Shown here: piece after piece, positions 1 to 46,277 of the stretch | Position numbering within the stretch: the stretch's first letter is position 1 | Layout of the letters: every line of letters starts with the position of its first letter | NCBI GenBank assembly: GCA_007131725.1 | Contig: SLPZ01000037.1 | Location: 1-46,277 of the forward strand | Direction: 5' to 3' | Length of the DNA stretch: 46,277 nucleotides | From: Balneolaceae bacterium | Lineage (GTDB): Bacteria; Bacteroidota; Rhodothermia; Balneolales; Balneolaceae | The notes under the pieces: generated by a model | Seen by the model: only the letters and a program-made list of their open reading frames with translations | What the model was told of the DNA's origin: nothing | The model's database searches: none | Position numbers and translations under genes: made by a program

Positions 1-95
1 AAATGAGCCTGGAATGCCGCCCACGCCTCCGCGATTTCATCATCACCAACCCCTGACAAATATTGTTTAAGAACTGCACTCTGAAATAAAGCCAT
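1..95 (-). CDS. Partial N-terminus of a probable restriction-modification DNA methyltransferase
   Basis: An open frame starts with ATG at 95 on the minus strand and runs off the left edge. Its 31 codons begin MALFQSAVLKQYL and continue through DDEIAEAWAAFQAH. From memory of the family, this opening resembles large class I SAM-dependent DNA methyltransferases and fused restriction-modification proteins, which often start MALFQ.SVLKKYL. No catalytic motif is in view, so the assignment rests on the N-terminus alone. Its closeness to a RAYT transposase and a toxin-antitoxin pair fits an accessory or defence region. The stretch from 96 to 180 upstream of it is AT-rich and shows no other gene. Confidence 0.5.
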   Translation of the reverse strand, partial: MALFQSAVLKQYLSGVGDDEIAEAWAAFQAH

Positions 96-180
96 TCCAA
101 TTCACCAAATTAACAATCCCAATAAACACTCTTGGATGATAGAAAAACCAGATGTGATTCAAAAATAAAAAGATCATCCA

Positions 181-379
181 AGCGGCCTGCCAGAGCATCC
201 CGGCGCTTTCCCGGGATTCCTGGCAGAGTCGCGGGTTGGTGGCTCATTTGAGCGTCCTGGCAGAGTGTCCCGCTTTTTTGGGACTCCTGCCCCGAAGGGA
301 TCGCGGTGCGGCAAGAGTCGCGGTTCCATGCCCATCATCTCATTCTCAAAAAACCTTCCCACCATACCCACAACTCTTA
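181..379. repeat. REP/BIME-like palindromic repeat block, upstream copy
   Basis: Two hairpin modules followed by a conserved linker. Module 1 (about 181-232) pairs CATCCCGG with CCGGGATT around a CGCTTT loop and is flanked by two direct copies of CTGGCAGAG and by GCG/CGC ends. Module 2 (about 251-327) pairs GTGTCCC with GGGACT and carries extra bases, including CCCGAAGGG, that the copy near 2090-2140 lacks. The linker up to the CACAACTCT motif near 370 also recurs in the other blocks. The block lies directly upstream of the RAYT gene, as expected for a REP mobilised by it. Frames reading through it on both strands are artefacts. Confidence 0.8.
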
Positions 380-462
380 TATGTTCAATATAGTTTTTCA
401 ATACTTGACAGTTTTTATTGAAGAAATTAATTTCCCAATCCAAATAATAAAAAATCAAAAAG

Positions 463-1107
463 ATGGAACCACTTGAAGAGGGATGTTTCTACCACATTTA
501 TAACCGGGGTGCAGGTAAATCCGATCTGTTCTTTACTGATGATGACTTCAGTCTGTTTATCGATAAATATTTTTACTACCTGTATATCTCAGCAGAGACG
601 TACTGCTGGTGCCTTTTGAAAAATCACTTTCATATCCTCATTCGGGTGAGAAAACTAAATGAACAGAAAACACTTTTTCAGCAGATCAAAAACAATTATC
701 CGGAAGGCACCTTTTATGGAGACCATTTTGACCAGACGAAACCATTCCTGCCATCCAAACAGTTCTCACATCTAATGAACAGTTACACCAAGTCGGTAAA
801 TACAAAAACCAGCAGAAGCGGCACTCTTATTGAAGGGGCTTTCAAAAGAAAAAGAATCAAAGACGAAGATCATTTCAACCATCTGGTCTGCTATATTCAC
901 CGGAATCCTATCCATCATAAAATCACAGAAAGTTACTCAGATTACCCATACTCTTCATTTCATGCTTACCTCGATTCATCAAATCAGAAACAACATTCAC
1001 ATCTGGAAAAAAAGAAAGTTTTAACACAATTCGGCGGCAAAGATAATTTCCTGAAAGCACATGAAGAATTTAAATTATTGCTCGGTGAAGAATATTATTT
1101 GGAGTGA
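463..1107 (+). CDS. REP-associated tyrosine transposase (RAYT, Y1/HUH family)
   Basis: This 214-residue protein belongs to the IS200/IS605-related Y1 transposase family in its RAYT form. It starts with the typical FYHIYNRG motif (residues 9-16) and has the metal-binding HUH motif as NHFHILI (His55 and His57). A later CYIHRNPIHHKI segment corresponds to the YI.xNP region that follows in this family. RAYTs cut and join single-stranded REP palindromes. Palindromic blocks of one family sit immediately on both sides (181-379 and 1121-1382), with further copies at 2021-2330 and 16322-16370, so this enzyme is the obvious partner of those repeats. The gene appears intact, with no frameshift. A short frame inside it at 830-1024 is a shadow. 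Whether it is still active cannot be told from the sequence. Confidence 0.9.
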   Translation: MEPLEEGCFYHIYNRGAGKSDLFFTDDDFSLFIDKYFYYLYISAETYCWCLLKNHFHILIRVRKLNEQKTLFQQIKNNYPEGTFYGDHFDQTKPFLPSKQFSHLMNSYTKSVNTKTSRSGTLIEGAFKRKRIKDEDHFNHLVCYIHRNPIHHKITESYSDYPYSSFHAYLDSSNQKQHSHLEKKKVLTQFGGKDNFLKAHEEFKLLLGEEYYLE

Positions 1108-1120
1108 TGCCCATAAAACC

Positions 1121-1382
1121 ATAACTCTGGCAGAGTCGCGGTTCCAAGCCCACCATCTCCTTAACATAACCCGTTCCAATCAATCCACAACTCTGGCAGG
1201 AGCCGAAATGCACGGCACTCTGCCAGGTTGTTAATTCAGCGACCTGCAAGAGTATCCCGGTGCTTTCCCGGGATTCCTGGCAGAGTCGCTGTTCCTTGCC
1301 CTCCTTCACCTTCTCAAAATACCTGTCCTGCATCCCACAACTCTGCCAGGACCTCTCTCCGTTCGGACTCTGGCAGGTTGTT
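1121..1382. repeat. REP/BIME-like palindromic repeat block, downstream copy
   Basis: This block follows the transposase stop codon by 13 bases. It contains a partial CTGGCAGAGTCGCGG end, a hairpin at about 1190-1234 (ACAACTCTGGCAG..GCC against GGC..CTGCCAGGTTGT), a copy of the TCCCGG-CTTT-CCGGGATT hairpin at about 1240-1290, and a third hairpin at about 1340-1382 (CAACTCTGCCAGG against CTCTGGCAGGTTG). The 1190-1234 hairpin recurs almost unchanged at about 2182-2230. The mosaic of different palindromes joined by similar linkers is typical of BIMEs. Confidence 0.8.
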
Positions 1383-1412
1383 CAGTCCAATAGTCACATT
1401 AACACAAATAGC

Positions 1413-1712
1413 TTATTCCAACCTTTTTTTCCAATATCCCGGTTCTCTGTGAAGATGCATGACAGCCACAATGAAAACATTATCCGTCTCCGAATCGTAA
1501 TGATAGAGCACTCCGAATGGAAAACGCTGCACCAATATTCTGCGGATCGAATTACTGACTTTGGTCCATGATTCAGGATTTGCAAGTATTCTCGTAACTG
1601 ATTTATAAACCTCCATCGAGAAATCAAGGCCAAGTTCCCTCTCTTGTTCTTCATAATATTGGATGGCTTTGATGAATTCTGTTTCAGCTTCAGGATGAAA
1701 ACTGAAATTCAT
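1413..1712 (-). CDS. ParE/RelE-superfamily toxin
   Basis: A 99-residue basic protein that begins MNFSFHPEAETEF and has the features of the ParE/RelE fold: an early helix pair (FIKAIQYYEEQERELGLDF), the SIRRILVQRFPFGVLYHY strands and the C-terminal VFIVAVMHLHREPGYWKKRL. Family members either block gyrase (ParE) or cleave mRNA on the ribosome (RelE); sequence alone does not decide which. Its start overlaps the stop of the upstream antitoxin gene by 4 bases (ATGA), which implies translational coupling. The gene ends next to the REP block at 1121-1382. The assignment to a type II toxin is firm; the molecular target is open. Confidence 0.85.
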   Translation of the reverse strand: MNFSFHPEAETEFIKAIQYYEEQERELGLDFSMEVYKSVTRILANPESWTKVSNSIRRILVQRFPFGVLYHYDSETDNVFIVAVMHLHREPGYWKKRLE

Positions 1713-1942
1713 TTCGAAAAACGTTTTTGAATTTTTCCAAATACTTTTTCTCCTGAAATTCCTTTTATCTCTCCGGATTTTAATTCATCCAGGCGTTTTT
1801 CAGCAACCTCAATCCACTTTTTTTCAATCCCCTGATCTACAGGATTCAAAGATTTTAAAACGGAATCGGCAACTAATACCCTATCCTCAACAGGAAGGGA
1901 TTCGATTTCTTCAATCAGCTTTTTCGTGGTAAGGTTACCCAT
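1709..1942 (-). CDS. Addiction-module antitoxin
   Basis: A 77-residue protein, MGNLTTKKLIEEIESLP..., of the 'putative addiction module component' family that commonly precedes ParE/RelE toxins. The N-terminal LIEEIESLPVEDRVLVADSVLKSL segment is the usual helical core. The middle (KKWIEVAEKRLDELKSGEIKGISGEKVFGKI) is the linker that normally wraps the toxin. It is first in a two-gene operon with a 4-base overlap into the toxin, so antitoxin is made first. Such antitoxins usually repress their own promoter; no operator could be defined in the short AT-rich upstream stretch before the repeats begin at 2021. Confidence 0.8.
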   Translation of the reverse strand: MGNLTTKKLIEEIESLPVEDRVLVADSVLKSLNPVDQGIEKKWIEVAEKRLDELKSGEIKGISGEKVFGKIQKRFSK

Positions 1943-2020
1943 ACTTACTCCCTAATTCAGTTTCAAAGTTATGCTCCATGAAATAACGGATTTAATACTG
2001 TTTTATTCAAGTACGGAAAA

Positions 2021-2330
2021 AGCGACCTGCAAGAGCATCCCGGCGCTTTCCCGGGATTCCTGGCAGAGTCGCGGGTTGGCGGTCAAATTTAGCGACCTGG
2101 CAGAGTGTCCCGCTGTTTGGGACTCCTGCAAGAGTCGCGATTCCCTGCCCACCATCTCCTTCTCAAAAACCTTCCCACCCAACCCACAACTCTGGCAGGA
2201 GCCGAAATGCACGGCACTCTGCCAGGTTGTTTGATATAGCGACCTGGCAGAGCATCCCGGTGCTTTCCCGGGATTCCTAGCAGAGTCGCGGTTTCCTGCC
2301 CACCATTTCCTTTACAAAAACCATCACATC
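2021..2330. repeat. REP/BIME-like palindromic repeat block, third copy
   Basis: The longest block of the family. In order it has the TCCCGGCGCTTTCCCGGGATT hairpin (about 2030-2075), the GTGTCCC/GGGACT hairpin in its uninterrupted form (about 2093-2140), a linker, the ACAACTCTGGCAG/CTGCCAGGTTGT hairpin (about 2182-2230), and a second TCCCGGTGCTTTCCCGGGATT hairpin (about 2240-2290). AGCGACCTG at the left ends and GAGTCGCG at the right ends recur. It fills most of the gap between the toxin-antitoxin pair and the ArsR-rhodanese gene. No gene was seen in this gap. Confidence 0.8.
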
Positions 2331-2357
2331 AATCCACTCGCAACACTTTGTAACATT

Positions 2358-2409
2358 GGTTACCTAACCGTTGTTTATCAGGAAATGACAATCTTTTTTA
2401 ATGCATTAA
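2358..2409. promoter_or_regulatory. Candidate operator palindromes upstream of the ArsR-rhodanese gene
   Basis: Two short palindromes lie between the repeat block and the regulator gene: GGTTA-CC-TAACC at 2358-2369 and the perfect 12-mer TTAATGCATTAA at 2398-2409. ArsR/SmtB dimers bind AT-rich dyads near their own promoters, so either could be the autoregulatory site. This is inference; AT-rich DNA produces short palindromes by chance. Confidence 0.3.
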
Positions 2410-2512
2410 TTTCAATTACTTACATTTAATCAAATCATCAATTTGTCATTCTATAGACTTATTGAATGATAATCTTTTACTGCTTACCATTAGTACTGAA
2501 CAAAACAAACGA

Positions 2513-3178
2513 ATGATAAATATCCGCGAATTTAAAGACACGATTTATAACGAGATGTCCGGTATCACCAAGGCACTGGGAAATCCGCACCGTCTCGAAA
2601 TTCTTGATCTGCTGGCACAGGGCCCGGCGCCGGTTGAGTATATCGCAAAACAGACAAATTTGACGGTGGGCAACGCTTCACAGCACCTGCAGGTTTTGAA
2701 GAATGCACGGTTGGTCAGCTCAGAGCGCCAGTGGAAATACAAGTATTACCGTCTGGCCGATCAGCATGTGTTTGAAGCATGGTGTGCCCTGCGGCGTCTC
2801 GGATTTTCGCAGAATGCCGAACTCAAACAGTTGATGGAGGATTATCGCAGCAAACGAAACAATTTACGCACCATTTCGCCCCGCGAGCTGCTTGAAAAAA
2901 TGAAGCGGGGTGAAGTGATTATTTTGGATGTACGCCCGGAAGAAGAGTATAACATGGCACACATAGAAAACGCCATCTCACTCCCCAAAAAAGATCTTGA
3001 AAAAAGGCTGAATGAACTACCTGAAGACAAAGAAATTGTAGTGTACTGCCGCGGGCCTTTATGCCTGATGGCAGACGAGGCCGTGCAATTGTTGAACAAC
3101 AATGGATTTAATGCATCACGGCTGGAAAAAGGATTTCCCGATTGGGCTATGCAAAAAATGCCCGTGGCAACAGTTTAA
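2513..3178 (+). CDS. ArsR-family winged-helix regulator fused to a rhodanese domain
   Basis: From the ATG at 2513 the protein has 221 residues; an in-frame TTG at 2462 would add 17 poorly conserved residues and is less likely. Residues 13-95 form an ArsR/SmtB winged helix (ITKALGNPHRLEILDLL, then the recognition region NLTVGNASQHLQVLKNARLV). Residues 120-218 are a rhodanese domain with LDVRPEEEYNMAHIENAISLP and the active loop YCRGPLC (Cys179 and Cys184). The DNA-binding half has a single cysteine (Cys91) and no obvious metal site, so sensing probably goes through the persulfide-accepting rhodanese cysteine. It is followed by a VKOR-like protein and a sulfide:quinone oxidoreductase, which suggests a sulfide- or persulfide-responsive repressor of these genes. 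The domain calls are firm; the ligand is inferred. Confidence 0.88.
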   Translation: MINIREFKDTIYNEMSGITKALGNPHRLEILDLLAQGPAPVEYIAKQTNLTVGNASQHLQVLKNARLVSSERQWKYKYYRLADQHVFEAWCALRRLGFSQNAELKQLMEDYRSKRNNLRTISPRELLEKMKRGEVIILDVRPEEEYNMAHIENAISLPKKDLEKRLNELPEDKEIVVYCRGPLCLMADEAVQLLNNNGFNASRLEKGFPDWAMQKMPVATV

Positions 3179-3214
3179 AAAATAAAACAAAACAAATCAT
3201 AAAAACATAAAACA

Positions 3215-3757
3215 ATGAACAGATTATTAGGTGTATTTATTTTTACCGCGATGCTTGGCTGGGTAGCCAGTATCATATTAACCGCAATCCATTTTTGGGT
3301 AATCCCCATGATTCCTGCCGGCGCTGAGCTGGGCGGCCCTATGCTCGTTATTACAAGCGAATGGGCTTACATCGGGCCGGTTCCGCTTGCCGCAATTGGT
3401 GCCGTCTATTATATCGTGATGATAGCCATGGGATCTTACTGGATGACCACAAAAAGTGAGACCGTTGAACGCATTCTGCTGCCTGTTACCGCTTTTGGCT
3501 TTCTGGCCTCGCTGGGCTTCGTTTACCTGCAGCTTTTTGTGATCGGGGCCATCTGCCCGTTCTGCATGATGTCAGCCGCGGCAACAACTATTTTACTTGC
3601 AATTGAGCTGATTGTGAAATACAAAGGCGGTGCAGCAACAGCCCCTTCTCTGCAGGCACAAAGAGTTTGGGCAACCGTTTTTGTGGCAACAGCATTGCTC
3701 ACCATGTTTGCCATGTGGAGCCTGACTGTTTTACCACTTCCGGTACCCGGAGCCTAA
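3215..3757 (+). CDS. VKOR-like membrane thiol-disulfide protein with only the CPFC cysteines
   Basis: A 180-residue protein with about five membrane helices. Residues 45-66 (VITSEWAYIGPVPLAAIGAVYY) match the S..A...G.P....G..YY signature of the vitamin K epoxide reductase family, and residues 114-117 (ICPFCMMSA) are the quinone-proximal CxxC. VKOR homologues usually have a second, loop cysteine pair that shuttles electrons to a partner; here no other cysteine exists in the protein, and the usual loop position before Ser48 is not cysteine. It lies 36 bases after the ArsR-rhodanese gene and upstream of SQR, so it may pass electrons between quinone and a separate thiol or persulfide carrier. Family membership is likely; the substrate is unknown. 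Confidence 0.75.
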   Translation: MNRLLGVFIFTAMLGWVASIILTAIHFWVIPMIPAGAELGGPMLVITSEWAYIGPVPLAAIGAVYYIVMIAMGSYWMTTKSETVERILLPVTAFGFLASLGFVYLQLFVIGAICPFCMMSAAATTILLAIELIVKYKGGAATAPSLQAQRVWATVFVATALLTMFAMWSLTVLPLPVPGA

Positions 3758-3795
3758 GCTCCATTTTGAATTATACGGATTGCAGGTTGGTAAAA

Positions 3796-3881
3796 ACTTC
3801 CGAAGTCTTACTGTTTTTATTAAAAAATTGGCTGATTTATCTGTCAACCATTTTGGCCGTGTCGATGAAGACTTCGGAAGT
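3796..3881. repeat. Paired AGACTTC-GAAGTCT palindromes, copy 1
   Basis: The arms at 3796-3809 (ACTTCCGAAGTCTT) and 3868-3881 (AAGACTTCGGAAGT) are exact reverse complements about 58 bases apart. Each arm is itself nearly self-complementary around one central base, so either arm can fold alone or the two can pair. The same arrangement recurs at 13840-13930. It lies in the 196-base gap between the VKOR-like gene and SQR. Confidence 0.75.
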
Positions 3882-3953
3882 CTCATAAACCTGTCATTCT
3901 AATTTTGACACAACACTAATATGATATTCCCAAACTAATCAGATAGTTAAAAA

Positions 3954-5366
3954 ATGAGTGTAGAAAAAAACAATATAGATCAGGAAAAATCGAATTCAGG
4001 AGAAAGATCAAATCTTTCTGAACAGCAAGAAAACAAAGGTGTTAGCCGAAGACAAGCATTAAAATATATTGGGTACGGCGCCGGCGGCCTTCTTGTTGGC
4101 GGTGGTGCAGGTTTTTACGGATATCGCAGGAGCCTTCAGGTATCTTCATCCGAAGCAGCTAAAGTCAGAAATGCAAAATTTGTGGTTGCCGGCGGAAGCA
4201 TCGGCGGGTTAACCGTAGCAGCAAGACTGCTCAGAGCTGTGCCCGGTGCGGATATCACAATTATTGAGCCGCGAGAGGAGCACCACTACCAACCCGGATA
4301 TACCCTTGTGGGTGCCGGGGTTTATAACCGGAGTGATGTGATTTTTGACCAAGAGTCACTCTTTTTCTCTGATATGAAATGGGTGAAAGATTATGTGGAA
4401 GCCTTTGAACCTGACAGAAACCGGGTAATTACCCGCAGCGGGGAGGCCATTGATTATGACTACCTTGTTGTAGGGCTGGGTGTTGAATGCAATCTCGATT
4501 CTGTTGAAAATCTCAGAGAGGCACTGAACACCGATTATGTTGCCAATATTTATGACCTCAGCTCAAGCGAAAAATACAGAAAACTTGCCGACGATTTTGA
4601 AGGCGGAAATGCTGTATTCACCTATCCGCCCGGATATGTAAAATGCGGTGGAGCTCCTCAAAAAATCACCTGGCTCTCTGAAGATCTGTGGAGAGACAAA
4701 GGAATGCGAGACAAGGTAGACGTGCATTTTTATACGGATAGAAACACTATTTTCCCGACCGTACCCAGAGTAGATGAAGCTGTAAAACCACTTATCGAGG
4801 CACGTGGCATCAACAATTACTACAATCAGGTTTTGCGTGCCATAGACATCTCAACCCGAACGGCAATATTCGAAGAGACCACAGAGAACGGCACGGTTCG
4901 TGAAGTAAGGCAGCAATATGACCTTCTGCACCCAATGCCGCGGTTTCAAACACCAAAGCCGCTTCGCGAAGGGCCACTAACACGGGAAGGTATCGGCGGA
5001 CAGCTTTCGGTTGACCGCGAAACACTGCAGCACACTCAGTATCCGAATATTTTTGGAGTAGGTGATAATGCAGCCACGGGTGCAGCTAAAACAGCAGCAA
5101 CCATCCGTAAACAGGCTCCCGTTGTTGCCGGCAACATGATTGACCTCGTGCTCGGTTACGAACCCTCCAACAAATACGATGGGGCTTCGGGCTGTCCTCT
5201 GCTGACTCGCTATGGACGATGTATGATGTTTGAATTCGACTTTGAAGGAAATCTTATCAATGAATGGATCTACCGGCCAACCCAGGAAACCCGGGTGTGG
5301 TGGGATTTTAAAGTCCACGGCCTCAAACGGCTTTACCGCCATGTAATGATGAACGGTTACGTTTAG
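3954..5366 (+). CDS. Tat-signal sulfide:quinone oxidoreductase (SQOR-like flavoprotein)
   Basis: 470 residues. An N-terminal polar stretch is followed by SRRQALKYIGYGAGGLLVGG (residues 31-50), a twin-arginine-like signal or anchor. The FAD-binding motif is VVAGGSIGGLTVAARLL (about 77-93), followed by HHYQPGYTLVGAG (110-122), a hallmark of sulfide:quinone oxidoreductases. KCGGAPQK places one catalytic cysteine at 231, and GASGCPLLTRYGRC gives Cys414 and Cys423, matching the redox pair of type II (SQOR-like) enzymes. The second FAD segment is NIFGVGDNAATGAAKTAATIRKQ. The enzyme oxidises sulfide to bound sulfane sulfur and reduces quinone at the membrane. Its neighbours, an ArsR-rhodanese regulator and a quinone-linked VKOR-like protein, support a sulfide detoxification or oxidation role. 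The Tat-like leader is unusual and suggests the periplasmic face; that point is inferred. Confidence 0.85.
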   Translation: MSVEKNNIDQEKSNSGERSNLSEQQENKGVSRRQALKYIGYGAGGLLVGGGAGFYGYRRSLQVSSSEAAKVRNAKFVVAGGSIGGLTVAARLLRAVPGADITIIEPREEHHYQPGYTLVGAGVYNRSDVIFDQESLFFSDMKWVKDYVEAFEPDRNRVITRSGEAIDYDYLVVGLGVECNLDSVENLREALNTDYVANIYDLSSSEKYRKLADDFEGGNAVFTYPPGYVKCGGAPQKITWLSEDLWRDKGMRDKVDVHFYTDRNTIFPTVPRVDEAVKPLIEARGINNYYNQVLRAIDISTRTAIFEETTENGTVREVRQQYDLLHPMPRFQTPKPLREGPLTREGIGGQLSVDRETLQHTQYPNIFGVGDNAATGAAKTAATIRKQAPVVAGNMIDLVLGYEPSNKYDGASGCPLLTRYGRCMMFEFDFEGNLINEWIYRPTQETRVWWDFKVHGLKRLYRHVMMNGYV

Positions 5367-5714
5367 TTTACTTTTTACATACATATGGATAATACGAGCT
5401 GATTGAAATCACTCAATTGATGAATCCGGTTTGTTGACTGATAGTTGTACCAATCAATTATTGACTCCGGTGCAAGCAGGCTTCTGCATAGTGAAAATTA
5501 CCTTCAGATTTCTTAGCTCTTATTTAAAAATCGCTATATTTTACATATCAATATTACTGAATTGCCACGGAAGCACGGATTAACACGGAGGTTTTGATTT
5601 CCGTGTTTCTCTGTGTTTCCGTGGCTTTTGTAAGTCTGAATAATTGTTCAGATTTGTTCAGCCGCAAAATCTTTTCTGAACTATGATAAAAATCAAAGCA
5701 AACTGCCTGCATTT
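5367..5714. other. Gene-free gap after SQR
   Basis: About 350 bases with no convincing reading frame. The only structure found is the long hairpin at 5564-5625, described separately. The promoter of the downstream SMP-30-like gene must lie here, but no confident box could be defined. Confidence 0.5.
5564..5625. repeat. Long imperfect hairpin with CACGGA-type arms
   Basis: The left arm 5564-5589 starts GCCACGGAAGCACGG and the right arm 5601-5625 ends GTGTTTCCGTGGC. They pair over almost their full length around an 11-base loop, with a few mismatches. This is a dispersed-repeat or terminator-like structure. It may end the sulfide-gene transcript from upstream, but it lacks the T-run of a typical intrinsic terminator. 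Confidence 0.65.
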
Positions 5715-6632
5715 ATGACCATCAATATTCATTTTATCCATTCTACCGGATTTTCAATTTTCATCACACTGATCATTTTTTTTATGGCCCGGCCTCTGCT
5801 CGCCCAGGAGAGCGGTATCATTGCCGACGGTGCAGAACTAACGCTGATTTCCGACCGGTTTTCATTTACCGAAGGGCCCGCCACCGATGAGGATGGAAAT
5901 GTCTATTTCACCGATCAGCCAAACGACCACATCTGGAAATACAGCATTGATGGCGAGCTGACACTTTTTATGGATGAAACCGGCCGTTCCAACGGTATGT
6001 ATTTCGATCACGATGGAAACCTGCTGACCTGCGCCGATCTGAACGGCGAGATCTGGAGCATTTCTCCAGATAAAGAAGTCACTGTGCTGGTGGACAATTT
6101 TAACGGCAAACAACTGAACGGGCCAAATGATCTCTGGGTAGACCCCAAAGGCGGAATCTATTTCACCGACCCCTACTACCAGCGCGACTACTGGGAGAGA
6201 ACCGAAAAAGAGATTGAGGAAGAGCGGGTCTATTACCTCACCCCGGACCACCAGGAAATTTTGATTGTGGAAGATGAATTTGTTCAGCCCAACGGAATCA
6301 TCGGCACGCCCGACGGCAAAATACTCTATGTGGCAGATATCGGCGACAACAAAACCTATTCCTACACAATCAATGAAGACGGAACACTCTCCAACAGGCA
6401 GCTATTTGCCGAGCTGGGGTCAGACGGAATGACGATCGACGACCAGGGAAATATCTATCTGACCGGCCGCGGAGTCACCGTTTTCAACAAAGATGGAGAA
6501 CAGATTTTACACATCCCCGTTCCGCAAAACTGGACCGGAAACATTACCTTCATCGGTCCCGACCGCCGCACACTTTTCATCACCGCAAGTAACTCTGTTT
6601 ATACACTGGAAATGAACGTACAGGGGAGATAA
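5715..6632 (+). CDS. Exported SMP-30/gluconolactonase-family protein
   Basis: 305 residues. A hydrophobic N-terminus (about 11-30, ending MARPLLAQ) is a likely signal peptide. The rest is a six-bladed SMP-30/gluconolactonase/LRE-like propeller with the metal-site residues in place: FTEGPA (Glu53), GPNDLW (Asn138), QPNGI (Asn193) and GSDGMTID (Asp237). Family members hydrolyse sugar lactones or related esters with a divalent metal. Export implies a periplasmic lactonase. It stands alone between two repeat-rich gaps, about 10 kb from the hexuronate island, so a link to sugar-acid metabolism is possible but not shown by context. The family call is firm; the substrate is not known. Confidence 0.82.
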   Translation: MTINIHFIHSTGFSIFITLIIFFMARPLLAQESGIIADGAELTLISDRFSFTEGPATDEDGNVYFTDQPNDHIWKYSIDGELTLFMDETGRSNGMYFDHDGNLLTCADLNGEIWSISPDKEVTVLVDNFNGKQLNGPNDLWVDPKGGIYFTDPYYQRDYWERTEKEIEEERVYYLTPDHQEILIVEDEFVQPNGIIGTPDGKILYVADIGDNKTYSYTINEDGTLSNRQLFAELGSDGMTIDDQGNIYLTGRGVTVFNKDGEQILHIPVPQNWTGNITFIGPDRRTLFITASNSVYTLEMNVQGR

Positions 6633-7118
6633 TTTTTTTCATCTGACTTCTAACTGGAGTTTATCTTATCATTTAATATTGTGATTTGAAATTCCGCTCG
6701 CAATTCCGCGGATTTCATTTACTGAAAAAAGACTGTGTACACTTTCCTTTTCCACCAATTTTTATATTGATAAATGGAGACAGGAATTAAAAAATATTTG
6801 GCTCTATTGGAAACTTTGTAGTTTCAGGGTTAGAAGTTTACAAGAAAGTACTTCAGTTGACAATTGACAGCAGGCAGTTGACAATTCATTTGGATAAATA
6901 TGGTCGGCACATGATCTTTTAAAACTAATAAAATTAGATTGTTAATCTTCAAACAATCCAAATTATAAAGTTGTCAACTGTCAACTGAAAAACTGTCAAT
7001 TACCAGCTACCATGAGTTAGTGATACCAACAATTACCAACATAAATGCCTGCAAAACTTTTTTTAATAATAAATAGGTACCCTGCCAAAATCGCGTGTAA
7101 TAGTATCAGAATGGATTC
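6633..7118. other. Gene-free gap with GTTGACAATTGACAG-type inverted repeats
   Basis: The gap contains inverted segments at about 6852-6886 (TTCAGTTGACAATTGACAG and a second GTTGACAATT) and 6970-7000 (GTTGTCAACTGTCAACTGAA and AACTGTCAATT). These could fold into a stem about 150 bases long overall. No reading frame in it resembles a protein. The promoter of the ECF sigma operon must lie in the last 100 bases, but no box is clear. Confidence 0.55.
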
Positions 7119-7691
7119 ATGAATCAACCGAATGATCAACAAATAGAACATTGGGGGCGGGAGATCCGCAAATCGGACCGGAAGGCTTTCGACAGCCTCT
7201 TCCGGGCGATGTACCCCAGGCTGGTACGGTTCGCCGCATCGTATACGCGCGAAAAATCGTCGGCTGCCGACATCGTGCAGGATACCTTTGTGATTTTATG
7301 GCAAAAACGCAGCCAGATCGATTCTAACCGGTCGCTGCGAGCTTTTTTATATCAAATTGTAAGAAACAGGTCTTTGAATTATTTACGCGATCACGCAAAC
7401 GAAACTCTTTCTTCCGAATGGGATGAGCTGAGCAGCCAGCCTTCACACAACCTGTCGGAAAATCCAGAGGATTCGTCAACCATACTTTCTGCACGATTTC
7501 GGGAGTGGATCAGCAATTTACCCGAACGTCAGCAGGAAGCATTCAAGCTGAGCCGCTTTGAAGGGCTCGACCACAATGAAATTGCCGATGTGATGAATAT
7601 ATCGGCTAAAACCGTAAACAACCATATTGTAGCCGCTTTAAGCAAACTCAAAGATCAGTATTACCATTATCAAAATCAGAGTAACCCATAG
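7119..7691 (+). CDS. ECF-type RNA polymerase sigma factor (FecI-like)
   Basis: 190 residues with sigma region 2 at about 25-90 (FDSLFRAMYPRLVRFAASYT, then the SAADIVQDTFVILWQKR helix) and region 4 at about 135-185 (LPERQQEAFKLSRFEGLDHNEIADVMNIS, then KTVNNHIVAALSKLK). It lacks regions 1 and 3, as expected for an ECF factor. The next gene, 5 bases downstream, encodes a FecR-type anti-sigma factor, and a TonB receptor with an STN signalling domain follows. This is the classic trans-envelope signalling order: the receptor senses a ligand, FecR relays the signal and the sigma factor drives transcription. The most likely target is the downstream receptor gene itself. Confidence 0.93.
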   Translation: MNQPNDQQIEHWGREIRKSDRKAFDSLFRAMYPRLVRFAASYTREKSSAADIVQDTFVILWQKRSQIDSNRSLRAFLYQIVRNRSLNYLRDHANETLSSEWDELSSQPSHNLSENPEDSSTILSARFREWISNLPERQQEAFKLSRFEGLDHNEIADVMNISAKTVNNHIVAALSKLKDQYYHYQNQSNP

Positions 7692-7696
7692 CCGCC

Positions 7697-8644
7697 ATGT
7701 CTAAGCAAAATCATAACAACCATCCGGACTCAAGCATCCTGAAGCAGTTTTCTGAGGAGGAACGTGCCGCCATTCAGGAAGTCTGGGAACACTCCGGCGA
7801 TGCTGCCGGTAATCTGCCGGGAGTTTCACCTTCTGAAATTGAAGAGGCGTTGAACGATGTGCACACCCGGCTTGAAATGAGCGGAGAATTTCTTTCTCCG
7901 GGTGATAAAATTGTTGGGTGGATTCAGCGCCATCACCGAATTCTTGTGGCGGCAGTGGCACTCATTGCCATTACTTCGCTTTTCCTGTTTGTACCTAAAA
8001 CGGCCACCGTGCCATACGGCGAAATCGCCACACTGGAAATGCCCGACGGAACAACCATCGAAATGAACAGCGGAACCACGATACTCTACAGCCGTCTTTA
8101 CCCATACACAAACCGGCATATGGAATTGAACGGCGAAGCGTTCTTTACGGTAGAAGAGCACTCAAACCCATTTATTGTGGAAGCAAACGGAAGCATTATC
8201 GAAGTTACGGGCACCCGGTTCAACATCCGGTCATGGAGCGATGAACCCGGGCTGAAAACATCCGTGACCGTCAGTGACGGGCAGGTACTGTTTTACCCGG
8301 CACAAGACCGTTCCGGATACCGGATTTTACAGGCCAACGAAAGCAGTTTTTGGAACATCGAAATGGACCGGCCGGCTGAACCTGAAGCTGCCGCTGCCGA
8401 TGATATTCTTGCATGGCGTGAACACCGGTTTGTATTTCAGAACCAAACCATTCTGTCCATTTTAAGAGACCTGGAGCGCCGGTATGATGTGGAAATTGAA
8501 CTGGCCGTTCCCGAGGTAGCTTTCAGCACACTCACGGCCTACTATTCGCAAAATGTACACATCGAAACAATTCTCGAAGATATATGCACGGTGAAAGGCC
8601 TTCGCTTCACCGAAACAGCAAATGGATATCGAATATTTGATTAA
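7697..8644 (+). CDS. FecR-family anti-sigma factor
   Basis: 315 residues. A cytoplasmic N-terminal part (1-80) with helical sigma-binding character precedes one membrane helix at about 81-99 (RILVAAVALIAITSLFLFV). The periplasmic FecR domain follows, with YGEIATLEMPDGTTIEMNSGTTI and VEANGSIIEVTGTRFNIRS. The C-terminal AWREHRFVFQNQTILSILRDLERRYDVEIEL is the STN-like segment (DUF4974) that contacts the receptor in this family. It sits 5 bases after the sigma gene and 33 bases before the receptor gene, so the three are probably co-transcribed. Confidence 0.92.
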   Translation: MSKQNHNNHPDSSILKQFSEEERAAIQEVWEHSGDAAGNLPGVSPSEIEEALNDVHTRLEMSGEFLSPGDKIVGWIQRHHRILVAAVALIAITSLFLFVPKTATVPYGEIATLEMPDGTTIEMNSGTTILYSRLYPYTNRHMELNGEAFFTVEEHSNPFIVEANGSIIEVTGTRFNIRSWSDEPGLKTSVTVSDGQVLFYPAQDRSGYRILQANESSFWNIEMDRPAEPEAAAADDILAWREHRFVFQNQTILSILRDLERRYDVEIELAVPEVAFSTLTAYYSQNVHIETILEDICTVKGLRFTETANGYRIFD

Positions 8645-8677
8645 AAAAGACATGTTTCAGGGAATTCACATAGCACA

Positions 8678-11428
8678 ATGAAATCTCCATTCCGACATAT
8701 CATAGCCGCTTCTATGATAATTTGCTGCCTGGCAGGCGGACTGGCTGCACAGGACTCCGGAGATGGCGCCTATTCATTTGAATTCCGGGGTGAGCAACTG
8801 CATGAAGTGCTCGACCGCATTGCAAGAACAACGGAAATTGACCTGGTTTACGACCCGGCTCTTGTGCGAGGGCATCATGTCTATAAACGATTCCAGGACG
8901 AGCCGCTTCGGCATGTTTTAAGATCGGTACTGAGCGAATTTCAGCTCGATTATTTAACGCTCTCCACAGGCACCATCGTGGTTGTGCGATCTGTTTCTGA
9001 AGGGCCGTTTTACGGGACATTTTCCGGGAAAATTACCGACAGCCAGACCGGAGAGCCGCTGCACGGCGCCACCGTTCTTCTTGCTGATGCATCAGGCGGA
9101 ACCACCACCAACCGATCGGGAAATTTCTCCATTAACCGGCTGCTGACCGGCAGGCACACCATCACGTTCAGCTACATCGGGTATGAACCGGTGACCAAAA
9201 CGATAGAAATTGAACCGAATGGAAGCCATCGAGAGGAAATCACCCTTCATCCCAAACCGGTGGATGTGATGCCGATCGTTGTAGAAGCGCACCGGCCGCG
9301 CATGCCGTCACTCAGCCATTCCGGATCGTCTTCTCCCAATCCCGAGTGGCAGATTTCCGGGCCGATGCCCTCCCCCATCCGCAGCCTCAACCTGATGCCG
9401 GGCGTTCAGTACGGTCTTCCCATGACCGGCCTTCACCTGCAGGGCGGCCAGCAGAGTGAACACCGTATTTTGCTTGATGGTGTACCTATTTACAATCCAT
9501 TCAGTTTCGGGCAATTGTTCAGTGCATTCAGTCCATACGCCATAGGAAATGTGGAACTTCACAAAGCCGGTTACGGGGTTGAACAGGGAAGCCAGATTGC
9601 CGGGTTGATAAATCTTTCGCACGATCTTGTCCCCTCACAAAAAACCGGTGCATCCATTCAGGCCGATCCGATGAGTGTAAATGCACGAGGCAATGCCAGC
9701 CCCGGAAATCTGAACCTGATGACAGCATTACGTACAAATTTCTGGGATCTGTACAAAGACCCGAACCTTGAACAAACCCTGCAAAACTGGGATGTGCTCG
9801 ATCCGCTCATCACAAACATGATGCAGGAGCTTGACACCGATGCGATTGATTATCTGCCCTTTTCCCATGAATCGGATGTTGGATTTTATGATTTTCACCT
9901 TGCCGCTTCTTACGAAGCAGATCCCTTCAGTACACTTTCCGGTTCATTTTACCTGGCTGATAATTCTATAGAAACCCGGCTGCTCAACCAGGATATTTCC
10001 GGCCGAAATGAATTCCCATATCTCTATGCGACGGATCGGTATGACTGGCAAAATTTGATGGCAAGAATAGGCTGGAATCAAATGGTAACCCCCCGTTTTG
10101 AGCTCTCCATGCAGGCAAGTTACAGCTCCAATCAATTTGAATACCTGAACAGCAGCGGTGTTACATCTTCCAGAAAATTTTACTCTACATCATTGTCTCA
10201 GGAATATGCAGCCGACCGTTCTGTTGATGGCAGCATCCCGATACGGCTGCCCACTTTGTTTGACGGCAATTCCATCCGGCATTATACCGTAAGTTCGGAT
10301 GGCAGCTACAGTTTTTCACCACGGTTTTCTGTCCGGGGAGGCGTACAGATCGACAGAATCCATTCTGAAACGGAGATTTCAGAGCCGGCCGAAAATGGCA
10401 TTCAAACCGAACAGGCTTCCACACTTTTGGGCACTTACCTGAACAGCCGCCATACGTTTGGAAATTACTGGAGCATCGACTGGGGAAGCCGTTTCACCTA
10501 CGCCTCCGATCCCGGAAAACTGTTTGCCGAACCCCGTTTTTCGGTTCAGTACGATCAGCCCGATTCGAATCTGGGATACTGGAGTTTCCGGATTTCAGGC
10601 GGTTTGTACCGGCAGTTTGTCAACGAATTTCGGCTCACCAATCCCAGCCCCACAGCCGTGGTTCCATCGTTTTCTGTATGGTCGCACTCCGGCGATCTTG
10701 ACATCCCCAAAGCGTGGCACCTGAACGGTTCGTTCCTGCTTGAACCCGCCTCCGAAACCACGCTGAAACTGGAGGCATTTTATAAATGGCAGCCGGTTAC
10801 CAACATTACGGCATACCAAAATCCGGACAATGTAATTCGTACCGCTGATAATCAGGTCAGTGCGTTTGCCGAAAGTACTTCCATGACGGCACTGGGCGGC
10901 GGATTGCGCTTAAATCAGGCGCTGGCAGATTCGCGTGTAAAACTGCTTGCGGGCTACGACTATAGTTACTCACGCATCGACTATGCCACTCAATACGGGC
11001 GAACGATGCCGGCACCGTGGAATGAACCACACCGGGTGCAATTCCGGGCAATGTGGCACGTGCTTCCAAACCTGACGGCCGTAACAAAATGGCAGGGAAT
11101 CTGGGGACGAGCCTGGGCGTTTCGGCAATCATACTACGATTTTCTCCGGTTTGATAATGATCTGCGCCTGCCGCTGGAACTCCATTCACCGGATACCGAC
11201 ACACTCCCGCCCTTCCACCAGGTTGATGTTTCACTGATTTACCAACCCACATTCGGCCGCGCCAATGCCGAATTCAGGCTGGAGCTGATCAACATTTTAG
11301 GCCGTACCAATACAATGGACCGATACCTGATGCCAATCGTTTCATCCGGCGGGCAAATAGATTATGAAATACGTGAGCGGCGGTTTCCGGGATTTTATCC
11401 GTCGGTGAGTTTGAGGGTTGGGTTATGA
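8678..11428 (+). CDS. TonB-dependent transducer receptor with STN domain
   Basis: 916 residues with a signal peptide (1-24, ending GGLAAQ). The STN domain is at about 30-105 (FEFRGEQLHEVLDRIARTT). A carboxypeptidase-regulatory-like beta domain is at about 115-195 (GKITDSQTGEPLHGATVLL). The plug is at about 225-330, with LHLQGGQQSEHRILLDGVPI. A beta barrel ends in the aromatic-rich FPGFYPSVSLRVGL. The receptor imports a ligand across the outer membrane using TonB energy, and the STN domain signals to the FecR protein encoded just upstream. No SusD-like partner follows, so a SusC/SusD glycan-uptake pair is unlikely; the ligand could be a siderophore-like molecule, a vitamin or a peptide. Three small exported proteins of unknown function follow on the same strand. 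Confidence 0.92.
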   Translation: MKSPFRHIIAASMIICCLAGGLAAQDSGDGAYSFEFRGEQLHEVLDRIARTTEIDLVYDPALVRGHHVYKRFQDEPLRHVLRSVLSEFQLDYLTLSTGTIVVVRSVSEGPFYGTFSGKITDSQTGEPLHGATVLLADASGGTTTNRSGNFSINRLLTGRHTITFSYIGYEPVTKTIEIEPNGSHREEITLHPKPVDVMPIVVEAHRPRMPSLSHSGSSSPNPEWQISGPMPSPIRSLNLMPGVQYGLPMTGLHLQGGQQSEHRILLDGVPIYNPFSFGQLFSAFSPYAIGNVELHKAGYGVEQGSQIAGLINLSHDLVPSQKTGASIQADPMSVNARGNASPGNLNLMTALRTNFWDLYKDPNLEQTLQNWDVLDPLITNMMQELDTDAIDYLPFSHESDVGFYDFHLAASYEADPFSTLSGSFYLADNSIETRLLNQDISGRNEFPYLYATDRYDWQNLMARIGWNQMVTPRFELSMQASYSSNQFEYLNSSGVTSSRKFYSTSLSQEYAADRSVDGSIPIRLPTLFDGNSIRHYTVSSDGSYSFSPRFSVRGGVQIDRIHSETEISEPAENGIQTEQASTLLGTYLNSRHTFGNYWSIDWGSRFTYASDPGKLFAEPRFSVQYDQPDSNLGYWSFRISGGLYRQFVNEFRLTNPSPTAVVPSFSVWSHSGDLDIPKAWHLNGSFLLEPASETTLKLEAFYKWQPVTNITAYQNPDNVIRTADNQVSAFAESTSMTALGGGLRLNQALADSRVKLLAGYDYSYSRIDYATQYGRTMPAPWNEPHRVQFRAMWHVLPNLTAVTKWQGIWGRAWAFRQSYYDFLRFDNDLRLPLELHSPDTDTLPPFHQVDVSLIYQPTFGRANAEFRLELINILGRTNTMDRYLMPIVSSGGQIDYEIRERRFPGFYPSVSLRVGL

Positions 11429-11466
11429 CAAATATATATCAACTGATTAACCGGTAAGAAAAATTT

Positions 11467-12051
11467 ATGATTTTGAGAAAAACAGCATTAATCATTTTCA
11501 GCATTTCGCTTTTTATTTATTCTGGATGTTCCACAGGTTCAGAACCTGACGACATCGAAGTTATTCCGATTTACAAGATCACCGGTGTTGAGATTAAACC
11601 GCTGGATTTGGACGGAAACAATCACATTTACACTGACACCCTGCGCAATCAATTCCGCTTTTCAGTTTATACTGAATATGAAATTATCGGATATGAAGAA
11701 GTTCCCTCCGGCACAGGCAGATATTATTATGACATATTGCCCGGAATTATTTCAAACCCCACCCTCCCGGAATATGCATCTATTCAATTCAACAAACCGA
11801 TTGATTACCAAAGCCGGCCTATAGAGCCGGGCTTGAACCTGTTTGAGGACGAAGAAATTATGGACTCATTTGACGGCTCCGCATCGGATTTACTGTTCAA
11901 CCCGGTTTTATCACCATTTGTTATCGGTCAAATTGTTTTCAAAAAATCAGCTTTTTATGCCGAGCCCGGAGAGTACCAAATCGAAATTACCTGGGGCAAT
12001 GACGAAGAATTATTTCACGATAGCGTCCAGGTCTATCTTGACTTATATTAA
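11467..12051 (+). CDS. Putative lipoprotein of unknown function
   Basis: 194 residues. A lipoprotein signal is clear: a hydrophobic stretch (7-19) and a lipobox ending SGC (Cys21). The mature part is acidic and strand-rich (YKITGVEIKPLDLDGNNHIYT, FRFSVYTEYEIIGYEEV), which suggests a beta-sandwich; no known family is recognised. It follows the receptor gene by 38 bases on the same strand, so it may be a surface or periplasmic partner of that receptor. A shifted frame at 11585-11824 is a shadow. Confidence 0.75.
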   Translation: MILRKTALIIFSISLFIYSGCSTGSEPDDIEVIPIYKITGVEIKPLDLDGNNHIYTDTLRNQFRFSVYTEYEIIGYEEVPSGTGRYYYDILPGIISNPTLPEYASIQFNKPIDYQSRPIEPGLNLFEDEEIMDSFDGSASDLLFNPVLSPFVIGQIVFKKSAFYAEPGEYQIEITWGNDEELFHDSVQVYLDLY

Positions 12052-12076
12052 AGAATCATCTTTCGATTTTTAAACC

Positions 12077-12640
12077 ATGCCAAACAGACACTCTCTATTA
12101 CTTATTTTCCCGATGCTTTTTTCTGCGGCTGTACTTTACCTGCTGCTGAGTGACGAGCTGGAACCTCACAGCGATTCAATCTCCGCAACAACAGAATCGG
12201 AGCAAAATTTTCAAATGATGGATTCCAGCCGACCTATCGGTGTGCCTGTTTTGAACCGCTTATATTCTCGTCTTTTTTATGCGGAAAGTAAACTTCGAGC
12301 ACAACAGACAGATCATCTGACAGATACACAAAGAAAAAACCGGGCTGAACTTCTCGATCATCTGAATGAATATATTTTCTCGGAAAGCCTCTCCATCCGA
12401 AGTTTATCAGAACTAAACACTGCAGAAAATGTGATCAGTTATCTGGTCATCAAAACCTCGGAACCGGAAGTTGCCGGAATTATTCTTACTGAATTATCTG
12501 AAAATGGCCTCTCCAAAACGGATCATCCGGCCTTTTTGAACTGGATTGAGGAGTCAGGAATCACCAAAGAAGAACTGGCTATGATTCAGCCGCTATATTT
12601 CCAGCACCGTAACTCCGGTTTTGAACCTCCCTTGTTCTGA
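12077..12640 (+). CDS. Small membrane-anchored protein of unknown function
   Basis: 187 residues. One N-terminal hydrophobic segment (about 6-24, LLLIFPMLFSAAVLYLLLS) acts as an anchor or uncleaved signal. The rest is polar and helix-rich (LYSRLFYAESKLRAQQTDHL, KNRAELLDHLNEYIF). No family is recognised. It begins 25 bases after the preceding lipoprotein gene and is probably in the same transcript as the TonB receptor. Confidence 0.65.
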   Translation: MPNRHSLLLIFPMLFSAAVLYLLLSDELEPHSDSISATTESEQNFQMMDSSRPIGVPVLNRLYSRLFYAESKLRAQQTDHLTDTQRKNRAELLDHLNEYIFSESLSIRSLSELNTAENVISYLVIKTSEPEVAGIILTELSENGLSKTDHPAFLNWIEESGITKEELAMIQPLYFQHRNSGFEPPLF

Positions 12641-12676
12641 GAATTAATTCGAGCCGATAAACAGTTCTGCTGAGTC

Positions 12677-13063
12677 ATGATCAAAAATTCACTTTTTATT
12701 TTAGTGGCCTTTTTTATGGCATCCTGCTCCGAAATTCTGACGGATTCGAATGAACTTGAGGGTTCCTGGGAGTGGATACAGTCATACGGAGGAATTGCAG
12801 GGCAGACCCTTACGCCTGAGAAGGAGGGAGTTGATCAGCAGCTCATTTTCTTTAAACACCGACGATTTTTGCTGATCAGTAACGGAGAAACTACAAGAGA
12901 TGGCCGGTATGAACTTACCGATCTGGAAATAGCCGGACAGAAGAGACCCGCCGTAAAATTCGAATCGGACAACTGGGATACATTCTACGAAATTTCGAAC
13001 GACACGCTCTACCTCACCCCAAACTGCATGGACTGCTTTTTTGATATTTACATACGCAGGTAA
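12677..13063 (+). CDS. Small lipocalin-like lipoprotein
   Basis: 128 residues. The signal ends in a lipobox, FFMASC (Cys17). The mature part opens with LEGSWEWIQSYGG, resembling the GxW start of lipocalin-like and META-type small domains, and continues with alternating strands (QQLIFFKHRRFLLISNGE, TFYEISNDTLYLTPN). A Cys-rich NCMDCFF lies near the end. The function is unknown. It is last in the receptor-linked run, and its stop lies 3 bases from the stop of the convergent pcm gene. Confidence 0.65.
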   Translation: MIKNSLFILVAFFMASCSEILTDSNELEGSWEWIQSYGGIAGQTLTPEKEGVDQQLIFFKHRRFLLISNGETTRDGRYELTDLEIAGQKRPAVKFESDNWDTFYEISNDTLYLTPNCMDCFFDIYIRR

Positions 13064-13066
13064 AAA

Positions 13067-13726
13067 TCAATCCCATCCCTTTTCGCCGATCAGCGGAACA
13101 AACTTAAAATGCTGCAAATGCTCTTCTTCGTAGCTCTCTTCCGAAACACGGGTAATCCGCACCATCACCTGGCTTTTCTGGCTGCCCACGGGCACCACCA
13201 GCCTGCCTCCAATATTTAATTGATTGATCAGGTCATCCGGTACAACGGGCGCTCCGGCAGTCACCACAATTCCGTCGTACGGTGCGTAGGCGCTCCACCC
13301 CAGCGTACCATCGCCCAGTTTCAGGTTGGGGCGGTAGCCCAGTTCATTCAGAATCTGTTTCGCTTTGTGATATAGTTTTTCGTGGCGTTCCACACTGTAC
13401 ACATCGGCGCCCATATGACATAGAATGGCAGCCTGATATCCCGAACCTGTACCAATTTCCAAAACTTTATCCCCCTTTTTCACTTTCAGCAGTTCGGTTT
13501 GAGCTGCTACCGTGTAAGGCTGGGAAATAGTCTGGCCGCTTCCGATGGGCAAAGCCATATCTTCGTACGCCCGGTTTTCAAGTGCCGTATCCACAAATAT
13601 ATGTCTCGGAATAGACTGGATAGCCATCAGTAAACGCTGATCTTTGATCCCCTTATTTTGAAGTATCTGAACCAGCTCGTTTCTACGATGTGAATGTTTT
13701 CGGTGTGATTTATTGCCCTTCGTCAA
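13067..13726 (-). CDS. pcm: Protein-L-isoaspartate O-methyltransferase
   Basis: 219 residues. The enzyme uses S-adenosylmethionine to methylate isoaspartate in damaged proteins and so starts their repair. The diagnostic pieces are present: IPRHIFVD (39-45), LPIGSGQTISQPYTVA (59-74, the substrate-contact segment), SAM motif I VLEIGTGSGYQAA (88-100), and later YDGIVVTAGAP and GGRLVVPVG. The N-terminal MTKGNKSHRKHSHRR is unusually basic. It is a monocistronic cytoplasmic housekeeping gene convergent with the lipocalin-like gene, with only 3 bases between the stops. Confidence 0.95.
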   Translation of the reverse strand: MTKGNKSHRKHSHRRNELVQILQNKGIKDQRLLMAIQSIPRHIFVDTALENRAYEDMALPIGSGQTISQPYTVAAQTELLKVKKGDKVLEIGTGSGYQAAILCHMGADVYSVERHEKLYHKAKQILNELGYRPNLKLGDGTLGWSAYAPYDGIVVTAGAPVVPDDLINQLNIGGRLVVPVGSQKSQVMVRITRVSEESYEEEHLQHFKFVPLIGEKGWD

Positions 13727-13839
13727 TGGAATACGGTTTTATGAATCTGGATTACTTTTTAAAATATCATTTTCAGCCATCTCAAACGAATCGGATTCTG
13801 TAAGCCGGTTCAGTTAATTGTTTATTCCGAGTATGCGAT

Positions 13840-13930
13840 AGACTTCCGAAGTCTTGTGTAGTTACTACGAAACCCTCACATAGCATAATATCAATGATTT
13901 AATAAAACCCGGAAAGACTTCGGAAGTCTT
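13840..13930. repeat. Paired AGACTTC-GAAGTCT palindromes, copy 2
   Basis: AGACTTCCGAAGTCTT at 13840-13855 and AAAGACTTCGGAAGTCTT at 13913-13930 repeat the arms seen at 3796-3881, with a similar separation of about 58 bases but an unrelated spacer. Each arm folds on itself and the arms are mutually complementary. The spacing suggests one mobile or structured unit rather than chance. It lies just upstream of pcm. Confidence 0.75.
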
Positions 13931-14056
13931 TTCTTCTATTGCTTAAAAACATAAGCTACCCCAATATTAGATCATTTTATCAAATAAATCATTGTAATTA
14001 TATAAATTACAAATATGCATAAGTGGAAAGATTTTTTGCGACCATTACCTGGCCTT

Positions 14057-14285
14057 GAATTGGTTGACGGGAACAGGGTGTTTTTAGCAACGCTTTGGCA
14101 GCATTTGTTATCGCTTGCGCGTTCAAAAAATGAGCGGCCATAAACGCTGATTACCGTCTATGAGCGTAATGGACCATTCCCCAACGGGATACCTTCGGTG
14201 CAAATGGTGCCGCGTTGATGAAAAGCCCGCCGTCAACCAATTCACCGCCTTGATTTTTTGATTCTTTTGTATCAAGACAAAAGAA
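14057..14285. repeat. REP-like element bounded by 14-base inverted repeats
   Basis: GAATTGGTTGACGG at 14057-14070 and CCGTCAACCAATTC at 14230-14243 are perfect reverse complements. Inside, 14186-14203 reads GGGATACC-TTC-GGTGCAA, a core shared with the element at 19733-19790. Just outside is a second hairpin, TTCTTTTGT/ACAAAAGAA at 14262-14285. Together they look like a nested dispersed intergenic repeat. Confidence 0.65.
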
Positions 14286-14450
14286 TGAAGATAAACGTGA
14301 GGAGATTGTTTTGAAAAATGGGATAACTTCTCCTTAAAAAGAGTTGAAGATGTACAAATAAGATCACATAAAAAAATAACAATTGTATTTAATCTCAATG
14401 CTTGTATTTTCAGGTGATTCGTTTTGAAATGTTATCATTCTGCTAACTGT

Positions 14451-16199
14451 ATGAAGAAATTTTTCATCACTGCTCTCTTACTTACTCTAATCTTCACCCT
14501 GGGGATGTGGCTCGACCTGTTCGCATCCGCTGAATCCGATCCGAATGGCTTTCAGCTATACGGTACCTGGATCAGCCTTCTTCCGCCACTGGTTGCCATC
14601 GGACTGGCGCTGATTACCCGCGAGGTGATTCTCTCACTGTTTGCCGGCATCTGGATCGGGGCGCTTTTCCTTGTCGGTTTCAACCCCTTTAGCGGCACCG
14701 CACAATCGCTCGATTTTTTGATTGATGCGCTTGTGGATGCCGATCACATTGCCATAATCGTCTTCAGTCTGCTTCTTGGCGGCATGGTGGGTGTGATGTC
14801 GCGCAGCGGAGGGACCCACGGCGTAGTGGATGTGCTCGAGAAATTTGCTACAACCCGCAAAAAAGGACAGATCTTTTCCTGGTTTTCTGCACTTTTCATC
14901 TTTTTCGATGATTATGCCAATACGCTGATTCGTGGAAATGCCCTCCGACCGATGACCGACAGGCTCCGGATATCGCGGGAAAAACTGGCATACATCGTCG
15001 ATTCCACCGCGGCTCCGCTGGCCGTTACGGCTGTAATAACCACCTGGATCGGGTTCGAAATCACACAAATTCAAAACTCACTGGCAGCGCTGGCTGAAAC
15101 CACTACCGACACAGCCCTCGCAACCCAGCTTCAGGCAGGAGCCGATAATGCTTTCATCATTTTTCTGCATTCCATTCCCTACCTCTTCTATCCCATTCTT
15201 GCCCTGATTTTTGTCTTGATGACCATCATCATGAAAAAAGAGTTCGGGCCGATGTTTGATGCCGAAAAAAGAGCCTATTCAGGCGGCGGTGTGATACGTC
15301 CCGGCTCCATGCCCGCCGCCGATACAAGCCTGGAATCGATGCAGCCCCTGGAAAACAAACCGAAGCGCTGGTACAATGCCGCGATCCCGGTTATTTCAGT
15401 GATAGTCGTTGCCCTTTGGAGTTTATACAGCACAGGCGCAGCAGAGCTCACTCCGGGTGAACGGGGAATCACCGATATCATCGGGAATGCCGATCCGTTT
15501 GCCGCGCTTCTATGGGCATCGTTTACGGGTTGTGCCGTTGCCATTATTCTATCGGTTTCCCAGCGAATTTTATCTATTAAGCAATCACTTGAATCGCTTG
15601 TTGGAGGTATGCAGTCTATGCTGATGGCTGTCATCATTCTCATTCTTGCCTGGGGTCTTGGCGGAGTAACCGGCGAAGTGGGTACCGGAGCCTACCTGGC
15701 TACTCTGCTTGAAGACACCCTTCCGCTGGCGCTGCTGCCAGGACTGGTCTTTTTTGTGGCGGCTGTTACGGCTTTCTCTACGGGAACATCCTGGGGAACT
15801 ATGGCGATCTTGTTTCCGGTGGTGATCCCGCTGGCGGTTGCCATGGGTGCCGGAGTCGGTTTTGCCGGAGGAGAACATTACACCATCATGCTTGGTTCTA
15901 TCAGCTCGGTGATGGCCGGCGCCGTATTTGGCGATCACTGCTCACCCATCTCCGATACCACGGTACTCAGTTCCATGGCATCTGCCTGCGATTTGATTGA
16001 CCACGTTCGCACTCAGCTTCCGTATGCGCTGGTCATAGCCGTGGTTGCCCTGATTGTAGGTGAGCTTCCCGCTGCCTTTGAATGGATTCATCCCATCTGG
16101 GGGCTTCTGGCCGGCTTCCTGATTCTCTACGCCATCCTCAAATATTTTGGCCGAGACCCCGAGGCCGCCGCCGATGCTGAGGTAGCACAACCTTCATAA
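14451..16199 (+). CDS. NhaC-family Na+/H+ (or organic ion) antiporter
   Basis: The ATG at 14451 gives 582 residues; a TTG nine codons earlier (14424) is less convincing because the hydrophobic N-terminus starts at KKFFITALLLTLIFTLG. About 11-13 membrane helices. Family signatures include FFDDYANTLIRGNALRPMTD, LAYIVDSTAAPLAVTAVITTWIGFE and, near the C-terminus, FGDHCSPISDTTVLSSMASACDLIDHV. NhaC proteins exchange Na+ for H+; some relatives carry malate/lactate or amines, so the substrate is open. It is a single gene in a cytoplasmic-membrane setting, flanked by repeats on both sides. A Na+/H+ exchanger fits a marine or saline habitat. Confidence 0.88.
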   Translation: MKKFFITALLLTLIFTLGMWLDLFASAESDPNGFQLYGTWISLLPPLVAIGLALITREVILSLFAGIWIGALFLVGFNPFSGTAQSLDFLIDALVDADHIAIIVFSLLLGGMVGVMSRSGGTHGVVDVLEKFATTRKKGQIFSWFSALFIFFDDYANTLIRGNALRPMTDRLRISREKLAYIVDSTAAPLAVTAVITTWIGFEITQIQNSLAALAETTTDTALATQLQAGADNAFIIFLHSIPYLFYPILALIFVLMTIIMKKEFGPMFDAEKRAYSGGGVIRPGSMPAADTSLESMQPLENKPKRWYNAAIPVISVIVVALWSLYSTGAAELTPGERGITDIIGNADPFAALLWASFTGCAVAIILSVSQRILSIKQSLESLVGGMQSMLMAVIILILAWGLGGVTGEVGTGAYLATLLEDTLPLALLPGLVFFVAAVTAFSTGTSWGTMAILFPVVIPLAVAMGAGVGFAGGEHYTIMLGSISSVMAGAVFGDHCSPISDTTVLSSMASACDLIDHVRTQLPYALVIAVVALIVGELPAAFEWIHPIWGLLAGFLILYAILKYFGRDPEAAADAEVAQPS

Positions 16200-16321
16200 T
16201 TATGCATTGCGCCAACAACCAGTACAATTCTGCTACTGGCACAAGCGTCCGCTAGTGTCTTTGGTGCTTTCGTAACTAAGCATGGCACAAACATCAGTAT
16301 GAGTTTAACGAGCTGAATTAT

Positions 16322-16370
16322 ACAACTTGCCAGAGTCCCCAACATCTGTCGGGGTTCTGGCAGAGTTGTG
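16322..16370. repeat. Solo REP hairpin between convergent genes, likely terminator
   Basis: ACAACTTGCCAGAGTCCCC and GGGGTTCTGGCAGAGTTGT pair around a short loop with two small bulges. The arms carry the same TGCCAGAGT/CTGGCAGAGTTGT words as the REP blocks flanking the RAYT gene 15 kb away. It sits between two converging genes (stops at 16199 and 16399), where it could end transcripts from both sides. Confidence 0.7.
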
Positions 16371-16398
16371 AATCAACAATTTTGGATCATGTCCACAG

Positions 16399-17718
16399 TT
16401 AAATCCTCGGCTCCCAGCCCGGCTCGTAGTCACGTGCCCATTTACTCATCGCTTCGGAATCTCCGATAATTCTTCCGGTTCTTGGATTGATGTTAAGTGA
16501 CCGCCCAATATATTGTGAAATATTTCCGATATGGAGAGCAAGCACACTTTTCTGACCTTCATCAATCGGTGAGTTCAGTTTTTCATCCATTCGGATCGCT
16601 TTTGCAAAGTTATCCACATGAAGATCGGTAAGGCCTCCGCCGCCTACGGTATCAAGCGGATCTGCTTCATCATCACGCAGCCGCTTTTTTATCTCGTTAT
16701 TACCAAGGTCATAAGCAACATAACCGCTTCGGTCAATCATCATAGAACCTTCGGTTCCATGTATGAGCGAACCGCGGCCTTTTCCGTCAAAGAAACGGAA
16801 ACCGTTGCAGCTTCTGCCTTCCCAGTTAATACTTTTGCCTTCGGGAAAATCGAAGTTTACATTTTGCACGTCATAAAACTCCCAGTCATCATCGAAGTGA
16901 TAGCGGCCGCCGTTGGATGCAATTTTATTCGGTATATCCACGCCAAGTGCCCACCGGCAGATGTCGTATTCGTGTGTACCGTTATTCAACAGCTCACCCG
17001 TTCCCCACTTCCAGAACCAGTGCCAGTTGTAATGAATAAGGTTATCGCGGTATGGAGTTCTCGGTGCAGGGCCCTGCCAGAGTTCATAATCGAGCCAGTC
17101 GGGAACATCAGCGATTTTACCATGCCCGATAGAACCTCGGGTTGCTGCATAGAAGCATTTTGCATAATACACATCGCCAATCAATCCATCACGGATTTCC
17201 CTGATAGCTTCAATTGATTCGGGTGCTGAACGCTGCTGGTTACCCATCTGTACATAGCGGTTGTAGCGTTTTTGTGCCCTTACAAGCAGTTCGGCTTCTG
17301 CCGGATGATGGCTCGCCGGCTTCTCAACATAAACATGTTTACCGGCCTGAAGCGCCATGATGGTCGCGGGAGCATGCCAGTGATCGGGCGCCCCGATTAC
17401 CAAAGCATCGATATCGGGATCGTCCAGGGCTCTTCTGAAATCGGTACCGGTTTCCGGCCAATGGTCCTGGTATCCGGCTACATTTTCTGCCAACTCATCA
17501 AGAGGGCGTTCATCCACGTCAAAAATCGATTTAACTTCTGTTCCGTCAACCTGTGCAAAAACTTCGGCAAGATATCCTGCCCGTGCACGGCCGCCCATTA
17601 CGGCTACTACCACTTTTTCATTCGGAGAATTGGCTCCCCTCGAAAGTGAAAACGGACCGGTGAGGCCAATAGCGGCAGATGTTAAAGCTGATGTTTTAAG
17701 AAACTGTCTTCTGTCCAT
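16399..17718 (-). CDS. Tat-exported Gfo/Idh/MocA oxidoreductase
   Basis: 439 residues. The N-terminus MDRRQFLKTSALTSAAIGL is a textbook twin-arginine signal. The Rossmann fold starts at VVVAVMGGRARAGYLAEVF, the family EKP motif appears in HVYVEKPASHHP, and the C-terminal alpha/beta domain includes ELLNNGTHEYDICRWAL with the conserved His. These enzymes oxidise or reduce sugars, inositols or their glycosides with NAD(P); Tat export implies folding with bound cofactor, as in Zymomonas glucose-fructose oxidoreductase. The gene is transcribed away from a second Gfo-type gene at 17923, with a perfect palindrome between them. The substrate is unknown but is probably linked to the nearby uronate pathway. 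Confidence 0.88.
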   Translation of the reverse strand: MDRRQFLKTSALTSAAIGLTGPFSLSRGANSPNEKVVVAVMGGRARAGYLAEVFAQVDGTEVKSIFDVDERPLDELAENVAGYQDHWPETGTDFRRALDDPDIDALVIGAPDHWHAPATIMALQAGKHVYVEKPASHHPAEAELLVRAQKRYNRYVQMGNQQRSAPESIEAIREIRDGLIGDVYYAKCFYAATRGSIGHGKIADVPDWLDYELWQGPAPRTPYRDNLIHYNWHWFWKWGTGELLNNGTHEYDICRWALGVDIPNKIASNGGRYHFDDDWEFYDVQNVNFDFPEGKSINWEGRSCNGFRFFDGKGRGSLIHGTEGSMMIDRSGYVAYDLGNNEIKKRLRDDEADPLDTVGGGGLTDLHVDNFAKAIRMDEKLNSPIDEGQKSVLALHIGNISQYIGRSLNINPRTGRIIGDSEAMSKWARDYEPGWEPRI

Positions 17719-17794
17719 ATTTACGGATTTTATTGTTTTAAATTTGCAATCGAATCAGTAAGCGATTAATATAATTTATTGTGAGTTTGTTATA

Positions 17795-17819
17795 CAGGTT
17801 GATAACAATTATCAACCTG
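17795..17819. promoter_or_regulatory. Perfect 11-3-11 palindrome, candidate operator
   Basis: The arms CAGGTTGATAA (17795-17805) and TTATCAACCTG (17809-17819) are perfect reverse complements around CAA. The site lies centrally in the 204-base gap between two divergent oxidoreductase genes, where one dimeric repressor could control both. Unlike the repeats elsewhere, I saw no second copy in the window. The cognate regulator is not encoded nearby. Confidence 0.6.
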
Positions 17820-17850
17820 ATTCTGATTTGAGCAACATTTTCAGTTCATA

Positions 17851-17872
17851 TTTTGCATAAATTTTGCATAAA
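17851..17872. promoter_or_regulatory. Contiguous tandem 11-mer TTTTGCATAAA upstream of the + strand oxidoreductase gene
   Basis: Two exact, adjacent copies (17851-17861 and 17862-17872) end 50 bases before the start codon at 17923. The word TTGCAT also clusters upstream of the apbE-Gfo operon at 27972-28011. It could be a binding site used in tandem or a slipped duplication in promoter DNA. Confidence 0.35.
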
Positions 17873-17922
17873 CCTCACAAGTAATTCAACTTATAGAAAT
17901 GCTTTAATACTTACAATTTAAA

Positions 17923-19332
17923 ATGACAATATTTGCAAGCCCTTTAACACTCTTTTCAATATTTATTCTTTTTTTAACCTTCGGCACTTTCACTTCCTGT
18001 GCACCCAAAGCAGAGGAGCCGGCCGCTTTTACCGGTGAAGAAGGTGAAATCCGCCTTATGACACTCAATCCGGGACATTTCCATGCTGCATTGGTACAGA
18101 AAAATATGCTCCGCCAGGTTGACCCGACCGTCTATATTTTTGCACCGGAGGGCAACGATCTGGAACTGCACAAGGAACGGATTGAAGGATTTAACACACG
18201 CGATGAAAACCCGACAAGCTGGGAACTGGACATATACACCGGGGATGACTACCTGGAACGGATGATCGCCGAACAGCCCGGCAACGTGATGGTGGTGGCG
18301 GGCAACAACCGCTCCAAAACCGATTACATTCTCCTGGCTGTGGATGAAGGAATCAATATACTTTCTGATAAACCGATGGCGATCGACAGTGAAGGGTGGG
18401 AAAAACTGAATGAGGCTTTCCGGCTGGCTGATGAGCGGAATGTTCTCCTTTATGATATTATGACCGAGCGTTATGAAGTTACCTCCCGGATTCAGAGAAT
18501 CCTTGCGCAAAACCGTGATCTGTTCGGAGATCTCGAAACCGGCAGTGTTGATGATCCCGCCATTATCAAAGAAAGCATCCATCACCTGTTTAAAACCGTA
18601 GCCGGATCACCATTGCGTCGGCCACCCTGGTATTTTGATGTAACTCAGCAGGGAGAAGGCATCGTGGATGTGACCACACACTTGGTGGATCTTTCACTCT
18701 GGGGCACTTTTCCCGGTGAGACGATTTACCATGAGCAGGATATTGAAATGATTGATGCGGAGCGGTGGCCCACCATGTTAACCACCGAACAGTTCGAAAA
18801 CATCACGGGTTACGAGAGTTTTCCGGATTACCTGCAGGATCAGCTTGAAGACGGCGTGCTGCCATACTATAGCAACGGTGAAATGAATTTTACCCTCAGA
18901 GGCCATCACGTAAATGTATCCGTTCAGTGGGATTACCAGGCTCCTGAAGGAGGGGATGACAGCCACTTTTCCCTGATGCGCGGAACAAAAGCGAATCTTG
19001 TAATCCGGCAGGGTGCAGAACAAAATTTCAGAAGCACACTTTATGTTGAACCGATTGATGGCGCAGATACCGGTGCACTGGAAACCGCATTGCAGGCTGC
19101 TGTTCAGGAACTCCAGGATGAATTCCCCGGCACAACCTACCTTGAGACTGACGAAGGCTGGCAGCTCGATATTCCCGATGAGCTATATCTTGGCCATGAA
19201 GCCCATTTCGGAAAAGTAGCCGAAGCCTATTTCGGCTACCTGGTGGATGGTGAACTGCCCGAATGGGAAGTGCCGAATATGATCACCAAATACTTCATCA
19301 CCACCCAGGCCAGAGAACTGGCGATGGAGTAG
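17923..19332 (+). CDS. Exported lipoprotein Gfo/Idh/MocA-type oxidoreductase
   Basis: 469 residues. A hydrophobic leader ends in a lipobox-like FTSC (about Cys26), so the protein is probably lipid-anchored. The N-terminal domain is Rossmann-like but divergent (IRLMTLNPGHFHAALVQKN), with SDKPMAID taking the place of the EKP motif and YDIMTERYE next. The C-terminal half, starting near HHLFKTVAGSPLRRPPWYFDV and GIVDVTTHLVDLSLWG, matches the 'putative oxidoreductase C-terminal domain' associated with Bacteroidota Gfo/Idh proteins. It faces the Tat-exported paralogue at 16399-17718 across a shared regulatory gap. The two may act on one extracytoplasmic sugar derivative. The substrate is unknown. 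Confidence 0.8.
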   Translation: MTIFASPLTLFSIFILFLTFGTFTSCAPKAEEPAAFTGEEGEIRLMTLNPGHFHAALVQKNMLRQVDPTVYIFAPEGNDLELHKERIEGFNTRDENPTSWELDIYTGDDYLERMIAEQPGNVMVVAGNNRSKTDYILLAVDEGINILSDKPMAIDSEGWEKLNEAFRLADERNVLLYDIMTERYEVTSRIQRILAQNRDLFGDLETGSVDDPAIIKESIHHLFKTVAGSPLRRPPWYFDVTQQGEGIVDVTTHLVDLSLWGTFPGETIYHEQDIEMIDAERWPTMLTTEQFENITGYESFPDYLQDQLEDGVLPYYSNGEMNFTLRGHHVNVSVQWDYQAPEGGDDSHFSLMRGTKANLVIRQGAEQNFRSTLYVEPIDGADTGALETALQAAVQELQDEFPGTTYLETDEGWQLDIPDELYLGHEAHFGKVAEAYFGYLVDGELPEWEVPNMITKYFITTQARELAME

Positions 19333-19346
19333 GTTTTGAATTCAAA

Positions 19347-19414
19347 AATTCGTGGCACCACTTTCGGAAAAAATATTACTAAAGAAATTGTACTTATGAG
19401 TGGTACCACGAATT
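19347..19414. terminator. Inverted repeat after the exported oxidoreductase gene
   Basis: AATTCGTGGCACCACT (19347-19362) and AGTGGTACCACGAATT (19399-19414) are reverse complements with one mismatch and 36 bases between them. It starts 15 bases after the stop codon at 19332, so a role in transcript ending or stabilisation is plausible. A dispersed repeat is the alternative. Confidence 0.5.
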
Positions 19415-19711
19415 AAACTTGAAGTGAGAAAAATAGCAAACCATTATTATTTAATGTACTACTGGAAACTTTGTGAGTAATTCAAAATTCGAGCAACATT
19501 AAGTCTTCCGCCAACTGGCGGAGAGATTTAGAGCCCGCCTGTGCCGAGGCTTCGGAGGGCAGGGGGTGTAAAATGTACGAGTAATAGTTAAGTATCGCCT
19601 CCTCTGTCCCCCTCCCGAAGGATCAAGGATTTTTTAGAAGCAGTTGATTTTAGTGTAGATTTACTATTAAGTGAAACCTTATTCAAATTCATTTTCATTA
19701 TTGACATAGAA

Positions 19712-19793
19712 TATGCCGTTAGGCATAACCGATTTTATAGCCCCGGATTTTCCCGAGGGGATACCAGTGGTGCAATCCGGGGCTATAAAATTG
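19712..19793. repeat. REP-like element with 17-base perfect inverted repeat
   Basis: TTTTATAGCCCCGGATT (19733-19749) and AATCCGGGGCTATAAAA (19774-19790) match perfectly and can be extended a few bases outward. A small ATGCC/GGCAT hairpin (19712-19725) precedes it. The loop holds GGGATACC-AGT-GGTGCAA at 19758-19775, identical apart from three central bases to the core at 14186-14203. Confidence 0.7.
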
Positions 19794-20143
19794 GTCATCC
19801 GCAAGCGGATTTTTTCAAATTATTACCATAGATCACTCAAATTAAATTTGACGATTTTATTTAAAAAATCTTTCGGAACCAGATGATGAAAGAAATAGTT
19901 GCGAACCAACTAAAGAATCGTACAAAAAAATTTTGTCAAATTTTATTGCTGAATAATCTGAAGTAAACAGGCTTCTTTGACCTCCTAACTATAAATATCT
20001 TTGAATGACTAAACTTAATTGTACTGAAAAACTCTTGAAGGGTCGGGACAGACTTTATTAGGGGGATTTTTGGGCATCGCTTTATAATAACTACCACAGT
20101 GGCACCAGATCATTTGCTATTTTAACCATCAAACAGACATACC

Positions 20144-21331
20144 ATGTCTAAACCTTTGAAACTTGAACAAACCTGGCGCTGGTTCGGGCCTGATGATCCC
20201 ATCTCTCTGCAAGACATCAAACAGGCCGGTGCAGCGGGAATCGTCTCGGCACTGCACCACATCCCCAACGGCGAAGTCTGGCCTCTTAAAGAAATTGAAG
20301 CCCGGAAAGGCCTGATTGAAAAGGCCGGACTGAGGTGGTCTGTAGTGGAAAGCATCCCCGTTCATGAAGACATCAAACGGCAAACCGGCAGCTACAAAAC
20401 CTGGGTTGAAAATTACAAACAATCGATCCGAAACCTCTCCGAATGCGGGATTGACACCGTTTGCTACAATTTTATGCCCGTTCTGGACTGGACACGAACC
20501 GACTTGGATTACCCCATGCCGGATGGCTCCACCGCACTACGGTTTGATGAAACCGCCCTTGCCGCCTTCGACCTTTTTATCCTGCAAAGAAACGGTGCAA
20601 AATCCGATTATTCATCTGAAATCATTGAGAAGGCAGAACAACATTACCACAATTTAAATGAAGAAAGCAGGTTGGAACTAACCCAAACCATTCTGGCCGG
20701 GCTGCCCGGTTCCGAAGAGGGCTACACCCTTGAAGAATTCCGGGAAATGCTGAACAGCTACAAGGAGATTAACGATCAAAAACTGCGTGAGCACTTGTAT
20801 GATTTTTTGAGAGAAATTATTCCGGCCGCTGAAGCCGCCGGGGTTCGGATGGCCATCCATCCCGATGACCCGCCTTTCCCGCTTTTCGGCCTTCCCAGGG
20901 TTGTGAGCACAGAGGCAGACGCCCTCGAACTGCTGCGTGCCGCAGATTCTCCCAGCAACGGCATCACTTTCTGTACCGGATCATACGGCGCCCGTCCCGA
21001 CAACGATCTACCCGGAATGGTGAAGCGCCTGGGCAGCCACATCCATTTCATTCACCTGCGAAGTGTTCAGCGCGAAGAGGGACGTTCCTTTCATGAAGCC
21101 AACCATCTTGAAGGCAGCACCGATATGGCAGATGTGATGAAAGCACTGATTCAGGAAATGGAACGGCGAAAAAGAGAAGGGAGAACCGATCATAGCATCC
21201 CCATGCGGCCCGACCACGGCCACCGTATGCTCTGCGATTTCGGCCAGGATTCCAATCCCGGCTATTTCTGCATCGGCCGCCTGCGCGGGCTGGCTGAATT
21301 GAGAGGGCTGGAGATGGGGTTAAAGGCCTGA
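20144..21331 (+). CDS. uxuA: Mannonate dehydratase
   Basis: 395 residues, the usual length. The enzyme dehydrates D-mannonate to 2-keto-3-deoxygluconate in the cytoplasm. Family signatures are [13 protein letters not shown] (10-22), [57 protein letters not shown] and [11 protein letters not shown], which include the metal-ligand histidines and aspartates of the TIM barrel. It is the only pathway gene on the plus strand; the partner genes for uronate isomerisation, fructuronate reduction, KDG phosphorylation and KDPG cleavage are on the minus strand at 31572-37227. No promoter or operator could be assigned. Confidence 0.95.
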
Positions 21332-21532
21332 CTGGTTTTCGCCGAAAATCGGTCTTTGCTTACTTTATCTGTCAGACACCCAATGCCCTGAAAACGCCAG
21401 AAACAGATAGAATGAATTATCATCTGACCGATTTACAAAATCTTCCATTCATTTGGATTGAATGAAGAAATTGGATCTGTTTTCCTTTATTATTCTGTTA
21501 AGTTTCCTGAAAAAAATCTGACTTCAAAACTG

Positions 21533-22399
21533 ATGAATGAACCACAACTTCCACTTTTTGATTGGCCTACATCAATCATGGGAGAGGGGTATCGCAGGAT
21601 GGCTGATTTCAGGTTTGAAGAAGCCGAAGAATTTTTCGATGCCGTACGCCATTCGGGGCAGGGAGAGGAAGAGGAAATTGAAAAAGCACTTCATGCCTGT
21701 AATTACTGGCAGGCATTGATAGAGAAAAATAAAACGAATCCTGGTGTTCATCCCTTATCCAAATTATATGAGGAGTTTTGCCAATATCCGTTTGGAAATA
21801 ATTCGGGGCTGCACCAACTGAAAGAGGCACTGCTCGAATATTTTGCAGAACGCCTGATATCAGAAGATCGGTTCTATATCCATGAAAATGGCACCCAAAA
21901 TAACACCGCAGCGGATCTGCTGATGAAACTCCGGCAATACAAAAAAGCGGAGAAAATCACATTGCACAGGATAGAAGAGCGTCCGGACGACATTCAACTC
22001 AGGTATCTGCTTGCACAAATCCAGTGGCTGAACAGTCAGAAGGGAGAGGCAAAAAAGAGCTATGCAAAGGCACTTTTGAGCAATCCTTGCCGGGCGCCGT
22101 TTCACAGAATTTTATACCAATCGCTGCATTCGCTCATCGAAGATGTTGGAGCCGAAATGGCCCCGGCCTATGGATGGGTTCAGGGAGTATTGCCGCTGGT
22201 TCCCTTAGATGAAAACCTGGATGCCTGCAGCGAGCTGCATCAACGTGCTTTGAAATGCTACCGGCTGCTGTGGTCGGCCGACAGGTCTTTGAGGAATAAG
22301 AATATAGACGCCTGTGTAAAGTACAGAAAAAAGCTGAATGCTGAAGACCCGGAACTCTATGAAGAGTATTTTGCCCTGTTAAATAGCAGGCATGAATGA
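21533..22399 (+). CDS. TPR-like helical protein of unknown function
   Basis: The ATG at 21533 gives 288 residues (MNEPQLPLFDWP...); a TTG at 21458 would add 25 less plausible residues. The chain is almost entirely helical, with TPR-like pairs such as FRFEEAEEFFDAVRHSGQG, RQYKKAEKITLHRIEERPDD and LRYLLAQIQWLNSQKGEAKK. No signal peptide or enzyme motif is visible. It resembles scaffold proteins of unknown role found in this phylum, and its placement after uxuA with a 200-base gap does not prove a link to uronate use. Confidence 0.65.
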   Translation: MNEPQLPLFDWPTSIMGEGYRRMADFRFEEAEEFFDAVRHSGQGEEEEIEKALHACNYWQALIEKNKTNPGVHPLSKLYEEFCQYPFGNNSGLHQLKEALLEYFAERLISEDRFYIHENGTQNNTAADLLMKLRQYKKAEKITLHRIEERPDDIQLRYLLAQIQWLNSQKGEAKKSYAKALLSNPCRAPFHRILYQSLHSLIEDVGAEMAPAYGWVQGVLPLVPLDENLDACSELHQRALKCYRLLWSADRSLRNKNIDACVKYRKKLNAEDPELYEEYFALLNSRHE

Positions 22400-22515
22400 A
22401 GTTGGACAAAGTTTTAAAGTGATCAATTACTCTCGCTGACCGGTGATAGCTGCTGAAAAAGAGATTTCCAAATTTGCTTTTTTTGTTTAACAAAATTACA
22501 AATTGATCAATTGAT

Positions 22516-23175
22516 TTAACACTTCGTGGAATGGACAGACTCAGCCGCCTCTTTCAGCAGTGTTTCAAATTCTTCAGCGATTTCATTCAGATCCGGTTCG
22601 CCGGACCAGTGTGCGGGGTAATAAATAGCAGCGGCCATATTTCGGGTCATTTTATTGGTTTTGGTCTGCTGGCAATCTTTTACAGGTGTGACGATGGGTG
22701 ACTCCGTTCCGTTATGAACGGCAAAACCTGTGATTAGATCCTTCAGGGCAAGAGTCTGGCCGGATGGATTAAACACGAAGGATTCATCAGGCTTGCCGAG
22801 CCGAAAAAGCCATGAATCAGCTTCAATCTTGTCTGTATCCCACAATGAAATCGGCACAAGGAATTTCAGTGAAATATAGTTGTTAATGTCCACAAGCGTA
22901 TTAATACGGGGAAACGAGCCCTCATTTGCCGTGCGAAGAAGGTATTCGGATGCAGGTTTTCCGCGCCCGGTGGGTTTGTAGCTGCCGTTTCTCATCATAT
23001 CGCGGCAGGCCTTGCGGAAATCATCTTCCTGTTTTGTGAGCGGATTAACCCGGTGTTCCAGCCATTCAGCCAGGCGCTCTTCCAGCAGCGGATGGTCTTT
23101 GTCCGGTTCAACCCCTTCTGCCGTTATTACTGCAATACGGACTTTTTCTGTGATAAGGTTTTTTGGTGAAATCAT
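22516..23175 (-). CDS. B3/B4 tRNA-editing-like domain protein
   Basis: I chose the ATG at 23175 (MISPKNLITEKVRIAV, 219 residues); the frame could be read 19 codons further upstream, but that stretch is unlike the family. The core INTLVDINNYISLKFLVPISLWDTDKI matches the B3/B4 domain known from the phenylalanyl-tRNA synthetase beta subunit and from free-standing proteins. Later VKDCQQTKTNKMTRNMAAAIYY matches the second part of that fold. Free-standing members are thought to act on misacylated tRNA or a related aminoacyl substrate; this is not demonstrated here. It is a single gene transcribed toward the TPR-like gene. Confidence 0.75.
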   Translation of the reverse strand: MISPKNLITEKVRIAVITAEGVEPDKDHPLLEERLAEWLEHRVNPLTKQEDDFRKACRDMMRNGSYKPTGRGKPASEYLLRTANEGSFPRINTLVDINNYISLKFLVPISLWDTDKIEADSWLFRLGKPDESFVFNPSGQTLALKDLITGFAVHNGTESPIVTPVKDCQQTKTNKMTRNMAAAIYYPAHWSGEPDLNEIAEEFETLLKEAAESVHSTKC

Positions 23176-23295
23176 ATTTTCAAAATTTTTTGGGTGAAAT
23201 GTAAATCTGTGAAACCAGGTAAAACTGCACATTGGCAGATTTTGGTTTACTCAGTTTTTGGATATCTTTATCTTAAAATAAATTTTAATAGGAGG

Positions 23296-23483
23296 CCTGA
23301 CAGGATTTCAAAACCGTACGTGTTTATCGCGTGTAAAGTGACCTTGAAGCGTCTGTAGCATAGCAGAAGTCCTTCAAGCGTCACCGTCTTGCCGTCAAAA
23401 GAACGCTTCAAGGATCCCGACCACTGTCGGGAACGCTTGAAGGTTCTTTTATCGCTAAACACATACTCAAAACCTGTCAGGTC
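23296..23483. repeat. Structured dispersed element, copy A
   Basis: The outer ends CCTGACAGG (23296) and CCTGTCAGG (about 23473-23481) are inverted, followed inward by GTGTTTA/TAAACAC. Inside are several CCTTCAAGCG/CGCTTGAAGG words in both orientations and the perfect hairpin TCCCGAC-CACT-GTCGGGA. Read on the minus strand, its first 50 bases resemble those of the element at 25529-25680 (shared AGTATGTGTTTAG and AGAACCTTCAAGCG). It looks like a non-autonomous, hairpin-rich element. Confidence 0.75.
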
Positions 23484-23501
23484 TTTGTTGACCCACATTT
23501 T

Positions 23502-23846
23502 ATGTCAAAAAATAAGAATTCAAATCAAACTGAAACAGAAATCATCAATCTGAAAACCGATCTTCAGTACCAGGAAAAATCGGTGGTAAGCCGTATGCTG
23601 ATGAAAAACCCGGGCGGATCGGTGACGCTTTTTGCCTTCGGAGAAGGCGAGGGGCTGAGTGAACACACTGCTCCTTTCGATGCGCTTGTGGTGTGCACGG
23701 AGGGTGAAGCGGAAATCGGCATTGCCGGAAAAATATATCCATTAAAAGAGGGAGAATCCATCACCATGCCTGCCAACATTCCGCACTCGGTGCAGGCTGT
23801 CACCGATTTTAAAATGCTGCTGGTGATGATCAAATCTAAAGGATGA
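23502..23846 (+). CDS. Small single-domain cupin
   Basis: 114 residues. One cupin barrel is visible: GEGLSEHTAPFDALVVCTEGEAEIGIAG as the first motif, with one His, and PLKEGESITMPANIPHSVQAV as the second, with its His. The metal ligands look partly conserved. Such small cupins bind a metal and a small ligand and act in sugar isomerisation, dioxygenation or sensing; the role cannot be chosen from sequence. It begins about 20 bases after structured element A and lies convergent with a Tat-exported oxidoreductase gene. Confidence 0.8.
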   Translation: MSKNKNSNQTETEIINLKTDLQYQEKSVVSRMLMKNPGGSVTLFAFGEGEGLSEHTAPFDALVVCTEGEAEIGIAGKIYPLKEGESITMPANIPHSVQAVTDFKMLLVMIKSKG

Positions 23847-23974
23847 TTGAATAAAGAAGGGCGTTCGGTTAAAGGCAGAACCTTTAAAAATTTTGGACTA
23901 AACTCCAAAAATTTATATGAAATTTTGGAATTTAATCCAATAATTACCGGATAAAGCCTCTTATCAGGAATACC

Positions 23975-25333
23975 TCATCCCCGGTTCGGCATCGGTTTCA
24001 AATCAACGAGATCTTCTATCCGGATGGTTTTGCCAGAGTCAACGCTTTTACGTGCAGCCACCCCGATGATGATCGACATCACCCCGTCTCTGACCCCTGC
24101 CTGCCTGCCCAGCGGATCGGGCATATCGGGATCTTTAAACAACTGGTCATTCATGATGGGGTCACCGCCCCAGTGGCCGCCGGTTCCGTGCTCAACGTGT
24201 ATCACCTGCTCTTCGCGGTCGGAATACCTGCGGTTCGGCATAAATACAATATCTTCACCGTCCTTTCGCGGCCATCCTCCGGCACGAACTTCCAGCCGGC
24301 CTTTGGTGCCGTTAAAAGCCAGCCAATAGCCTTCATGCTCGGTATCAGCAGTGAGCGAATAGTTGAGCTGGGCCCCGTTTGCGTATTTTACTATCGCAGA
24401 GTGTTTCGAAAAAATGTCGATGGTTTCCCGGAACACGCAGTTGTCGCGCACATAACCATCATACTTCTCGTTTTTTGTATATAAATTGTAGAGATGGTGG
24501 TTTTGTGTGATGTCCCAGTGGTAGAGGCACTGATCGGCAAATGCACAGTTGCGGCAGTTTTTGCCTCTGAAGGGCCCGTGCTTACCGAACCGCTCCAGTT
24601 CGGCTTTTGCGAAAACCTCAACAGGATCGGAGTTGATGAACCAGTTCACCATATCAAAGTGGTGAGTGGATTTGTGAATCCAGAGTGATCCCCCAAACCT
24701 CCGGTATCCGTGCCATCGCTGCATGTAGCGCATCAGGTGGCTGTGTGTGATGTGCCAGTGGAACTCCACATTTTTCACGTCGCCGATCCAGCCTTCAGTG
24801 ATCAACTCTTTGATTTTCGTTCGATATGGCGGGTAGCGATAGTTAAATGTCACAATTACATTTTTTCCATACTTTCGTTCGGCATCAAGAATTTCCTGCG
24901 CCTTTTTCTCATCAATGGTCAGAGGTTTTTCGGTGATGATATCACACCCGTGCTTCATCCCGGTAATGATGTGTTCGTGGTGCACATCATCGCGTGAGGT
25001 AACAATCAGTGCATCCGGTTGATGTTCGCTGAGCATCTCATCCAGATTGGTATAAGTGGGAAGATTCCCGCCAACATATTCCTGTGCGTACCGAAGCCTG
25101 CCCGGGTTAATATCGCAAAGGCCGACCAGTTCCGTATAATCGGGATATTGATCGCGTAATCTGCGCCCGAACATGCCGATACCCCGCACTCCGGTTCCCA
25201 CCAGAGCGACCCTCCTTTTCTCACGAAATAGTTTTGAAGCTTCACCAATGTAGGGTGTTGAAAGAATAGCACCACCGGCAAGTGCACCGGTTGTTTTCAA
25301 AAAATCTTTGCGGGATACATTTTTTTTACTCAT
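23975..25333 (-). CDS. Tat-exported Gfo/Idh/MocA oxidoreductase with Cys motif
   Basis: 452 residues. The leader SRKDFLKTTGALAGGAIL is Tat-like, with RK in place of RR. The Rossmann start is VALVGTGVRGIGMFGRRL, EKP lies in DIITEKPLTIDEK, and the catalytic-domain segment is GSLWIHKSTHHFDMVNWFI. A Cys cluster, CRNCAFADQC, sits in the C-terminal domain; similar clusters occur in other Bacteroidota members and may bind metal. Export suggests a periplasmic sugar dehydrogenase with bound cofactor. The gene stands alone, bracketed by structured elements A and B, and converges on the cupin. The substrate is unknown. Confidence 0.87.
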   Translation of the reverse strand: MSKKNVSRKDFLKTTGALAGGAILSTPYIGEASKLFREKRRVALVGTGVRGIGMFGRRLRDQYPDYTELVGLCDINPGRLRYAQEYVGGNLPTYTNLDEMLSEHQPDALIVTSRDDVHHEHIITGMKHGCDIITEKPLTIDEKKAQEILDAERKYGKNVIVTFNYRYPPYRTKIKELITEGWIGDVKNVEFHWHITHSHLMRYMQRWHGYRRFGGSLWIHKSTHHFDMVNWFINSDPVEVFAKAELERFGKHGPFRGKNCRNCAFADQCLYHWDITQNHHLYNLYTKNEKYDGYVRDNCVFRETIDIFSKHSAIVKYANGAQLNYSLTADTEHEGYWLAFNGTKGRLEVRAGGWPRKDGEDIVFMPNRRYSDREEQVIHVEHGTGGHWGGDPIMNDQLFKDPDMPDPLGRQAGVRDGVMSIIIGVAARKSVDSGKTIRIEDLVDLKPMPNRG

Positions 25334-25399
25334 AGTGTCAGTTATTGATTGATTGTTCTACCAAAAATTTTTTAATGAGATGGAGCAAATAATGAGATA

Positions 25400-25420
25400 G
25401 CGCAAACGTCCCGTTTGTGC
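25400..25420. repeat. GCGCAAACG/CGTTTGTGC palindrome, copy 1
   Basis: GCGCAAACG and CGTTTGTGC surround TCC. The same hairpin, longer by two bases on each side, occurs at 33094-33118, and a half copy lies at about 25444. It is a small dispersed palindromic repeat, seen here only between genes of the uronate island. Confidence 0.65.
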
Positions 25421-25528
25421 CACGCCATTAATTAACTTTGAGATGGTGCAAACGTCTGCCAGTCCATCAATTAACTTAACCTCACAACATTGGATCGTTC
25501 ACAACTCTGTCAGCCCGCAAAAGACGAT

Positions 25529-25680
25529 AAACCCTCCAGGAGTTCAGTATGTGTTTAGTGAAAAAAGAACCTTCAAGCGTGCGTAAGCTCCTTTAAGCGT
25601 TCATTTGCGACGAAGTGACGCTTGAAGGATCCCGGAAAAGCACCGGTAACTCTTCAAGGTCACTAACCCTTGGAGGGTTT
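25529..25680. repeat. Structured dispersed element, copy B
   Basis: The ends AAACCCTCCA and TGGAGGGTTT are perfect 10-base inverted repeats. Inside are AGTATGTGTTTAG, AGAACCTTCAAGCG, GACGCTTGAAGGATCCCG and TTCAAGGTCACT, all shared with element A at 23296-23483 when that copy is read on the minus strand. A and B bracket the cupin and the Tat-exported oxidoreductase genes in opposite orientations. Confidence 0.75.
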
Positions 25681-25684
25681 TACA

Positions 25685-26962
25685 TCAGATTTTGTACTTA
25701 TCCGGCATTGTAACCACTTTTCCGGTTTTGGTGGCCTCTTCGGCCAGCAGTGTCCAGATAGACGCCCAGTATCCTTCATTCGTCAGTTTTTCGGGTGCAC
25801 TGCCTTTTCTGATAAAGTTGATAAACCCTTCGATGTAAAGCAGGGTGTCGTTCATGGCGTAATCAGGCGAAATGTAATCGCCGCCCAACCGGATTGGCGC
25901 ATTCGGAATCCATGTGGCACCGCCTATCGGGATGGCATCGTTCTCGCCTTCCTGAATATCTTCAATCAAATCCTGAATGGCTGGCGGGTCGTCCGGAAAC
26001 TCCTCAAACTGCATGTTCGATTCCAGTTCGAGTGTACCATCATTCCCCAGCACCTGTACCTGCATCCCGTTGTGTTTGTTGCTGGTGATGCAATCGTAGG
26101 TGAAGTGGATATCTTCTGGATATTCAAATATCAGGGCAAAATTGTCGTAAACCTCTCGCCCGTCAGTGAAATGGTTGATACTCCCGCTTCCCATTACAGA
26201 GAGCGGCCTTTCATCAAGAACCCAGTTCGCAACCTGGAAATGGTGAGAACCGAGCTCGGTAATCATTCCTGCAGAGTATTCATCGTAAAACCGCCAGTTT
26301 CGTTTCCGGTCCAGTTCCGTTCCCCGTCCGCCGGTTCCCCGGTAGAAAACCCAGTCGGTATTTCGGTGCCACCAGGCTCGAAGCATGGTTATCGGGCCAA
26401 TCTCTCCACGCTCGAGCCGCTCCATGGCCTCCAGGTAGATCGGGTTAAAAAGGCGCTGATGGCCGATCAGCATAATTTTTCCGGTTTCTTTGTAGGCATC
26501 ATACATGTCTTTCACATCATCCAGGTGACGCGCCATCGCTTTTTCACAAAATACATCGATGCCCGCTTTCATGCAGTTGATGGTCTGATGGGCATGTTCG
26601 TGAAGCGGTGATGCAATGACCACTCCGTCCAGCTCCACTTTTTCAATCATTTCGCGATAGTCGAAAAATGCCTCTGCTTTGCCGTCGGTCAGTTCAATGG
26701 CTCGTTCGTAATGCGGTTCATACGTATCGCATACGGCGGCAATCTCCAGGTTCAACGATTCCTCCAGCTCTTTCAGGTTTAGCAGCAGTGCGCGGCCTCT
26801 GGATCCAACACCAATTACACCGATACGCACACGGTCGGAAGCACCTCTGCCAACGGGCGCCGGATTGTTAAACACAGAAAACCAGGGCATCGTGGTTGTT
26901 AAAAGCGAACTGCCGGCAAGTGCAGCGGTCATTTCGAGAAATTTTCTTCGGTCTATATACAT
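25685..26962 (-). CDS. Tat-exported Gfo/Idh/MocA oxidoreductase (EKA variant)
   Basis: 425 residues. The leader YIDRRKFLEMTAALAGSSLL is a Tat signal. The NAD(P) site is VRIGVIGVGSRGRALLLNL; the usual EKP triad is EKA in DVFCEKAMARHLDD, followed by GKIMLIGHQRLFNP. SAGMITELGSHHFQVANWVL carries the conserved His. The loss of the EKP proline is a family variation in exported relatives, so activity should not be excluded. The start is 7 bases after the apbE stop, so the two are co-transcribed. The substrate is unknown; the uronate context suggests an extracytoplasmic sugar acid or glycoside. Confidence 0.87.
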   Translation of the reverse strand: MYIDRRKFLEMTAALAGSSLLTTTMPWFSVFNNPAPVGRGASDRVRIGVIGVGSRGRALLLNLKELEESLNLEIAAVCDTYEPHYERAIELTDGKAEAFFDYREMIEKVELDGVVIASPLHEHAHQTINCMKAGIDVFCEKAMARHLDDVKDMYDAYKETGKIMLIGHQRLFNPIYLEAMERLERGEIGPITMLRAWWHRNTDWVFYRGTGGRGTELDRKRNWRFYDEYSAGMITELGSHHFQVANWVLDERPLSVMGSGSINHFTDGREVYDNFALIFEYPEDIHFTYDCITSNKHNGMQVQVLGNDGTLELESNMQFEEFPDDPPAIQDLIEDIQEGENDAIPIGGATWIPNAPIRLGGDYISPDYAMNDTLLYIEGFINFIRKGSAPEKLTNEGYWASIWTLLAEEATKTGKVVTMPDKYKI

Positions 26963-26969
26963 GGTTCAA

Positions 26970-27899
26970 TTATTCAGTTTGTAGTTCTTCAAAGGTTTTA
27001 ACAATGGCTTCTCCGGATTCATAATCAACGGAGATTACTTCAAGGTTATCATACTGCTCTTTTATATCTTCAATTTTTTCTTCAGGCAGCACCAGAAATG
27101 CGGTTGACAACATTTCAGCCAGCAACGGTGATTCCGAGCAGACACTGACGGAACGCAACTGTTCGATCGGCTCTCCGGTTTTCGGATCAATGACGTGCCG
27201 GTGATTTTTCAGCATGCCGTTATCCGCCACAAAAAAGTTGCTCGATGTGGAAACCGATCCGCCGCTAACCCTGAACTCATGGATACTTTTTCCCGGATTC
27301 AGGTAGTCATTCATCCCGATTTTCCAGGAATCCCCGGCGGGATGATTTCCCGCTGCAAGCACCGAACTCTCACCAAAACTGATGAAGGCACTTTCCACGG
27401 ATGAATCGCTTAGCAGTTCGCCGATTTTTTCCAGGGCATATCCCTTTCCAAAACCACCCAGATCAATCTCAATTTGATTATTGCTGAATTGGACTGATTT
27501 TTTTTCGTCATCGACATTGACATGCTGCAAGCCGAGATTTTTTTTCAATTGAGCAAACTCATCGACTTCAGCATTTGATTGCGGTTGGTTTTTCCAGAAA
27601 TCCATCAGTGGCCGCAGTGTTAAATCGAAAGCACCATCGGTAAGCTGCCAGCAAAATCTGCACGCATTCAAAATGTCAAAAATCTCATCATCTACAATCA
27701 CCGGTTTCTCTTTAGCATGCTTATTAAGCCGGGAAATGTCGCTGTCCGGCAGAAAACGGCTTAGTTTTTTTTCAATGCGCAACACCTCATCCTTCATTAA
27801 ATAAAAAACCCGTTCTGCCGTATCATCATCCATCCCGGGCAGCAGGGCATGAAAACGGGTGCCCATTGCAAAAAACCGATTGTGATAAACATTTTTCAT
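26970..27899 (-). CDS. apbE: ApbE-family FAD:protein FMN transferase, without signal peptide
   Basis: 309 residues. ApbE proteins move FMN from FAD onto a Thr or Ser of a target protein. Core motifs are FFAMGTRFHALL (9-20), LSRFLPDSDISRLN, LTDGAFDLTLRPLMDFW, EIDLGGFGKGYALEKI (the FAD/metal site) and HVIDPKTGEPIEQLRSVSV. Unlike most ApbEs it starts directly with MKNVYHNRFFAMGT, with no signal or lipobox, so the product seems cytoplasmic. It is translated just ahead of the Tat-exported oxidoreductase gene. Tat cargo folds in the cytoplasm, so a flavinylated partner could in principle be loaded before export; no obvious ApbE target motif was seen in the neighbours. Confidence 0.9.
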   Translation of the reverse strand: MKNVYHNRFFAMGTRFHALLPGMDDDTAERVFYLMKDEVLRIEKKLSRFLPDSDISRLNKHAKEKPVIVDDEIFDILNACRFCWQLTDGAFDLTLRPLMDFWKNQPQSNAEVDEFAQLKKNLGLQHVNVDDEKKSVQFSNNQIEIDLGGFGKGYALEKIGELLSDSSVESAFISFGESSVLAAGNHPAGDSWKIGMNDYLNPGKSIHEFRVSGGSVSTSSNFFVADNGMLKNHRHVIDPKTGEPIEQLRSVSVCSESPLLAEMLSTAFLVLPEEKIEDIKEQYDNLEVISVDYESGEAIVKTFEELQTE

Positions 27900-27971
27900 T
27901 AATAGATAATAATATTTTAACCGCTCTTTTTCAGAACAGATTGAATGAAACGGGAAAAAACCTGTAAATTT

Positions 27972-28011
27972 TCATGCAATAATTTGCATATATCATGCAA
28001 CCTATGTGCAA
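27972..28011. promoter_or_regulatory. TTGCAT-rich cluster upstream of apbE
   Basis: Within 40 bases the motif occurs in both orientations: CATGCAA, TTTGCATA, CATGCAA and TGTGCAAG. The spacing of about 10-12 bases between units would place them on one face of the helix. It lies about 75-110 bases upstream of the apbE start, in the only gap between apbE and the preceding operon. A related TTTTGCATAAA tandem precedes the gene at 17923. Confidence 0.35.
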
Positions 28012-28075
28012 GATTTTGGTTGATGGTTTCTTATAGCAGGATTTTTCCGTGTTGCCGCACTATTCATCCACTTAT

Positions 28076-29125
28076 TTAAAGCTGAATTATGTTAACGGGT
28101 GAAACAGCTTTTTGATGTTCCGAAGAAAGATAAATGGCCTCCGCCAATGCAAGTGATCGCAGGCTGTCTTCTCCGGAAACCGCCGGTTCACTATCAGACA
28201 AAATTGCATCCACAATTTGCTGATACTGTTTTTGATGCGGGCCGGCCGTCATACCAGAAAGAGGACTCTCAGAACCGGAACTAATGTCTTTTTTTTCATT
28301 TTTTCCCTTTTCTTCATGCTTTTGTTTGATTTGCAAATGATCATCCGTTAGAACTGCCGTTGCCTTAGTCCCGTTAATCTCAATGATTCTCGGCTGGGCG
28401 GGCATGACCGATGTCGATGCCTCAAACACTCCCATTGCACCATTTTCGAATTTCATGGCAGCCACTGCATTATCTTCGGCTTCAATTCCGGGATGCGTTA
28501 ATGTATCTTTAAAAGCGGATACCGACTCCACATCGCCCAGCAGCCAAATCAGGAGGTCAAGAGTGTGGATGGCCTGATTGATCACAGCACCGCCGCCATC
28601 CAGTTTCAAAGTCCCTCTCCATCCTGATTCCGTGTAATACTCCTGATCGCGGTACCATTTCACAGCCGCCCTGGCCAGTACGGGCTTGCCGAGCTTCCCA
28701 TCATCAAGGGCTCGTTTCATCTGAACCGCCCCATCAATAAACCGGTTCTGATATATCACCGCCAGCTTTACTCCATTTTGCCGGCAGCATTCGATAAGCT
28801 CTTTTCCGCGTTTAACGGTTACTTCGATCGGCTTTTCCATGATTACATGCTTACCCGCTTCGGCTGCCATTTTCCCATATTCGAGATGGGTGCCGCTGGG
28901 AGTACAGATGGTTACAGCATCAAGTTTTCCGCGAGTCAATAAATCTTCAAACGAAGAGTAAACGGGTACACCGAATTCTTTAGAAAATGCGTCGCGGTTG
29001 GTTTTGCTCCGGCTGCAAGCGGCTGTCAGCACAGCCCGGTTCAACGCTGTGATTGCCCGGGCATGAGTGGCAGCAATATTTCCAAGGCCCGCTATACCGA
29101 ATTTTAACGAACTCAGTTCATTCAT
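28076..29125 (-). CDS. Cytoplasmic Gfo/Idh/MocA dehydrogenase
   Basis: 349 residues with no signal sequence. The NAD(P) fold begins LKFGIAGLGNIAATHARAI; HVIMEKPIEV carries the EKP motif and LAVIYQNRF follows. The active-site stretch is GTLKLDGGGAVINQAIHTLDLLIWLLGDV, with the conserved His, as in sugar 3-dehydrogenases of the WlbA type. It is the only clearly cytoplasmic member of the five in this island. Its first codon overlaps the stop of the DUF6807 lipoprotein gene by 4 bases, implying linked expression. It probably acts on an imported sugar or sugar acid; the exact substrate is not known. Confidence 0.87.
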   Translation of the reverse strand: MNELSSLKFGIAGLGNIAATHARAITALNRAVLTAACSRSKTNRDAFSKEFGVPVYSSFEDLLTRGKLDAVTICTPSGTHLEYGKMAAEAGKHVIMEKPIEVTVKRGKELIECCRQNGVKLAVIYQNRFIDGAVQMKRALDDGKLGKPVLARAAVKWYRDQEYYTESGWRGTLKLDGGGAVINQAIHTLDLLIWLLGDVESVSAFKDTLTHPGIEAEDNAVAAMKFENGAMGVFEASTSVMPAQPRIIEINGTKATAVLTDDHLQIKQKHEEKGKNEKKDISSGSESPLSGMTAGPHQKQYQQIVDAILSDSEPAVSGEDSLRSLALAEAIYLSSEHQKAVSPVNIIQL

Positions 29126-30282
29126 CCTGCATACTTCTGATACATCGCTTCGATCTCCTCAACTGAGGGAGCTTCGCCGTCCATTATCCAGAATCTGTAG
29201 TTGATAAATACAGGCGCACCTTCCGACTGCTGATAGGAGAAAAATTCACCAAAACGTCCATATAATCTCTCTGACATCTCCTTTACACGGCCGGGATTGT
29301 CCGGATGGCTCATGTAAACCACGGTGTAGGTGTTGCCTTCAATTTCGAACTGCATGGCATTCCAGGGCATGTTTTCCCGCTCACCTTCAGCGAGCTCATA
29401 ATCCTGCGGATAGTCGGCCCAGTCGGCGGGACGGATAAATCTTGTGTTTTCACGATTATCAGCCACATACTGTGCGGCACGAAACTGAACACCGGCATGC
29501 TGCAAGTCTCCGTCGAGACGGATCAGTCCGGCAATGGCATACATTTCGATGCTGATGTCTACAATATAGCTGTTATCGTCATGCACCCAGGAGCGGATAT
29601 CGCGACGCTCTTCCAGCCATACTTCGTCATCGGGCGCCGTCCAGTTAATCTGGGCAATATGTCCGCCGAATACAGGGCCTTCAAATTCATCCAGGTACCG
29701 GCTGTGCTCCAGGTGTTCGCCGTCATTGGCATGCCAAAAATCCATTACACGGTCGCCGATACTCACTTGATTGTAACCAAAGAAAATGCCTCTGTGGTGC
29801 GAAAACAATCCGCCCGGGCCTTTGGTGATAATTTTATCACTTACAGGGCTGAATACGTGATGGAAAGCTTTTTTTGTTTCTTCGGCATTGTCCGGGTCAA
29901 ATACAGGATGCTCGTACTGAAGCAGCGGCTGCCCGTTGTGAACCAGCCTGGTGGAGTGATCATCCACCTGTTCCCAGGCATATTCTGTATCAGCACATTC
30001 TGCGTCTGTGCGTATGGCATATTCAACCGTTTCGCCGGCCTGCTGATTGGCAAACCACCAGACATAGGCTCTTGATGCCGTAATTCGCTCAACCTGTGCC
30101 GGTATCAGCTCATCGTTTGCCTGAAGGCAGATGCCCCCGGTTACCTCGGCCAGCGGCACATTCACGGATACCAATGCCCGGTCGAGATCTGCATCGGCCG
30201 TGTATTCAAAAGTGTCGTAATCCGGCCCGTTGCAATTGGCCGCAAATAAAAAAAGTAGTAGAATAACTGAAAGTTTTCTCAT
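29122..30282 (-). CDS. DUF6807 ('PmoA-like') lipoprotein
   Basis: 386 residues. A lipoprotein signal ends at FAANC (Cys17). The domain is the one databases label 'methane oxygenase PmoA' (DUF6807), with KGPGGLFSHHRGIFFGYNQVSI and TWTAPDDE-like strand segments; it has nothing to do with methane monooxygenase membrane subunits. The conserved HHRG.F and later QFRAAQYVADN fit a beta-sandwich with a His-rich pocket. A paralogue is encoded 23 bases upstream (30306-31517) and a Gfo dehydrogenase gene overlaps its 3' end. It probably acts in the periplasm or on the cell surface. The biochemical function of the family is unknown. Confidence 0.82.
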   Translation of the reverse strand: MRKLSVILLLFLFAANCNGPDYDTFEYTADADLDRALVSVNVPLAEVTGGICLQANDELIPAQVERITASRAYVWWFANQQAGETVEYAIRTDAECADTEYAWEQVDDHSTRLVHNGQPLLQYEHPVFDPDNAEETKKAFHHVFSPVSDKIITKGPGGLFSHHRGIFFGYNQVSIGDRVMDFWHANDGEHLEHSRYLDEFEGPVFGGHIAQINWTAPDDEVWLEERRDIRSWVHDDNSYIVDISIEMYAIAGLIRLDGDLQHAGVQFRAAQYVADNRENTRFIRPADWADYPQDYELAEGERENMPWNAMQFEIEGNTYTVVYMSHPDNPGRVKEMSERLYGRFGEFFSYQQSEGAPVFINYRFWIMDGEAPSVEEIEAMYQKYAG

Positions 30283-30305
30283 CGTTTTATGTTTTGGTTA
30301 TCTGT

Positions 30306-31517
30306 TTAATCATTTGTTTTTGAAACTGTTACACCCGGCGGATAAGCAAAATCGTTCCACAGCTTATCAAGTTTTTCCGGATCGGGTTCACCATCGTATG
30401 TAATATAACGATACCTGACAACATAGGGCGAACCGGGTTCGATAGACATTTCTCCCAGCTGTTGAGGAGCGTAATTAAAAAACGGTTCATTCGGATGGAT
30501 GCGAACCGGCTGCGGATGCCTGAAATTGGATGGATGGCTCATGATGGCAATACCGGCAAGCTGCCCATCGCTGTGCCCACCAATGTGTGTCCAGTTTACG
30601 CGGGTGGCGTGGCCGTCTCTGCCGAGGCCGTCAGACGTTAAGAAAGTGCAATTATCCGGATCATCCCAATCTTTGTGGCCGCGAAAGCCCACACCGCCGT
30701 AACGGTATTCCGGCAACACCAGCGGACTCGAAGTATTCGCAGTTTGGGAAACAACCAGGTCGAATTTATGATATCCTTCCGGCGATTTAAACACCCGAAC
30801 CTGCCACTCCTCGTTCAGTGCAATGACCGGTTCATCCCCCGAAAAATCCTCAAAAAAGTGATGGGAACGGAATCCGGAAAATACCGGCCCCTGCCAGGTT
30901 TCTTCAAGGCGTTCGGCATGATTAACCCTGCCGGTGTAGTTGTGAATATTCCAGAAATCGGGGGTTCGGCCCTGAAATTCAGTGTTTGTCCACGCCGACC
31001 ATATTCCGGAGTGATGTGGATGCATGTCAACATTCAGATGATTGGTAAGCACGGTTCCTGCAGGTGAATAAACCGGATGAATATAACCGCCGCGTTTATA
31101 ATCCAAATCCAGTTCATCCGGAATGGTGTTATATCCGTGATAGTAGCTTAGCACTTCACGGCCACTGTTTTGGATCACAATTGTATTTTCATCTGTTTGA
31201 TATTGAACTTCACTGCCGGCTGAGCTTTTTTCACCTTCTAACAGAAATGTTTTGGACTCTCCGGCGGACAGATCATCCAGGATGAACCAACCGCGGTTGT
31301 TGCGGTCAACTTGGAGCGGTTTTTCTTCACCGTTATCACCGGTTATTGAATAAACTCCTGCTTCAATTTCGCCGGGAAAATAAAATGACACAACAGAGTT
31401 TGAACGGTCAAAATCTCCGGCAGACACCGATATTTGATAGGATTGGGCAAAAAGCCCGCTAACACCAAAAAGTAATGTAATCAAAATCGCTAAAATAGCT
31501 CTTAAAATAATATGCAT
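30306..31517 (-). CDS. DUF6807 ('PmoA-like') secreted protein
   Basis: 403 residues. A cleavable signal peptide (ILAILITLLFGVSGLFAQ) is present and no lipobox. The core carries the same features as the neighbour at 29122: DMHPHHSGIWSAWTNTEF, WQGPVFSGFRSHHFFEDFSG and LPEYRYGGVGFRGHKDWDD. The many His and Asp residues could bind a metal or a sugar acid. It starts 54 bases after the uxaC stop and precedes the second DUF6807 gene by 23 bases, so one transcript may run uxaC, DUF6807, DUF6807, Gfo. The function is unknown. Confidence 0.8.
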   Translation of the reverse strand: MHIILRAILAILITLLFGVSGLFAQSYQISVSAGDFDRSNSVVSFYFPGEIEAGVYSITGDNGEEKPLQVDRNNRGWFILDDLSAGESKTFLLEGEKSSAGSEVQYQTDENTIVIQNSGREVLSYYHGYNTIPDELDLDYKRGGYIHPVYSPAGTVLTNHLNVDMHPHHSGIWSAWTNTEFQGRTPDFWNIHNYTGRVNHAERLEETWQGPVFSGFRSHHFFEDFSGDEPVIALNEEWQVRVFKSPEGYHKFDLVVSQTANTSSPLVLPEYRYGGVGFRGHKDWDDPDNCTFLTSDGLGRDGHATRVNWTHIGGHSDGQLAGIAIMSHPSNFRHPQPVRIHPNEPFFNYAPQQLGEMSIEPGSPYVVRYRYITYDGEPDPEKLDKLWNDFAYPPGVTVSKTND

Positions 31518-31571
31518 GGCCAGTAAAATTTATGGGTTTAATTTGTGAATACTAACTACCGGTTTCGGTGG

Positions 31572-32993
31572 TCATTCATCTGAATCATATCTGAAATACT
31601 TTTTCGTATTTAAGTAACAGATTTTTTCAATTAAATGGGATAAAAGTTCAATGTCATTCGGTATCAGGCCTTTTTCAGCGTCGTTTCCGATTACATTGCA
31701 AAGTATCCGTCGGAAATAGTCGTGCCGTGAAAATGAAAGAAAGCTTCTCGAATCAGTTGTCATCCCGATAAATTCGCTTAGCACACCCATGTTCGAAATC
31801 ACTTCAAGCTGGTTTTCGATGCCGTTTTTTTGATCCAGGTGCCACCATGGAGGGCCGTGCTGCATTTTACCGGGTATGGTTCCGTCCTGGAAATTTCCCG
31901 TCATGGTAGCAAACACTTCATTATCGCAGGGATTGTTGTTGTACAGAACCGTTCGGGGAAGTTTGTTGTCCCTGTCCAGCCGGTCGAGCAGGCGTGAAAG
32001 CGGCCGGGCCGTTTCAAAATCACCCATCGAATCAAAACCGGTATCGGGGCCGAGTTTTTTCATCATCCTGCTGTTATTATTGCGCAGCGCCCCGATATGG
32101 AGCTGATACACCCATTCTTTCTCGTGATCCATCAGGCCGCTATAGTGAAGAAATGCCGATTTAAATTTCCTCTCTTCCTGCTCCAAAACCGGTTTCCCCG
32201 AAAGTGCTTTCTGGAAAATCGTATTGCACTCTTTATCTGTGAATTCATCAGAAAACGGCTCCGTAATCCCATGGTCGGATGCCCGGCAGCCCATCTCATG
32301 GAAAAAATCGTGGCGGAGTTTGATAGCATCCAGGAAATCCTGAAAAGATGAAATGCTTTTATCTGAAGATGCTTCCAGCTTATTGACCCATACTTTAAAC
32401 TGATCCGGATTTTCAACTTTCATACCGGCATCCGGCCGGAAGGTGGGAACCATCAAAAAATCGGTGTTTTTCTCTTTTTGGTATGCCTGATGATACTCGA
32501 GCGAATCGGTGGGATCGTCGGTGGTAGCAACCACTTCAACCCGGAATTGCTGAAGCAAGCTTCGTGTAGAAAATTCAGGGGATTTTAGCATTTCGTTGCA
32601 CTCGTCCCAGATCTCCTCAGCAGTTTCCCCATTCAGCAGGCGGCCGTTTATCCCGAATGGAAAAGCCAGCTCCATGTGCGTCCAGTGATAGAGCGGGTTT
32701 CTCAATGTTTTGGGGACGGTTTCTGCCCAGGCTAAAAATTTATCTTTGTCAGTTGCATCTCCGGTAATGTACTTTTCATCCACACCGCAGGCCCGCATTG
32801 CCCGCCATTTGTAGTGATCTCCCGCAAGCCAGATTTGTGTGAGATTTTTGTAGTTCACATCCTGCACAATTTCATCCGGAGGCAGATGGTTGTGATAGTC
32901 AATCACCGGCAGATCAACAGCCATACCATAATAAAGCCTGCGTGCAGTTTCGTTTTCAAGCAGAAAATTTTCGTGAATAAATGGGGTTTTCAT
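31572..32993 (-). CDS. uxaC: Glucuronate/galacturonate isomerase
   Basis: 473 residues, the normal length. The enzyme converts D-glucuronate to D-fructuronate and D-galacturonate to D-tagaturonate in the cytoplasm. Recognisable blocks are DLPVIDYHNHLPPDEI with the metal-binding HNH, TQIWLAGDHYKWRAMRACGV, NPLYHWTHMELAFPFGI, VVATTDDPTDSLEYH, GMTTDSRSFLSFSRHDYFRRI and the C-terminal helices. It lies 230 bases downstream of kdgK, across a tandem-repeat gap, and probably has its own promoter. Its product is fed to the SDR reductase directly or through UxaE. Confidence 0.95.
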   Translation of the reverse strand: MKTPFIHENFLLENETARRLYYGMAVDLPVIDYHNHLPPDEIVQDVNYKNLTQIWLAGDHYKWRAMRACGVDEKYITGDATDKDKFLAWAETVPKTLRNPLYHWTHMELAFPFGINGRLLNGETAEEIWDECNEMLKSPEFSTRSLLQQFRVEVVATTDDPTDSLEYHQAYQKEKNTDFLMVPTFRPDAGMKVENPDQFKVWVNKLEASSDKSISSFQDFLDAIKLRHDFFHEMGCRASDHGITEPFSDEFTDKECNTIFQKALSGKPVLEQEERKFKSAFLHYSGLMDHEKEWVYQLHIGALRNNNSRMMKKLGPDTGFDSMGDFETARPLSRLLDRLDRDNKLPRTVLYNNNPCDNEVFATMTGNFQDGTIPGKMQHGPPWWHLDQKNGIENQLEVISNMGVLSEFIGMTTDSRSFLSFSRHDYFRRILCNVIGNDAEKGLIPNDIELLSHLIEKICYLNTKKYFRYDSDE

Positions 32994-33031
32994 TGTTTTT
33001 GAGTATTTCAGTATTGAGTATCAAGTAGTGA

Positions 33032-33090
33032 GAAGGCAGACGGCAAAAGGCAAAAGGCAGAAGGCAGAAGGCAGAAGGCAGAAGGCAAAA
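33032..33090. repeat. Tandem GGCAGAA/GGCAAAA heptamers
   Basis: About eight 7-base units, alternating between GGCAGAA and GGCAAAA, run from 33032 to 33090 in the gap upstream of uxaC. The reverse complement of the run, TTCTGCC units, appears at 33193-33219, so the two runs could pair around about 100 bases that contain the palindrome at 33094-33118. Slippage between units can be expected. Confidence 0.8.
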
Positions 33091-33093
33091 GTA

Positions 33094-33118
33094 TGGCGCA
33101 AACGTCCCGTTTGTGCCA
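33094..33118. repeat. GCGCAAACG/CGTTTGTGC palindrome, copy 2
   Basis: TGGCGCAAACG and CGTTTGTGCCA flank TCC; 10 of 11 pairs match. It is the longer copy of the hairpin at 25400-25420 and sits directly after the heptamer run. Confidence 0.65.
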
Positions 33119-33192
33119 TTTTCTAAAACAACAGTAATATTTTGAAAATTTCTAATAATCTAATATCCAATTAATCTACTGCACCCATTTCA

Positions 33193-33219
33193 CTTCTGCC
33201 TTCTGCCTTCTGCCTTCTC
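33193..33219. repeat. Tandem TTCTGCC heptamers, inverted relative to 33032-33090
   Basis: About four TTCTGCC units end just before the kdgK stop codon near 33224. They are the reverse complement of the upstream heptamers and could form a long stem with them. The position at the end of the kdgK operon suggests a possible transcript-end role. Confidence 0.75.
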
Positions 33220-33223
33220 ACGC

Positions 33224-34255
33224 CTACCTCTCCACCCGGCCGGAGCCGCCGCTTTTTACCAATTTTTCCACTTCATCCGCGCGAACCAGGTTAAAATCGC
33301 CGGGAATGGTATGTTTCAGGCACGATGCAGCCACGGCAAATTCCAGGGCATCATTTGAATTCTCTTTTGTCAGCAGGCCGTAAATCAGCCCGGATGCAAA
33401 CGAATCGCCTCCGCCTACACGATCAACTATGTCAATTTCATACCGGGTTGAGCGCTGAGGAACCTTACATTCCTTGTCATCATGAAGCAATGCGCTCCAT
33501 CCGTTCATGCTTGCCGAGAAACTTTCCCGCAACGTGATGGCAACGGTTTCAAAACCGTATTCCTTTTTTAAAGCCCTGGCGAGGGTTACATAGCCCTCTT
33601 CATCCAGCTCAGCCGCTTCAATATCCGTTGACCCTGCTTCAAACCCGAGGCTTCGCTGGGCATCTTCTTCGTTGGCGATGCATACATCCACATACTCCAT
33701 CAGCGGATTCATCACAGCCTGGGCTTCTTTTTCTGTCCAGAGTTTAGCCCGAAAATTCAGATCGCAGCTAACGGTTGCACCGGCTTTTTTCGCTGCCACA
33801 CACGCATCTTTTACCGCCTGTGCAGGCTTTTGTCCCAGTGCCGGTGTGATTCCCGTCCAGTGAAACCAATCTTTGCCTTCAAACACGGCATCCCAGTCCA
33901 CCAGTGATGCATCCAGTTCACAAACGGCAGACCGCGAACGGTCGTAAATCACTTTCGATGCCCGCTGGCTTGCTCCGGTTTCCAGGAAATAGACTCCGAG
34001 CCTTTCTCCGCCCCTGAGGATATGATCGGTACGAACACCATAACGGCGCACCGACTGCAATGCCGCTTCACCAATTTCGTGTTCGGGCAAGTGGGTTACA
34101 AAATAGCTTTCCAGGCCGTATCCGGCCAAAGCCACAGCAACGTTAGCTTCACCGCCGCCATAACTAACATCAAATTGATCAGACTGAACAAACCTCTTAA
34201 AACCCGGTGTGGAGAGACGGAGCATAATTTCTCCGAATGTGACAATTTTTTTCAT
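33224..34255 (-). CDS. kdgK: 2-keto-3-deoxygluconate kinase
   Basis: 343 residues. A PfkB-family sugar kinase that uses ATP to turn KDG into KDPG. MKKIVTFGEIMLRLSTPGF, YGGGEANVAVALAGYG, FHWTGITPALG and the PfkB signature DRVGGGDSFASGLIYGL with its catalytic Asp are all present. The C-terminal SGGSGRVER is short and basic. The start overlaps the stop of the KDPG aldolase gene by 4 bases, so kinase and aldolase are translated together. It is the last gene of the TRAP-uxaE-SDR-eda-kdgK operon. Confidence 0.93.
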   Translation of the reverse strand: MKKIVTFGEIMLRLSTPGFKRFVQSDQFDVSYGGGEANVAVALAGYGLESYFVTHLPEHEIGEAALQSVRRYGVRTDHILRGGERLGVYFLETGASQRASKVIYDRSRSAVCELDASLVDWDAVFEGKDWFHWTGITPALGQKPAQAVKDACVAAKKAGATVSCDLNFRAKLWTEKEAQAVMNPLMEYVDVCIANEEDAQRSLGFEAGSTDIEAAELDEEGYVTLARALKKEYGFETVAITLRESFSASMNGWSALLHDDKECKVPQRSTRYEIDIVDRVGGGDSFASGLIYGLLTKENSNDALEFAVAASCLKHTIPGDFNLVRADEVEKLVKSGGSGRVER

Positions 34256-34908
34256 TTTCCTAAATTTTCAACCAAAATTTTTGCGTTATTTTCAATTTTT
34301 TTGAAATCTCTGTTTTTTAAGTCGTTGCTGCTCACCAGCGCACTCCCAACTCCAACAGCACACGCACCGGCTGCCAGCCACTCTTTGCCGTTGGTTAATG
34401 TAACGCCACCGGTTGGCATCAGTTTGAGATGGGGCATCGGGGCTTTTACAGCTTTGAAAAACTCCATTCCCACAATATTAGCCGGAAACACTTTGACAAT
34501 ATCGGAGCCAAGCTCCCAGGCGTACTGAATTTCAGTTGGTGTGAATGCCCCGGCCATAACCGGCTTGCCCATTTCCAGCGATTTTTCAATTACCTCTCTT
34601 TTTACAATCGGGCTGACCACAAACTGTGCCCCGGCCTCAATTGCCTGCTGAGCCGTTGGCGCATCCAGAACCGAGCCGACTCCCAGAAGCATATCACCGG
34701 GAAGAGATTCCGAAGCTTTTTTGATTAAACCGATGGCATCCGGCACGGTCATGGTAATTTCCAGAATTTTCACTCCACCGTTATAAAGTGCTTCGGCTAC
34801 CGGTTCAAACAGTGCGGCATCAGGAATTCTGAGAACCGCAACGGCTTTTTCTTTCTCAATAAACTTGAGTATTTCAGAACGTGTCATTTTTTCGATTTTC
34901 AAATTCAA
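34252..34908 (-). CDS. eda: KDPG (2-keto-3-deoxy-6-phosphogluconate) aldolase
   Basis: 218 residues. A class I aldolase that splits KDPG into pyruvate and glyceraldehyde-3-phosphate. Core residues: ILEITMTVPDA with the catalytic Glu, MLLGVGSVLDAPTAQQAIEAGA, KPVMAGAFTPTEI, and DIVKVFPANIVG with the Schiff-base Lys, followed by LMPTGGVTLTN. It is 5 bases after the SDR gene and overlaps kdgK by 4 bases. KHG aldolase activity may be shared, as is common in the family. Confidence 0.94.
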   Translation of the reverse strand: MNLKIEKMTRSEILKFIEKEKAVAVLRIPDAALFEPVAEALYNGGVKILEITMTVPDAIGLIKKASESLPGDMLLGVGSVLDAPTAQQAIEAGAQFVVSPIVKREVIEKSLEMGKPVMAGAFTPTEIQYAWELGSDIVKVFPANIVGMEFFKAVKAPMPHLKLMPTGGVTLTNGKEWLAAGACAVGVGSALVSSNDLKNRDFKKIENNAKILVENLGK

Positions 34909-34913
34909 ATTCT

Positions 34914-35696
34914 TCAGATGGTCATGGCAGTAAACCCACCATCAACAGGTACAATGGCCCCGGTTACGAAAGATGACGCCTCATTGGATGCCAGCCACAA
35001 CAAAGCACCTGAAAGTTCCGATGGCTCTCCGAATCTTTTCATCGGGGTGTGATTAAAAATGGCTTCGATGCGTTCATCCGTCAAAATTTCACGGTTCTGT
35101 TCAGCGGGAAAAAATCCCGGAAGGATTGCATTCACACGGATGTTATGAGGCGACCATTCCCTGGCCAGAAATTTTGTCATATTATTCACCCCTGCTTTTG
35201 AAATACTGTAGGTAAACACTTCGGAGAGCGGAATTTCAGATGAAGCCGAAGATATATTAATGATGCTGCCTGCGGTTCTTGATTCAATCATTATTTTAGC
35301 GGCTATTCTGCTGGCAAGGAATACTCCTTTCAGGTTCACATCCATGATTAAATCCCACTCCTCGTCGGTGATCTCCATCACAGGTGTTGTGGAATTTACA
35401 CCCGGTGCATTTACCAAAATATCGATTCTCTCCCATCGGTCAATCACTTTTTGAAAAGCCATTTGTAGAGAGGAATGATCACGTACATCAGCCTGACAAA
35501 TTTTTGCAGTGCCTCCCTCCTTTTCGATGGCAGCTTTTTGTTCCTCAGCTCCTTCAACATTTCCGCTGTAAAATATGGCAGTTTTAGCTCCGGCTCCGGC
35601 CAGTGCTAATGCCATTTCGCCGCCGAGCACACCGCTTCCGCCAATAACTACAGCAACTTTATTCTTTAATGAAAATAAATTTTGATGCTCTTTCAT
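34914..35696 (-). CDS. SDR-family fructuronate (mannonate) reductase
   Basis: 260 residues of the classical short-chain dehydrogenase type. VVIGGSGVLGGEMALALAG is the nucleotide site and YSISKAGVNNM holds the catalytic Tyr and Lys. NAILPGFFPAEQNREIL is typical of the SDR-type mannonate oxidoreductase known from Bacillus (UxuB/YjmF-like). Between uxaE and eda, it most likely reduces D-fructuronate to D-mannonate, the substrate of UxuA. It is not related to the long-chain UxuB of E. coli. The assignment depends on both motif and context. Confidence 0.82.
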   Translation of the reverse strand: MKEHQNLFSLKNKVAVVIGGSGVLGGEMALALAGAGAKTAIFYSGNVEGAEEQKAAIEKEGGTAKICQADVRDHSSLQMAFQKVIDRWERIDILVNAPGVNSTTPVMEITDEEWDLIMDVNLKGVFLASRIAAKIMIESRTAGSIINISSASSEIPLSEVFTYSISKAGVNNMTKFLAREWSPHNIRVNAILPGFFPAEQNREILTDERIEAIFNHTPMKRFGEPSELSGALLWLASNEASSFVTGAIVPVDGGFTAMTI

Positions 35697-35724
35697 GAGA
35701 TTAGGTACGTTTTATCCATTATAA

Positions 35725-37227
35725 TCAATTTTTCTGTACAAACGGACGAAGATGCTTATCAAAATGTGAGACAAGGTTTTGTTCGTACAGTGTTTCGTTT
35801 ACGGACAGGCACTTCATCAATTTTTCTTTCATGTTTTTTGATTTGGAACTGTTACCACCCAGAACTGATCCGAATGTAACATGCAGCACCTGCCGGGCAT
35901 TGTTATCGTCCAATAGCTTTTTCAAATCTTCGTCTTTCAAAGAATCCCCATCAGGTACTTGTTCAGGCCGGGCTGAAATGTGGTAGGTTTTTTTATCGTC
36001 GTCAAACCGTGTTTTTGAAAATACCAGGATTTCACGAAACAGTCCGGGATCGGCTTCTGCCACCGTTCGTAGTGCTTCAAGATAGCTGGTGCCCGCTGTT
36101 TTTACGTGAACAGCGCCTTCTCGCAGCGAACCTATCACTTCGTAAACCGAAAATTTATCGCTGCCGGAGTGGATGCTGAGTTTGTATCCGCCAAACATTT
36201 CAGCTACAGCAAGATGATCTTCGTACTCTTCTTTGAATTGTCCCAGATCGCCCTTAAAGTCAATTCCTTTCTCAAAATCGCCGCAAAACCGGGGCGCCAG
36301 GCTTACAAGTTCAACTCCCAACCTGCTTAGCTCGGATGCAATCAGATAGTGTTCAAAAACGGTTGTAGGCTGATCGGTCTCATCCACCGAAAGTTCCAGA
36401 TCGGACGGTTTGTTCGGGTAATTATCGCTAATATAATCCGCCAATTTTTTTGTGTGGGTGATGACCCTGCCGTATTTCACCATCCCCTGCATGATGGATC
36501 TGTGTGACGGATTGAGCTCAAATCCAGATTTCAGCCTGATGCTATCGTGCCCTTTTCTGTCCAGAAAATCAGCCGGGTGATCCTGAAGCTCTTCCCACGG
36601 CAATTTTTTATAAAGCTGCTGAAGGTCTTCATCATTCATTGAGAGTGCTTCATTGACTACATAATCGCTCGGGTCGATGGTGAACATCGCAAACCCCGAT
36701 TTCATCATCAGGTCAATATCATCTGTGGTTTTCAGGTGATCGCCATCAGCCCCGAAACCGTCTTTATATCCCTCGCGAAAAACCGCCCAGCTTGCCGCAT
36801 CCATCACTTCCTGTGCCGTCCGGTTAGTGCGTTCAAGTTCACGAATGGATTGCTGGGCAAGCACCGGCTTGAAATCCGTTTTTCGGATCACTTTCAGATG
36901 TGCAGCGCCTGCATTCCCAAGGCGGTCGCCAAGCCCGTAGGAATTTTGCTTGCCAATCAGCACCGGCCGGGTGAATGGAAATCGCTCTCTGAGTGCTCGG
37001 GCATTATTTGCAGAAAGCGGACATTTCAAAAAACTGGCGCCATCAACAGAAACTTCTTCTCCTTCAAAAGGCAAATCCTTAAGAAGTTTGCGTTCACCCT
37101 GAATCACCAGAAATTGGTCAAGATTCTGCCGCATCATAAAAAAGGTAAGGCCGCCATCTTGAATGTGAGACTCTCTGTATACGTTTGCCTCCGGGAAATC
37201 TTTGAAAAACGTGTCAGTCATATTCAA
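35725..37227 (-). CDS. uxaE: Tagaturonate epimerase
   Basis: 500 residues. Members of the UxaE family interconvert D-tagaturonate and D-fructuronate, letting galacturonate enter the mannonate branch without altronate enzymes. I recognise it from the overall sequence, with NSYGLGDRLGNAGAAHL near the N-terminus, FGADGDHLKTTDDIDLM, ISVDETDQPTTVFEHYLIA-like segments and FGGYKLSIHSGSDKFSVY with likely metal-binding His/Glu residues. No altronate dehydratase (UxaA) or tagaturonate reductase is encoded in the window, which fits an epimerase bypass. It lies 22 bases downstream of dctM and 28 bases upstream of the SDR gene. Confidence 0.85.
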   Translation of the reverse strand: MNMTDTFFKDFPEANVYRESHIQDGGLTFFMMRQNLDQFLVIQGERKLLKDLPFEGEEVSVDGASFLKCPLSANNARALRERFPFTRPVLIGKQNSYGLGDRLGNAGAAHLKVIRKTDFKPVLAQQSIRELERTNRTAQEVMDAASWAVFREGYKDGFGADGDHLKTTDDIDLMMKSGFAMFTIDPSDYVVNEALSMNDEDLQQLYKKLPWEELQDHPADFLDRKGHDSIRLKSGFELNPSHRSIMQGMVKYGRVITHTKKLADYISDNYPNKPSDLELSVDETDQPTTVFEHYLIASELSRLGVELVSLAPRFCGDFEKGIDFKGDLGQFKEEYEDHLAVAEMFGGYKLSIHSGSDKFSVYEVIGSLREGAVHVKTAGTSYLEALRTVAEADPGLFREILVFSKTRFDDDKKTYHISARPEQVPDGDSLKDEDLKKLLDDNNARQVLHVTFGSVLGGNSSKSKNMKEKLMKCLSVNETLYEQNLVSHFDKHLRPFVQKN

Positions 37228-37249
37228 AAAATGGTGAATTCATTTAAAA

Positions 37250-38545
37250 TCAGTAGCCGAATAATCGCGGCAGGAAAAGGCTCAGTTCTTCAAAATAGGT
37301 TACCAGAAGCAGAGATATGACCATAGCAAAGAAGAGTGGCAGCAGCGGTTTGATCACTCTTGTGATGGAGATGTTTGAAATTCCGCATCCCACAAAGAGC
37401 ACACTTCCAACAGGCGGCGTGCAGAGCCCCACACTCAGATTCAGCACCATCACGATCCCGAAGTGAACGGGATCCATGCCCATTTCAACAACAAGCGGCA
37501 AAAATATTGGGGTGAAAATGAGAACGGCCGGAGTCATATCCATAAAAACACCCACTCCCAAAAGAATGATGTTAATGATGATCAAAATCACAAAAGGATT
37601 GTCGCTGAGGGCAATAAGACCTTCGGTTACAAAAATCGGGATATTTTCGTACGACATAACCCACGACATGGCCATAGATGTAGCAATCAAAAGAGCAACA
37701 ATTGCAGTGGTATTACAGCTTGAAAGGAATACTTCTTTGAGCTGTTTAAAATTAAGGCTGCGGTAGGCAAAGGCAAGAATCAGAGCATAAACAACGGCGA
37801 TGGCTGATGCTTCGGTTGCTGTGAATATTCCGGCTACAATCCCGCCAATCACAAGAATGATGAGAAAGAGGCTGGGAATAGACTCTATGAATTTTCGGAA
37901 TGCAAATCCAAGCGAAACCCGTCCTGTTACGGGATACTTTCGTTTAAAAGCAAAATACCCCGAAACCCCCATCAGCGATAACCCCACCAAAATTCCGGGA
38001 ATATATCCTGCCAGAAAAAGTGCCGCAATAGAGGCGCCGCCGCTTGCAAGCGAGTAAACAATCAAGATATTGCTGGGCGGTATGATGAGGCCGGTTGTGG
38101 AGGAGGTGATATTCAGCGCTGTGCTGAAATCTTTATCGTAGCCTTCTTTTTCCATCTGAGGGCCCATAAACCCGCCAATGGCCGACGCCGTGGCTACCGC
38201 CGAACCGGAGATGGAACCAAACAGCATGGCTGCCACCACCTGTACATAAGCCAGTCCTCCGGGCAGCATCCCCACGATGGATTTTGCAAAATCGATCAGC
38301 CTGCGGGCTATACCGCCCTGGTTCATAATCTGTCCTGCCAGTATAAAAAATGGGATGGCAAGCAGTGTGAAGCTGTCGAGGCCGGTGGCCATTCGCTGGG
38401 CAACGGTAGTTACGGCCGGATCGAATGGAATACTGACAAACATTGTGAAAAGCGTGGCAATCCCGATGCAAAAAGCAATGGGCACCCCAATCATCAAAAG
38501 CAGAACAAAAGTAATAATGAGAACGAGAATTCCTGCCAATTCCAT
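37250..38545 (-). CDS. dctM: TRAP transporter large permease (DctM)
   Basis: 431 residues with about 12 membrane helices. The DctM signatures are present: LLMIGVPIAFCIGIATLF, LLAIPFFILAGQIMNQGGIARRLIDFAK, MLFGSISGSAVATASAIGGFM and LGVGVFMDMTPAVLIFTPIFLP. It forms the ion-driven channel that pairs with DctQ and the periplasmic DctP. The stop of dctQ and the start of dctM share one base. TRAP systems take up sugar acids with Na+, which fits the uronate operon. Confidence 0.94.
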   Translation of the reverse strand: MELAGILVLIITFVLLLMIGVPIAFCIGIATLFTMFVSIPFDPAVTTVAQRMATGLDSFTLLAIPFFILAGQIMNQGGIARRLIDFAKSIVGMLPGGLAYVQVVAAMLFGSISGSAVATASAIGGFMGPQMEKEGYDKDFSTALNITSSTTGLIIPPSNILIVYSLASGGASIAALFLAGYIPGILVGLSLMGVSGYFAFKRKYPVTGRVSLGFAFRKFIESIPSLFLIILVIGGIVAGIFTATEASAIAVVYALILAFAYRSLNFKQLKEVFLSSCNTTAIVALLIATSMAMSWVMSYENIPIFVTEGLIALSDNPFVILIIINIILLGVGVFMDMTPAVLIFTPIFLPLVVEMGMDPVHFGIVMVLNLSVGLCTPPVGSVLFVGCGISNISITRVIKPLLPLFFAMVISLLLVTYFEELSLFLPRLFGY

Positions 38546-39060
38546 TAAACAGCCTCGCTTGGTTTGGGTTCAGGGGTTGTTGATTCATCTTTGCCCGCCA
38601 AAATACCTTTGATGAAAACAATGGCGTAGAAAATGATTAAAACTCCGCTCAGCGGAAGCACACTGTAAACATAGGCCAGTCTTATCTGTATTGCTGCCGA
38701 CACCTGGTTCAGTTCCCAGGTTAAATAAACGAGATAACTGCCGCCGATAACCAAAACCAGCAGTGTGAAAATTGCAATCATAGAATGAATAAAGATCCCG
38801 AGCCATTTTTTGCGCTCACCCTTCACTTTATCGGAAAAATAATCGAAAGCCAGGTGCAGGTTTTTACGATAGGCATATGCTGAACCAAGCAACCCGATCC
38901 AGATCAGTAAAAAACGGGCAATTTCCTCGGTGTAAGAACTGGCGGCCCCGAGCAAATAGCGGGTAGCCACCTGCCAGGTAACATCCACAACCAAAACTGC
39001 CATCAGCAGCACCATAACCCATTCAAGAATTTTGTCGATAATCCCGGCAGTTTTATTCAT
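38545..39060 (-). CDS. dctQ: TRAP transporter small permease (DctQ)
   Basis: 171 residues with four membrane helices (for example ILEWVMVLLMAVLVVDVTWQV and GIFIHSMIAIFTLLVLVIGGSY) and the DctQ hallmark ARFLLIWIGLLGSAYAYRKNLHLAFD. It bridges DctM and the substrate-binding protein. Its start overlaps the dctP stop by 8 bases. The C-terminus GKDESTTPEPKPSEAV is polar and likely cytoplasmic. Confidence 0.93.
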   Translation of the reverse strand: MNKTAGIIDKILEWVMVLLMAVLVVDVTWQVATRYLLGAASSYTEEIARFLLIWIGLLGSAYAYRKNLHLAFDYFSDKVKGERKKWLGIFIHSMIAIFTLLVLVIGGSYLVYLTWELNQVSAAIQIRLAYVYSVLPLSGVLIIFYAIVFIKGILAGKDESTTPEPKPSEAV

Positions 39061-40030
39061 CGGCCATCTCCTGTATTCTTTCGATATAGCTCTTCAGTTC
39101 ATCCGACTCATCCATAAATTCCTGCCAGAGAGGCTGAAGCCTTTCAATGAACGGCTCCTTATCGGGATAATTTATTTCAATTCCTGCTTCCTCTACGGCG
39201 GTGAGTGCCTGTTCGGTAGCTTCGCGCCACAACTGCCGCTGATAAATTCCGGATTCTTCGGCCGCTCTTCTTACAATTTCCTGCTCATCCTCAGTGAGAC
39301 GTTCCCAGGTAAGCAGGCTGATAAAAAGAATATCCGGCACGGCGGTATGTTCATTCAAACTGTAATAACCCGTTACTTCGTAGTGGCGCGATAAATGAAA
39401 GCTTGGCGGATTGTTTTCTGCCCCTTCCACAATTCCCTGCTGCAGTGCCGTGTAAAGCTCACCCCAGGAAATAGGCGTAGCATTGCCGCCGAGCAGGTTC
39501 ACCATCTGTATCGCTGCCGGACTTTCCTGAACCCTGATTCTCATTCCCGTCAGGTCATCCGGGTGATGAATGGGCCGGTCTTGTGTGTAGAAACTGCGGG
39601 TGCCGGCATCGTAATAGGTGAGGCCCATCAGGCGGATCCGGCTTCCGGCATCGAGAAGTTCACGGCCAATATCACCATCCCAAACCCTGTAGCGGTGCTC
39701 TTCATCCAGAAAAAGGAAGGGGACGCTGAATACTTTGTATATGGGATCGAAGCCTTCAATCACACTCGAAGAAACTTTGGTGACGTCAACACTTCCGATC
39801 TGAAGCAGCTCCAGTAGTTCGCGTTCGGTACCCAACTGCTGGCTGGGGTACACATCCATCCGCATATTCCCCTCCGAATATTCATACACCCGCTCGGCCA
39901 TGTATACCATTGCATGATGGACCGGATGGGATGTATCGAGGCCATGGCCAAGTTTTAGAACGGTAATATCATCGCCCTCTGAGCAAGAGAACAGGAACAG
40001 GGCAATAAGTAATAAATAGCTTCTTTTCAT
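39053..40030 (-). CDS. dctP: TRAP transporter substrate-binding lipoprotein (DctP), likely uronate type
   Basis: I chose the ATG at 40030 (MKRSYLLLIALFLFSC, 325 residues); an upstream ATG at 40048 adds six polar residues before the signal. The lipobox FLFSC marks a lipid-anchored protein. The TRAP signature MRIRVQESPAAIQMVNLLGG contains the Arg that binds the substrate carboxylate, followed by TPISWGELYTALQQGIVEGAENNPPSF. Members with this motif often bind hexuronates. It heads the operon dctP-dctQ-dctM-uxaE-SDR-eda-kdgK; the 234-base gap upstream must hold its promoter. Confidence 0.92.
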   Translation of the reverse strand: MKRSYLLLIALFLFSCSEGDDITVLKLGHGLDTSHPVHHAMVYMAERVYEYSEGNMRMDVYPSQQLGTERELLELLQIGSVDVTKVSSSVIEGFDPIYKVFSVPFLFLDEEHRYRVWDGDIGRELLDAGSRIRLMGLTYYDAGTRSFYTQDRPIHHPDDLTGMRIRVQESPAAIQMVNLLGGNATPISWGELYTALQQGIVEGAENNPPSFHLSRHYEVTGYYSLNEHTAVPDILFISLLTWERLTEDEQEIVRRAAEESGIYQRQLWREATEQALTAVEEAGIEINYPDKEPFIERLQPLWQEFMDESDELKSYIERIQEMADE

Positions 40031-40282
40031 TAAGGATTCATCAATCAAAAACTTCGAAAATAATTACATTCACAACTATATAAAGTAACCTACAGAGACT
40101 TTATACTCAAAAAGATTTAAAGTTTTTTTCATGATAAGTAAAACTGTATAAGTAAACCTGTTTAGCAATTTTTTAAATATTCTGCAGGAGCTTTACAAAA
40201 CCTCAATCAGATACAGTTCTGTTATTGGATAATTTGGTATCCATTTTAGTTTGAAATAAAAGCTACTTTTTATATCAAATGT

Positions 40283-41767
40283 TTAATCCATCAATCGAAT
40301 AAGTTCAACGCGGCGATTCAGGGCGCGCCCCTCTTCTGTTTCATTGGTGGCTTCGGGTGCCAGAAAAGCGACTCCGTGAGGAGAAAGCCTGTCATCTGAA
40401 ATTCCATATTCAGAAACCAGTTGCTCCACAACAGCCTCAGCCCGCCGTTCTGACAGGTCCATATTAAAATCCAAACCACCCACCGCATCGGTATGGCCAA
40501 CAACGCCGAGGTTGAGGTCAGGGTTATTATTCAGCAGATCTGCGATCTCAGCAAGCGTTGATTCAGACTCCGGCTTGATGTCTGCCTGGCCCGTATCAAA
40601 ATGAATTCCGTAAATCATCACGCGGCCTGCATCATCTAAATCTGATGCCATGGTAGCTGCATCGACCGACACATCAACCATGCCGGTTTCCATAGGTTGT
40701 TCTTCTAAAATGATAAGCATTGAACGGTTTTCACCATGCCTGCGGGCTGTATGGACAGCCACATAGATATCACCCGCCGGATTTGTAAGCCTGGCAAGCG
40801 AGTAGTGGCGATGGTTGCCTCTTCTATACACATTGTCATAGCCGAGCGGTGCATCAGATTGAATGATTTCAAAACATTGAGCATCATCATGCATACATTC
40901 ATAAATGATGTCAAAACCGGCATCCTGAAGGGCCAGTTTATAGTTTTGATGCACCTCATATTCCGAACGCCCTTCTGGGGCTTCATAATGAATTCGGCTC
41001 ACCGCACCTTCAAATGCGGTTCTTATAAATTCGCGATCTTCCAATCCCGTTACCAGCTCCTGACGGTCATGAGAAAACTGCTCATGATCAATGATATGCG
41101 ATCCCTCATAACGCGTAATCATCGGGTGGTCTTCGCTTCCTTCTGCGTCTTCTGTTTCTGTATCCACCTTAACAACCTCATCAACTGACACCCTTGCCTC
41201 AACGTCTACCTGAACCTTATCAGCCTCTAATGGCCGTTCCTCCAGGATAATCAGCAAGTTCCTGTTTTCACCGTGCCTGCGGGCAGTATGGACAGCCGCA
41301 TAAATATCACCATCAGGGTTTTCAAGTCTGGCCAGCGAGTAGTGGCGGTGACTCCCTCGCCTATACACATTATCATAACCAAGCGGTGCATCGGATTGTA
41401 CGATTTCAAAGCATTGAGCATCATCATTCATACATTCATAAAGAATGTGAAAACCGGCATCCTGAAGGGCCAGTTTATAGTTTTGATGCACTTCATATTC
41501 CGAACGCCCTTCTGGGGCTGCATAATGGATTCGGGTCACCATCCCTTCTAATGCACTTCGTATAAATTCGCCATCTTCCAATTCCGTTACCAGCTCCTGC
41601 CGGTCATAAGCAAACTGCTCATAATCGATGATATGCGAACCCTCATAACGCGTAATGATCGGATGGTCTTCACTTCCTTCTACGTCTTCTTCCTGGGCGT
41701 GTAAATAGGATAAACCAGGAAAAACAAAAATCAGTATTGACAGATATAGCATCGTTTTTTGTAACAT
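40283..41767 (-). CDS. OmpA-family protein with tandem duplicated DUF4892-like domain
   Basis: 494 residues. A signal peptide (1-24, ending LHAQ) precedes two copies of one domain at residues 30-179 and 209-358 in exact register (offset 179 codons), about 85% identical by my count. Each copy has GSEDHP.ITRYEGSHIID, APEGRSEYEVHQNYKLALQD and ECM.DDAQCFEI with two cysteines; it resembles DUF4892. An OmpA-like domain follows (about 381-494) with GVVGHTDAVGGLDFNMDLSERRAEAV, which binds peptidoglycan. The start has a good ribosome-binding GGAG. It is a periplasmic or outer-membrane-associated protein that stands alone; the ligand of the DUF4892-like copies is unknown. Confidence 0.87.
   Translation of the reverse strand: MLQKTMLYLSILIFVFPGLSYLHAQEEDVEGSEDHPIITRYEGSHIIDYEQFAYDRQELVTELEDGEFIRSALEGMVTRIHYAAPEGRSEYEVHQNYKLALQDAGFHILYECMNDDAQCFEIVQSDAPLGYDNVYRRGSHRHYSLARLENPDGDIYAAVHTARRHGENRNLLIILEERPLEADKVQVDVEARVSVDEVVKVDTETEDAEGSEDHPMITRYEGSHIIDHEQFSHDRQELVTGLEDREFIRTAFEGAVSRIHYEAPEGRSEYEVHQNYKLALQDAGFDIIYECMHDDAQCFEIIQSDAPLGYDNVYRRGNHRHYSLARLTNPAGDIYVAVHTARRHGENRSMLIILEEQPMETGMVDVSVDAATMASDLDDAGRVMIYGIHFDTGQADIKPESESTLAEIADLLNNNPDLNLGVVGHTDAVGGLDFNMDLSERRAEAVVEQLVSEYGISDDRLSPHGVAFLAPEATNETEEGRALNRRVELIRLMD
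40694..41143. repeat. Copy 2 of the internal direct repeat in the OmpA-like gene
   Basis: It encodes residues 209-358 and aligns without gaps to 41231-41680. Long runs are identical, for example the stretch coding for YEVHQNYKLALQDAGF; differences are scattered substitutions. Confidence 0.9.
41231..41680. repeat. Copy 1 of the internal direct repeat in the OmpA-like gene
   Basis: It encodes residues 30-179. The period of 537 bases includes a divergent linker (residues 180-208, rich in Val, Asp and Glu) that separates the two copies. Confidence 0.9.
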
Positions 41768-41901
41768 GAATATACTCCAGCTTTATTGGGTTGTCCGTTT
41801 AATAAGTTCCGGAAATGCCAATTTCCGACACAAGCGATGTTTTATTCGGATACTATATCAAAAAAAGTTTCTGACTCTTGAATTAATTGAGTAATCGATT
41901 T

Positions 41902-42027
41902 TTAAAAGGCAACGGACACATTGGAAGCTTTTTTAGATCTCTTGAATAAGATTCCAGTTCCTGTAACTAAACGAGATTTGTCTAAAAGATCATGGTAAAA
42001 AGTTGCATTCAGTAATAGGGGATTCCC
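41902..42027 (-). pseudogene. Possible C-terminal gene fragment
   Basis: Between an in-frame TAG at 42028-42030 and a TAA at 41902-41904 the minus strand encodes 41 residues including NATFYHDLLDKSRLVTGTG and ending KKASNVSVAF. There is no ATG in frame. The composition looks like a real protein end, but no family is recognised and AT-rich DNA gives such frames by chance. Confidence 0.2.
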
Positions 42028-42108
42028 CTATGCAAATTAACAAATCAGGAAAGCTGAGGATATTCGGCAGGTGTTTATTCTGAGTAGTACTTATATTTCA
42101 AGTGAGTA

Positions 42109-42240
42109 TTAATCATTCAAAACCTCAAAAATCACATCAATTTTCAACTGTGCAGGATAATTTTCTAAACCTTCTGACTCAAAAAGATTAGACGTTTTTG
42201 AAGCGGTAGTTTCATATTGGAAATCAATTCTCTTAAAAAT
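42109..42240 (-). pseudogene. Possible C-terminal gene fragment
   Basis: The minus strand encodes 43 residues, including LFESEGLENYPAQLKID and ending VIFEVLND, before a TAA at 42109-42111. It lacks a start codon; a second frame (KFVVSEAKFLREL) enters from the MaoC side, so a frameshifted remnant is conceivable. It cannot be assigned to a family. Confidence 0.22.
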
Positions 42241-42288
42241 TTAGCCTCACTCACAACAAATTTTATAAGGCCGCTATACACCCAAACA

Positions 42289-42708
42289 CTATTCTGAACT
42301 CTTACGAAATACTTCCGTATTTTTTAATTGGCTTTTGAATACTATACATGTTTTTCCCTCTTTGTTTTTTATAACATTTCTGAATTCGCCAATATTCAAT
42401 TGATTATTAATCGATTTTAGTTTTATAGAGAGGGTATAGGTTTCATCAACAAAAACCGGCCTTAAAAATGTTATCTCTTTCTGAATCAGAATTGTTTCTC
42501 CCGGAAATTTTGTACCAGCAATTTTTGTGAACGAAGAAGCAGCTAAATTTCCTTGAACGATTGGTTTTCCGAATTCAGATTCCGTTGTTAACTCCTCATC
42601 TACATGCAAGGGATAATCATCCCCTGTAATCTTTGCAAATGCCAACACATCTTCCCTGCTGAAAGATATTTGGCCCTTAATAGTATCTCCTGGTTCTCTG
42701 AGACTCAT
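42289..42708 (-). CDS. MaoC-like hotdog dehydratase/hydratase
   Basis: 139 residues. A MaoC-type hotdog fold with the hydratase motif FAKITGDDYPLHVDEEL (Asp30/His35 region) and FGKPIVQGNLAASSFTKI. Such enzymes hydrate enoyl thioesters or dehydrate (R)-3-hydroxyacyl thioesters. The gene is last in the acyl-synthesis operon, 30 bases after the KAS III gene. It could form or remove the double bond of a short acyl-ACP. It may instead act only as a thioester-binding domain. Confidence 0.82.
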   Translation of the reverse strand: MSLREPGDTIKGQISFSREDVLAFAKITGDDYPLHVDEELTTESEFGKPIVQGNLAASSFTKIAGTKFPGETILIQKEITFLRPVFVDETYTLSIKLKSINNQLNIGEFRNVIKNKEGKTCIVFKSQLKNTEVFRKSSE

Positions 42709-42738
42709 TTTTTGTTCAACTCTGTCATGAATATACTG

Positions 42739-43797
42739 TTACATTTCAATGATATCTGCAATGTGGCAGTCAGGCAGATTTATTATTGCGCTTCCCCATG
42801 ACAGCCCGTTACCAAATGCGCTCAAACAAAGTGTCCTTTTCTCACTTGTTTTATTTTTTAACCTTGAAACGATTGTAAGAGGTACTGAAACGGATGAGGT
42901 ATTTCCAAATGTGTCAAGACTTGAGGGAACCTTTTCGTGATCAAGTTTTAATTTTTTAACTAAAAAATCATTGATAATTTTATTTGCCTGATGAAAAATA
43001 TAATAGTCAATTGATTCTTTTTCTTTTTCAGCATAACCTAAAAGTTTTTTTAGATCTTTCGGTACTTCTTTTGCTGCAAAGTTAAATACATTTAATCCGT
43101 CGATATGTCCCTGTTCATCATTCCGGATATTTCCATCATCGTCCACTACTTTTTCTTTCAGGCTATCCACTGAACTTGGCTGCCTGTACCCGCCTGCATC
43201 AATTTTTATCATTCCTGATTTAGATCCGTCCGAATTCAAAGAAAAAAAACTTTCTCCAAAGGAATCATCCTTATCGATAATTGCAGCAACTCCTGCATCA
43301 CCAAAAAGAAAAGCAGTTTTCCGGTCTTTTGATGAATAAACCTTCGATCTTGTTTCCCCATTCAGTATTAACACTTTATTGATACCAGTGTTAGAAATCA
43401 TGGAGTAGGCTACTTGTAAAGCAAACACGAATGCAGAACATCCAAGGGTGATATCAAATGCAATGGTTCCCTGTTTTAAACCGAGCCTCTCCTGGAGTAT
43501 TATCGATGTGGCCGGCATTCTATAGTCTGGGGTTTGAGATACAAAGAGCAGTACATCAATTTCAGATTTATCGATGTCCATTTCTTCAATCAATTGCTGT
43601 GCGGCAGCCAGGCATAAATCCGATGAGCAGGTATGTTCATCAGCAAATCGTCGTTCAAATACCCCGATCTTATCCACCACCTTTTTTACTTCATCTTTGG
43701 GAAAGTGCCCGGTGTACTCATAATTATTTATAACGTTGCCGGGTACTGCGGCAGCAATCCCCGATATGCCTGCATTTTTATATTTTAGTAAAGGCAT
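42739..43797 (-). CDS. 3-oxoacyl-ACP synthase III (KAS III/FabH-like)
   Basis: 352 residues. It condenses an acyl starter with malonyl-ACP. The catalytic triad is visible: Cys120 in DITLGCSAFVFALQ, His269 in YYIFHQANKII and Asn299 in DTFGNTSSVSVPL. It is slightly longer than housekeeping FabH and divergent. The next gene upstream, 9 bases away, encodes an SDR ketoreductase. A second KAS III is encoded upstream at 45498, sharing the FHQAN, GNTSS and GLSWGSA blocks. It likely supplies a dedicated acyl group for a surface molecule rather than membrane lipids. Confidence 0.88.
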   Translation of the reverse strand: MPLLKYKNAGISGIAAAVPGNVINNYEYTGHFPKDEVKKVVDKIGVFERRFADEHTCSSDLCLAAAQQLIEEMDIDKSEIDVLLFVSQTPDYRMPATSIILQERLGLKQGTIAFDITLGCSAFVFALQVAYSMISNTGINKVLILNGETRSKVYSSKDRKTAFLFGDAGVAAIIDKDDSFGESFFSLNSDGSKSGMIKIDAGGYRQPSSVDSLKEKVVDDDGNIRNDEQGHIDGLNVFNFAAKEVPKDLKKLLGYAEKEKESIDYYIFHQANKIINDFLVKKLKLDHEKVPSSLDTFGNTSSVSVPLTIVSRLKNKTSEKRTLCLSAFGNGLSWGSAIINLPDCHIADIIEM

Positions 43798-43806
43798 GGC
43801 TATTAT

Positions 43807-44556
43807 TTAATTTAAAGTTAATCCACCGTCAATCAATATTGAAGTACCTGTAACCCAGGCTGAGGCGTCTGAAAGTAAATATATAATGGCATAGGCAACT
43901 TCTTCCGGGGTGCCGTAACGTCCCAGCGGATAATTTTTCAAATTCTCTTCTAACTGTTTTTCTGATATATAGCGTAACTTCATCATGGGCGTTTCTATCA
44001 TCGCCGGATTTACACTGTTGCACCTGATGCCTTTCGATGCCAGATCAACAGCGGCACTTTTCATAAAACCGTTAAGGGCGGCTTTGGATGATGAATACAT
44101 TCCGTTCGCCGGCGAAAAGTTATAATTTCCGGCCGTGGAAGATGTATAAACGATGGAAGATGGCCTTTTCAACTTTTTCATTTTCAAAAGATTCCTCGTC
44201 ATCATAATCGGAATCTTGGAATTCAGCTGAAAAATTCGGTCAAGATCATCGGGTTTTATAGACTTCACAGGAGATAGTTTCACAATCCCGGCATTAACCA
44301 CAAACCCGTCTAATTCCGGCAGAAATTCCAGCAGCTGCTGCATTTCGTCAGGGTTTGTCAGGTCAGTCCTGAATTGAAGATGCCCGTCACCTTCCAGTTG
44401 CGAATAGGTATCATATAAACGCTCTTTATTTCTGCCCGTAACAACCACTGTGGCGCCCATTTTTGAGCATTCAACGGCTGTAGCCCTTCCAATACCTGAT
44501 GATGCACCTGTTATAAAAATCGTTTTATTATGTAAAGAAAATGGGTTATTAGTCAT
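43807..44556 (-). CDS. SDR-family ketoreductase (FabG-like)
   Basis: 249 residues. The nucleotide motif is TGASSGIGRATAVE (about 16-29), NAGIVKL follows, and the catalytic GMYSSSKAALNGF carries Tyr and Lys. The C-terminus ASAWVTGTSILIDGGLTLN is typical. It probably reduces the 3-ketoacyl-ACP made by the neighbouring KAS III to 3-hydroxyacyl-ACP. Its start overlaps the ACP gene by 8 bases. Context favours acyl-ACP over a sugar substrate. Confidence 0.86.
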   Translation of the reverse strand: MTNNPFSLHNKTIFITGASSGIGRATAVECSKMGATVVVTGRNKERLYDTYSQLEGDGHLQFRTDLTNPDEMQQLLEFLPELDGFVVNAGIVKLSPVKSIKPDDLDRIFQLNSKIPIMMTRNLLKMKKLKRPSSIVYTSSTAGNYNFSPANGMYSSSKAALNGFMKSAAVDLASKGIRCNSVNPAMIETPMMKLRYISEKQLEENLKNYPLGRYGTPEEVAYAIIYLLSDASAWVTGTSILIDGGLTLN

Positions 44557-44785
44557 TAGTACGGTTTTTCACAATTTTGAACAGATCTTCAATCGTTCTT
44601 GCATTCAATATATCATCTCCATCAAGTTCAACTTCATACTCCTCGTCAATCAAAATAATTGCTTCCAATGCCATTAATGAATCCCATTCATCCAGGGCTT
44701 TGAAATCAGTATTTTTAGAAAATTTACTTTCAGGGGTTACTTCAAAGATGCTGACAAAGTGTTTTGTAAATGTTTCTAATTCCAT
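44549..44785 (-). CDS. Acyl carrier protein
   Basis: 78 residues, acidic and helical. The phosphopantetheine site is Ser36 in DEWDSLMALEAIILIDEEY. It differs from the housekeeping AcpP motif (GADSLDTVE), so it is a specialised ACP. It lies between the acyltransferase gene and the ketoreductase gene and probably carries the intermediates of this operon. Confidence 0.9.
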   Translation of the reverse strand: MELETFTKHFVSIFEVTPESKFSKNTDFKALDEWDSLMALEAIILIDEEYEVELDGDDILNARTIEDLFKIVKNRTND

Positions 44786-44815
44786 GAGAATTTGTTGTTT
44801 TATTAATATTTAATC

Positions 44816-45448
44816 TTATTGAATTTTCTTTGCCGGATTACCAAAAACGGCTGTGCCTGGTTTCACATCTCTAATCACAACACTCGCTGCCCCAACGGTT
44901 GAATTTTCTCCAATTTTGATTCCTGGAATAACAGTAGCTCGCACATTTATTTGAACTTTTTTATCGACCTGAACATGACCGCCTAAAAACACAAAAGGAC
45001 CCAGGTGGCACCAATTTCCAATTGTACAATCATGGCCTATGACTGATTGGGTCATTATTGTTACAAAATCACCTACCTTAACTTCCGGAGACAGGATTGC
45101 ATTATAACCAACAATACAACCCACACCCAATTTTACTGCTTTTGGGACCAATGCCTTAGGACAAACCAATGTTATAAACTGCCCTCCTTTATTCAGGATA
45201 AGTTCTGAATATTTGATTTTTTCATGCACATTTCCAAGAGCACAAATAAATACATCATCTTTTTGAGGTATATAATTTTCAACAGAATCGATGATTGGCG
45301 GATATTCATCAAACTGATTAAGAGCATCATATTTGTCATCAAGAAATCCTTTGATCACAAAATTTTTCTGGTTTTGACTGCAACGTTTTGCTAATTGATA
45401 CACTTCTCTGCCAAAACCTCTTGCTCCAATAATTAATAAATTTTTCAT
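44816..45448 (-). CDS. NeuD/PglD-like left-handed beta-helix acyltransferase
   Basis: 210 residues. An N-terminal nucleotide-fold domain (LLIIGARGFGREVYQLAKR, DDVFICALGNVHEKIKY) is followed by hexapeptide repeats (LGVGCIVGYNAILSPEVKVG, VIGHDCTIGNWCHLGPFVFLGG, GIKIGENSTVGAASVVIRDV) and the closing PGTAVFGNPAKKI. Relatives acylate amino sugars used in glycans, usually from acetyl-CoA. Here an ACP and KAS III genes are adjacent, so an acyl-ACP donor is a good possibility. It is 49 bases downstream of a second KAS III gene. Confidence 0.88.
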   Translation of the reverse strand: MKNLLIIGARGFGREVYQLAKRCSQNQKNFVIKGFLDDKYDALNQFDEYPPIIDSVENYIPQKDDVFICALGNVHEKIKYSELILNKGGQFITLVCPKALVPKAVKLGVGCIVGYNAILSPEVKVGDFVTIMTQSVIGHDCTIGNWCHLGPFVFLGGHVQVDKKVQINVRATVIPGIKIGENSTVGAASVVIRDVKPGTAVFGNPAKKIQ

Positions 45449-45497
45449 TTACTAAACCTGATTCAAAATATATAAGATATTTAGTACGACAGTCAAT

Positions 45498-46277
45498 CTA
45501 AATCTCAATTAAATCACAACATATGGCATTTCGCAGACTGAAGTATGCACTGCCCCAGGAAAGCCCCACACCGAAACCACATGTAATTACATTCAAAGTT
45601 TTCTGCTTACTATTATTAATCTCATCATGCAATTGTGCAACCATTGCCAGAGGTATGGAACCTGATGACGTATTACCATAATCTTTCAATACAAAGGGTA
45701 CTTTTTTATCAGGAATTTTCAATTTTTTTTGAATGACTTTATTCATCTTCAAATTTGCCTGATGAAAGATAAAATAGTCTATTGTTTCTTTGTCAATCTC
45801 AAAATTTTTTAACAATGCATTTACACTTTTCGGGGCTGTACTAATCCCAAAAGAAAAAACGGACATCCCATCCATATGTGTTTGCAAGCGATTACGAATA
45901 ATACCTTGTTCATATTCTCTTTCTTTCAATGATTCAGAAGTAACAGGATTTCGGCTTCCCCCATCCTCTACCATAATGGCTTTATGATTTTTCCCGTTTG
46001 TACCCATGTGAGTTAAAATTCCATTGGCACCTTCATTATATATCAGGGCTGTGGCCGATCCTGAATCCCCAAAAAGAGGATATGTACTTTTGTCTTTTTT
46101 TGATTTAGAGAATGAAGATGTATCCCCTACAAGCAACAACGCTTTTTCAAATTTACTGGATGAAATAATTGATGAAATGATTGAAAGACCATACACCCAG
46201 CCAGAACAACCCAGTGATACATCAAAACTCATGCACTCCTTAGAAAGGCCCAATCTTGATTGCAAGATACAGGCTGT
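45498..46277 (-). CDS. 3-oxoacyl-ACP synthase III, partial at window edge
   Basis: The C-terminal 259 residues of a KAS III are visible; the frame runs off the right end as TACILQSRLGLSKE. A TTG at 46265 is an internal codon, not the start. Visible catalytic residues are Cys in DVSLGCSGWVYGL, His in DYFIFHQANLKMN and Asn in DYGNTSSGSIPL. It is a diverged paralogue of the gene at 42739 and heads the visible part of the operon. Confidence 0.88.
   Translation of the reverse strand, partial: TACILQSRLGLSKECMSFDVSLGCSGWVYGLSIISSIISSSKFEKALLLVGDTSSFSKSKKDKSTYPLFGDSGSATALIYNEGANGILTHMGTNGKNHKAIMVEDGGSRNPVTSESLKEREYEQGIIRNRLQTHMDGMSVFSFGISTAPKSVNALLKNFEIDKETIDYFIFHQANLKMNKVIQKKLKIPDKKVPFVLKDYGNTSSGSIPLAMVAQLHDEINNSKQKTLNVITCGFGVGLSWGSAYFSLRNAICCDLIEI

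Follow-up and report, generated by a model that had tools for sequence, protein, structure and literature searches.

A six-gene acyl-ACP cassette beside a hexuronate operon in Balneolaceae as a likely exchanged module for glycan N-acylation

The window analysed here is an entire contig (G000:C288) of a Balneolaceae bacterium, 46,277 nucleotides long, at the right end of which six minus-strand genes lie in one tight run, in the order given by the initial annotation and each matching its assigned family. A KAS III-type ketosynthase, KS1 (45498..46277; PF08541 at 4e-22, PF08545), is followed by a NeuD/PglD/VioB-type hexapeptide sugar N-acyltransferase with PglD_N and Hexapep domains (44816..45448), a dedicated ACP bearing the phosphopantetheine motif (44549..44785; PF00550), a FabG-like ketoreductase of the SDR family whose translation holds TGASSGIG and YSSSK motifs (43807..44556; PF13561), a second and distinct KAS III-type ketosynthase, KS2 (42739..43797; PF08541/PF08545), and a MaoC-type (R)-3-hydroxyacyl dehydratase (42289..42708; PF01575). 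The intergenic gaps, read in that order, are 49, 30, -8 (an overlap of the ACP and SDR genes), 9 and 30 bases. As the window is the whole contig and ends inside KS1, this gene is truncated to 259 of about 355 residues; no contig end matching the missing N-terminal stretch of about 96 residues was reported from the rest of the genome. On its other side the cassette borders an AT-rich non-coding stretch (41768..42288; 33.6% G+C), probably the left part of an acquired island, and is adjoined by a minus-strand operon for hexuronate uptake and catabolism (31572..40048) that is not itself part of the cassette. This operon comprises TRAP P/Q/M, UxaE, an SDR of mannonate reductase type, KDPG aldolase, a PfkB (KDG) kinase and UxaC, with Pfam matches for UxaE to UxaC and comparison with relatives for the TRAP genes and the gene order.

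The catalytic signatures of the encoded enzymes are retained. KS1 and KS2 are about 40% identical to each other and form separate clades, each uniting cassette copies with KAS III proteins from Bacteroidota glycan loci, and their Cys-His-Asn triad (Cys121, His269 and Asn299 in KS1, numbered as in the L038 copy) is complete in both of the window's proteins and invariant among the compared copies, except those cut by contig ends. The phosphopantetheine serine within the ACP motif E-W-[D/S]-S-L is invariant in seven copies, and all six MaoC copies keep Gly-Asp-x-x-Pro-x-His. Both ketosynthases lack the E-W-x3-R-T-G stretch present in the genome's housekeeping FabH; its Trp and Arg touch CoA in E. 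coli FabH, and the stretch marks housekeeping FabH, not the whole superfamily, such that its absence agrees with, rather than proves, the use of a non-standard primer. The NeuD-like enzyme scores 190 bits against TIGR03570 (cut-off 160.8), carries the invariant family His of the GHD motif and has VioB (7txp) and perosamine N-acetyltransferase (4ea7) as its nearest solved structures. It shares subfamily and two-domain build with the PglD/VioB/NeuD/PerB nucleotide amino-sugar N-acetyltransferases, but whereas the solved relatives are named acetyltransferases, the accompanying ACP and condensing enzymes would imply an acyl-ACP donor.

The same gene set was found again in five congeners, and the window's proteins are 70-85% identical to those of a syntenic set in one congener at dN/dS values of 0.08-0.22, which together argue against a chance association. 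Five of the six cassettes in the genus (the window's and those of four congeners) sit beside or inside the hexuronate-catabolism operon and share its strand. They occupy two or more distinct sites: the window's cassette lies upstream of TRAP, those of G017, G020 and G008 separate UxaE from the mannonate-type SDR or KDPG aldolase, and that of G011 adjoins the mannonate-type SDR. The initial annotation had anticipated glycan genes beyond position 46277, an expectation that the congeners do not bear out, since there the cassette opens with a sulfotransferase or glycosyltransferase-like gene and hexuronate catabolism follows; neither in the window nor in the assembled relatives is the cassette adjacent to a sugar aminotransferase, dehydratase or flippase gene. 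Nor do the congeners show lipid or polyketide neighbours without glycan genes, which had been named as evidence to the contrary.

Homologues of these variable first genes do occur in glycan loci. A relative of the sulfotransferase lies in G038 with RmlA-, Wzx- and DegT-type genes, and none was found in the window's genome by a search that had no positive control there. The first cassette gene of G017 has glycosyltransferase-like relatives. For P0001, a protein of this type, a profile built from 14 relatives matched POMGnT1 only weakly (E 0.008), and one member among the relatives matched GT25; we infer a putative glycosyltransferase from these matches and the genomic context. A single-sequence structure prediction of P0001 reached a mean pLDDT of 38.7 and was left unused.

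Outside the genus, 14 homologous loci were sampled, of which at least 11 carry PglC-, DegT-, PglF-like or glycosyltransferase genes beside the KAS III, ACP, SDR and NeuD genes, and relatives of both KS1 and KS2 across Bacteroidota are found in glycan loci with PglC-, PglD-, DegT- and PglF-like genes. A contig scan with narrow patterns returned five loci only, a number that says little about distribution. In Flavobacterium paronense (L054), a NeuD-KS1-ACP-KS2-SDR row, with KS1 about 54% and KS2 59% identical to those of the window, is bordered by genes for a sugar transferase, DegT and PglF and by Wza/Wzc; this row resembles the cassette in gene content but lacks MaoC, and its flanks are sugar transferase, aminotransferase and dehydratase genes. 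At L053, an ABC exporter and a DegT gene lie directly upstream of KS1. Exopolysaccharide loci of other Balneolales (L042-L047) likewise combine a KS2-type KAS III, an ACP and an SDR with adjacent glycosyltransferase-type genes, but they hold one ketosynthase only, and the KS2-type proteins of these loci fall in a clade of their own.

The closest described system is wfpC-G of Flavobacterium psychrophilum, assigned to the N-acylation of Qui2NAc4N in the O-polysaccharide with 3,5-dihydroxyhexanoate, a structurally solved acyl group and the product of two condensations (PMC6519341). Its five genes wfpC, wfpD, wfpE, wfpF and wfpG supply two different ketosynthases, a dedicated ACP, a ketoreductase and a PglD homologue (PMC6519341, which lists the locus under accessions MK214915-MK214917), and the presence of two condensing enzymes is explained by the two condensations that the proposed product, 3,5-dihydroxyhexanoyl on Qui2NAc4N, needs. 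The cassette was likened to this system by gene set, with the F. paronense row as sequence stand-in for WfpC-WfpG, and it likewise places two ketosynthases next to an ACP with a ketoreductase and a PglD-homologous acyltransferase in the same run. The precedent (PMC6519341) would be in keeping with the earlier suggestion that two KAS III proteins point to two condensation steps or two starters. Location within an O-polysaccharide cluster with pglE/pglF-type genes, where wfp resides, was seen only in other genera; in the window and congeners the module is at the hexuronate operon instead, always has MaoC, and in the relatives begins with the sulfotransferase or glycosyltransferase-like gene. By its MaoC and sulfotransferase genes, the cassette is a variant of the known wfp-type kind. 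Viosamine and flagellin precedents were sought in the literature consulted, and none was found there.

These data support a model where the six genes very probably make a small acyl group, carried by their own ACP, and transfer it to an amino sugar in a surface glycan. With the dedicated ACP as carrier, one KAS III would condense a short primer with malonyl-ACP and the SDR would reduce the 3-keto group, while the second KAS III would perform a second extension or take another primer. By removing water from one 3-hydroxyacyl intermediate, MaoC could yield a 2-enoyl group, making an unsaturated acyl variant possible. The NeuD/PglD-type enzyme would then transfer the finished acyl from ACP to a nucleotide amino-deoxy sugar, at its 4-amino group, and genes elsewhere in the genome would build that sugar into the surface glycan. 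We infer this order of steps, the acceptor sugar and the glycan from the observed gene content, catalytic residues, homology, context and exchange pattern; by analogy, the product would be a C4-C6 hydroxy- or enoyl acyl group, e.g. 3,5-dihydroxyhexanoyl or a dehydrated counterpart. Candidate acceptor pathways in the window's genome comprise PseC/PseG-type genes (C38), a DesI/VioA-like DegT gene with a NeuD-like gene (C159) and a DegT gene with WbpB/D-like genes (C139), none of which could be linked to the cassette. Thus, of the proposal in the initial annotation of a dedicated acyl-ACP route ending in amino-sugar N-acylation, the route is supported by the glycan-locus KAS III relatives and the wfpC-G set, but the expected glycan operon is not there. 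A pathway for glycan acyl groups that in the literature consulted comes from one fish pathogen's O-antigen would extend to distant Balneolaceae, with a dehydratase and a sulfotransferase added, and would predict unreported N-acyl groups.

The cassette further appears to be swapped between species as a block. It is AT-rich (37.1% G+C vs 46.5%); between the window and G017 its genes are closer (dS 0.56-0.96) than the fab-cluster genes (dS at least 1.9 or saturated); and between G017 and G020 it diverges (54-65% nucleotide identity) between similar flanks (75-82%). We therefore consider the cassette likely to be a glycan N-acylation module subject to horizontal exchange, which in this genus would sit at the hexuronate operon and travel with a sulfotransferase or glycosyltransferase-like gene. 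The G013 genome has NeuD alone at the same hexuronate site, suggesting that NeuD is not necessarily dependent on the KAS III genes, which counts against the module reading. If a surface-glycan module is indeed swapped at a catabolic operon and not at a glycan locus, searches limited to O-antigen clusters would miss it.

The location could instead reflect a working partnership with the hexuronate operon, either in making an acylated or sulfated hexuronate-derived compound or through co-expression, so that glycan acylation follows uronate supply. The recurrent placement at this locus, in different positions and on the operon's strand, and the lone NeuD of G013 favour such a link, but eight genomes in the genus, among them the window's, have an empty UxaE-SDR junction, indicating that uronate catabolism can proceed without the cassette at that site; the homologous sets elsewhere belong to glycan loci, and exchange of the core is independent of the flanks, as at a hot spot. 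We regard this partnership as unlikely, and equally so its corollary that the cassette would be expressed with uronate uptake, changing surface-glycan acylation (and sulfation) when the cell feeds on uronic-acid polysaccharides, and that the site would serve, away from the glycan cluster, as an exchange locus of serotype-like character. Considerably less probable is a route to a small secondary metabolite or a lipid (polyketide-like or a modified fatty acid) with no tie to glycans, since, although KAS III, ACP, SDR and MaoC alone would be enough for a short acyl chain and the relatives' sulfotransferase could sulfate a lipid, the acyltransferase exceeds the cut-off of the nucleotide amino-sugar subfamily, with amino-sugar enzymes as its nearest solved structures, and the homologous gene sets reside in glycan loci. 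An extra type II fatty acid synthase set for ordinary membrane or LPS lipids, which the FabH-, FabG-, ACP- and MaoC-like proteins might bring to mind, was rejected as highly improbable, as neither ketosynthase has the housekeeping E-W-x3-R-T-G stretch and a fab cluster of the genome's own is present on C291, whose FabH shares only about 26-30% identity with proteins of the KS1 and KS2 types.

At the right end of the window, on the minus strand, six genes follow one another in the order KS1, NeuD/PglD-type acyltransferase, acyl carrier protein (ACP), FabG-like ketoreductase (SDR), KS2 and MaoC, and all carry the expected signatures, confirming the gene set as first described in the initial annotation. 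The source genome is fragmented (331 contigs, about 89% complete) and the window is an entire contig (C288), whose end truncates KS1 (45498-46277), a KAS III-type ketosynthase by family match. The acyltransferase (44816-45448) combines a PglD_N domain with hexapeptide repeats and a GHD histidine, the ACP (44549-44785) features the D/S-S-L serine, the SDR (43807-44556) the YxxxK motif, and the MaoC protein (42289-42708) keeps its Asp and His. The Cys-His-Asn residues are present in KS1 and in the second KAS III, KS2 (42739-43797), alike. Against the nearest congener, G017, dN/dS is 0.08-0.22 across the six genes, which indicates purifying selection on each.

Glycan genes had been predicted next to the cassette and are absent from this position. 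Instead, the cassette is followed 3' on the same strand by an OmpA-type protein and then by genes for a TRAP transporter, UxaE, a mannonate-type SDR, KDPG aldolase, a PfkB kinase and UxaC, the TRAP-to-UxaC stretch being a hexuronate catabolism operon. The OmpA-type protein (40283-41767) contains two DUF4892 stretches, an internal duplication. After the hexuronate genes lie two adjacent DUF6807 proteins (29122-31517), which adjoin Gfo/Idh/MocA and ApbE proteins; one DUF6807 protein is also found in G008 and G025.

Within the genus, the cassette occurs in six genomes. It is placed upstream of TRAP in the window, and between UxaE and the mannonate-type SDR or KDPG aldolase in the congeners G017, G020 and G008, the G008 copy being split over two contigs, with the break falling within KS1. 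In G011 the 3' half of the cassette lies next to the mannonate-type SDR, and in G009 the cassette occupies a 6.4 kb contig that has no uronate genes. The UxaE-SDR junction is found without a cassette in eight congeneric genomes, that of the window included. In G013 a lone NeuD gene (locus L119, contig C136, 2376-3020) occupies this junction without KAS III, ACP or MaoC; it is 60% identical to the NeuD of the G020 cassette, and represents either a remnant or a minimal form. Contigs G009:C125, G011:C74 and G004:C174 stop within about 210 bases past UxaE, and such ends in several MAGs may be a sign that the content of this site varies between strains.

The G+C content of the cassette is 37.1%, against 46.5% for the remainder of the window, and the same contrast is seen in G020, G017 and G008. 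Between the window and G017, the cassettes are 78-85% identical at the DNA level (dS 0.56-0.96), whereas ten shared fab-region genes are 59-76% identical, their dS being saturated or at least 1.9; for UxaE the identity is 65%. The comparison of G017 with G020 yields the converse pattern, with uronate flanks at 75-82% and cassette genes at 54-65%. These patterns would be expected if the cassette were transferred as a block and replaced at a shared site. The hexuronate operon serves the cassette as an exchange site. No integrase or transposase was recognised within the cassettes themselves.

In G020, G008 and G009 the gene ahead of KS1 encodes a PF13469 sulfotransferase; G017 has a glycosyltransferase-like gene there instead. 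For the sulfotransferase, a 53% relative occurs in a different family of the same order, where RmlA-, Wzx- and DegT-like genes share its locus (RmlA and Wzx named by eye from sequence), and distant relatives adjoin PglC-like genes. The G017 protein is one of a broad family in which Glu-Asp-Asp is invariant, with weak similarity to POMGnT1. In G009 (locus L039, contig C49) the order NeuD-ACP-SDR-KS2-MaoC-sulfotransferase-KS1 is a cyclic permutation of the sulfotransferase-KS1-NeuD-ACP-SDR-KS2-MaoC order of other congeners, as if it had arisen via a circular intermediate, or by tandem duplication with deletion.

Searched across the phylum, a KS1 profile gave matches at E <= 1e-100 in 18 of 395 genomes and 7 of 170 genera, some of them KS2-type. 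At least 11 of the 14 loci fetched from other genera feature PglC-, DegT-, PglF-like or glycosyltransferase genes beside KAS III, ACP, SDR and NeuD; outside this count are L113, L115 and L118, the latter two, from one genus, holding ACP and KAS III with few other recognisable genes. Flavobacterium paronense carries NeuD-KS1-ACP-KS2-SDR inside a full glycan locus, and in a Bacteroidales MAG an ABC exporter and a DegT aminotransferase immediately precede KS1. In a tree with some weak deep branches and very long outgroup branches, KS1 and KS2 fall into distinct clades, and both clades contain cassette as well as glycan-locus proteins. In a related set (loci L108, L109 and L110, from G220, G327 and G251), a protein of ~360 residues, Rieske oxygenase-like by eye, lies between or next to the ketosynthases. 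G009 has three additional KS2-type KAS III copies, each on its own contig, in exopolysaccharide-type loci (L045, L046 and L047) that also hold ACP, SDR and a ~164-residue protein without Pfam match.

The closest worked case for the Balneolaceae cassette is wfpC-G of Flavobacterium psychrophilum, where wfpC and wfpE code for two distinct ketosynthases, wfpD for an ACP, wfpF for a ketoreductase and wfpG for a PglD homologue (PMC6519341). The 3,5-dihydroxyhexanoyl group of that organism was established by NMR and chemistry, and its authors predict that wfpC-G make it and place it onto UDP-Qui2NAc4N (PMC6519341). Homology, genomic context and this precedent (PMC6519341) support the originally proposed acyl-ACP chemistry directed to an amino sugar. 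By analogy, KS1 and KS2 would carry out two rounds, and MaoC would permit dehydration in one of them, leading for example to a hydroxy-hexenoyl group. An E-W-x3-R-T-G stretch is kept in the genome's own FabH and absent from both KS1 and KS2, which would fit, but does not prove, a primer other than free acyl-CoA.

Candidate acceptor-sugar loci are found elsewhere in the window's genome: a pseudaminic-acid-type locus on contig C38; on C159, alongside a NeuD-like gene, a DesI/VioA-like aminotransferase that shares 53% identity with the one next to an ACP-KS1 set in L108; and a DegT gene with WbpB/D-like genes on C139.
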